Assembly: GCA_013203045.1 (NCBI GenBank)
Contig: JABMQN010000018.1
Location: forward strand, 1-36,462
Source of the DNA: Chloroflexota bacterium
Lineage (GTDB): Bacteria; Chloroflexota; Dehalococcoidia; SZUA-161; SpSt-899
DNA: 36,462 bases
Reading direction: 5' to 3'
The first letter of the stretch is position 1. Each line of letters opens with the position of its first letter. The notes below the pieces were generated by a model. That model made no database searches, was not told the DNA's origin, and saw nothing but the letters and a program-made list of their open reading frames with translations. Made by a program: the position numbers and the translations under genes. Positions 1 to 36,462 of the stretch are shown here, piece after piece.

Positions 1-156
1 CTCCCGTTTTTCATCTTGATCTTCTTGGGACTCTGGATCTCAACCTTCTTTCGGCATTTCATGCAATATGCAGTCATAACAATACCTCCCTTTGAACAAA
101 GGCTATTTACTTACAAGACGAGTGGCAACGTTCAGAAGTTCCTGATGGGCTTATGA
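1..156 (+). CDS. C-terminal fragment of a membrane protein (truncated by window edge)
   Basis: Frame 1 is open from base 1 to TGA at 154-156: LPFFILIFLGLWISTFFRHFMQYAVITIPPFEQRLFTYKTSGNVQKFLMGL*. It contains one strongly hydrophobic segment. Too short to assign a family. Confidence 0.45.
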   Translation, partial: LPFFILIFLGLWISTFFRHFMQYAVITIPPFEQRLFTYKTSGNVQKFLMGL

Positions 157-370
157 CAGATGGCGGAAGGATGATACTCAGATCGTAGGACGTACCAGGA
201 TGGCTATTGGGGCGAGTTCGGGCTCCTCAGATAGGTTTCCACCAGCTAAGAGAGGGATATCCGTTCACAGGTGGCCTGGCACTTGACAGAAACTCCAAGG
301 AGGCGGGTTTCGATCCCCTTGCTTCGTTTGGTCATTAATCCTTGTTATTTACGGTTGGGACAATTCCCCC

Positions 371-387
371 TTAGGGCTCTGCCCTAA
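371..387. repeat. Small perfect inverted repeat (TTAGGGC-tct-GCCCTAA)
   Basis: 7-bp perfect stem with a 3-nt loop, read directly in the non-coding region 157-647. Confidence 0.5.
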
Positions 388-647
388 AACCCGGGCGGTC
401 CCCACTAACTCCACCCACGGGCTCAGGACGACAACCCGATTCTCCCTTCCGTTTTCTTTTTGGTGCTTCATTATTCACCCACTCTTATAAACTCACGATG
501 ATCTTATAGGATCGAATCAGCTTCGCACGTACAATTAATTTAATTGCATTCTGCAGGGACAGGGGTTCGTGCCAGGGGTGAGGGGCTATTCGTAGCTACG
601 AACCCGTTTAATGTTACTTTTAGGTTAAATTGTAACGTTTATTTCAG

Positions 648-1520
648 ATGGATGGGCATTTAAATACGAAGTTATTGGGTGTAGGATCCACTAAAGGTAC
701 CCACTTCGCTGTTACTACCTTGTTGGAAGCGATTGCTCCAAACTCAATTCAAACGGGAAAGATTGGGGTAAGCCATGCGTATTCAATCCTTCTTCAGAAA
801 GGGAATCAGCAAGTAATCGTTGATGGTGGGCCCAGCTCCGGGAAGATGGTTGACCAACTGGGCGACAAGCTTCCTTTCTGGGACCGGAACATTGAACTGT
901 TGGTCCTTACTCATCCCGATGCTGATCACATCACTGGACTTGTAGAAGTAATGCAGCGTTACAAGGTGGAGAAAGTCCTGACCAGCGGACAGGAAACCGA
1001 TTCTGATATATACAGGGAATGGTGCAAGCTGATTGATGAGAAAGGGATCGAGCTTATCATTGCTGAAGTCGGGCAGGAGATCATCATGAAGGATGGGATA
1101 CAACTCACAGTTCTTCATCCTCAGGAGACTCCGGTTGAGGGGGCTACCACGGATTTGAATAACAATTCAGTGGTGTTGCAGCTTGAGTATGGGAATTTCA
1201 GCCTTCTTTTAACTGGCGATATTGGAGAGGAAGCAGAGGAGCGCCTTGTGAATGGGAATACAAGATTGAAAAGCACGGTTCTTAAGGTTGCACATCACGG
1301 CTCGAATTCCTCAACTACACCGGAGTTTTTGACTGGTGTTGATCCCCTGTTTGCGGCAATTTCTGCAGGGGCAGATAACAAGTTTGGTCATCCGACAAAT
1401 GAAGTGATTGACAGGATCGAAAAGGTAGTCGTTGAGGATGGGCTCTACGTGACATCAGAAGATGGTGCGATCGAATTCATCACCAATGGGGAAAAGCTGT
1501 GGGTGCAAACCCGGAGATAA
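648..1520 (+). CDS. Stand-alone ComEC/Rec2-type metallo-beta-lactamase-fold hydrolase
   Basis: 290 aa with metal-site motifs THPDADH, LLTGD and AHHGS, and ComEC-like DGGPS...LPFWDR...LVLTHPDADHITGLVEVMQRY. No competence transmembrane domain in the ORF; an in-frame TAA lies just upstream of the ATG. Confidence 0.85.
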   Translation: MDGHLNTKLLGVGSTKGTHFAVTTLLEAIAPNSIQTGKIGVSHAYSILLQKGNQQVIVDGGPSSGKMVDQLGDKLPFWDRNIELLVLTHPDADHITGLVEVMQRYKVEKVLTSGQETDSDIYREWCKLIDEKGIELIIAEVGQEIIMKDGIQLTVLHPQETPVEGATTDLNNNSVVLQLEYGNFSLLLTGDIGEEAEERLVNGNTRLKSTVLKVAHHGSNSSTTPEFLTGVDPLFAAISAGADNKFGHPTNEVIDRIEKVVVEDGLYVTSEDGAIEFITNGEKLWVQTRR

Positions 1521-1529
1521 TACGAGTGT

Positions 1530-2669
1530 CTACAACAGGCGCATTATATTATGAAGATAGGCCGGTGTCCTTTTTTGTACGAGCATTGTAGCACCCGTAG
1601 GTGGCATAACCTGCAGATTGAAAACGCTGCTATTTTTCAGGTGTTCAGCGTTGGAATCAATAAAGGGATCATCATCATCGGTACCGTTCGAATAGGAGAC
1701 CCCGTTGAAATCGTGCAACCATATTGTAACAGTAGCTTTCTCAGAATTCTCCAGCAGGTAGTCATCAGTCCCGGTTCCATATCCACCGGCAAATTCCACA
1801 GTCCAGGCACAATCGTCAATGTATGTATTTCCGTCATTATAGGCAACCATGGTTACATTCCTGCCGAGGTCGGAGCCTGTTCCGAACCTGACCTCATCCA
1901 GGTGAATATCAACAGCTCCCGGATCTGAGGTGGCTATGATGGCGACGGAATTGATGGCACCGAGTGTGCTTGCACCGGGATTGTTAAATGCAACAACACC
2001 CTCTGTCCAGACGTTTCCTACCAGCAATGGTATGTCAAAAGTCTCAACTGAAGATGCCCCATTTGTACCTGAGCAAACGGCCAATTGAATGGTTCCTGCC
2101 ACCTGATCAGCGCTTGACTTAACCCAAACGTTCAATTGCTTGGGCCATGTCAGATCTACGGATGCTGCTCCCACGTTATAGTAAGCCAGTGTTCCTGATG
2201 TGAATGCGTCGGCGACAGTGAACTTGTTACTGGCTGGCGTTTCTTTGTAATCGGCCCCGTCGGTTGCTGCCGTAACGTCTGAACCGGAGGCTGTCCATGC
2301 GGTATCACAATCGCTGATCACCGGTGATACCAGTGCTCCGTTGGAGTCAATGCGGTAGAACGGCGTCAGGTCAATAGCCCCTCCGGCTGCAGCCTTGCCC
2401 AGGACTAATTGCAGTCTCGTTACACACTCATCTCCACTGGCAGTTCCTTTATATGCAATTGCGTTCCCAACAAGTTTGATTGTTGATTCGGCTTCTTCGA
2501 TGCCGGAATGTACTACTTCTTCGGTTTTCTGCGAGGAGAAGAGGCCTGCAGATAAAATCGTGTAAGCAAATACTGATGCCACCACGATAAACGCGATCAG
2601 TATAATGGCCGTTTCCAGGCCGGTTATACCCGTCTGATCTTGCTTTATGCGATATACAGTTTTAGTCAT
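1530..2669 (-). CDS. Archaellin/type IV pilin-like protein (class III signal peptide) with a large internal insertion
   Basis: N-terminus ...KQDQTG|ITGLETAIILIAFIVVASVFAYTILSAGLFSSQK is archaellin-like, with Glu at +5 after the predicted cleavage. The C-terminal NSSVFNLQVMPPTGATMLVQKRTPAYL is archaellin-like. Residues ~109-263 look like an inserted beta-rich jelly-roll. Confidence 0.8.
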   Translation of the reverse strand: MTKTVYRIKQDQTGITGLETAIILIAFIVVASVFAYTILSAGLFSSQKTEEVVHSGIEEAESTIKLVGNAIAYKGTASGDECVTRLQLVLGKAAAGGAIDLTPFYRIDSNGALVSPVISDCDTAWTASGSDVTAATDGADYKETPASNKFTVADAFTSGTLAYYNVGAASVDLTWPKQLNVWVKSSADQVAGTIQLAVCSGTNGASSVETFDIPLLVGNVWTEGVVAFNNPGASTLGAINSVAIIATSDPGAVDIHLDEVRFGTGSDLGRNVTMVAYNDGNTYIDDCAWTVEFAGGYGTGTDDYLLENSEKATVTIWLHDFNGVSYSNGTDDDDPFIDSNAEHLKNSSVFNLQVMPPTGATMLVQKRTPAYLHNIMRLL

Positions 2670-2725
2670 TTACAGTCCCTCGCGCTCAATCCTTAATATT
2701 GGAGAGCAATCTGGGCTTGTTTGTT

Positions 2726-3286
2726 CTATTGGAGATTCATCACCGGCGCTAATTCTTCCGGTGTAGTCCTTTTAATGGTCACGTTTTCTCCATCAGGAGT
2801 CGTGATCTTGATAGTGAAGGTGGTGTCAGCACTTGGACCAGAGTCAAGAGATTCACCAAGCAGAGCGGTGATGTGGAATGTTTCACCGATTTCCAACATG
2901 TCATCACCGTCGCCGTAGACATATTCCTTGGATTTCCACGGAATATTAGTTATCTCCCCGTCTTCATCGACATAGGATATTTCAACTACATTATTAGGAG
3001 GAGACGTGAAATTTAGGGGCACCGCGTCTCCCGGGATTGCCACAGTAAACATGACCTCGTTCACATTCGTGTTGGTAGGGTTACATTTAACGAAGACAGT
3101 TCCTCTCAGTTCCAGAGCGTTACTGTTATCTGTACCGTATACCGTGACACTACTGTCATCTGAGGATAGACTTGAATAGGCAAGCAGTCCTGCTACAGCC
3201 AGAGCTGCAATTGTAATGCCCGCCACTGAGATTCTGCTAATACCGCCTTGATGCTTGTGTACTTTTCGTAGCAGATTCATTACCAT
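2726..3286 (-). CDS. Second archaellin/pilin-like protein
   Basis: KHQGGISRISVAGITIAALAVAGLLAYSSL hydrophobic N-terminus. Archaellin-like VVEISYVDEDGEITN...DDMLEIGETFHITALL...FTIKITTPDGENVTIKRTTPEE. The ORF call extends to 3403, but AAGGAGT lies 9 nt upstream of an ATG at 3286, making that the likely start. Confidence 0.7.
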   Translation of the reverse strand: MVMNLLRKVHKHQGGISRISVAGITIAALAVAGLLAYSSLSSDDSSVTVYGTDNSNALELRGTVFVKCNPTNTNVNEVMFTVAIPGDAVPLNFTSPPNNVVEISYVDEDGEITNIPWKSKEYVYGDGDDMLEIGETFHITALLGESLDSGPSADTTFTIKITTPDGENVTIKRTTPEELAPVMNLQ

Positions 3287-3531
3287 TCGGCCTTTACTCC
3301 TTTCCTCAGAAGTGATCCTTATAACAACAACAGAGTTGCCCATTGAAATCGGGTTTATATAGATTTTACAAAAGAAGGGGGGGCTCGGATACCGTGCCGG
3401 CACTCATTTTGATTTGGGGGAATGCCCTCAGAGGTATGGGGGAAACTGTAAACGACGAAGCTCCGGTAGACTTCATTTTTAAATGACAGTTTGGGACAGG
3501 AGTACTGTTTGGAAGTGCCTATGAAATAACA

Positions 3532-3565
3532 AGCCAGAAGCATATTTTAGAATATGCTTCTGGCT
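3532..3565. terminator. Perfect 15-bp stem hairpin downstream of the SDR gene
   Basis: AGCCAGAAGCATATT-TTAG-AATATGCTTCTGGCT, located just past the 3' end of the minus-strand CDS ending at 3598. Confidence 0.65.
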
Positions 3566-3597
3566 CAGATTGAAATTTCTCTCTGAACTAAAGTCTG

Positions 3598-4512
3598 TTA
3601 GAATACGATTGCGGGCATCCCCAGATCTCCGAGCGTGCGGATCTGATCATGCAGTTCGCCGACAGTCCATTTTCTCTCGATATCGATCTTTTTCGCGACT
3701 TGCCATGATGTGAATAATTCAAGATTGCCACCCCGGATCGAGAAGATGTGCCCGGTGATGTCTTGAGCCTGGTCGCTTGCAAGGTAGGCAACCAATGGAG
3801 AAATGTTTTCTGGGGCCATTCCATCGAACTGGTCCTCGGGCACCTCAGCGAACATCCCATACTTGTCCGTCTGAACCGTCATCCTCGTTCTGGCCATAGG
3901 GCACACAGCATTACTGGTAATTCCGTACTTTTCCATCTCACGGGCCCAAACTGCCGTTAATACCGCAGTGCCGCCCTTAGCTGACGAATAATTGGGCTGT
4001 CCCGGGCTTCCTATGATCGCTGCATGAGAGATGGTATTGATAATACGCCCGTTGATCTGGTTTCCTGCCTTGGCCTGCTCTCTCCAGTAAGTGATGGCCC
4101 ATTTCCCGACGTTGAACGTTCCCTTCAAGTGAACCGCAATTACGAGGTCCCATTCCTCTTCTGCCATATTGAACGTCATTTTGTCCCTGAGGATACCTGC
4201 GTTATTTACCACGATATCCAGCCTGCCAAACTTGGCGACGGCATCGTCGATCATCTGTTTGGTCCCTTGGAAATCAGCGACACTTGCATAACTGGCGATG
4301 GCTTCACCACCTGCATCGGCAATTTCCTTAACAACGTTATCAGCGGGACCGGCAGAAGCGTTTCCCGAGCCATCCCATTCGGTGCCGAGGTCATTTATTA
4401 CCAGCTTGGCACCTTCTTCAGCCAATGCCAGCGCATGGCTTCTACCAAGTCCGGCTCCGGCACCTGTGACTATTGCTACCTTACCATCCAGAATTCCCAT
4501 TGTTTCTTTCAT
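3598..4512 (-). CDS. SDR-family oxidoreductase (MFE/HSD17B4-like 3-hydroxyacyl-CoA dehydrogenase type)
   Basis: TGAGAGLGRSHA nucleotide-binding motif, NNAGI, and NYSSAKGG (YxxxK). Confidence 0.85.
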   Translation of the reverse strand: MKETMGILDGKVAIVTGAGAGLGRSHALALAEEGAKLVINDLGTEWDGSGNASAGPADNVVKEIADAGGEAIASYASVADFQGTKQMIDDAVAKFGRLDIVVNNAGILRDKMTFNMAEEEWDLVIAVHLKGTFNVGKWAITYWREQAKAGNQINGRIINTISHAAIIGSPGQPNYSSAKGGTAVLTAVWAREMEKYGITSNAVCPMARTRMTVQTDKYGMFAEVPEDQFDGMAPENISPLVAYLASDQAQDITGHIFSIRGGNLELFTSWQVAKKIDIERKWTVGELHDQIRTLGDLGMPAIVF

Positions 4513-5003
4513 ACCTCCTGATTATGTTTGATACTATTTATGTATTTATCAATCTCAGTCGAATCACAATCTGTGCATTGGGGGACAACTTCTATCATGT
4601 TTTCATATATTTCAGTTGGTGCCAGTTACCCAGCGATATTGAGATTGGGATGCCCGGAAATCAGCAATTGGGGTCGGCACTGGTTGCACAATAATAATGC
4701 GATCTTCGTTCCAAGTGGTAACAATTTTACACTAGGAGTGAATAAAGAGTCAATATTATGCGCATAAATTCGTCCAAAACTGTAAATGATGGCCGGGGAA
4801 ACCTGACAGGAAAAATAAAGGGGCATCATCATGGTACCACAAGGATATTTAATAGGGGGAACCTGATAGGATACACTTGGTAAAGAGAGTAAGATGGACT
4901 AACTTACAGATTGCTGATGGAGTCTCGATGATGGGTGAAGTGGCATGGTTGAGGAGTCTTTTGTGATCTTCAAATGAGTCCAGAGGTGATAAGGAGGCGA
5001 ATA

Positions 5004-6275
5004 GTGAGAGCTTTAGGCCAAAAGGGAATTATGATTCTGGGAGTTCTGTTACTGGTGCCGATGCTAATGATGGCATGTGGTGGTAGTAGCGATGATAATG
5101 GTGATCTTACTTTGCCACCTGATGGGACAGAGACTCCTCCATTAACAAAGATCACCATCGGCAATCTCACAGATAAAACTGGAGTAGCATCAAATGCTCT
5201 CAGTGTTATAGACAAGGCACTGGAGGACATGGTTGAGTATGCCAATGAACAGGCCATGATCCCTGGCGTTGAGTTGGATATTGAAATCTATGATGGACAA
5301 TGGGACCCCTCCAAGGACATACCTGGCTACGAATGGTTAAGGGAGAAAGGGGCAGATTTGATCTGGACCCCTGTACCACCAGCGGTTGAAACACTTCAGA
5401 CCAAAGTAAATGATGACCAGTTTGTGTTATTTGCGGCTACGGCTAATATTGACTTGAAGGAACTGGCAGGCGGATATGAGTTCAGCTTGGGTATCACACC
5501 TGAATATGAAGCCTACACGCTACTCAAGTGGATCGTCGAAAACGATCCCGATTTTCCCCAAGACAGACCGGCCAGGATTGGCGGAGCGTCGTGGCTTGAT
5601 GGCTACAGCGCCATTTGGTTCGCAGCAGCAGAGAATTATGCTGAAGTTCACCCGGATCAGTTTGAGTGGGTTGAGGGATATCTGAACGAGTTCTCGTTTA
5701 TCTGGGATGTTGAAATCGAAGGGCTTAAGGATTGCGACTATGTCTTCGTGCCCACTCCAATGCACAAGTTTGTGGAGGATTACCGTCGTGCCGGATACAC
5801 GCAGGCAAAATTCGTCGGCTCTGATGTTCCAGCTGCTTTTCTTGGGATGATAGATCAGGCCGAGCTTTGGGATGAGATTGATGGCATGCTGTTCACCAGA
5901 TCATCTCAATGGTATAACGAAGAAGGGTTGATAATTGATTTAACGAACAAACTCCTGAATGAGGAACATCCGAGCAGCGCCGAAGATATCCGTCGGATGG
6001 GTTCGGGATATCTTTCGGGTCAACAGATATATATGATGATAGAGATTATAAAGAATGCAGTCGAAACAGTGGGGCCAGAGAATTTCAATTCGGAAGCTCT
6101 ATTCGATGCTGCAACATCGTTTTCGTTCACACTAGATGGTGTAGAAAACTTTGCCAGTTTTGACGAGACTAAGCGCTATGCCCAGAATTACTATGGTATA
6201 TACGAAGCACGTGCAGATGGGGAAAACCTGTTTAGAGCTGACCCTGAATGGCATGAGCAGATATTTACTCCATAG
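5004..6275 (+). CDS. ABC-type branched-chain amino-acid-like solute-binding lipoprotein
   Basis: Lipobox LMMAC; KITIGNLTDKTG...VELDIEIYDGQWDPSKDIPGYEWL. The ORF is called from 4974, but AAGGAGG precedes an in-frame GTG at 5004 that gives a compact lipoprotein signal peptide. Confidence 0.85.
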   Translation: MRALGQKGIMILGVLLLVPMLMMACGGSSDDNGDLTLPPDGTETPPLTKITIGNLTDKTGVASNALSVIDKALEDMVEYANEQAMIPGVELDIEIYDGQWDPSKDIPGYEWLREKGADLIWTPVPPAVETLQTKVNDDQFVLFAATANIDLKELAGGYEFSLGITPEYEAYTLLKWIVENDPDFPQDRPARIGGASWLDGYSAIWFAAAENYAEVHPDQFEWVEGYLNEFSFIWDVEIEGLKDCDYVFVPTPMHKFVEDYRRAGYTQAKFVGSDVPAAFLGMIDQAELWDEIDGMLFTRSSQWYNEEGLIIDLTNKLLNEEHPSSAEDIRRMGSGYLSGQQIYMMIEIIKNAVETVGPENFNSEALFDAATSFSFTLDGVENFASFDETKRYAQNYYGIYEARADGENLFRADPEWHEQIFTP

Positions 6276-6371
6276 TCACGAGCCTCACACTGGATAGCTC
6301 GTTCTTTACTGTTGCTATGTTGTCACATCCATTCGACTACTCACTCGCCATTTCGCATCTGGTGGTCACTG

Positions 6372-7613
6372 CTATCTCTTGAGACGTCTCACAGATAGAT
6401 GAACTAGCAACACGGTAGCTAGCAGTAATGCTAATCCTCCGCAGATCCATCCGGCTCTAGACCATTTAGAGTTCGTCTCATTGGGAGAAGATGACTGGCT
6501 GGCCTCAGATCCGACGAGGTCAGTGTTCCTCAGATCTAAGTTCGGATCGTTTGGATTTAGAGGCTGTATCGGTTCGGTGGTTGGGAACGGATCAAGTGTT
6601 GGCGAGATCGTTGTTGGCATTGGAGTTACTTTAGATGTAGTTCCGGGCGTCGTTTCGGCAGTAGGAGTAGTCATTGGTGTGGAAGGACTCACCAAGGCAA
6701 ACCTGTGCAAATGTGAGATCGAAAAGGTAATCGTGTTCAATTCCGGATTCAACACGCTGTTAACAAATTCCCATTCCCCGTTTGATTCATTAAAGATGGC
6801 AATAGCTAGATTGGACTCATCAATACTCTGCAATAACATATCATCCGAATAGGACAAGCACACATCTATTCCGGGCATAATGAACGACCCTTTTTGCCAC
6901 CAAGCGTAGACTGTAATTACGTCATAGTTGTCCGGAGGAGATAGAGATATAAGTGTTGGCGATAGTGTAATTGAACTCAAAGGGTTCATTGATGAATCTA
7001 GAATCTGTGCTCCGACTGGAATTTGGATGACCAAATCTTTGTTGACAGTACTGGCATATACATCTTCCATTAATGTCCCATTAGGTTGGATGAGCCATGT
7101 TGTTATCTTTCCATCAAGGTCTAGCATCAGACGTGGAGAAGCCCATCCCGTAATATCGTCTGATGTAGCGAATGATGCACAATTGGAAAGACCAGACCAG
7201 TTCGGAATTTCGTCTGATGTTTTAAGTGCGAAAAATCCCCCAGTATCTGGTATAGTATCTGTGATTACCATTGTTTCGGAAGTGCCTGCTGGTTGAGGTA
7301 TAGGGATGTTGCTTACTTGATTTGCATTATTCCAATCAGTTTCAGTGGTAATTGGTTGTGAAGAGTATCGTATATCGTATTGAGTAGCTATTCCCCGATC
7401 ATCATCATCACCAGGAGCTGTCCATGTTAAGGTTAATGATTCTTCCGATGGATTGATCACCATTAGATCGGTCACGGAATCTGGAGGTACTGTATCTTCG
7501 ATGATAAAATTTCCATTCACCGTTTGACTTGTAGCTGGAGCAATGTGGGGCCATACCGTCAGAAGTAAAACAGTTAGCCAAAGCATAGTAGTTCGAAATA
7601 CCGTTTTGTTCAT
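6372..7613 (-). CDS. Exported protein with FnIII-like domain, Thr/Pro-rich stalk and C-terminal TM anchor
   Basis: N-terminal signal peptide; PPDSVTDLMVINPSEESLTLTWTAPGDDDDRG (FnIII-like); STPMTTPTAETTPGTTSKVTPMPTT linker; WICGGLALLLATVLLVHLSVRRLKR anchor. Confidence 0.8.
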   Translation of the reverse strand: MNKTVFRTTMLWLTVLLLTVWPHIAPATSQTVNGNFIIEDTVPPDSVTDLMVINPSEESLTLTWTAPGDDDDRGIATQYDIRYSSQPITTETDWNNANQVSNIPIPQPAGTSETMVITDTIPDTGGFFALKTSDEIPNWSGLSNCASFATSDDITGWASPRLMLDLDGKITTWLIQPNGTLMEDVYASTVNKDLVIQIPVGAQILDSSMNPLSSITLSPTLISLSPPDNYDVITVYAWWQKGSFIMPGIDVCLSYSDDMLLQSIDESNLAIAIFNESNGEWEFVNSVLNPELNTITFSISHLHRFALVSPSTPMTTPTAETTPGTTSKVTPMPTTISPTLDPFPTTEPIQPLNPNDPNLDLRNTDLVGSEASQSSSPNETNSKWSRAGWICGGLALLLATVLLVHLSVRRLKR

Positions 7614-7673
7614 TTACATTGCCTGACGTTTGAATTCAAGATTAGATTTGAAAACCTATTGTTTATATAAGAA

Positions 7674-7705
7674 AGAGCGGGGTGAAACATTTCATGCCCC
7701 GCTCT
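7674..7705. terminator. Hairpin downstream of the 335-aa module protein
   Basis: AGAGCGGGG TGAAA-ca-TTTCA tg CCCCGCTCT: 14 paired positions with a 2-nt bulge, between the CDS ending at 7739 and the CDS starting at 7613. Confidence 0.6.
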
Positions 7706-7738
7706 GACGGATATTACTCTTTGGAAAACCGTGTACCT

Positions 7739-8746
7739 TTATGAACCGTTAATAATTTGATAGTTGATTGTTCCCTGATATTCTTCAGGGATAATACCTG
7801 TGCTACCCAACCAGAGCCACATAGTATTGTTTGCTTGAGTATCACCAGATTCGCTGGTTTGAGTACCGCTCTCATCAATCGAGGTATATCCGGCACTTAG
7901 AACTTGAACGGAATCGGCTTGTGTAGCATCATCATCTGCGGTTAGAGAAAACTCGGCGGAACCTGGGCTTGTGCCTGATGTGTTTAATGCGATGGTTCCA
8001 CTACTGGTCTGACCGACCCAGCTTGCATCCGATTTGACCTGTTCATCATAAGCTCCATTTGCAATATACGTAGCGCTAACTGCTCCCGAAGGTGATCCAG
8101 TACATCCTAATACAACTGATCCGAAGCTAGTTGTACCTGAAAGAGTAGATATCTCTCCGTACCAGTCCACCTCTCTATCTTCCTGATAATTATCACCTGT
8201 AGTAGTCCCATCATCGGCTACAGCGTAAATATGCCACTCTCCTGCACCCGGACTCTCGGTAGTCACTTTACCTGGTATAAAGTTAAATTCAAATGTTCCA
8301 CTGGAGCCGGTGAGTGAAGGTTGGGTACAGCTGCCGCTTACCACAGACCACGTAGTGCTGGCGTTGGGATCCATGCTCCAACTTCCACTGTTTGCCCAGT
8401 TTAGGATGGCACAGTTTTGAGTGTTACCTGATGCGGGTCTACTTCCAGTGTTGTATGTTCCGTCAGCGTCGTAATAAAGGTAGACTTTCACAGTGCTGAG
8501 GTCATTGAGGGAATTGTTATCTGTAACAGCTACTTTTACGTTGTATTGTACCTGTGGGGTCATCGATGAAGATGCGGCGGCACTTGTACCAGTACTCCAT
8601 AGTGCAACGCTACTCACTGAAGGCGCAGCATTGCTCACTGTAAAAGTTCCTGTTGATGAACCTTCGACAGCAGCCAGAATTATACTTGGCGTGGCGATTA
8701 TCAACATCATCACTAACGTTACTGCTATTGACTTCATTGAAAACAT
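7739..8746 (-). CDS. Exported protein consisting mainly of the shared C-terminal module
   Basis: Signal peptide followed by ~290 aa module (SVALWSTG...EEYQGTINYQIINGS*) shared with three neighbouring proteins. Confidence 0.8.
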   Translation of the reverse strand: MFSMKSIAVTLVMMLIIATPSIILAAVEGSSTGTFTVSNAAPSVSSVALWSTGTSAAASSSMTPQVQYNVKVAVTDNNSLNDLSTVKVYLYYDADGTYNTGSRPASGNTQNCAILNWANSGSWSMDPNASTTWSVVSGSCTQPSLTGSSGTFEFNFIPGKVTTESPGAGEWHIYAVADDGTTTGDNYQEDREVDWYGEISTLSGTTSFGSVVLGCTGSPSGAVSATYIANGAYDEQVKSDASWVGQTSSGTIALNTSGTSPGSAEFSLTADDDATQADSVQVLSAGYTSIDESGTQTSESGDTQANNTMWLWLGSTGIIPEEYQGTINYQIINGS

Positions 8747-8997
8747 TGTTCTATGTTCCTATCTTGAATAATGCCTCTATCACAACATCCTCACCGCCAC
8801 AACTATGAACAATAGGTAGAATATTCCTTCTAGAATAAACGTATCATAAATAGGGTTTGTATTCGACGTGGAAATCCCTACTTTGTCATGGGTGTAAACC
8901 CGATGAATACCAATCAATACTGAGACGTCTTGAAAAGGCATATTTAAACCTAGGGTCTATGAGGAATTCCCGTAGATTAGGAGATTTGTGATGAGGC

Positions 8998-9030
8998 AGC
9001 CTAATAAATAACATGGTTATTTATTAGGCT
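8998..9030. terminator. Perfect 15-bp stem A+T-rich hairpin downstream of the 401-aa protein gene
   Basis: AGCCTAATAAATAAC-atg-GTTATTTATTAGGCT, read directly. Confidence 0.65.
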
Positions 9031-9060
9031 ATGTACATGCTTGATATTTTAAATTCACAT

Positions 9061-10266
9061 TTACAGTGATTTGCTTATTCGATACCGTTTTCTTTTGATG
9101 GATCGCCTTTTGTTCAAAAATACTAGTGTTGAAATAGCGACGAGAACAAGAATTCCGATCACTATCCCGATGATGAGCGGGGTATTACTGCTACCCTTTT
9201 CTTCATCCGCTTCGTCATCTTCGATAACGACGATACCCTCCACGTCAATGGACCCAATCGTACTGTACGTGTAGGGTTCGCCACCCAGATTTAACTGCAT
9301 TTGAAAACTGTACCGTCCATTAAGCCAACCATCCGGCGGGATATAATTATATGATTGCTCTATAGTGCCTATTTCCAGTATACTCATAGTTCCTATCGAT
9401 ATTTCCTCGATTAGTACTTCATCGTGATTAACCAGAAGGAGCATTTCAGCATCGTTCATTGGTTTGTAAAGGTTCTCGATTACGTATATTAACTTAGTGA
9501 ATGCAAGTTGTCCGCTGGTACTGTGGTAGTGTGGCACAACTCCAAAATTAAGAAAGTACACGGTTTCAATTACCAGATTTACCGTTTTCTCTTCACCATT
9601 AGCCACGTTAAAACTCTCTTCGGCCAGTTTTTCATCTGCGACGTAAGCGTGGGCAATGAAGCGCCCTGGCGAAACCGTTGTTTCCAATATTCCAGTCTCT
9701 GAATAATCAAACTCCGACTCGGCGCCATCAGCGGCTATTTTCATTAACCTGATAACGGCGGGGATAGGTTCACCTGATGGGCCGACAGATTTTACTGTAA
9801 CGAAAGCAGACTCGCCAGTTATTATTACGGTGGCGGTCTGTCCTGCGGCTCCCATGATCTGGATTCCCCCCTCACTCTCCGAGTAGGATTCAGCGGTAAC
9901 TCGTATCTCGTGTTCTCCCGCAGGCGCGTCTTCGGAAGCCTCCAATGTTATAAGTACTTTCTGCTGTCCACTAGGCGCAATAGCAAAATCATCGTGGGAG
10001 AGAATAACGCTTACACCGCGTGGGGCTTCAGTGACCATTCGAACATTGAGTTCAGAATCACCATTATTGAATACAACTACATAGATGCTTGGTCCGCTAA
10101 TACTGGCGCCCTGGGGAAGTTCAAAAGGTTGACGGTAGAAGCTGCCTGATATGGCAATACCACCGTCTGCATTTGCCGGTATCGACCCAAACAGGAATGA
10201 TGACAGTACCAGCATTAGAATTGAAAGCAATGGTATGGTCGATTTTCTACATCGATAAAATTTCAT
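9061..10266 (-). CDS. Exported protein with NEW3-like/beta domains and C-terminal TM anchor
   Basis: Signal peptide; VVVFNNGDSELNVRMVTEAPRGVSVILSHDDFAIAPSGQQKVLITLEASEDAPAGEHEIRVTAES (NEW3/CARDB-like); TPLIIGIVIGILVLVAISTLVFLNKRRSIKRKR C-terminal anchor. Confidence 0.8.
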   Translation of the reverse strand: MKFYRCRKSTIPLLSILMLVLSSFLFGSIPANADGGIAISGSFYRQPFELPQGASISGPSIYVVVFNNGDSELNVRMVTEAPRGVSVILSHDDFAIAPSGQQKVLITLEASEDAPAGEHEIRVTAESYSESEGGIQIMGAAGQTATVIITGESAFVTVKSVGPSGEPIPAVIRLMKIAADGAESEFDYSETGILETTVSPGRFIAHAYVADEKLAEESFNVANGEEKTVNLVIETVYFLNFGVVPHYHSTSGQLAFTKLIYVIENLYKPMNDAEMLLLVNHDEVLIEEISIGTMSILEIGTIEQSYNYIPPDGWLNGRYSFQMQLNLGGEPYTYSTIGSIDVEGIVVIEDDEADEEKGSSNTPLIIGIVIGILVLVAISTLVFLNKRRSIKRKRYRISKSL

Positions 10267-10277
10267 TTTCTGCTCCT

Positions 10278-13046
10278 TTATGACCCATCGGCAATCTTGA
10301 GGTAGACTGAACCCTGGTATTCCTCATCCGGGATATCAGCGCTACCAAGCCAGAGCCACAGGTTATTGTTAGCCTGTGCATCACCAGATTCAGTTGTTTG
10401 TGTTCCAGTATCATCTATTGTTGTATACGATGCGCTAAGCACTTGCACTGCATCAGCCAGAGTATCGTCATCATCGGCTTGGAGTGCGAATTGAGCATTC
10501 CCTGGATTCGTACCTGAAGCGTACAAAGAAATTGTTCCACTGCTCGTCTGTCCAACCCAGTTCGCATCTGATTTTACTTGTTCAACATAAGCTCCATTGG
10601 AAATATAGGTAACGCTAAATGCAGTAGAAGGCGATCCGCTCGTTCCCAGTGATACAGTTCCAAAGCTGGTGTCAGTGATACTGGCAGTTTCTCCATACCA
10701 GTTCATATCCCGGTTTGCCGAATAGTTGCTAGCAGTAGTAATGCCATCATCAGCTTCGGCAAAAGCGTGCCACTTGGCTGATCCGGCATTCTCCGTAGCT
10801 ACTTTGCCTGGCTTGAAGTGAAACTCAAAATTGCCGGTAGTACCAGTGAGAGAAGGTGCCGAGCAACTGCCGCTAACGACAGACCATGTAGTGCTAGAGC
10901 TGGGATCAATACTCCATGTAGGAGAGCCTCCGTTAGTCCACGTGAGTATAGCTGCTGTCTGCGTATTACCTGATCCTGGGACGTCTTCAGCAGCGTAGCT
11001 GCCATCGCTATCATAAAAGAGAGTCAACTCCACGTCGCTCAAATCATCAAGTGAGTTGTTATCTGTAACAGGCACTTTGGCGTTGTATTGCACCTGCGGG
11101 ATCATCGAGTTAGTTGATGCGATAGTCCCCGTAGTAGTCCAGATTAATGGTGCATCGACCGTGGGAGCTTCGTTTGCAGGGGTAAATGAAATTGTGGATG
11201 TATCTATCCTTTCAGGGATGGTTTCAAAGGTAATGGAGAACTGGGGTCTTCTATATGTATAACCATTCTCGGTGCTCCCGAAATTGATGGCTGTGTAACC
11301 TATTCCTTCTTGGTCAGTGATCATGATGAATCCATATCGGTGACCGGCATTGTCATTTTGATATTGGAGAACATCACGGGCTAATTGATCCCCGAATGTC
11401 CACGTATGGTTTCCCCCCACCACCGGGATGCTGGTTACAGATGCCAGTGCGGTGTTACCTCTATCATTTGTACCATCGTAGTCACTTGATGCGTCACCGT
11501 CTACTCCAGACGTACTCTTACCCGCGCCGGCAGTGGTCCATGCAGACGTATTATAGCGCTCATAGTTCCAGCATACTTCTCCGGAAAAGGCTTGGTAATG
11601 AGCTCTCGTTCCTTCATTCACATCCCAGTCTCCTGAGGCAGTACCCCAATCATCCAAAACGGGATATATGCTCATGGTGTGGCTCACTCCTCCGCCCCCG
11701 CTGACCACGTAAAGATTGAGAGAGGCCCCGGTAATGGTGGCATCAGGATGGGCCTGGTCAAAGGCCGCCAAATCAAACTGGAAGAGAAGGCGATTGTGGT
11801 ATTGCCATGACGACCAGATAAAACTTCCGCATCTCAGCGTGTCATCGGTGCCAAAGTTGTAGTTTTCAAATACAAGTGATAAAAGAGAGGTATCCTGAAC
11901 TCCAGAATAGTTTTCTCCACCCCTGTTACCAAATGTAACCGTATCATTAAACAGCAGGCCAGAGTTGCCCAGATTGAAGGCCGTTGCAGGAACCATGTCG
12001 TAAAATTTGGTTTCTGTGAGTTCTTTGTCACGAATGACCGTTGCATCTGAGGAACTGGTACCCGAAAACAAATCTATTTTCGATCCGTAGAAGCCTGTGC
12101 TTGGCTGAATGGTATTACCGATGGGATATCTTTTTGTGGAACTGACTGTATTATAATATGGTTTGCTTTGTGTCATTCGCTCTGTTCCGAAGCTACAAAG
12201 CGCCATGCCGTTTGTTGCCGAATCCAAATACGCGCTATCCGTTTTCAATATAGTAGATAATCCGTTATCGTCGGATTCCGGCGAACCGAAACGCAGTGGA
12301 GCCGGTGTTATCCAGTGGATCGGCCTGCCTGTATCCGGGCTGTAAAAAACAATGTTCCCCCACGAAGTATCTAGGATTGCATTACTTGCTTCTACCGAAT
12401 AACTGTACCTGATACCCACCGCTAGATCCTCAATCTGATCACTTGGCAAGTTACTAAATATAGTATCTTTCAGCGTCTTAGGTATGTAGACTCTATCTAC
12501 CAATTGGTCGTTTATATATTTTACGGAATATGAGATTCCATCTGAGTCTGTCCATGATACTGTATCGCCGTTCACGGTTGGTGTCAGGCCAGAGAAATCG
12601 AATTCAAATATCAGCTCTTCCCATCCGGTTACATTGTTTCTCACCACGATGCCATCTATCTCGAATGATCTCTCGTCGCCCCAGTGCTCAAAAGTGAATG
12701 TGCCATTCTCCTTGATCCATAATCGATATACGCCAGAAGTCACTTCCCAGGTATATCCCGGTTTATCTGATGACCGGATGCTCACATCCACCAGATCATA
12801 TTCACCTTGTTCATTCTTGTAGTATTTGGGATAGGCATATACGTTCCATGTATTCCCAACTTGCTCGGAGAAGTGGTTAATTGGGATAGCTTCCTCTGAT
12901 TGTGTTCCGGATAAGATGATGTTCTTAAGATTGATGCATCCCGATGATGTGAAGAAAAATACTGCCAGCAGGAGAATAGTCGCGATAGTGCTCATAAGGA
13001 GGTCGCATATAGTTTTATTCGATTTATTCACAGTCAGTATTGTCAT
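10278..13046 (-). CDS. Large exported (possible lipo-)protein with DNRLRE-like domain and shared C-terminal module
   Basis: Signal peptide ending FFFTSSGC (lipobox-like); NRLLFQFDLAAFDQAHPDATITGASLNLYVVSGGG...DWDVNEGT is DNRLRE-like; C-terminal 291 aa is the shared module. Confidence 0.8.
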   Translation of the reverse strand: MTILTVNKSNKTICDLLMSTIATILLLAVFFFTSSGCINLKNIILSGTQSEEAIPINHFSEQVGNTWNVYAYPKYYKNEQGEYDLVDVSIRSSDKPGYTWEVTSGVYRLWIKENGTFTFEHWGDERSFEIDGIVVRNNVTGWEELIFEFDFSGLTPTVNGDTVSWTDSDGISYSVKYINDQLVDRVYIPKTLKDTIFSNLPSDQIEDLAVGIRYSYSVEASNAILDTSWGNIVFYSPDTGRPIHWITPAPLRFGSPESDDNGLSTILKTDSAYLDSATNGMALCSFGTERMTQSKPYYNTVSSTKRYPIGNTIQPSTGFYGSKIDLFSGTSSSDATVIRDKELTETKFYDMVPATAFNLGNSGLLFNDTVTFGNRGGENYSGVQDTSLLSLVFENYNFGTDDTLRCGSFIWSSWQYHNRLLFQFDLAAFDQAHPDATITGASLNLYVVSGGGGVSHTMSIYPVLDDWGTASGDWDVNEGTRAHYQAFSGEVCWNYERYNTSAWTTAGAGKSTSGVDGDASSDYDGTNDRGNTALASVTSIPVVGGNHTWTFGDQLARDVLQYQNDNAGHRYGFIMITDQEGIGYTAINFGSTENGYTYRRPQFSITFETIPERIDTSTISFTPANEAPTVDAPLIWTTTGTIASTNSMIPQVQYNAKVPVTDNNSLDDLSDVELTLFYDSDGSYAAEDVPGSGNTQTAAILTWTNGGSPTWSIDPSSSTTWSVVSGSCSAPSLTGTTGNFEFHFKPGKVATENAGSAKWHAFAEADDGITTASNYSANRDMNWYGETASITDTSFGTVSLGTSGSPSTAFSVTYISNGAYVEQVKSDANWVGQTSSGTISLYASGTNPGNAQFALQADDDDTLADAVQVLSASYTTIDDTGTQTTESGDAQANNNLWLWLGSADIPDEEYQGSVYLKIADGS

Positions 13047-13061
13047 TGCATTTCACTTCAA

Positions 13062-14132
13062 TTATAAGCCGTTTATAATTCGATAATATAGGGTTCCTTG
13101 ATATTCCTCACTTATGATACCGGATTCATATAACCAGAGCCAGAGATGGTTGTTAGCTTGTGTGATGCCCGCTTCCCCGGTCTGGGTACCCGAATTGTTG
13201 ATCGTTGTATAATAATCACTTTGCACCTGCACTGAGTCAGCCACGGTGTCATCATCATCTGCCTTGAGTGCAAATTGGGATGCACCTGGACTGGTACCGG
13301 AGGTGTGCAAAGTCAATGTTGCAGCGCTGTCCTGACCGGTCATTGTTGCATCTGATCTTACCTGCTCATCATAGGGACCATTGGAAATGTAAGTAGCGCT
13401 TACTGCCCCGGAAACAGACCCACTGCATCCCAGCGGCACGGTACCGAAACTGGTAGTGGCGGTCACTCCTGAGACCTCTCCATACCAGTTCATCTCACGG
13501 TCTTCCTGGTAATTGTCGCCGGTCCCAGCGGCACCGTCCGTAGCTATGGCATATATGTGCCATTCGTCATTACCGTTATTCTCTGTAGCTACTTTGCCTG
13601 GTTTAAAATGGAATTCAAATGTACCGGTGGAGCTGGTGAGTGACGGGGCGGAACAACTGCCACTGACAACAGCCCAGGTAGTGCTGGCACTGGGATCAAT
13701 CGTAAATGAACCTCCATTGGTCCAGGTGAGAATGGCACACGATTGTGTGTTACCAGTTCCGGGTCGGTCTCCCTCATCATACGTGCCGTCAGCGTCATAG
13801 TAAATAGTCACCTTCAATGTATTGAGATCGTTGAAAGTATTGTTGTCTGTCGCGGCTACCTTCACATTGTATTGGGTTTGTGGGCTCATTAAAGTGGCCT
13901 GTGCTGCACCGGTCCCTGTGCTCCAAAGCTCCACGCTGGTTATTGAAGGATCTTCGTTGGGTATAGTGAATGATCCGGTTGAAGGTATTTCTGTTGCTGC
14001 AAGGACAATCCCAGGCATTGTTACGAGCAGTAACACGATTGCCACTGCTAAAGATGAAATCCTATTTGATTCCAAATTTGGCCCTCTTTTCCTCATACCT
14101 GAAGTAAAAAGTCTGGCCAAACATGCATTCAT
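13062..14132 (-). CDS. Exported protein consisting mainly of the shared C-terminal module
   Basis: Signal peptide VAIVLLLVTMPGIVLAA then module SVELWSTG...EEYQGTLYYRIINGL*. Start overlaps the upstream gene by 4 nt (ATGA); a downstream start at MRKRGP is also possible. Confidence 0.8.
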   Translation of the reverse strand: MNACLARLFTSGMRKRGPNLESNRISSLAVAIVLLLVTMPGIVLAATEIPSTGSFTIPNEDPSITSVELWSTGTGAAQATLMSPQTQYNVKVAATDNNTFNDLNTLKVTIYYDADGTYDEGDRPGTGNTQSCAILTWTNGGSFTIDPSASTTWAVVSGSCSAPSLTSSTGTFEFHFKPGKVATENNGNDEWHIYAIATDGAAGTGDNYQEDREMNWYGEVSGVTATTSFGTVPLGCSGSVSGAVSATYISNGPYDEQVRSDATMTGQDSAATLTLHTSGTSPGASQFALKADDDDTVADSVQVQSDYYTTINNSGTQTGEAGITQANNHLWLWLYESGIISEEYQGTLYYRIINGL

Positions 14133-17100
14133 GAACCGTCACCAATTCCGAAATAGACGCTGCCTTGGAATTCATCTGCCGGAATGCCAGAATCGGTAGT
14201 AAGCCATAAATAGTTGTTAGCCTGGGTAACACCAGCCTCCGCAGTCTGTGTACCTGATGTGTCTATTGACGTGTAAGATGCGCTTGCAACCGATACTGCG
14301 TCAGCCACAGTGTTATCATCATCTGCCTTTAGAGAGAACTCGGTACCCAAGGAGAGAGCGGTGCTGGTGAGCTGTCCGATCCAACTTGCATCTGACTTGA
14401 CTTGTTCATCATATGCTCCGTTCGAAATATAGGTGGCGCTCACTGCACTGGTAGATACGATGTCAGTATCTCCCAACGATACGCTACCAAAGCCAAAGCT
14501 AGAGGTGATACTATTGATTTCTCCATACCAGTTCATATCCAAGTTGTCCTGGTAGTTATTGGCTGTTAGGGTGCCGGAATTCGCCGCCCCGTAAATGTGC
14601 CACTTGGCTGAGCCTGTAGTCTCAGAGGCTACCTTCCCCGGAGTGAAGTAAAACTGAAACGTGCCCTCAGTGCTGCTCAAGGAAGGTGCAGAGCAACTAC
14701 CGCTATTAATTGACCAGGTAGTGCTGGTATCAGGATTAATGGACCAGACAGGCGATCCACCGTTGGTCCAGGCAAGTATAGCCGCCGTTTGAGTGTTGCC
14801 CGAGCCCGGGACATCTTCAACGGCATAACTGCCGTCGCTATCATAGAAGAGGGTAGCCTTTACTGTGCTTAAGTCATTGAGAGTGCCGTCGTTTTTGGTG
14901 ATTCTGACCCTAGTGTTATATTCAACTTGCGGTGTTATCGATGTTGCTTCCGACGGCGTTGCCCCGGTGTCCCACAACACCACTGAATTCAATACGAAAT
15001 CGAGAGGCGCTTGCCACGATAATAGCCAGTCCTTGAGTGTTGGTGTATCGCCGCCGTCTGAGGTCAGCTCTGCGTATGCCTTTACAGGATTAATTGAACC
15101 GGCACATTTTGAAATGTCGTAACCTATTGCGGCTTCGGTGCCGCTGATGGTGCAGAGCACGCTATCATCGCTGGCATCTAGTATTTTGTACTCGATACCG
15201 GTACCTGCAGGCGTGCCGTGATTGACAGAAAAGGTATCCCATGAAATGGTGCCGCTGATAGTGATATCAGTTGAAGTAATCGTGCCGGGCGACCCGTACG
15301 CAGTCAGAGATGCGATGCCGTTGCCCACAGTTATATTGGAGGTGGAATCCACTTTATCCCAGGCAAACTTGCCGTCACTCCAGTCATTCCAGGTAATGTT
15401 CCAATCGTGCAGGGTCGGCGTAACGAGGGTATCAGTGGTAGAAAGGTTGGCTGCCAGCCTGACTTCAGAGTAAGTCCCGGTATTCAAACTCATCAGATCT
15501 ACCGGGGAGCTATCGAAGCCCGCAGCGTTCCCGGAAAGATCACCATCCGGGATCAGTTGCCATGATCCGCCGCTATAATACTCAAGCCGGATCTTGATAT
15601 CGGTATTTGTTGGTTCCGTATCACTCCAGCCAAGTGAGTCCCAGTTACTCAGGCTTGAGGGCGCGATACCGACAGATGAGACGGTACCAGATGAACTATA
15701 AGTGTTGAATGTTTTCGTAAAGACCAGATCATCGAACCACACCTTCTTGACAGTACCCCCCAGAAGGGCACCAAGTCTTAGTTTAAAGCTGGAGTTGCCA
15801 TACGTGTCGAGATCTATGGCGGCATTGCGGCGGAGCCAAGCCCAATCTGAACCATTGTTGTCCAGGTAATCTATAACGGTCCAGGATGAACCATTATAGT
15901 ACTCAAGACGGAAATCATAAGTTGCAGTATAAAGTTTATAGAACCAGAAATCCAGATTGGCCGTTAAAGCATTGGAAAGATCAATTGTATCCGACGTGAG
16001 GTAATTCCAGGCATATACGCCATTTTTCACCCACATACTGTGATTGCCACTGCGACTTATACCTGATTTGATGGACCATGGGGATGTACCATCCCAGAGG
16101 GAATGGGTGAAGCTGTCGCTGAAAGCGGTCTCACCATCTACAGTCAGAACCACGTCATCCACCCACGCAGAATGCCCGATAGCGTTCGTGCAATCGATCC
16201 TGATTCTAAAATTGGAAATGCCATAGGTACCAAGGTCTATCGCCACATCATTGTAGTGGAGCCAGGTCCAATCGCCACCATTGTTATCAAGCTCGTCGAT
16301 GATATCATAAGTTGAGCCGTTGAAAAAATAAAGGGTGAAACCGGTGGCTGCCGTGTTATACTTGCGGAACCAGAAATCAAGACTGGCCGATGTCGCGCTC
16401 GAAAGATCGATATCATCCGATGTCACGACTCCCCCCCCTCCAAATTGAGACCTCAAACACGCGTAGTCGTCGTGATATGCAGTGCCCCCGACATCCAAAG
16501 AGGTAAGACCATTTCCATCCCAATTGCTCAGGTTGAAGCTGTCAGAGTAAGTGGTCTCGACTAAATTTGAAACGAGGGTGGTATCCCCTCCACTGGTTGC
16601 TGTGTTTGTGGAGCTGGTGGATATCGAAACAGTGCTGCTGAATGAGTCACCCCAGGATGTTGTTGATTCCTCTGCACCCAGTTCAAACGTTGGCTCATCT
16701 TCAATGAATTTTCTAGCTCTGGCCCATGAAACATAAATATCCTGTATATCGTAAGATCCTGCGCCAGAGCCAAGAAAAAAACCAAGATACATATATACTG
16801 ATTCGTTAAAATAATCTAAAGAAACCTTCTCAACATAATTACTAAAAAGACGAATATTTGTTCCATCAAAACCTGTTCCAAGTACGTAATCGACTTGTGC
16901 TGTTCTAGTAAATACTGGTACTCCTGATCCGAGGTTATAGCTTGCAACTGTACCATCACCAGCAAAATAGTTTACAGATGATCCTGCTGGATAGTCGACC
17001 ATGTAACATACATTGGCATCAGCTCCTGCGTTGCCAGCTTGCAAATTTTTTACATCTACTGTCATCATGCCAGAATACCAAGTTCCCGTACTCGCATACC

Positions 17101-17734
17101 ACTTGACCATTGATTCAAAGATCATCTCATCACTCTGGGCTACCGTATTTTTAGTATAAATACTTCCTTTATTTATTCTCACTCCTCCATCTGCAACAGT
17201 TACATTTGCTGGACTTGTTGCCGTCCATACATCTGTATCTAATGATGCTCCATCAAAATCATCAAAGAAAGTAAAAACACTTGTTCCGCTCGACACAGCG
17301 TTAGCGGTGGGATTCCCATAATACATATGAAAAGTTGATGTTCCACTGGATGGAAGTGATGGGTATTTCACCCAGACGCTTGATGTACCGGAGTTATTCC
17401 AGGTCTCAATCCAATAGCTGCAGGCAGTTCCGCTGGAGGTTGTGAACCTGAGGTCATCGCCATTAGATCCTTGAACATTGTTGTAATTAAAGGTATCTGG
17501 AGTAAGTGTAATTTTCACCGGGTAGTCGGTCAGCGCGGAGCCGGAGTTTTCCGTTAGCTCGATGACCCTTCGGTAATCCCAGTCGGTATCGTCCCAGGTT
17601 GGAGGAATTTCCGCTTGAGCAGGGGGTGGGAGCATTTGTGGAAGTAGTAATACTGCCAATAGAAGGAACAAAGTGCCCACAGAAACGAGTTTGCTGATAT
17701 CTCTTCTGAAAAGCGACGTGTTCTGATCATTCAT
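14129..17734 (-). CDS. 1201-aa exported protein: DUF2341-like N-terminus, LamG-like region, tandem MAM-like repeats, shared C-terminal module
   Basis: Signal peptide; WDDTDWDYRRVIELTENSGSALTDYPVKITL...HMYYGNP (DUF2341-like); two tandem ~138-aa repeats (DSFNLSNWDG.. / DSFTHSLWDG..); C-terminal 285 aa is the shared module. Confidence 0.85.
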   Translation of the reverse strand: MNDQNTSLFRRDISKLVSVGTLFLLLAVLLLPQMLPPPAQAEIPPTWDDTDWDYRRVIELTENSGSALTDYPVKITLTPDTFNYNNVQGSNGDDLRFTTSSGTACSYWIETWNNSGTSSVWVKYPSLPSSGTSTFHMYYGNPTANAVSSGTSVFTFFDDFDGASLDTDVWTATSPANVTVADGGVRINKGSIYTKNTVAQSDEMIFESMVKWYASTGTWYSGMMTVDVKNLQAGNAGADANVCYMVDYPAGSSVNYFAGDGTVASYNLGSGVPVFTRTAQVDYVLGTGFDGTNIRLFSNYVEKVSLDYFNESVYMYLGFFLGSGAGSYDIQDIYVSWARARKFIEDEPTFELGAEESTTSWGDSFSSTVSISTSSTNTATSGGDTTLVSNLVETTYSDSFNLSNWDGNGLTSLDVGGTAYHDDYACLRSQFGGGGVVTSDDIDLSSATSASLDFWFRKYNTAATGFTLYFFNGSTYDIIDELDNNGGDWTWLHYNDVAIDLGTYGISNFRIRIDCTNAIGHSAWVDDVVLTVDGETAFSDSFTHSLWDGTSPWSIKSGISRSGNHSMWVKNGVYAWNYLTSDTIDLSNALTANLDFWFYKLYTATYDFRLEYYNGSSWTVIDYLDNNGSDWAWLRRNAAIDLDTYGNSSFKLRLGALLGGTVKKVWFDDLVFTKTFNTYSSSGTVSSVGIAPSSLSNWDSLGWSDTEPTNTDIKIRLEYYSGGSWQLIPDGDLSGNAAGFDSSPVDLMSLNTGTYSEVRLAANLSTTDTLVTPTLHDWNITWNDWSDGKFAWDKVDSTSNITVGNGIASLTAYGSPGTITSTDITISGTISWDTFSVNHGTPAGTGIEYKILDASDDSVLCTISGTEAAIGYDISKCAGSINPVKAYAELTSDGGDTPTLKDWLLSWQAPLDFVLNSVVLWDTGATPSEATSITPQVEYNTRVRITKNDGTLNDLSTVKATLFYDSDGSYAVEDVPGSGNTQTAAILAWTNGGSPVWSINPDTSTTWSINSGSCSAPSLSSTEGTFQFYFTPGKVASETTGSAKWHIYGAANSGTLTANNYQDNLDMNWYGEINSITSSFGFGSVSLGDTDIVSTSAVSATYISNGAYDEQVKSDASWIGQLTSTALSLGTEFSLKADDDNTVADAVSVASASYTSIDTSGTQTAEAGVTQANNYLWLTTDSGIPADEFQGSVYFGIGDGS

Positions 17735-18119
17735 ACTAGGGCTGCTCCTGGTGAAACATGTTTACCAATGGGTAGTACAGAGGCATTGAGACGACAATTG
17801 AAGGATAAGGGTGAGGGGGAAAAGCAGGATGAATTTTGGGAATTTTGGGGTGCATGGCTGGGAGCGCAAAACGCGTGGGAGAGGTACCTCCCCCCCTGTT
17901 TCATTACCCTCTACCCCCATCGGGGCTATTGGACCAAAAAAACTTCACTCACTATCCCCCACTAAGTGCTTTGTGTTACAGTATCGACTTGCTCACGATA
18001 TAACATATCGAGCTACAAAAAGACATACTTTGTTAGTGAATTTAGCATACATATTGTGAGTCGTCAACGGTGGGCCATTTGCTCAGGTTTCCCATTCCGT
18101 CTGAATTGACACATATTAT

Positions 18120-18878
18120 CTATTGTGCCACCCATCCACCGTCTACGGATAGAGCGTGACCGGTAACAAAAGATGCTTCGTCAGAACATAACCATACTGC
18201 AGCCTCGGCGATTTCCATTGGCTCAGCCATCCGACCTATTGGGTGCATGCCAATTATCAGGTTTTCAAGTTCTTCATTGCCTCCGGTTAAAGCGTCTACC
18301 AGAGGCGTACGGGTCATACCTGGGCATACAGCGTTCACTCGAATTCCGGCTGCAGCATACTCTAGTGCTGCCGATTTTGTAATTCCAACAACACCGTGCT
18401 TCGCGGCGATGTAGGCCGTGTTGTACTCACCACCGATTAGGCCTCCGACACTTGAAGTGTTAACGATGGCCCCCTTTCCCTGATTGAGCATCACCGGAAT
18501 CTCGTATTTCAGGCAAAGCCAGACACCTTTCAGGTTTATATTGATGACACGATCCCACTCTTCCTCGGTACAGTCGGGGAGTGTGGACACTACTTGCTCA
18601 ACTCCCGCATTATTAAATGCGATGTCCAATCGGCCATGGGTTTTAATGGTTTCGTCAATAAGCGTTTTGACCTGATCTGCTTTTGAGACATCGGTCTTCA
18701 CGAACATGGCTTCGCCGCCAGTTTCTTTGATCATCGTTACCGTCTCATCTCCCCCCTCTTCCCCGACGTCCCCAATGACTACTTTCGCTCCTTCACGGGC
18801 AAATACGATGGCAGCCGCTCTCCCGATCCCGGAACTACCTCCGGTAACCAGAGCAACTTTGCCTTCCAATCCTTTCAT
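18120..18878 (-). CDS. SDR-family oxidoreductase
   Basis: VTGGSSGIGRA, NNAGVE, YIAAKHGVVG (YxxxK), GHALSVDGGWVAQ. Confidence 0.9.
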   Translation of the reverse strand: MKGLEGKVALVTGGSSGIGRAAAIVFAREGAKVVIGDVGEEGGDETVTMIKETGGEAMFVKTDVSKADQVKTLIDETIKTHGRLDIAFNNAGVEQVVSTLPDCTEEEWDRVININLKGVWLCLKYEIPVMLNQGKGAIVNTSSVGGLIGGEYNTAYIAAKHGVVGITKSAALEYAAAGIRVNAVCPGMTRTPLVDALTGGNEELENLIIGMHPIGRMAEPMEIAEAAVWLCSDEASFVTGHALSVDGGWVAQ

Positions 18879-18907
18879 TCGTTTGTCCCCTTTATGTGCT
18901 TTGGAGT

Positions 18908-18926
18908 GCGGCAGTCCAACTGCCGC
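18908..18926. repeat. Small inverted repeat GCGGCAGT-cca-ACTGCCGC
   Basis: Perfect 8-bp stem, intergenic. A second hairpin ATCCCCCTT-tg-AAGGGGGAT lies at 18978-18997. Confidence 0.5.
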
Positions 18927-19040
18927 TTTCTGGATTGCATGAGTTATGTCATTGGGAAATTACTGCGGTATTTGCCAATCCCCCTTTGAAGGGGGATGTT
19001 ATCCTCTATTTCACTCCAGCCATGTCTATCCTGCCCTCCA

Positions 19041-19622
19041 TCATAGTCTTCTCGGAGGTTGTGGCGCACAGTAATAAATCGCAGGACCGGCACCCTGTTC
19101 TGACTTCAGAGTATAGGCGTTTCTATTTGCAATCAGTTTGGAGACGTCGCTCGCCGGATCCGCGATATCCCCGTAAAACATGGCATCCACTCCACAACAT
19201 AAAACACAAAACGGCTCGAAACCTTCGTCGAGACGATCAGAACACATATTACATTTTCGCACCACGTTCTTATCTGAATCGAAGAATAGGGCCTCGTACG
19301 GACAGGCTGAAATGCACATCTGGCAACCATCGCATTTTTCTTCATCAATCAGCACAATCCCGTCAGGTCGCTTGGAGATGGCTCCGGCTGGGCAAGCGTC
19401 CTGGCAAGGTGGTTTATCACAGTGCATGCAAGGTGTGGGCAAATAGTACATACTCAAATTAGGATATGTCCCTCCCGGAGTATCCCGGTGAGGACCTCCG
19501 ACTGTTTGAACACTGATCCCTGATCCAACCTCGATACCATGCTCAACCTTACAGGCTACCGTGCAGGTTTGACATCCGGTACATCTTTCCAGATCAATGA
19601 CCATTCCATATCGCTTGACCAT
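19041..19622 (-). CDS. 4Fe-4S ferredoxin, DmsB/PsrB-type electron-transfer subunit
   Basis: CTGCQTCTVAC, CMHCDKPPCQDACP, CDGCQMCISACP, CNMC...CVLCC: four cluster-binding motifs. Directly follows the Mo-oxidoreductase genes. Confidence 0.9.
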   Translation of the reverse strand: MVKRYGMVIDLERCTGCQTCTVACKVEHGIEVGSGISVQTVGGPHRDTPGGTYPNLSMYYLPTPCMHCDKPPCQDACPAGAISKRPDGIVLIDEEKCDGCQMCISACPYEALFFDSDKNVVRKCNMCSDRLDEGFEPFCVLCCGVDAMFYGDIADPASDVSKLIANRNAYTLKSEQGAGPAIYYCAPQPPRRL

Positions 19623-19624
19623 TT

Positions 19625-21859
19625 CTATCCCTCCTCAACTCGTTCGATCTCGACCAGCGTATCGCAAAAGGCCGCGTTTGGTTCGTAGATGGCTGCCTGG
19701 GCCGGATTGATGGTGTTATGCGTCAATGCCTGGTGGGTGCCGGCTTTGTAGTGCCAGGGGGACCATCCCTGGTTCATATTAACCAATCTTTGTGGAATGC
19801 CATTTTGAACTTGCGCTTTGAGTTTGACTTCGCCTCTGTCGTTGAATACCCTCACCAAGTCACCATCTTTGATATTTCTGGGTTTGGCATCCTCCGGGCT
19901 GATGTTTAATACTGGCTCGGTATCAATCTCGCGGATCCATGAGATATTGGTATACATCGAGTGAAGCCGATACTTGGGGTGAGTAGTGGATATTGAAAGC
20001 GGGTATTTGTGGGCCAACGGTGTTCGCTGACTCTCCATCGGTTCGATGTATACCGGCAATGCCTGATCGAAATCCTTAAGCCGTTCCGTGTAGAATTCGA
20101 TCCGGCCGGATGGGGTGGCGAAGGGAGGTGCAGGATCAGGGGCCGGGTATTGAGGGGCTTCCTCAAGTTTTTCCAGCGTTATCCCTTCCATAGTCGGATG
20201 CCCTGAAGCAATCATGATCTCAATGTATTCCTTATCAGTCTTGTCGAGGAACCCCTCAATCCCCATCTTTTCAGCCAGGCCTGAATATATCTCAATATCC
20301 GATTTGGATTCATGAAGCGGTTCGATAACCTTCTTTTGCAGTTGGAGGTAATCTTGAGAACCCTCTCCGATGCTCGCAGCCAGATCATTCCACTCATACG
20401 GACTGCATGTCGGCAGGACGATATCGGCGTATTTGGCGCTGGTGGTCATGAACATGTCCACGGCTACTACGAGTTCCAGTTTGGGCAGCAACTCGCGAGT
20501 GAATTTATTGAAATTTGGGTCCTGGTTCATCAGGTTATGTCGGGTCATCCAGAGCGATTTGAGGGGATGTGGTTGCTCGTTTTCGATAGCCTCGTACATC
20601 TGAAGCAAAGTGACGAGATCGGAGATTCCATGAGTCATGAAAGTCATGAAGTTGTATTGAGTGGTGTGGGGAGTCCGCACACTGATGTTTCCGGTAATGG
20701 CTGCCAGGGTATTTATGGCCCGGAAAGTGAGATCCCCGTAGAGTGACCCTCTGGTGCCTCCCATACCTCTGTAAGTGGCGGTCGGTTTTTGGGTAGCATA
20801 CTCCATGGCAAGCTTGATCATGGTTTCTACTGGAACATTCGTTATTTCAGAGGCTTTTTCTGGCGGGTACTGATCTATCAGCTCACTCAGAAGCTGAAAA
20901 GCTGGCTTGCATTCAATACCGTTCACAGTGAAAGTGCCGATTACTGCCGGTGATGTATTGGACATGTCATGGGTCGCGGCACTATTTTCGCCCTGATCCC
21001 AGATTACGTATTTCTCAGACTCGCCTCTGGAGATATCCTTTTCTCTCAAGAAAAGGCCATTATCCATACGTACGAGAAATGGTGCAACGGTGTGTTGAAT
21101 CAGAAATCCGATATCATGGAGACCCCGTTCCAGAATGACGTTCATCATCCCAAGAGCCAGGGCCGCATCGGTGCCGGGCCTGATCCGTATGTACTCATCA
21201 GCTTTGGAGGCAGTAGTGGTGAATCTTGGATCGATAACAACCAGCCGTGCACCTTTCTCCTTGGCATCCATGATACGTCGCCATTTGAAGGGTTGCGTAT
21301 CAGCCGGATTATTGCCCCATGCCACGCAGAACGCCGGATTCTCAAATCGATTGAGGTAATCCTCCCCATACCACATAAATGCCCCAAAAGAGGCCATATC
21401 TGCGCAGGGCCCGGCCGAATCACCAAGACCTGCCGGAAGGATGAACGTTCCTCCACACGCACCAGCGAAACCAACTGTCAGCAGATTGGAGAACAGTCCT
21501 ACGCCTGTCGAAACAAATCCAAGTGAGTTTGTGCCATACTTCGCGCCAATGTCTTTCAATTTAGAAGCGATAGTCTCTAAAGCTTCATCCCAGGAAATCG
21601 GCTGCCACTTTCCCTCGCCTCTTTCCCCCACGCGTTTCATCGGGTGTTTCAATCGATCCGGATGGTACACCAGCTTTGGGGCGGACAAACTCTTAACGCA
21701 GACGTGACTCGTACCTGCGTGATCACTCGGTTCGACCTTGAGAAGTACCCCGTCCTTAACGTGAGCCAGGATGCCGCAAGATATCCCGCAACCGTATGGG
21801 CAAACGGTACGAATCACCTCAGCCCCGGGCACTGCTCTAACCTGTCTTTGCAATGTCAT
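19625..21859 (-). CDS. Molybdopterin (bis-MGD) oxidoreductase, DMSOR superfamily, paralog 2
   Basis: CPYGCGISC...CVKSLSAPKLVYHPDRLKHPMKRVGERGEGKWQPISWDEAL. The ORF call extends to 21952, but AAAGGAGGTGCCAATG supports a start at 21859. No Tat motif. Confidence 0.9.
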   Translation of the reverse strand: MTLQRQVRAVPGAEVIRTVCPYGCGISCGILAHVKDGVLLKVEPSDHAGTSHVCVKSLSAPKLVYHPDRLKHPMKRVGERGEGKWQPISWDEALETIASKLKDIGAKYGTNSLGFVSTGVGLFSNLLTVGFAGACGGTFILPAGLGDSAGPCADMASFGAFMWYGEDYLNRFENPAFCVAWGNNPADTQPFKWRRIMDAKEKGARLVVIDPRFTTTASKADEYIRIRPGTDAALALGMMNVILERGLHDIGFLIQHTVAPFLVRMDNGLFLREKDISRGESEKYVIWDQGENSAATHDMSNTSPAVIGTFTVNGIECKPAFQLLSELIDQYPPEKASEITNVPVETMIKLAMEYATQKPTATYRGMGGTRGSLYGDLTFRAINTLAAITGNISVRTPHTTQYNFMTFMTHGISDLVTLLQMYEAIENEQPHPLKSLWMTRHNLMNQDPNFNKFTRELLPKLELVVAVDMFMTTSAKYADIVLPTCSPYEWNDLAASIGEGSQDYLQLQKKVIEPLHESKSDIEIYSGLAEKMGIEGFLDKTDKEYIEIMIASGHPTMEGITLEKLEEAPQYPAPDPAPPFATPSGRIEFYTERLKDFDQALPVYIEPMESQRTPLAHKYPLSISTTHPKYRLHSMYTNISWIREIDTEPVLNISPEDAKPRNIKDGDLVRVFNDRGEVKLKAQVQNGIPQRLVNMNQGWSPWHYKAGTHQALTHNTINPAQAAIYEPNAAFCDTLVEIERVEEG

Positions 21860-21909
21860 TGGCACCTCCTTTGGTCCATTGAGAGAATTGAATACTGTTC
21901 CTCCGTAGC

Positions 21910-21950
21910 GCGACCATTCAGGGTCGCTTCTGGCGAGGCTCAAGCCTCGC
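21910..21950. repeat. Pair of adjacent hairpins between the two Mo-oxidoreductase genes
   Basis: GCGACC-attcag-GGTCGC (21910-21927) and GCGAGGCT-ca-AGCCTCGC (21933-21950). Confidence 0.6.
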
Positions 21951-21951
21951 A

Positions 21952-24180
21952 CTACGTTATTGGTTCCACTTCGACCAGCGTATCGTACTGGGCGATATTC
22001 GGTTGATAAATAGCCTGTTGCGCCGGATTGATTGTCTCATGAGTCATTGCCTGGTATGTGCCACCGATGAAGTGCTCCGGAGACCACCCTTGGCAGATGT
22101 TGACCGATCCGGGCCTGATGCCTGAGTTTATCCAAGTTTGTAGTATTACCTCTCCTCTATTGTTGAATGCACGAACCGTATCACCGTCCACTATGCCTCT
22201 GGCTTCTGCGTCCGCGGGGTTGATCTCCAATACGGGACCCTGATCGATCTCACGAATCCATGAAACGTTGGCGAACATGGAATGAATGCGGTATTTGGGA
22301 TGAGTCGTTAAAAGCGTCAGTGGATAGTCTTGAGCCTTGGGTGTTTTGGGGCTTTCCATCGGTTCCAGGTAGACCGGCAGCTCCTGACCGAACGGTTTAA
22401 GTAATTCCGTGTAGAATTCAAACCTCCCCGAAGCTGTCCCGAATCCCTGAATGGCATGAGCATTGGGTAATCTGGGATTTTCTGCCAGTTGTTCGACGGT
22501 TATCCCTTCGGTTGATGGATGTCCTGAGGCAAGCATTTGGTCGATATATTCCTCAGGACTTTTATCCAGATATTCTTCCATTCCCATAGCAGCGGCAATT
22601 GAGGCGAAGATGTTGATATCCGATCTGGATTCATGAAGCGGTTCGATTACCTTGGGCTGCAGTTGGAGATAGTTGTGTGATCCATCACCTAGCGGTGAAT
22701 AAAGATCGGTTGATTCGTACGGGCCAGCGGCGGGTAAAACGATATCGGCGTATTGGGCACTGGTAGTCATGAACAGGTCGGCAACCACTATAAAATCGAG
22801 TCGGGGCACGAGTTCATCGATGATTTTGTTGAAATTGGCGTATTGATTGATAGGATTGTGTCTGGCCATATAGAGCGACCTGATTGGATACGGTTTGTCC
22901 TCGAGAATGGCTTCATACATGTTGAGTAGTGGCAGAACTCCGGGAAAGCCTCGCGTCATCAGGGCAGTCATGTTCACTTCGGATGAATTTCGACCCTCAA
23001 AACTGATGTTTCCAGTGATGGCAGCTAAAGTGCATATAGCCCGGAAGTTGAGATCGCCGTGGATGTTGCCTCTCGTTCCTCCCAGCCCTTTGTACGAAGC
23101 AGCCGGTTTGGCAGTCGCATATTCTATGCCAAGCCTTTCGATAGTCTGAGCGGGAATTCCGGTTATCTCGGAAGCCTTTTGTGGCGGGTATTGATCTATC
23201 AGTTCAGTCAGGAGCTGAAAGGCCGGTTTGCAGGTAATCCCATTGACTTCATATGCCCCAGTCAACGCAGGGGTAGACCCCGGTGTTTCAGGATTTCGCG
23301 CTTCATTGGTTTTAGTATCCCAGATTACGTACTTATCGGATTCTGTGGAGTTGACATCTTTTTCCTTTAAAAACAGTCCGTTGTCGGTGCGTATCAGGAA
23401 TGGGCCGATCGTGTGTTTGATGATGAATTCTTTATCCTCTAGGCCCTGCTTCAGGATTGCATTCATCATCCCGAGTGCAAGGGCTGCATCGGTTCCGGTT
23501 CGAAGCGGTACGAATTCATCGGCTTTGGACGCGGTTGTGGTGAAACGAGGATCGATGACGATGAGTCGAGCGCCCTTTTCTTTAGCATCCCGGATCATGC
23601 GCCACTTGAAGGCTTTGGTTTCAGCCGGATTCTCCCCCCAGACGAAAATCGAAGCAGGATTGTCAAACTGAACAGTGTAGTCCTCTCCGTACCACCAGGG
23701 GGAGCCATAACAGGCCTTGTCGGCACAGGGACCAGCCACATCGCCGCAGCCTGACGGATCGATGAACGTACCACCGCAGGCACCGACGAATCCGAGCATG
23801 GCTGTTGTGGTCAGTGCTCCAACCTGATCGATCACGAAAGCCAGTGATGAAGGACCATATTTCTCGCCGATTTCCTTGAAATTGGTGGCTACCATATTGG
23901 TGGCTTCATCCCAGGAGATACGTTCCCATTTCCCCTCCCCTCTGGCCCCTGCTCGTTTTAGAGGGTATTTCAATCGATCGGGGTGGTAGACCATCTTTTG
24001 GGCTGAGAGACCGCGCAAGCAAACATGACTTGTTCCCAAATGATCGCTTGGCTCGATTTTGATCAGATTGCCATCTTTAATATGGGCCAGCACACCGCAG
24101 GCGATGCCGCAATTGAGTGGGCATACTGTGCGTATTACTTGCGTTACGGGCGCTTGTCTGACTCGTCTCTGAAAAGCCAT
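21952..24180 (-). CDS. Molybdopterin (bis-MGD) oxidoreductase, DMSOR superfamily, paralog 1
   Basis: CPLNCGIACGVLAHIKDGNLIKIEPSDHLGTSHVCLRGLSAQKMVYHPDRLKYPLKRAGARGEGKWERISWDEA. Clear full-length similarity to the adjacent paralog. No Tat motif. Confidence 0.9.
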   Translation of the reverse strand: MAFQRRVRQAPVTQVIRTVCPLNCGIACGVLAHIKDGNLIKIEPSDHLGTSHVCLRGLSAQKMVYHPDRLKYPLKRAGARGEGKWERISWDEATNMVATNFKEIGEKYGPSSLAFVIDQVGALTTTAMLGFVGACGGTFIDPSGCGDVAGPCADKACYGSPWWYGEDYTVQFDNPASIFVWGENPAETKAFKWRMIRDAKEKGARLIVIDPRFTTTASKADEFVPLRTGTDAALALGMMNAILKQGLEDKEFIIKHTIGPFLIRTDNGLFLKEKDVNSTESDKYVIWDTKTNEARNPETPGSTPALTGAYEVNGITCKPAFQLLTELIDQYPPQKASEITGIPAQTIERLGIEYATAKPAASYKGLGGTRGNIHGDLNFRAICTLAAITGNISFEGRNSSEVNMTALMTRGFPGVLPLLNMYEAILEDKPYPIRSLYMARHNPINQYANFNKIIDELVPRLDFIVVADLFMTTSAQYADIVLPAAGPYESTDLYSPLGDGSHNYLQLQPKVIEPLHESRSDINIFASIAAAMGMEEYLDKSPEEYIDQMLASGHPSTEGITVEQLAENPRLPNAHAIQGFGTASGRFEFYTELLKPFGQELPVYLEPMESPKTPKAQDYPLTLLTTHPKYRIHSMFANVSWIREIDQGPVLEINPADAEARGIVDGDTVRAFNNRGEVILQTWINSGIRPGSVNICQGWSPEHFIGGTYQAMTHETINPAQQAIYQPNIAQYDTLVEVEPIT

Positions 24181-24253
24181 AATGCCTCCCCGTTGAGAAC
24201 TTTCAGTCTGTTTTATAATTTAGCTCGGTCCACGAATTCAAATGGAATTAAGT

Positions 24254-24376
24254 CGTTCATACTTCGACAGGTCGCTTGCGCGCCAAAGCTTCAGCGACGG
24301 CACGCTCAGCACGAACGATTCCTTCCCCGTTTAACACCGCTCATCCTGAACATGTCGAAGGGCGAGCGGTGCTGAG
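24254..24376. repeat. Composite palindromic intergenic repeat (REP-like)
   Basis: CTTCGACA (24262-24269) / TGTCGAAG (24353-24360); CGTTC (24254-24258) / GAACG (24313-24317); CACCGCTC (24335-24342) / GAGCGGTG (24364-24371); CTCAGCA / TGCTGAG. Confidence 0.55.
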
Positions 24377-24391
24377 TCGTGCTATTGAATA

Positions 24392-24982
24392 CTAGCCTTC
24401 CAGTTCGATAACTACTTCGCAGTAGGGGTCACCTTTGGGGATCAACTTGGTAAAGGAAAACTCTCCCTTGACTCCCAATCCGTCGAAAGTACCCCGCTCC
24501 ACGGAAGCTGCTACACGTGTGCAGATCTCAGGGCACAATGTTGCCGCTGTTGCCATAGGACAAAAATATTCACGCTTCACTGCACGTTGCTTACCGGTTT
24601 CGATCCACTCGCCTTTGATGCCGTTTTGAGTATCTTCCAGATCAAAAATTCGCCCCACACTGCGAGCGTCATTGGGATCGATTTTCATGGTCTGGCCAAA
24701 TTCCTGAGCTCGCCCATAACCATAGTCGTACATTACTTTCTCGATCTCGTCATATATCTCGTTTCCGTATCTCGCCGCTAGTACACTTAAAATCATCGCT
24801 GCCATTGAAAACCCTTCGCCTCTCACTTGCGAGACCAAGTCTTCCAATTGGGATGTCAGTTTTTGCAGGGGTGAAGGCGGAACAAAAACTGTTGTACGAT
24901 CTTCTTCCAGTAGAGGTACTTCGTCTACCCATTGGCAAGAATACTGACCATGCTCAAATCTTTCTGTGACATTGTCGCTCAT
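24392..24982 (-). CDS. L-2-amino-thiazoline-4-carboxylic acid hydrolase (ATC hydrolase)-like family protein
   Basis: FCPMATAATLCPEICTRVAASVERGTFDGLGVKGEFSFTKLIPKGDPYCEVVIELEG resembles the C-terminal pattern (Cys...ICR..GDPYCEF) of ATC-hydrolase-family proteins. Confidence 0.5.
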   Translation of the reverse strand: MSDNVTERFEHGQYSCQWVDEVPLLEEDRTTVFVPPSPLQKLTSQLEDLVSQVRGEGFSMAAMILSVLAARYGNEIYDEIEKVMYDYGYGRAQEFGQTMKIDPNDARSVGRIFDLEDTQNGIKGEWIETGKQRAVKREYFCPMATAATLCPEICTRVAASVERGTFDGLGVKGEFSFTKLIPKGDPYCEVVIELEG

Positions 24983-25010
24983 TTTCCATATCCTCCCCGT
25001 GAATTGAATC

Positions 25011-26447
25011 CTATTCCTTGATTCCCGCAGCCAATCTGGCCTTGGCTTTGCATCTTTCGTAATTGCATTCCATGGCGACCATGTCCTTGAGGGTTTTTGA
25101 AGGGCTGCCTCCGGTGATACACATCACATGGTACCATCCGGCAAACTCGGAGGCTGTAAGGTCCTCGATCAGCTTGAAGGTACGCACTCTGTCCATAGTT
25201 GGAACACCCTCTTTTCCCTGGTAGTACTTTTCCAGATATTTGCCGGTGACCGGGCTCAAGAAATCCTTTTCTGAGGCCATTGTGCCCACCAGTCCACCGG
25301 CAGTATCCTGCATGTAGTAGCGATGCTCTCCCAGCTTTTTAGCAGCATAGACCTTGCCCGTAGCCACCGGTGCCATCTTTGGATAGTAAACTCCCGATTC
25401 ATGTGTCGAACCTTCTACTGCTGCGGCAACAGCGCAAGCGTTGACGATCTCGGCGTCCATTGCCATCTCACTCATGCCATCAAGAATATGGGGGGCCGAT
25501 GCAACGCTGTTGTAGTCGGCGATCAATGCCGTAGCGCCAATGGAAAGATCGATATTGATCCACCGGCACAGACACTTGTGCCAGAGGTGTGAAGAAAGAA
25601 GTATGGGGCCGAAAGTGACGATGGATTCAACTTCCCCACACATGAACACCCTTTCCCAGGGGACGAATACATCGTCAAATACGATCATAGCTTCGACATG
25701 ACCGCCGAATTTTGAGCTCAAGGGATTATCGATATCTTTAGGTTCAGCCGGTGCGTGGGGTGCTCTGCAAATATAGGTAATGCCTTCAGTGTCTACCGGG
25801 GTGAAGAAGCCAACATAATATTCGGGCAGGAATTCCATTTCGACTACACACAGCATGTCGGTGTATGGGGCAGCAGTTCCATGAGCTTTGGCACCCCGGA
25901 CTACGATCCCGTCTGCCCTCTTCTCGACGACGTGCAAGAACATGTCTGGATCCGATTGTTCGGCGGCTCCCTTGCTTCTATCCCCTTTCGGACTTACCAA
26001 TCCACCACCGATAATCCAGTCGTTCTTTTGTGCTTGCTTGACGATTTCGATTACATTTTGGTGATAGCTGGTGTTGTGATTTTTATCAATTTCGAAACTG
26101 ACAGCCCAGGCGGCGTGAAGCAAGTCGCTGGTTAAACATCTGTAGTGACATGGACATAGGAAGTCGCCCAATCCTCGATTGAGCTTTGTTTTGGCCATGG
26201 CGTCCTGCTCATTCTGCATCAGGTAGGTCCAGCGGCTGACCTCTTCATTGACGAGCGGTGACCATACTCTCGCAAGTTCTCTGTAGTCGGGGTGATTGGC
26301 TTGCTCGTATGTTATAGCGGCTGAGTTTATGCCAACCTGAAATGCGGGATGATCGACGATATTCTCGATTTTCTCGCCATCCATGTAGACATTTGGGTTT
26401 TGCTTTCTCAGGTTTTCGATGTAGTCCGCTTTAGTTCGTATTCCCAT
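25011..26447 (-). CDS. HpaB-family protein, 4-hydroxybutyryl-CoA dehydratase / 4-hydroxyphenylacetate 3-hydroxylase superfamily
   Basis: 478 aa; DFLCPCHYRCLTSDLLHAAWAV, TDMLCVVEM, KFGGHVEAMIVFDDVFVPWERVFMCGE, SSHLWHKCLCRW, ATGKVYAAKKLGEHRYYMQDTAGG. Confidence 0.85.
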   Translation of the reverse strand: MGIRTKADYIENLRKQNPNVYMDGEKIENIVDHPAFQVGINSAAITYEQANHPDYRELARVWSPLVNEEVSRWTYLMQNEQDAMAKTKLNRGLGDFLCPCHYRCLTSDLLHAAWAVSFEIDKNHNTSYHQNVIEIVKQAQKNDWIIGGGLVSPKGDRSKGAAEQSDPDMFLHVVEKRADGIVVRGAKAHGTAAPYTDMLCVVEMEFLPEYYVGFFTPVDTEGITYICRAPHAPAEPKDIDNPLSSKFGGHVEAMIVFDDVFVPWERVFMCGEVESIVTFGPILLSSHLWHKCLCRWINIDLSIGATALIADYNSVASAPHILDGMSEMAMDAEIVNACAVAAAVEGSTHESGVYYPKMAPVATGKVYAAKKLGEHRYYMQDTAGGLVGTMASEKDFLSPVTGKYLEKYYQGKEGVPTMDRVRTFKLIEDLTASEFAGWYHVMCITGGSPSKTLKDMVAMECNYERCKAKARLAAGIKE

Positions 26448-26460
26448 TTTTCGTTCCTCC

Positions 26461-27483
26461 CTAAAAAGATGGCTCCTCCGAGAGCTTCACGACAAGTTTT
26501 CCCCTGTTTGATCCATCGAACAGCATGTTTACAGCATGAGGGGCGTTTTTGAGACCATCTACGATGTCAACCTTGTATTGTAGTCTCCCTTCGAATAACC
26601 AGGTTCCCAGATCGGTCATGGCTTCCATTACCCGATCCAGATAGTCCAGCACAATGAATCCTTCGATTCGGGCGCGTTTGTAAAGGACGTTGACGAAATT
26701 GCGAGGACCGGGAACAGGTTCCGAGGCATTGTATTGCGAGATCATACCGCACAATACGATCCGGGCGTGGAGATTGATCTGATCCAGCACGGTTTCAAGT
26801 ATTTCACCACCAACGTTATCAAAATAGATATCGATACCGTCCGGGCAATGACGGCTCAGGCTTTGCGAAACACTTTCTGTTTTGTAGTTGATTGCGGCAT
26901 CGAAGCCGAGTTCATTGGTGATCCAATCGCACTTGTCGTCGCTTCCGGCGATCCCCACAACTCGGCATCCCTTGATCTTCCCGATTTGTCCCACGAGCGA
27001 ACCGACACCACCAGCCGCAGCCGATACAACGAGGGTTTCCCCTTCTTTGGGTTGACCAATATCCATCAGGCCAAAATATGCCGCCAGTCCGTTACCGCCG
27101 AAGATTCCAAGATAGTGCGTCATCGGGATGGATACATCTTTCAACAGTTTTACGATACCGGTACCATCGTCAATAGCGTAATCCTGCCAGCCAAGTAATC
27201 CCTGAACAATGTCCCCCGCCTCAAAATCGGAGTGGCGCGATTCCTCAATGATCCCAACAACCCCTCCACGCATGATCTCGCCGATCTGCACTGGTGGCAT
27301 GTATGATTCTTCCTCATTCATCCATATACGATAGGTGGGATCGATGGATAAATAGATATTGCGGATAAGGACTTGCCCCTCAGACGGAGAGGGAATTACC
27401 TCCTCTCGCCATTCGAAATCCGATTCTCTAATCAGTCCTTCGGGACGAGCGGCGAGGCGCCACTGTCGATTAATCTTAGACAT
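26461..27483 (-). CDS. Zinc-independent NADP-dependent MDR reductase (CurA/prostaglandin reductase-like)
   Basis: LSIDPTYRIWMNEEESY, GEIMRGGVVG, VSAAAGGVGSLVGQIGKIKGCRVVGIAGSDDKC, DIYFDNVGGE. Confidence 0.88.
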   Translation of the reverse strand: MSKINRQWRLAARPEGLIRESDFEWREEVIPSPSEGQVLIRNIYLSIDPTYRIWMNEEESYMPPVQIGEIMRGGVVGIIEESRHSDFEAGDIVQGLLGWQDYAIDDGTGIVKLLKDVSIPMTHYLGIFGGNGLAAYFGLMDIGQPKEGETLVVSAAAGGVGSLVGQIGKIKGCRVVGIAGSDDKCDWITNELGFDAAINYKTESVSQSLSRHCPDGIDIYFDNVGGEILETVLDQINLHARIVLCGMISQYNASEPVPGPRNFVNVLYKRARIEGFIVLDYLDRVMEAMTDLGTWLFEGRLQYKVDIVDGLKNAPHAVNMLFDGSNRGKLVVKLSEEPSF

Positions 27484-27531
27484 TGGAAAGCCTCCTTTGT
27501 TCGTTAATGAAGAAGACGATTTAGTGTGGAT

Positions 27532-28341
27532 TCAGGACAGAAGAAATCCCCCATCCACCACTACCAGGCTGCCGGTCATATAATCAGCAGCGGAACTGGC
27601 CAGAAAGACTGCTACTTTGGCAATGTCATCGGGAGTCCCCATACGGCCCAGAGGAGTACGGCTGACGTGGTACCGTCTGGTATCGTCAATATTCCCATCT
27701 GGTGGAGTAAAAAATCCCAGTAAGTCGGAGAGACCTGGCGTATCGATTCCACCAGGTGCGATAGCATTGACCAGAATGCCATGCGGAGCCCATTCGAGGG
27801 CCATAGACTTGGTCAACATGATGACCCCAGCTTTGGAGGCATCGTAGTGTCCCAGGAAAGGTGCTGGGTGCAGTCCTTCCACCGAAGCGATGTTGATGAT
27901 TTTGCCACCTTGTCCTTGTTTAATCATTTGTTGTGCAACAGCTTGCGAAGTAGTGAAAACTCCTCTTAGGTTGGTGTTAAGTACTTTGTCCCAGGTGTCT
28001 CGTGGCATATCTACTAGTTGTGACGGCGGATAGACAGCCGCATTATTTACCAGGATGTCAATGCCTTTGAAAGCTCGGATAGCCACCTTAGCAGCTTTCC
28101 TGGCATCGTCCGGGCTATCTGCATCAGCCTGGATTGCCTGTGCTTTGCTGCCTATGTTGTGGATCTCGGCAACGGTTTGCAGCGCTATTTCGAGATTTAC
28201 ATCAGCTATTGTGATACTGGCTCCAGCCTCTGCCAGCCGCAAAGCGATGCTTTTGCCGATCCCGGTGCCCCCGCCAGTGACCAGGGCACTTCTACCATTT
28301 AGACTAAATACTTCGGTGAGAGTCTGGTTATTCATGCTCAA
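27532..28341 (-). CDS. SDR-family oxidoreductase
   Basis: VTGGGTGIGKS, NNAAVYPP, YDASKAGV (YxxxK), GSLVVVDGGFLLS. Confidence 0.9.
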   Translation of the reverse strand: MSMNNQTLTEVFSLNGRSALVTGGGTGIGKSIALRLAEAGASITIADVNLEIALQTVAEIHNIGSKAQAIQADADSPDDARKAAKVAIRAFKGIDILVNNAAVYPPSQLVDMPRDTWDKVLNTNLRGVFTTSQAVAQQMIKQGQGGKIINIASVEGLHPAPFLGHYDASKAGVIMLTKSMALEWAPHGILVNAIAPGGIDTPGLSDLLGFFTPPDGNIDDTRRYHVSRTPLGRMGTPDDIAKVAVFLASSAADYMTGSLVVVDGGFLLS

Positions 28342-28374
28342 TCCCCTTTCAACAGGTATATATTACTGAACGTG

Positions 28375-29226
28375 CTAACCCATCCCTAACGCAGATGCCA
28401 GTGGAGTGGTTTCCTCAAAGAACTTCGACCACATTCTGCCATTGGCAAGGCCGCCATCAACAACCATCGCGTGACCGTTTACGAAGCTCGAATCGTCACT
28501 TGCCAACCACAGAGCAGCTTGTGCAACGTCATCGGGTAGACCAGCCCGCTTCAAAGGCTGGAAGTTTACGAAGATTTTTTTGATTTCTTCAACTGTTTTT
28601 TCTGCAGCCTCTTGGGTAAGGCCAACCGACTTTCCCATAATTGGTGTTGCAATCCAGCCAGGGCAGATACAGTTGACTCTTATCCCGCTTTCGCCGGCGT
28701 CCATGGCCACTGAACGTGTCAAGTGGATCACGGCAGCTTTGGCGGCGCAATATGTATGATCGCCGTGACCAGTCTGAAGTCCGGATACACTTGCAGTTGT
28801 TATGATACATCCAGTTCCTCGAGGTCTCATCACTCTCACTGCGTGTTTCATCCCCAGGAATACTCCCCGGAGATCAATTGCCATCGTTTTATCGAATCCT
28901 TCCGTTGGGATCATCTCGATAGGGGCAGTCACGCCTGAAATACCTGCATTGTTGTACATGCAGTCGAGTTGCCCGAACTTTTCGACAGCGAAATCGACCA
29001 GTGCTTCGACTTCCGATTCTTTGCTTACATCTGCATGAAAGTAGGCCGCGTTAGAGCCAAGTTCTTGCGCCAGTTTTTCGCCCAAATCATCAAGAATGTC
29101 CGAGATTACTACTTGAGCGCCTTGATCTATAAAGAGTCGCACAGTTGCTTCACCGATTCCGCTGGCCCCTCCGGTAATCACGGCTACTCTGCCTTCGAGT
29201 TTTCCCATTGTAGTGCCTCCTTCCAT
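28375..29226 (-). CDS. SDR-family oxidoreductase
   Basis: ITGGASGIGEA, NNAGISG, YCAAKAAVIH (YxxxK), NGHAMVVDGG. Start probably at the internal MGKLEGR (29208). Confidence 0.9.
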   Translation of the reverse strand: MEGGTTMGKLEGRVAVITGGASGIGEATVRLFIDQGAQVVISDILDDLGEKLAQELGSNAAYFHADVSKESEVEALVDFAVEKFGQLDCMYNNAGISGVTAPIEMIPTEGFDKTMAIDLRGVFLGMKHAVRVMRPRGTGCIITTASVSGLQTGHGDHTYCAAKAAVIHLTRSVAMDAGESGIRVNCICPGWIATPIMGKSVGLTQEAAEKTVEEIKKIFVNFQPLKRAGLPDDVAQAALWLASDDSSFVNGHAMVVDGGLANGRMWSKFFEETTPLASALGMG

Positions 29227-29238
29227 GGGGTTTTCGAA

Positions 29239-30525
29239 TCACGGTTCTGTAACAATGCGATGCCACACTCCGGGTTCCAATCTGAAGATGTCTTCTGCTT
29301 CGGCATCCATTTCGTAAATCGCGATATAGTTAAACGATGTTCGTTTGGTTGGGCTAAAATTGGCGTAATCGTCAAGGCCATCGAGGCTCAATGAATACCT
29401 TTCGGCTGTTTCATAAAGGGCCTGTGAGTTGAAATTCTCTGCACCTACGGTTTCTATCGTATTTGCGATGATCTCGAGCATTTGATAAGCGGTGGCCAAG
29501 GCAGTATAGCCTATGCCATCTCGGATGACTGAATCAGCTTGATCAGGGTGATACTTATGCAAGAGATCTTTAGCCAGGTTGATGATAGGTCCATCTTCGT
29601 TCCAGTATTTCGCTCCCCGGTAAAACAGTGCATCATCAACTTGATCCCAAACGTTAGCATCGGCCACGTTTCCGAAGTAAGCTAAATGGGCATCATAGCC
29701 GATGAATTTGGCCGTATGACCTGCATGGCGATAATCCCTGGCGAAGTTGGACATGATAACTGTTGGTGGTACCAAATAGTCGCAATCCTTGAGTGCCTCG
29801 ATTTCAGGCCCCCATGTGAAACTGAAATCGGTAAAGTAGGAACCGACCCATTCGAATTGGTCTGGATGCTCTTTTGTGTACCGTTCAATTGCTCCTGCAA
29901 TCATAACGTCCAGCGGAACATTCCAATTTGTCAGCCCGATTTTGGCTGGGCCTTTGGTTTGATAATCCCAGTCATTTTCGGCGATCCATTTGAGGAATGT
30001 ATAGAACGACTCTTCCTGCGGTTGGGCCGTCGCAAATATCCATCCTGGAGGTTCTAATCCTTCTTTTTGTGCACTACCGGTGAACATGACAATTTCATCT
30101 CTTTCAACGCGGGGCTTGAGCACTATCGGGGTGGATTCGACGGCGCTGAAAATAACGTCGGCTCCTCTTTCTTTTAGCCACTCATACCCCGGGATGTCTT
30201 TAGCTGGATCGAACTGCCCGTCGTAGGTGATTACATCTAATTTGATGCCAGGGATAATATTCTCTTCATTGTAGTATCGAACGATGTCAGCTACTGCCAA
30301 ATCGATCAAGACATATGCTTGTGCGGCCATTCCAGTTACATCGGAAATGACACCTATCGTGATTGTTATCTCTTCGGCGGGTTCTGTGGCCGGGGCAGTA
30401 GTTTGAGTGGGAGCATCTGTTGGCTCATTGTCATCATCTCCGCCATTACAGGCAACTAGTACTGGCAACACCAATAGCAAAAGGGTTACAACAAACACTA
30501 TTGGTTTGGTTAACGTTTTTCCCAT
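29239..30525 (-). CDS. ABC-type branched-chain amino-acid-like solute-binding lipoprotein (paralog of 5004..6275)
   Basis: Lipobox LPVLVAC; ITIGVISDVTGMAAQAYVLIDLAVADIVRYYNEENIIPGIKLDVITYDGQFDPAKDIPGYEWLKERGAD. Confidence 0.88.
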   Translation of the reverse strand: MGKTLTKPIVFVVTLLLLVLPVLVACNGGDDDNEPTDAPTQTTAPATEPAEEITITIGVISDVTGMAAQAYVLIDLAVADIVRYYNEENIIPGIKLDVITYDGQFDPAKDIPGYEWLKERGADVIFSAVESTPIVLKPRVERDEIVMFTGSAQKEGLEPPGWIFATAQPQEESFYTFLKWIAENDWDYQTKGPAKIGLTNWNVPLDVMIAGAIERYTKEHPDQFEWVGSYFTDFSFTWGPEIEALKDCDYLVPPTVIMSNFARDYRHAGHTAKFIGYDAHLAYFGNVADANVWDQVDDALFYRGAKYWNEDGPIINLAKDLLHKYHPDQADSVIRDGIGYTALATAYQMLEIIANTIETVGAENFNSQALYETAERYSLSLDGLDDYANFSPTKRTSFNYIAIYEMDAEAEDIFRLEPGVWHRIVTEP

Positions 30526-30559
30526 TTATCCCTCCTTTGATAGGAGCATTCCCCGTCAT

Positions 30560-32227
30560 TTAATCTGATGATTTGACTAGTGACTGGTATAGCCATGTTG
30601 TGGTATCGCTGACTGCATTCGGATCAACTTCTACGTTGATGCAAGCTGGCAACCCTGAATCAAAGGCTCGACCCAGGGCTGGTTTTATATCTTCGATTCT
30701 GTCCACATATTCGCCGTATCCCCCGAGAGCTTCGACCATCTTGTCGTAGCGTTGCCGGGCTTTCAGCGTCATACCAGTGCATTTATCCTCGCTACAGGTC
30801 ATCTTCTGCCAATGCTTGACCATGCCCCAAGCGCCGTCATTTGAAATCACAGCAACGATGGGCAGGTTGTGGCGCACAAACGTATCGAATTCCATTGCGT
30901 TCAAGCCGAAGGACCCATCGCCGAAATAGCCGAGTACTTGCTTATCCGGTTTAGCCAGCTTTGCTGCCAGCGCGAAGCCTGTCCCTACTCCCAGACATCC
31001 GAAAGGACCAGTGGCTAGCAATTGTCCCATAAAGTTCGCTTGGAATGCCGGAGCGAACCATCCGCTGCAATCTCCCCCATCGACAACTATGAGGGCATCT
31101 TCATCGAGGAACTCGATGACTTCACGAGCCAGTCGGGCAGGATGAATAGGAAACGAGTCCGAAGTATAGGCCGGTTCAGCCTGGGATTTCAACATTTCCC
31201 CAAGTGATTTCAGTTGCTCAATCCACTCAGATCGGTCTTTTTGCTGTTGGATTTTATTGATCTCCTCGATCATTTGCTTCAATACCGTTTTGGGATTTCC
31301 GGTAATACCAATGTCGGCACTGCGATTATAACCGATAGTACTGGCATCATTGTGTACCTGGATGATCTTGGCGTTCGCATCAAGAAGGGGTGGCTGTCCA
31401 TAGCCTTCGAGGAAATCAAATCGAACTCCCAATGCCAGAACCACATCTGCCATAGCCGTTGCCGGATGCCCCAAAGCAAGGGAGTGATCAGAACGAATAG
31501 CCCCTTGAGCTAATCCCGTTGTCCGAACGGGGAACTGCCCCAGCTCGACGAACTCTTTGAGTTCTTGATCAGCTTCCGACCAAAAGATACCATCACCGGC
31601 AACAACCGCAGGTCGATCTGCGTTTGCCAATAGTTTCACCGCTTCTGTAATTTGAGCTGGACTGCCGCCACCTTGAGCGGGATTAAGATACGTTTGGGGG
31701 AAAATCACATCGCTATTATCAACCTGTTCCATCAGAATGTCGACAGGACATTCCAGGTACACAGGGCCGGGTGTATCGCTGGTGGCAATTCTTAGGGCGG
31801 CACTGACATACTCCGGTATTCGTTGGACTTCATAAACTGCTCTGGCCCATTTGGTGATGGGCTCCATCAGCCGCACCTGATCGATATCCTGTAATGCGCC
31901 ACGATCAAAATCGAAAAGGGGAGAACGTCCGCCGAATACGATCATAGGAATGCCGGCTGTAAACGCCTCGGCTACTCCGGTGACTGCATCGGTGACCCCG
32001 GGTCCTGCCGTTATGACCGCAACACCAGGTTCGCCGGTGGCGCGTGCCCACCCGGCAGCGGCATGGGTAGCTACTTGCTCATGGCGAACATCGATGATGT
32101 CGATGCCTTGTTCCATGCATGCGGTATAGATCGGGTTGATGTGGCCACCGCACAGGGTGAAAATGTGCTTCACTCCCTCCCGCTTGAGAGATTGCACAAA
32201 CAGGTCTCCTCCACACACGGATGCCAT
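30560..32227 (-). CDS. Thiamine-pyrophosphate-dependent enzyme (acetolactate synthase / 2-hydroxyacyl-CoA lyase-like)
   Basis: DVRHEQVATHAAAGWARATG N-terminal TPP Glu motif; GYFGDGSFGLNAMEFDTFVRHNLPIVAVISNDGAWGM (GDGS...N) TPP-binding motif. Confidence 0.88.
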   Translation of the reverse strand: MASVCGGDLFVQSLKREGVKHIFTLCGGHINPIYTACMEQGIDIIDVRHEQVATHAAAGWARATGEPGVAVITAGPGVTDAVTGVAEAFTAGIPMIVFGGRSPLFDFDRGALQDIDQVRLMEPITKWARAVYEVQRIPEYVSAALRIATSDTPGPVYLECPVDILMEQVDNSDVIFPQTYLNPAQGGGSPAQITEAVKLLANADRPAVVAGDGIFWSEADQELKEFVELGQFPVRTTGLAQGAIRSDHSLALGHPATAMADVVLALGVRFDFLEGYGQPPLLDANAKIIQVHNDASTIGYNRSADIGITGNPKTVLKQMIEEINKIQQQKDRSEWIEQLKSLGEMLKSQAEPAYTSDSFPIHPARLAREVIEFLDEDALIVVDGGDCSGWFAPAFQANFMGQLLATGPFGCLGVGTGFALAAKLAKPDKQVLGYFGDGSFGLNAMEFDTFVRHNLPIVAVISNDGAWGMVKHWQKMTCSEDKCTGMTLKARQRYDKMVEALGGYGEYVDRIEDIKPALGRAFDSGLPACINVEVDPNAVSDTTTWLYQSLVKSSD

Positions 32228-32282
32228 GCTTCACCTCCTGAGACAGATTCTCTAGTGTTAAGTCAATCATGATTTGACGCCT

Positions 32283-32365
32283 TGTCATTCTGAGGGAGTC
32301 CGACCAAGACGATCGAAGAATCTCCCCGGTTGACAGTGAGATTCTTCGCTTTGCTCAGAATGACA
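32283..32365. repeat. ~83-nt palindromic intergenic element (MITE/REP-like)
   Basis: Outer arms TGTCATTCTGAG (32283-32294) / CTCAGAATGACA (32354-32365); inner arms CGAAGAATCT (32314-32323) / AGATTCTTCG (32339-32348). All perfect complements. Confidence 0.7.
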
Positions 32366-32389
32366 TTTCAAATGTGACATGACACTAGT

Positions 32390-33415
32390 TTATAAACCGG
32401 GTTTCTGATTCGGCTGAACCAGAACCTTGATCTGAGAAGTAGGTTGAGCCAGGTCTTGGAGAGCTTGCTGCACCTTCTCCAGTGGTATTACATCTGAGAT
32501 CATGCCCTCAACCTTTATCTTTCCCTGCTTGAAAAGATCCAGTGCCAGAGGAAACTCGTCCAAGTAAGCGAACGATCCCTTTACTTCGATTTCCTTCCAC
32601 ATCCAAAACTCAGGGATGACGTTTGCTGAAAGTCCTGCGCCGACTACGATGACCTTTCCTTGGCACTTAACAGTATCAACCGCTTGCTGCAAGACAGATG
32701 GTGCGGCACTACACATGAAGGCTACGTCTGCGCCTCCTCCCGTTAGATTGGCAATCTCGCCAGGAATGTTTGTACTGCTCGGATCGAAAACTTCGTCAGC
32801 ACCGAGAATGCTGGCAGCTTGGGATCGACTTGGCGCAGGTTCGACGACATAGATCGTGCTTGCTCCGGCAAGGCGAGCGATTTGCAGGACGAACAAACCA
32901 ATAGATCCGGCTCCGAAAATTACAACGGAATCACCAACGCGAATGCCAGATCGGTTCACTGCACGAAGGGAAACAGCACAGGGTTCGATGTTAGCCGCTT
33001 CTTCATCGGTAACCTCATCCGGGAGGTGATGAAGCATACTGGCATTGGTCGTGACATATTCTGCAAAGGCTCCAGGCATTCCCTCATTTACGCCGAGGAA
33101 CTTGAGATCGACGCAATGGTGCCACTCCCCACTCTGACAAAATCGGCACTCTCCGCACTTCACCGACGGCATCACGGTTACACGATCGCCCACAGACCAT
33201 CCCTCTACCGTGGGTCCGATCTCATGAATCGTACCGCAAAACTCATGCCCGATGACCAGCCCCGTGGGGAAGAATCCTTCACTGAATAAGCGGACATCTG
33301 ATCCACAGATGCCACAGTATGTCACCCTGATTACTACCTTTCCTGGCCCGGCAACTGGGGCGGGCATCTCCTCAATTGCAAGTGATCCTTTTCCCTTGAA
33401 AACAGCGGCTTTCAT
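32390..33415 (-). CDS. Zinc-dependent alcohol dehydrogenase (sorbitol/threonine dehydrogenase-like MDR)
   Basis: GHEFCGTIHEIGPTVEGWSVGDRVTV, CGECRFCQSGEWHHC structural-zinc motif, GAGSIGLFVLQIARLAGA. Confidence 0.9.
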   Translation of the reverse strand: MKAAVFKGKGSLAIEEMPAPVAGPGKVVIRVTYCGICGSDVRLFSEGFFPTGLVIGHEFCGTIHEIGPTVEGWSVGDRVTVMPSVKCGECRFCQSGEWHHCVDLKFLGVNEGMPGAFAEYVTTNASMLHHLPDEVTDEEAANIEPCAVSLRAVNRSGIRVGDSVVIFGAGSIGLFVLQIARLAGASTIYVVEPAPSRSQAASILGADEVFDPSSTNIPGEIANLTGGGADVAFMCSAAPSVLQQAVDTVKCQGKVIVVGAGLSANVIPEFWMWKEIEVKGSFAYLDEFPLALDLFKQGKIKVEGMISDVIPLEKVQQALQDLAQPTSQIKVLVQPNQKPGL

Positions 33416-33438
33416 TTAAAAAACCTCTAAGTTGTGAC

Positions 33439-33984
33439 CTAGACTTTTGTTGCCCACTCCTTGATGACTTCCTGACTCAAATCTTTGTATTCCTTTTCAT
33501 CTGGGAGCGGCCTGCCCAGCCAATCACGGTAAAAGGAATCGATATCGGGAAGGAACTCGAAAATGACCGGATAGCCAATCGGGACACTTTCCACTTTGAG
33601 CATGGACCCACATCCCGGACAATAATACTCCCGAATTTCGCCCAGGTCCGGATCAGGGCATTTGACGCCCGGATAGATTTCCTCTAATTTTTGACGGTCA
33701 TCCCGGGCATAGATTAGAGCACTCAGTTTCCAGTTACGCCGATAGTCCCCGAACTCTTGTCCGCAATCGCATTTCACGATGCGCTCGCCATCCTTCTGAA
33801 CGACGTGAAGGTGTTCGTTTAAAGGAAGTAGAATCTTTTCTGACCAGGGTACACGTTCCTGAAGTATCTCGATATATTTATCGAACCGGTCATTGTCCTT
33901 GGGCTGGCTCATGATCTCCTTGACCTTTTCCCAACGGAGATTACCATCATACAGGTCTTTCAAATCTTCTTTGCTGTGTTCCAT
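33439..33984 (-). CDS. Acetone carboxylase gamma subunit-like zinc-ribbon protein
   Basis: VKCDCGQEFGDYRRNWKLSALIYARDD...YYCPGCGSMLKVESVPIGYPVIFEFLPDID; cysteine pairs CxC and CPGC; adjacent to a HyuB-type subunit. Confidence 0.75.
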   Translation of the reverse strand: MEHSKEDLKDLYDGNLRWEKVKEIMSQPKDNDRFDKYIEILQERVPWSEKILLPLNEHLHVVQKDGERIVKCDCGQEFGDYRRNWKLSALIYARDDRQKLEEIYPGVKCPDPDLGEIREYYCPGCGSMLKVESVPIGYPVIFEFLPDIDSFYRDWLGRPLPDEKEYKDLSQEVIKEWATKV

Positions 33985-34052
33985 TTTTTCACCCCTTTTG
34001 GATTACGCTAGCTCGAGCTACCGTAAATGAGGCAACAGTGTAACTGTCGCGC

Positions 34053-36248
34053 TTAAAAATTAAAATCCTCAGAGAGGGTCCAGAAATCCTTGAATTCTTG
34101 TGTGAATACCTCACTCAGCTTCATGCTGCTCTGGTACATTTCAGTCAGCAGAGGATCGAGGTCTTTCTCAAGCACTCGCTGCCTTATTTTTCGCCAGTAT
34201 TCCTCTACAGGTACACCGCGCGAAAGTCTTTCTTTACGCTTTTCTTCTCGGAGTTTCTTTGTCTCCGCTTCATCGATAGTCCACTCTTTGGTTTTCTCAT
34301 CGTAATTGGCGGCTATGCAGTACACGTTTCTGCTTATCTCCTCATTGGCCAATCCGTTGTCGAGGTCTGCTTTTTGGAGTGCCAGGTCCCTCTCGATCGG
34401 GTCGCCCAGACCTCCGGCGGAGCCATTATCGGAAAAGACGACGTCTCCATTCCGCACCTCCATGGGAGCTGGCATATGACTGAGGGGGATCACCTCGCCA
34501 GGGAACCGATCGATGAATTCAGCAGGGTGGTCCATGCCATGAAGGAACAGAGGCTCCCGCTTCTCCATCCGTTCCGCCAGATTTTCGTAGCGAAGCAGGA
34601 AGGTAGTTCGCTTGCTGCCTGGGTATCCGCCAAACATGCCGATATTGGGAATTAGTCGATCGTGAGCACATCCCACCAACCCGGCAGCGACGCACAAACC
34701 GGCACCGTGAATCATGGTGATTTTGGGCAGTGACAGTCCGGCACGGTATTTCCCATATCCCAAAGAGTAGGGATCAAGCTGTTTCCCCATCTCCATTTCA
34801 GGCACAAATAATTCCCACACTTCGTCGGCGCCAAGATCGACTTCCAAAGTGCCTATCCATCCTCCGGCATCTATGCCGTCACAGACTCCCCTGGCGCCTG
34901 CACCCAGGTGCCCCAGCCCGCCAGCCATCATCGGGCGCTTGTTGCCGTACTGGTCATAGCCGGCCATTTGGAGGGTCGATCCGGAGCGGTAATTATAAAT
35001 CTCCTCCCGGAACCCCCTCAGATAGAAGGCGGAACCCAGCATCCCTAGCCACAGGCTACACATATCCACCAGCGGAAGCCATGGGGTAGAAGTTGCCAGA
35101 TGTTTGACTTCAGTCGGATTGAGCAGGGAATCTACAGGAGGCTTGAGGTCAAATGGCAGGAGCGATCCGAGATTACCCCGACCATCGTAGGAAAGGGTTT
35201 GCACGACGGCAATCGAGATGCCTCCCCACAATCCCGATGGGGTAGCATTGAACGGGTGCCAGCCCCACTCGCCAGTCCCTTCAAAATCCAGCACTATGTT
35301 TCCCGATGGCAGGATATCCATCTGCATGGGAACCAGTCGGATCATGTCTTTTTTGCCGGGCAGCCAGGCCACCGGTTGATCTGCCATATATATCTCGCAT
35401 GGGACTACGTCGCGGTAACGGCCCGGTATCGTCCTCTGCCGGATCCGTTTGTACTGGTTGCGGCGCTCTTCTTCGATAAGCTCTCTCGTTGCCTGCTTGA
35501 AGAAGTCTAGCCCGAACTCCCGGATCACGTTTTTGACCTCTTCGCGAACCCGGATATCGGCGGCTACCGCTCCCTTCCGGTCCAGTAAAAAAAGGTCGGC
35601 CAAACCGAGGCTGATTTCGATCTTGATCTCATAATCCCGCCGCAACTTATTGTTAAATCCAATTTTCTCAGCGCAGAACTTAAGTCCATCGGTAGCCCGC
35701 TCTACATTGGGCACCGGCATACACCCAGGGGTTACTGCGCCGCTATCCATTTCCATAATTACCGTGGATACCCAGCCGATCAGTTCCCCTTCCCAGTAAA
35801 TAGGCATGCAGTCATAGACATCGGCGGCATGGACTCCGGCAATAACGGGATCGTTGCAACTGAAGATATCGCCATCGTCAATGCCCACCTCTTCTTCGTA
35901 GTTATGTTCGATCATCCATTGAATAACATCCCCCATGCAACGGATATGAACCTGGATGCCTGTGGACTGGGCGATGCAATCGCCCTCCGGGGTATAGAAA
36001 CCGACGCAAAGCTCGGCGACCTCCCGAACGAATGGGGAGCCGCTGACCTTCTTGGTGGTCTCCCTGCCTGAGATCAGCGCTGATACGAGCCGGGAATGAA
36101 AAAGCTCGGCTTTGACCGGATCATTTTTTAAAACATGAGGATCGGTGACACCAGCGTAACAGCCGGTCTCTTCGTACAATCGTTTGTTGTCCTCAAGCAT
36201 CTGCTTGAGGGTCCTGCCACTATCTCCAATTCCTTTGTGTTCACTCAT
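34053..36248 (-). CDS. Hydantoinase B / acetone carboxylase alpha-like subunit
   Basis: VGFYTPEGDCIAQSTGIQVHIRCMGDVIQWMIE, DGDIFSCNDPVIAGVHAADVYDCMPIYWEGELIGWVS, FSDNGSAGGLGDPIERD. The ORF call extends to 36260 (TTG), but GGAGGTCAAAATG supports ATG at 36248. Confidence 0.85.
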   Translation of the reverse strand: MSEHKGIGDSGRTLKQMLEDNKRLYEETGCYAGVTDPHVLKNDPVKAELFHSRLVSALISGRETTKKVSGSPFVREVAELCVGFYTPEGDCIAQSTGIQVHIRCMGDVIQWMIEHNYEEEVGIDDGDIFSCNDPVIAGVHAADVYDCMPIYWEGELIGWVSTVIMEMDSGAVTPGCMPVPNVERATDGLKFCAEKIGFNNKLRRDYEIKIEISLGLADLFLLDRKGAVAADIRVREEVKNVIREFGLDFFKQATRELIEEERRNQYKRIRQRTIPGRYRDVVPCEIYMADQPVAWLPGKKDMIRLVPMQMDILPSGNIVLDFEGTGEWGWHPFNATPSGLWGGISIAVVQTLSYDGRGNLGSLLPFDLKPPVDSLLNPTEVKHLATSTPWLPLVDMCSLWLGMLGSAFYLRGFREEIYNYRSGSTLQMAGYDQYGNKRPMMAGGLGHLGAGARGVCDGIDAGGWIGTLEVDLGADEVWELFVPEMEMGKQLDPYSLGYGKYRAGLSLPKITMIHGAGLCVAAGLVGCAHDRLIPNIGMFGGYPGSKRTTFLLRYENLAERMEKREPLFLHGMDHPAEFIDRFPGEVIPLSHMPAPMEVRNGDVVFSDNGSAGGLGDPIERDLALQKADLDNGLANEEISRNVYCIAANYDEKTKEWTIDEAETKKLREEKRKERLSRGVPVEEYWRKIRQRVLEKDLDPLLTEMYQSSMKLSEVFTQEFKDFWTLSEDFNF

Positions 36249-36266
36249 TTTGACCTCCAATAAATC

Positions 36267-36287
36267 CCTCTCCCTTCTTGGGAGAGG
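36267..36287. repeat. Small inverted repeat CCTCTCCC-ttctt-GGGAGAGG
   Basis: Perfect 8-bp stem in the leader of the HyuB-like gene. Confidence 0.45.
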
Positions 36288-36326
36288 TTAGGTGAGGGTT
36301 TTCCGATAAGCTGTTTTCAACGGTGC

Positions 36327-36371
36327 AACCCGGAACATAGTTGACACGTTAAACCGGGCACATGGTTGACA
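36327..36371. repeat. Two ~20-bp direct repeats (candidate IS end)
   Basis: AACCCGGAACATAGTTGACA (36327-36346) and AAACCGGGCACATGGTTGACA (36351-36371). Confidence 0.5.
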
Positions 36372-36378
36372 GAATTAC

Positions 36379-36462
36379 CTACCTTTTACCTTTAGATCGT
36401 TTCCTTGATCTGGATTTATAAGGCATTACTTTGCCTGTTAACTCATTCAGCGTACCCAGTGA
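36379..36462 (-). mobile_element. Probable C-terminal fragment of a transposase/integrase (truncated by window edge)
   Basis: Minus-strand frame open from the window end to TAG at 36379: SLGTLNELTGKVMPYKSRSRKRSKGKR*. Very basic tail followed by terminal-repeat-like TGTCAACCATGTGCCCGG / TGTCAACTATGTTCCGGG, reminiscent of IS481-type ends. Confidence 0.4.

Follow-up and report, generated by a model that had tools for sequence, protein, structure and literature searches.

The genes at positions 6372-17734 of the window, the stretch of 36,462 nucleotides analysed here, form a conserved unit that can be separated from the neighbouring pilin genes with high confidence. Its small and large proteins share a domain in two parts, some 300 residues long, referred to below as the module. 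We propose, with a probability of about 0.5, that this module locus specifies a membrane-docked surface complex resembling the WxL/WxLIP systems but working without peptidoglycan. The products of the locus probably serve adhesion or form a surface coat.

The window is the whole of contig C214 of a draft genome of 3.97 Mb that is 92.6% complete. Eight exported or filament-type genes, all on the minus strand, are clustered at 1530-17734 according to ORF translations, Pfam and transmembrane (TM) prediction. This agrees with the preliminary description, as do its two archaellin-like genes (1530-2669 and 2726-3403), two proteins with C-terminal TM anchors (6372-7613 and 9061-10266) and two proteins made of a signal peptide and a module (7739-8746 and 13062-14132). 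Of the domains given there for two large module fusions, DUF2341 and a DNRLRE-type domain were recovered; LamG/MAM-like domains had no Pfam match in the locus proteins, and the part so described is the unassigned region of w11 between DUF2341 and the module. The SDR and substrate-binding protein (SBP) genes said to interrupt the cluster do lie there, the SBP gene on the plus strand. The features are as follows.

1530-2669, minus: w02, archaellin with an inserted domain, not part of the module locus (Pfam Arch_flagellin 8e-20, two stretches)
2726-3280, minus: w03, archaellin-like minor pilin, not part of the module locus (Arch_flagellin 3e-6, just under the cut-off)
3530-3567, minus: terminator-like hairpin of 17 pairs between the SDR gene and the pilin pair (sequence reading)
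3598-4512, minus: SDR oxidoreductase, unrelated neighbour (translation)
4974-6275, plus: Peripla_BP_6 substrate-binding lipoprotein (SBP), unrelated neighbour (Pfam 2.4e-16)
6372-7613, minus: w06, fn3-like domain (Pfam fn3 0.00096), further region and C-terminal TM helix 385-411
7739-8746, minus: w07, small, signal peptide and module only (module alignment, TM prediction)
8996-9030 (position approximate), no strand: inverted repeat AGCCTAATAAATAA-CCATG-TTATTTATTAGGCT between w08 and w07 (sequence reading)
9061-10266, minus: w08, proposed receptor/anchor with signal peptide, NEW3-like Ig domain, CarboxypepD_reg-like domain, third Ig-like domain and C-terminal TM helix
10278-13046, minus: w09, large fusion of an N-terminal region, a CBM96/DNRLRE-type domain and a C-terminal module (Pfam CBM96 4.7e-6, module alignment)
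13062-14132, minus: w10, small, signal peptide and module only (hydrophobic N-terminus, no other TM)
14129-17734, minus: w11, large fusion of signal peptide, DUF2341, unassigned region and C-terminal module at about residues 890-1201 (Pfam DUF2341 3.4e-24, module alignment); first gene of a probable operon, overlapping w10 by 4 bp

The gaps following w11 are tight (-4 bp to w10, 15 bp between w10 and w09, 11 bp between w09 and w08), whereas 314 bp separate w08 from w07 and 125 bp separate w07 from w06. These spacings, together with the inverted repeat after w08, indicate that w11 to w08 are probably one operon closed by the repeat, and that w07 and w06 probably lie outside this transcription unit. 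As w07 is found 3′ of w08 behind this repeat, not every module gene is inside the operon. Promoter-like sites in the window showed no excess over shuffled sequence. All products of the module locus are predicted to be secreted; the secreted module proteins in the window have no TM helix beyond the signal peptide, and their signal peptides are of the ordinary type, not class III.

Conservation of the module locus

Profiles were searched against 393 genomes of the class, taken to be Dehalococcoidia of the Chloroflexota. A profile built from four modules matched nine genomes, and one built from 17 modules matched ten. A w08 profile detected full-length homologues in the same ten genomes, neither protein occurring without the other, and gave weak partial matches without a module in two further genomes (G208 and G340). 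In each of the ten, a module gene lies directly 5′ of the w08 homologue on the same strand, with gaps of 11-280 bp. The tenth genome, G392, was absent from both training alignments and carries a minimal form of the locus, a single module protein and w08, 16 bp apart. The chance of ten coinciding genomes in 393 would be about 5e-20 if they were independently placed, a value that kinship makes larger. A w06 homologue is found directly 3′ of w08 in three relatives, and we propose that w06 is a second, optional anchored component.

The synteny spans five families of the class. Small and large module proteins stand side by side in several families, and together with the Ig-like TM partner they form one cluster in the window and in G354, G380, G188 and G017 (the last with broken frames). 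The earlier proposal of a subunit-plus-adhesin type of locus, based on small module proteins beside large fusions, is supported by this synteny across the five families. The G017 module genes beside w08 are frameshifted (L036:9248-10952), by decay or assembly error.

The module, its Ig-like partner and WxL clusters

The genome contains four copies of the module, in w07, w09, w10 and w11, and none elsewhere. The w07 module is 55-65% identical to the other three, and w10 is 65% identical to w07. Judged by sequence comparison the module is no described family, since its 17 members had no match in Pfam, and none was found in NCBIfam or PDB sequences. Its structure model is weak (pLDDT 46): the N-terminal half is predicted, with moderate confidence, to be an Ig-like sandwich and gives generic Ig matches only in fold searches, and the C-terminal half is unmodelled. 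Apart from two fusions within G380, the fusions have N-terminal parts that differ from genome to genome and show no relationship to one another, whereas the module is constant and C-terminal, as expected of an anchor. Fusion and stand-alone copies are intermixed on the module tree, where the fusion label needs at least four changes; the fusions are therefore not one clade.

The AlphaFold2 model of w08, likewise weak (pLDDT 67), is all-beta with a helix at 362-400. NEW3 was detected by Pfam in seven of nine w08 homologues, and outside the class weak matches of NEW3 length only were obtained, in three of 350 genomes of the phylum. In a fold search SlaB of Sulfolobus acidocaldarius ranked 6th and a solved WxLIP 10th; the solved WxLIP structures 9i1y and 9i25 were among the best matches, alongside many other Ig chains and with low TM-scores. 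In three genomes belonging to a single family, the proposed receptor continues beyond its TM helix in a long low-complexity tail (L037:1094-3517, L040:2845-4833 and L043:4238-6256), which is presumably cytoplasmic.

The preliminary description knew of no system of this composition, but one has been described in the WxL/WxLIP (csc) clusters of Firmicutes, in Lactobacillales and Bacillales (PMC10599100, PMC1534035). These also combine a small protein of signal peptide and one domain, large proteins ending in the same domain, and an Ig-like protein with a C-terminal TM helix, everything being exported and clustered. Genuine WxL and WxLIP proteins encoded on plasmids served as yardsticks, an approximate WxL-like consensus serving only to find the records. 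The module is about twice as long as WxL and lacks its W-x-L pair: two such motifs were present in none of 17 modules, and 15 of the 17 had none at all. Pfam WxL did not match any of the 17 members, and hhalign of the module against the WxL profile gave probabilities of 0.1-1%. Identification of the module as a WxL domain was rejected on these grounds, motif pair and profile match both being absent. A literature search for WxL in Chloroflexi found nothing relevant.

The w08 profile aligned with WxLIP over 243 columns with a score of 47.6, whereas 100 block shuffles never exceeded 29.9 and reversal gave 22.7. The hhalign probability for this pair was 80%, with another Ig pair of the locus, w06 and w08, close behind at 65%; Ig-like folds match many proteins. 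Pfam WxLIP_PGBD was found in one of nine w08 homologues, at 0.067. Unlike WxLIP, w08 has a third domain, and the NQIDKxxxYFDLK motif, present in all five real WxLIP proteins, occurred in none of the nine homologues.

Peptidoglycan binding is central to WxL. The module hosts differ from WxL/csc bacteria in lacking two peptidoglycan-synthesis families: PBP transpeptidase (PF00905) and FtsW/RodA (PF01098) were missing from all nine module genomes searched (G392 left out), and ten bacterial controls were positive. This agrees with the loss of peptidoglycan published for most orders of the class (PMC10284905). The host cells thus appear to make no peptidoglycan and to have no cell wall, and because both families are absent, matching the published loss, the module is unlikely to bind peptidoglycan. 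By analogy, the locus would most likely work like a WxL cluster without being a member of that group.

With fairly high confidence the anchor is w08, whose C-terminal helix would keep it in the cytoplasmic membrane with its domains presented outside. The module would be the shared docking part for this platform. Stand-alone module proteins would coat or seed it; at the C-terminal end of large proteins with DUF2341 or CBM96, the module would tie glycan-binding or adhesive domains to it, and these large fusions would be adhesins. A constant C-terminal domain is carried by exported proteins that are otherwise unrelated, and a single membrane-anchored Ig-like protein always accompanies it. Docking is the best explanation of this arrangement, from which we infer with moderate confidence that the module docks on w08. 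More tentatively, part of the class may have come to display adhesins after peptidoglycan loss by means of a new C-terminal domain docked on a membrane-anchored Ig-like receptor. Such a system would parallel WxL display without depending on a wall; it would have a protein family of its own, and unrelated adhesin domains would have been captured repeatedly. Little is known of how wall-less bacteria retain large proteins at the cell surface. The locus points to a proposed receptor and a proposed docking domain, which occur together in several families and whose binding would be simple to assay.

The pilin pair and alternative readings of the locus

Both w02 and w03 have an archaellin N-terminal domain with a class III signal (PF01917 and alignment), which in w03 is KHQGG-ISR by alignment. 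Translation of w03 probably starts at an ATG near 3280 and not at the GTG at 3403. An insert of about 130-160 amino acids follows the N-terminal half of w02 (window 1884-2357, by alignment). It matched no known family and is common to pilins in two archaellum operons, and the archaella of this lineage may have decorated subunits. The filament assembly machinery that had been sought is present on another contig, C253, as a complete archaellum operon with ArlJ, ArlI, ArlH, two ArlF/G-like proteins, an ArlCDE-like protein, four archaellins and two further pilins, the Arl genes (C253:10149-18805) being identified by reading translations. ArlCDE and ArlF/G homologues also occur in an archaellum operon of G017, in which an ArlF/G-like protein (L049:8714-9724) contains an insert similar to a part of w11 (26%, 7e-5). 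The window pair is a copy of the last two genes of the C253 operon (w02 46% identical to 18976-20106, w03 42% to 20225-20785), and w02 has a higher identity to a pilin of the G017 operon (54%) than to its own paralogue on C253. As Chloroflexota archaella have been described and are functional (PMC12488501), the pair at 1530-3280, of the same family, most plausibly consists of dispersed archaellins, either minor or decorated, that belong to the archaellum.

The preliminary description had joined pilins and module genes in one composite appendage. In such a structure an archaellin-like filament would carry the module proteins and the DUF2341 fusion would be the tip adhesin. The pilins are close by in the window, a complete motor exists on C253, and in archaeal type IV pilus loci large DUF2341 proteins have been proposed as tip adhesins (PMC4858521). 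The only DUF2341 of the genome is in w11, which is likewise large and exported; w11, however, ends in a module, and its locus is without a pilus motor. Conserved synteny, suggested earlier as a check, holds for the module genes with w08 but not for the pilins: none of nine relatives had an archaellin or pilin close to its module genes, the neighbourhood being read over a limited span in some of them, whose contigs are short (6.7-13 kb). Six of the ten module genomes have no archaellin, and in the three relatives with both, archaellin and module are on different contigs (archaellins occur in four of the ten). The opposite-strand SBP gene and the 17-pair hairpin divide the pilins from the module genes, and the module signal peptides are not of class III. 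The composite appendage was rejected on synteny and distribution and is most improbable; the supposed association of the local archaellin copies with the module locus was a false one.

An S-layer type of lattice, with module proteins as subunits, w08 as membrane stalk and fusions as decorated subunits, is unlikely, although several points favour it. SlaB holds SlaA in the Sulfolobus S-layer, and there too a secreted subunit is combined with a TM-anchored Ig-like stalk in cells without peptidoglycan, a likeness without sequence similarity shown. The rank of SlaB in the w08 fold search, the four module copies in one genome and the stand-alone module proteins of seven relatives fit this arrangement, and S-layers are known from the same class, in Tepidiforma and some Dehalococcoidaceae (PMC10284905). 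The module locus, in contrast, is patchy, and many module copies are fused to unrelated, adhesin-like domains; being present in 10 of 393 genomes only, it is not a general S-layer of the class. Capture of polysaccharides for carbon uptake, with modules holding carbohydrate-binding proteins, would follow the role in carbohydrate use proposed for csc clusters (PMC1534035), and both CBM96 in w09 and the adjoining SBP gene are consistent with it. We consider it quite unlikely, as family searches found no hydrolase domain in w09 or w11, the SBP gene is on the opposite strand, and fusions of other genomes have no recognisable CBM. It is very doubtful that w08 and the module are true WxL and WxLIP families diverged past sequence detection. 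The composition matches, w08 resembles WxLIP in profile and fold searches, and the module end, Y-x-G-T-I-x-Y-x-I, recalls Y-x-T-T-L-x-W-x-L of WxL; the missing W-x-L pair and NQIDK/YFDLK motif, the empty comparison of module and WxL profiles and the absence of the two peptidoglycan-synthesis families all argue against it.

The remainder of the window (18120-36260) was read as a catabolic cluster. It includes two tandem molybdopterin oxidoreductases with a 4Fe-4S protein, an HpaB-like protein, several SDRs, a ThDP enzyme, a second SBP and, at the right end, acetone-carboxylase-like genes. The G+C content is about 0.43-0.49 in the surface-gene half (1-18000) and 0.49-0.53 in the catabolic half (18000-36462). 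At the left edge, a protein of metallo-beta-lactamase fold is encoded on the plus strand at 648-1520 (Lactamase_B 2e-13).

Follow-up and report, generated by a model that had tools for sequence, protein, structure and literature searches.

A two-part C-terminal module and an adjoining Ig-like membrane protein: a putative surface-docking system in Dehalococcoidia

Genes and features of the locus

Four proteins that end in the same C-terminal module are encoded together with a presumed membrane anchor in a 36,462-nt stretch of Chloroflexota DNA (contig JABMQN010000018.1), referred to here as the window. The features are as follows.

6372-7613, minus strand: fn3-TM protein, 413 aa, with N-terminal tag VNGNFII, fn3 and a C-terminal TM helix
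7500-7520, minus strand: tag VNGNFII of the fn3-TM protein (sequence motif)
7674-7705, minus strand: probable terminator hairpin, G+C-rich, then UUUCUUAU, between the genes of small protein 1 and the fn3-TM protein
7739-8746, minus strand: small protein 1, 335 aa, with signal peptide, N-terminal tag and module only
7742-8152, minus strand: D2 of the 335-aa copy, C-terminal, ~137 aa, with a counterpart D2 in the other three copies
8153-8620, minus strand: D1 of the 335-aa copy, ~155 aa, an Ig-like beta-sandwich in the AlphaFold model
8636-8656, minus strand: tag STGTFTV of small protein 1, just behind the signal peptide
9061-10266, minus strand: anchor (presumed receptor), 401 aa, with signal peptide, three Ig-like domains, TM helix (residues 362-397) and basic tail
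10132-10152, minus strand: tag ISGSFYR of the anchor (sequence motif)
10278-13046, minus strand: large protein 1, 922 aa, with CBM96 region and C-terminal module (10281-11201)
13062-14132, minus strand: small protein 2, 356 aa, module only, with tag STGSFTI at 13962-13982
14129-17734, minus strand: large protein 2, 1201 aa, with DUF2341 region and C-terminal module (14132-15019)

Module proteins fall into two classes: small proteins consist of the module only, and large proteins carry DUF2341, CBM96, or other domains in front of it. Besides the 335- and 356-aa proteins of the window, one small protein each was found in L008, L009, L046, and L049 to L053. An earlier note, made from the DNA letters, had taken all four window proteins to be exported. 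This stands for three; for the 922-aa protein, export is less certain, because its N-terminus, though hydrophobic, lacks a clean signal-peptidase I site; a possible lipobox (..SSGC) is present. The anchor gene follows the 922-aa gene after a gap of 11 nt.

The 413-aa gene probably has its own transcript, since a probable terminator lies ahead of it. The fold of the segment containing the hairpin (7615-7738) gave z = -1.6, and the hairpin is absent from a consensus terminator scan with a loop limit of 8. Comparable fn3/CARDB-TM proteins come after the anchor in L050, L051, and L052.

The module is a two-part domain at the extreme C-terminus

All four open reading frames are present, and their C-terminal copies align collinearly, with more than 100 invariant columns and with 65, 62, and 57% identity of the other three copies to the 335-aa one. 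Sequence searches with the latter matched them at E = 1e-139, 1e-116, and 5e-90, so chance is excluded as the source of the likeness. The matches span 7742-8659, 10281-11201, 13068-13982, and 14132-15019, and the coordinates first proposed from the letters agree with these search matches to about 15 residues. Searches of the source genome (3.97 Mb, 277 contigs) did not find a fifth copy. A scan of genome contigs relied on one degenerate pattern and is insensitive.

The module measures ~290 aa and comprises two domains, D1 (~155 aa) and D2 (~137 aa). D2 is a separate domain because a related genome encodes a 188-aa protein (L007:15435-16001) made up of a signal peptide and D2 only. In the window, the D2 profile matched 7745-8146, 13068-13472, 10287-10685, and 14138-14515. 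D1 alone was resolved by AlphaFold (residues 43-195, pLDDT mostly 60 to 84, moderate confidence), and Foldseek searches with it returned generic Ig folds only. D2 reached a pLDDT of ~30 in the monomer model, which was built from a shallow alignment of seven sequences.

That the module is unassigned, as the earlier note had it, was borne out by databases: Pfam gave no above-chance match for any of 20 module members, NCBIfam none for the four window proteins, and no PDB sequence was matched by the family profile up to E = 10. Weak Pfam matches to Imm5 and BT_3987-like_N, each in a single member only, were set aside as chance. Judged from sequence, the module is an undescribed two-part domain family.

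Its position is strict. All 19 intact copies lie at the extreme C-terminus, as had been proposed for the window, and stop 2 to 4 residues past the last beta-strand; in the large proteins (8/8) this distance is 3 to 4 residues.

An Ig-like membrane protein accompanies the module

The module was present in 9 of 393 genomes of the class, and an anchor homologue was found in all nine. The hypergeometric probability of this co-occurrence is 2e-17 among the 393 genomes without correction for phylogeny; because the sampled genomes share ancestry, the raw figure overstates the association. Four of the nine module genomes went into the anchor profile, which leaves five that are independent. A tenth genome (G392) was found through its anchor, and the gene upstream encodes a divergent module-only protein; read from its sequence, this neighbor is what the pairing would predict, and the search did not force it. 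In the nine genomes and G392, the gene immediately upstream of the anchor gene encodes a module protein, on the same strand and at a distance of at most 281 nt, and a tandem-Ig protein with a C-terminal TM helix adjoins a module gene in 10/10 loci. A sample of 400 genomes from the phylum, whose class make-up is not known, yielded no further match. As far as sampled, the system is confined to Dehalococcoidia, where its distribution is patchy (10/393 genomes).

The anchor was modeled with confidence (pLDDT 79), its own tag strand being ordered in the monomer. Foldseek matched it to the S-layer anchor SlaB (8qox; E = 3e-8), to Enterococcus faecium WxLIP (9i1y/9i25; E = 3e-7 to 6e-7), and to the chaperone Caf1M (E about 2e-5); WxLIP is one among many Ig proteins listed, and TM-scores are low (about 0.2 to 0.33). 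The anchor's juxtamembrane domain and TM helix were found again in G340, under a cohesin protein adjoining a dockerin gene. We rejected this match as a module locus, as it is a cohesin-dockerin pair; the stem thus serves another noncovalent receptor.

A shared N-terminal tag

The tag, [ILVMST]-x-G-x-F, lies just behind the signal peptide in small, anchor, and fn3-TM proteins. It occurs in 10/12 small proteins, 10/11 anchors, 4/5 fn3-TM proteins, and 0/8 large proteins, compared with 3/114 control open reading frames, which were drawn with a crude signal-peptide rule from a ~0.4-Mb sample of the source genome and from other loci. The match in the D2-only protein (G003) was rejected because the alignment shows it to be D2's own first strand; with that protein left out, the count for small proteins is 9/11. 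A tag common to three protein classes and absent from all large proteins suggests donor-strand linkage, as far as a sequence motif can indicate it.

Comparison with known systems

The closest parallel is the WxL cluster of Bacillales and Lactobacillales, which consists of small WxL proteins, large WxL proteins, and a WxLIP (DUF916, DUF3324, and TM). Both systems combine domain-only small proteins, large proteins that carry the domain at their very C-terminal end, and a tandem-Ig neighbor with a C-terminal TM helix, and the anchor fold matches WxLIP. The same small/large/Ig-TM layout, with a predicted strand-insertion contact, has been described for WxL clusters (PMC10599100), and we also saw the layout in L103. 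A made-up WxL consensus had no PDB match; it did match real WxL loci in plasmids, which were used for the comparison. At the sequence level, the profile comparison of anchor and WxLIP reached 84%, a weak match covering only the last Ig domain and the TM helix, and DUF916 (PF06030) was matched at E = 0.067 in 2/10 anchors and not found in the source-genome search. The WxL domain (PF13731) matched none of the 20 module members and was not found in the source genome. Membership of D2 in the WxL family was rejected at a profile comparison probability of 1.3%, and the likeness is therefore architectural. Unlike WxL, the module has two domains and no dual Trp-x-Leu signature, the anchor has three Ig domains, an fn3-TM protein and a shared tag are added, and the phylum is different. 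By analogy, the system appears to operate in the manner of the Firmicute WxL/WxLIP cluster, but it is not recognizably part of that family.

Donor-strand filaments (chaperone-usher pili, the archaeal thread Saci_0406, and TasA) resemble the module system in their strand-like N-terminal extensions, Ig-like subunits, and tip-type proteins without the extension, here the large proteins, and in the Caf1M-like fold of the anchor. They differ in that the module system matches no solved subunit in sequence, and no usher or periplasmic chaperone gene was recognized within the ten module loci. Cohesin-dockerin display also relies on a noncovalent receptor on a TM stem, of the type shared with G340, that captures a C-terminal domain, but neither the module nor the anchor has cohesin or dockerin sequence. 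The SlaA/SlaB S-layer likewise has a membrane stalk of beta-domains; the module system differs in being patchy and in its diverse large proteins.

Proposed docking and alternative readings

Little is known of the way in which uncultured Dehalococcoidia (Chloroflexota) retain proteins at their surface. The strict C-terminal position, the adjacency and co-occurrence of the receptor, the small/large architecture, and the Ig3-TM build of the receptor are observed. Since an anchor gene adjoins a module gene in 9/9 genomes, the module is most likely a surface-docking plug, and we think it probable that surface display here is a two-component system in which the module, at the C-terminus of the displayed proteins, is the docking part. 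Large proteins, once exported, would bring sugar-binding or adhesin-like domains, small proteins would contribute the module only, and the co-encoded 401-aa receptor, its Ig-like ectodomain facing outward on one transmembrane helix, would hold both on the cell. The module would bind the receptor, presumably through D2, and may do so by beta-strand complementation via the shared tag. The role proposed at the outset, in surface attachment, sorting, or subunit assembly, thus gains support from the C-terminal position (19/19) and the adjoining anchor (9/9). Co-occurrence with sortases or archaellins was not seen: archaellin-like genes lie in the window, none were seen at other module loci, and the partner in 9/9 genomes is the membrane-anchored Ig protein next door. 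This partnership favors a reading in which module proteins attach to a membrane receptor of their own, possibly by donor-strand assembly; the anchor could also be one more structural part of the system instead of a receptor.

An extended form of the docking reading, with which it overlaps, would be a fibre in which small proteins polymerize head to tail, each fitting its N-terminal tag strand into the D2 of its neighbor, which would be an incomplete Ig fold, while tagless large proteins cap the tip and the anchor and the fn3-TM protein (tag and TM helix, no module) plug the base. The tag counts, with small proteins at 9/11, are consistent with this, as is D2 being unfolded in the monomer model. 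In chaperone-usher pilins, the N-terminal extension consists of alternating hydrophobics around a Gly, and the tag resembles it. Archaeal threads are donor-strand filaments with an assembly apparently distinct from chaperone-usher (PMC9715654). However, tag-bearing proteins of one family do not count as independent cases, the strand with the tag is ordered in the anchor's own monomer model, and the shallow alignment alone may account for the poor model of D2; we regard such polymerization as rather unlikely. As a whole, a Dehalococcoidia-specific, usher-independent donor-strand surface fibre, with large proteins as tip, module-only proteins as shaft, and tag-bearing Ig3-TM and fn3-TM proteins as base, all joined by one N-terminal G-x-F strand plugging D2, is put forward only tentatively.

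Self-assembly of the module into an S-layer-like or matrix lattice, with the anchor as stalk as SlaB is for SlaA, would fit the place of SlaB among the anchor's best structural matches, the several paralogues per locus, and the occurrence of S-layer-containing monoderms in Chloroflexota (PMC12488501). Yet an S-layer is usually built of a single abundant protein species, whereas the diverse large proteins here share only their C-terminus, and the patchy distribution also argues against a lattice, which we consider improbable. Least plausible by far is a C-terminal secretion or sorting signal cut by a dedicated enzyme (sortase, PEP-CTERM/exosortase, or type IX-like). The extreme C-terminal position in exported proteins would suit it, but the module is a folded domain of ~290 aa without an LPXTG-like motif, and no copy has a C-terminal TM helix or basic tail. 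Sortase, PEP-CTERM, and similar signals were rejected on this anatomy, the copies ending 2 to 4 residues past a beta-strand; no transpeptidase-like gene was recognized in the module loci.

The analysis defines an undescribed domain family, the gene that partners it, and an N-terminal tag common to several protein classes, and it offers a concrete candidate display system open to testing. If the docking reading is true, the WxL layout of small protein, large protein, and Ig-TM receptor would either range far beyond Firmicutes or have arisen twice.

A module of constant C-terminal position

Four proteins of 335, 356, 922 and 1201 aa, described in an earlier note as sharing a C-terminal module, were present as described in an ORF check, and alignment bore out the collinearity claimed for the modules (57 to 65% identity, more than 100 invariant columns). 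A sequence search with one module retrieved the other three copies at E = 1e-139 to 5e-90, and a genome search found no further copies in the window's genome. The genes for the 1201-, 356- and 922-aa proteins and a 401-aa Ig/TM protein stand tightly one behind the other, only -4, 15 and 11 nt apart, and look like a single operon. The 335-aa gene follows ~314 nt later, and beyond it a hairpin rich in G+C, with a tail rich in U, precedes a 413-aa gene.

The family remains unassigned, as the earlier note had it: Pfam gave no meaningful match for any module member, an NCBIfam search returned zero matches for the four window proteins, and no PDB sequence matched the module family profile up to E = 10. 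The C-terminal location, which that note had marked for survey, is constant, with 19/19 intact copies stopping 2 to 4 residues past the last strand, [YF]-x-G-[TSN]-[IVL]-x-x-x-[IV]. Small proteins consist of a signal peptide followed by the module; in large proteins, differing domains precede it.

Domains preceding the module in large proteins (domain search)
1201 aa (window): DUF2341
922 aa (window): CBM96
620 aa (locus L051): DUF5979

The signal peptides suggest that module proteins are exported, and CBM96 and DUF2341 point to a possible role in adhesion or polymer binding.

The module comprises two domains. D1 (~155 aa) was predicted with moderate confidence to be an Ig-like sandwich, and its model matched only generic Ig folds in Foldseek; the same prediction left the fold of D2 (~137 aa) unresolved. 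D2 is a self-standing unit, because a 188-aa protein of genome G003 consists of a signal peptide and D2, and the module of genome G392 keeps D2 intact despite a big insertion within D1. The module-only gene of G003 (L007:16050-17151) is broken into 271- and 87-aa ORFs by an apparent frameshift, apparently a pseudogene or an assembly error.

The Ig/TM protein as presumed receptor

The module profile was positive in 9 of 393 genomes of the class Dehalococcoidia and, in a phylum sample of 400 genomes, matched the window's genome only. A profile of the 401-aa protein (the anchor), built from four of these nine module genomes (G000, G003, G178 and G188), found full-length homologues among the class genomes in all nine and in G392. 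Directly upstream of each anchor gene, on the same strand, lies a module gene at each locus examined; in G392, selected via the anchor alone, it encodes a divergent module-only protein. This adjacency and co-occurrence, G392 included, is the strongest evidence in the analysis, with shared ancestry still present in it.

The anchor, modelled at pLDDT 79, has a signal peptide, three Ig-like domains (the first NEW3-like in 9/10 members) and a TM helix, and ends in a basic tail. Among the structures that Foldseek matched to it are WxLIP (9i1y, 9i25), SlaB and a chaperone, Caf1M. WxL clusters encode small WxL proteins, large proteins with WxL at the C-terminus, and the tandem-Ig, TM-helix protein WxLIP, a strand of which is predicted by AlphaFold to enter WxL and complete its sandwich (PMC10599100). 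Module loci have the same small/large/Ig-TM layout, adjacency included; in our comparison locus L103, WxL is followed by DUF916/DUF3324 and this by a large protein whose end is a WxL-type sequence. A profile comparison of WxLIP with the anchor (84%, E 7e-6, spanning the last Ig domain and TM helix only) is suggestive. D2 matched the WxL profile with a probability of only 1.3% and PF13731 (WxL domain) was not found in the genome, so membership is unsupported by sequence; in layout the module system is WxL-like, and it probably works in the same way. We infer that the anchor would bind the module, with D2 as the probable contact part and strand complementation as the probable means of joining.

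Donor strands of chaperone-usher pilins are beta-strands with a conserved Gly. A tag right behind the signal peptide, [hydrophobic/S/T]-x-G-x-F, often followed by [TY], looks like such a strand. It occurs in 9/11 small proteins (10/12 in a scripted count including the D2-only protein, which is discounted here), 10/11 anchors, 4/5 fn3-TM proteins, 0/8 large proteins and 3/114 control ORFs, although the families are internally related, leaving roughly three tagged families versus one untagged as independent observations. On this rests a rival, less likely reading, in which small proteins would be linked into a fibre, each tag inserted into the next D2: the tag is donor-strand-like and is missing from large proteins, exactly as expected of tip subunits.

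At L050, L051 and L052 the anchor gene is followed by one for an fn3/CARDB protein that has a TM helix at its C-terminus, as it is in the window by the 413-aa fn3-TM gene. The idea of the anchor as a receptor draws side support from G340, of the same class, where a cohesin-fn3-CARDB-TM protein lies beside a dockerin protein (L101:7332-9561). The anchor's juxtamembrane domain and TM helix recur beneath this cohesin protein, so the anchor-type stem appears to carry there a receptor domain already known for non-covalent binding (cohesin).

Other genes

G188 encodes a second anchor-like protein (L054:5849-10062), which has neither the tag nor the first Ig domain; its neighbour is a surface protein with leucine-rich repeats but no module. 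Subtilase-like secreted protease genes lie near module loci in two genomes of one family (L050:5366-6427, L051:649-1677) and possibly encode a processing enzyme. The adjoining cluster at window positions 18120-36260, which has no obvious connection with the module, encodes molybdopterin oxidoreductases with an Fe-S subunit, an HpaB-type hydroxylase, SDRs, a TPP enzyme, and acetone carboxylase gamma-like and hydantoinase B proteins; these may serve to degrade aromatics or ketones. Two archaellin-like genes lie on the reverse strand (window 1530-2669 and 2726-3403; Arch_flagellin, 72 and 28 bits), and a further cluster elsewhere in the same genome (G000:C253:16391-23890) holds at least five archaellin matches above the cut-off. 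The organism is a bacterium with archaellum-type genes, which are known in Chloroflexota (PMC12488501).
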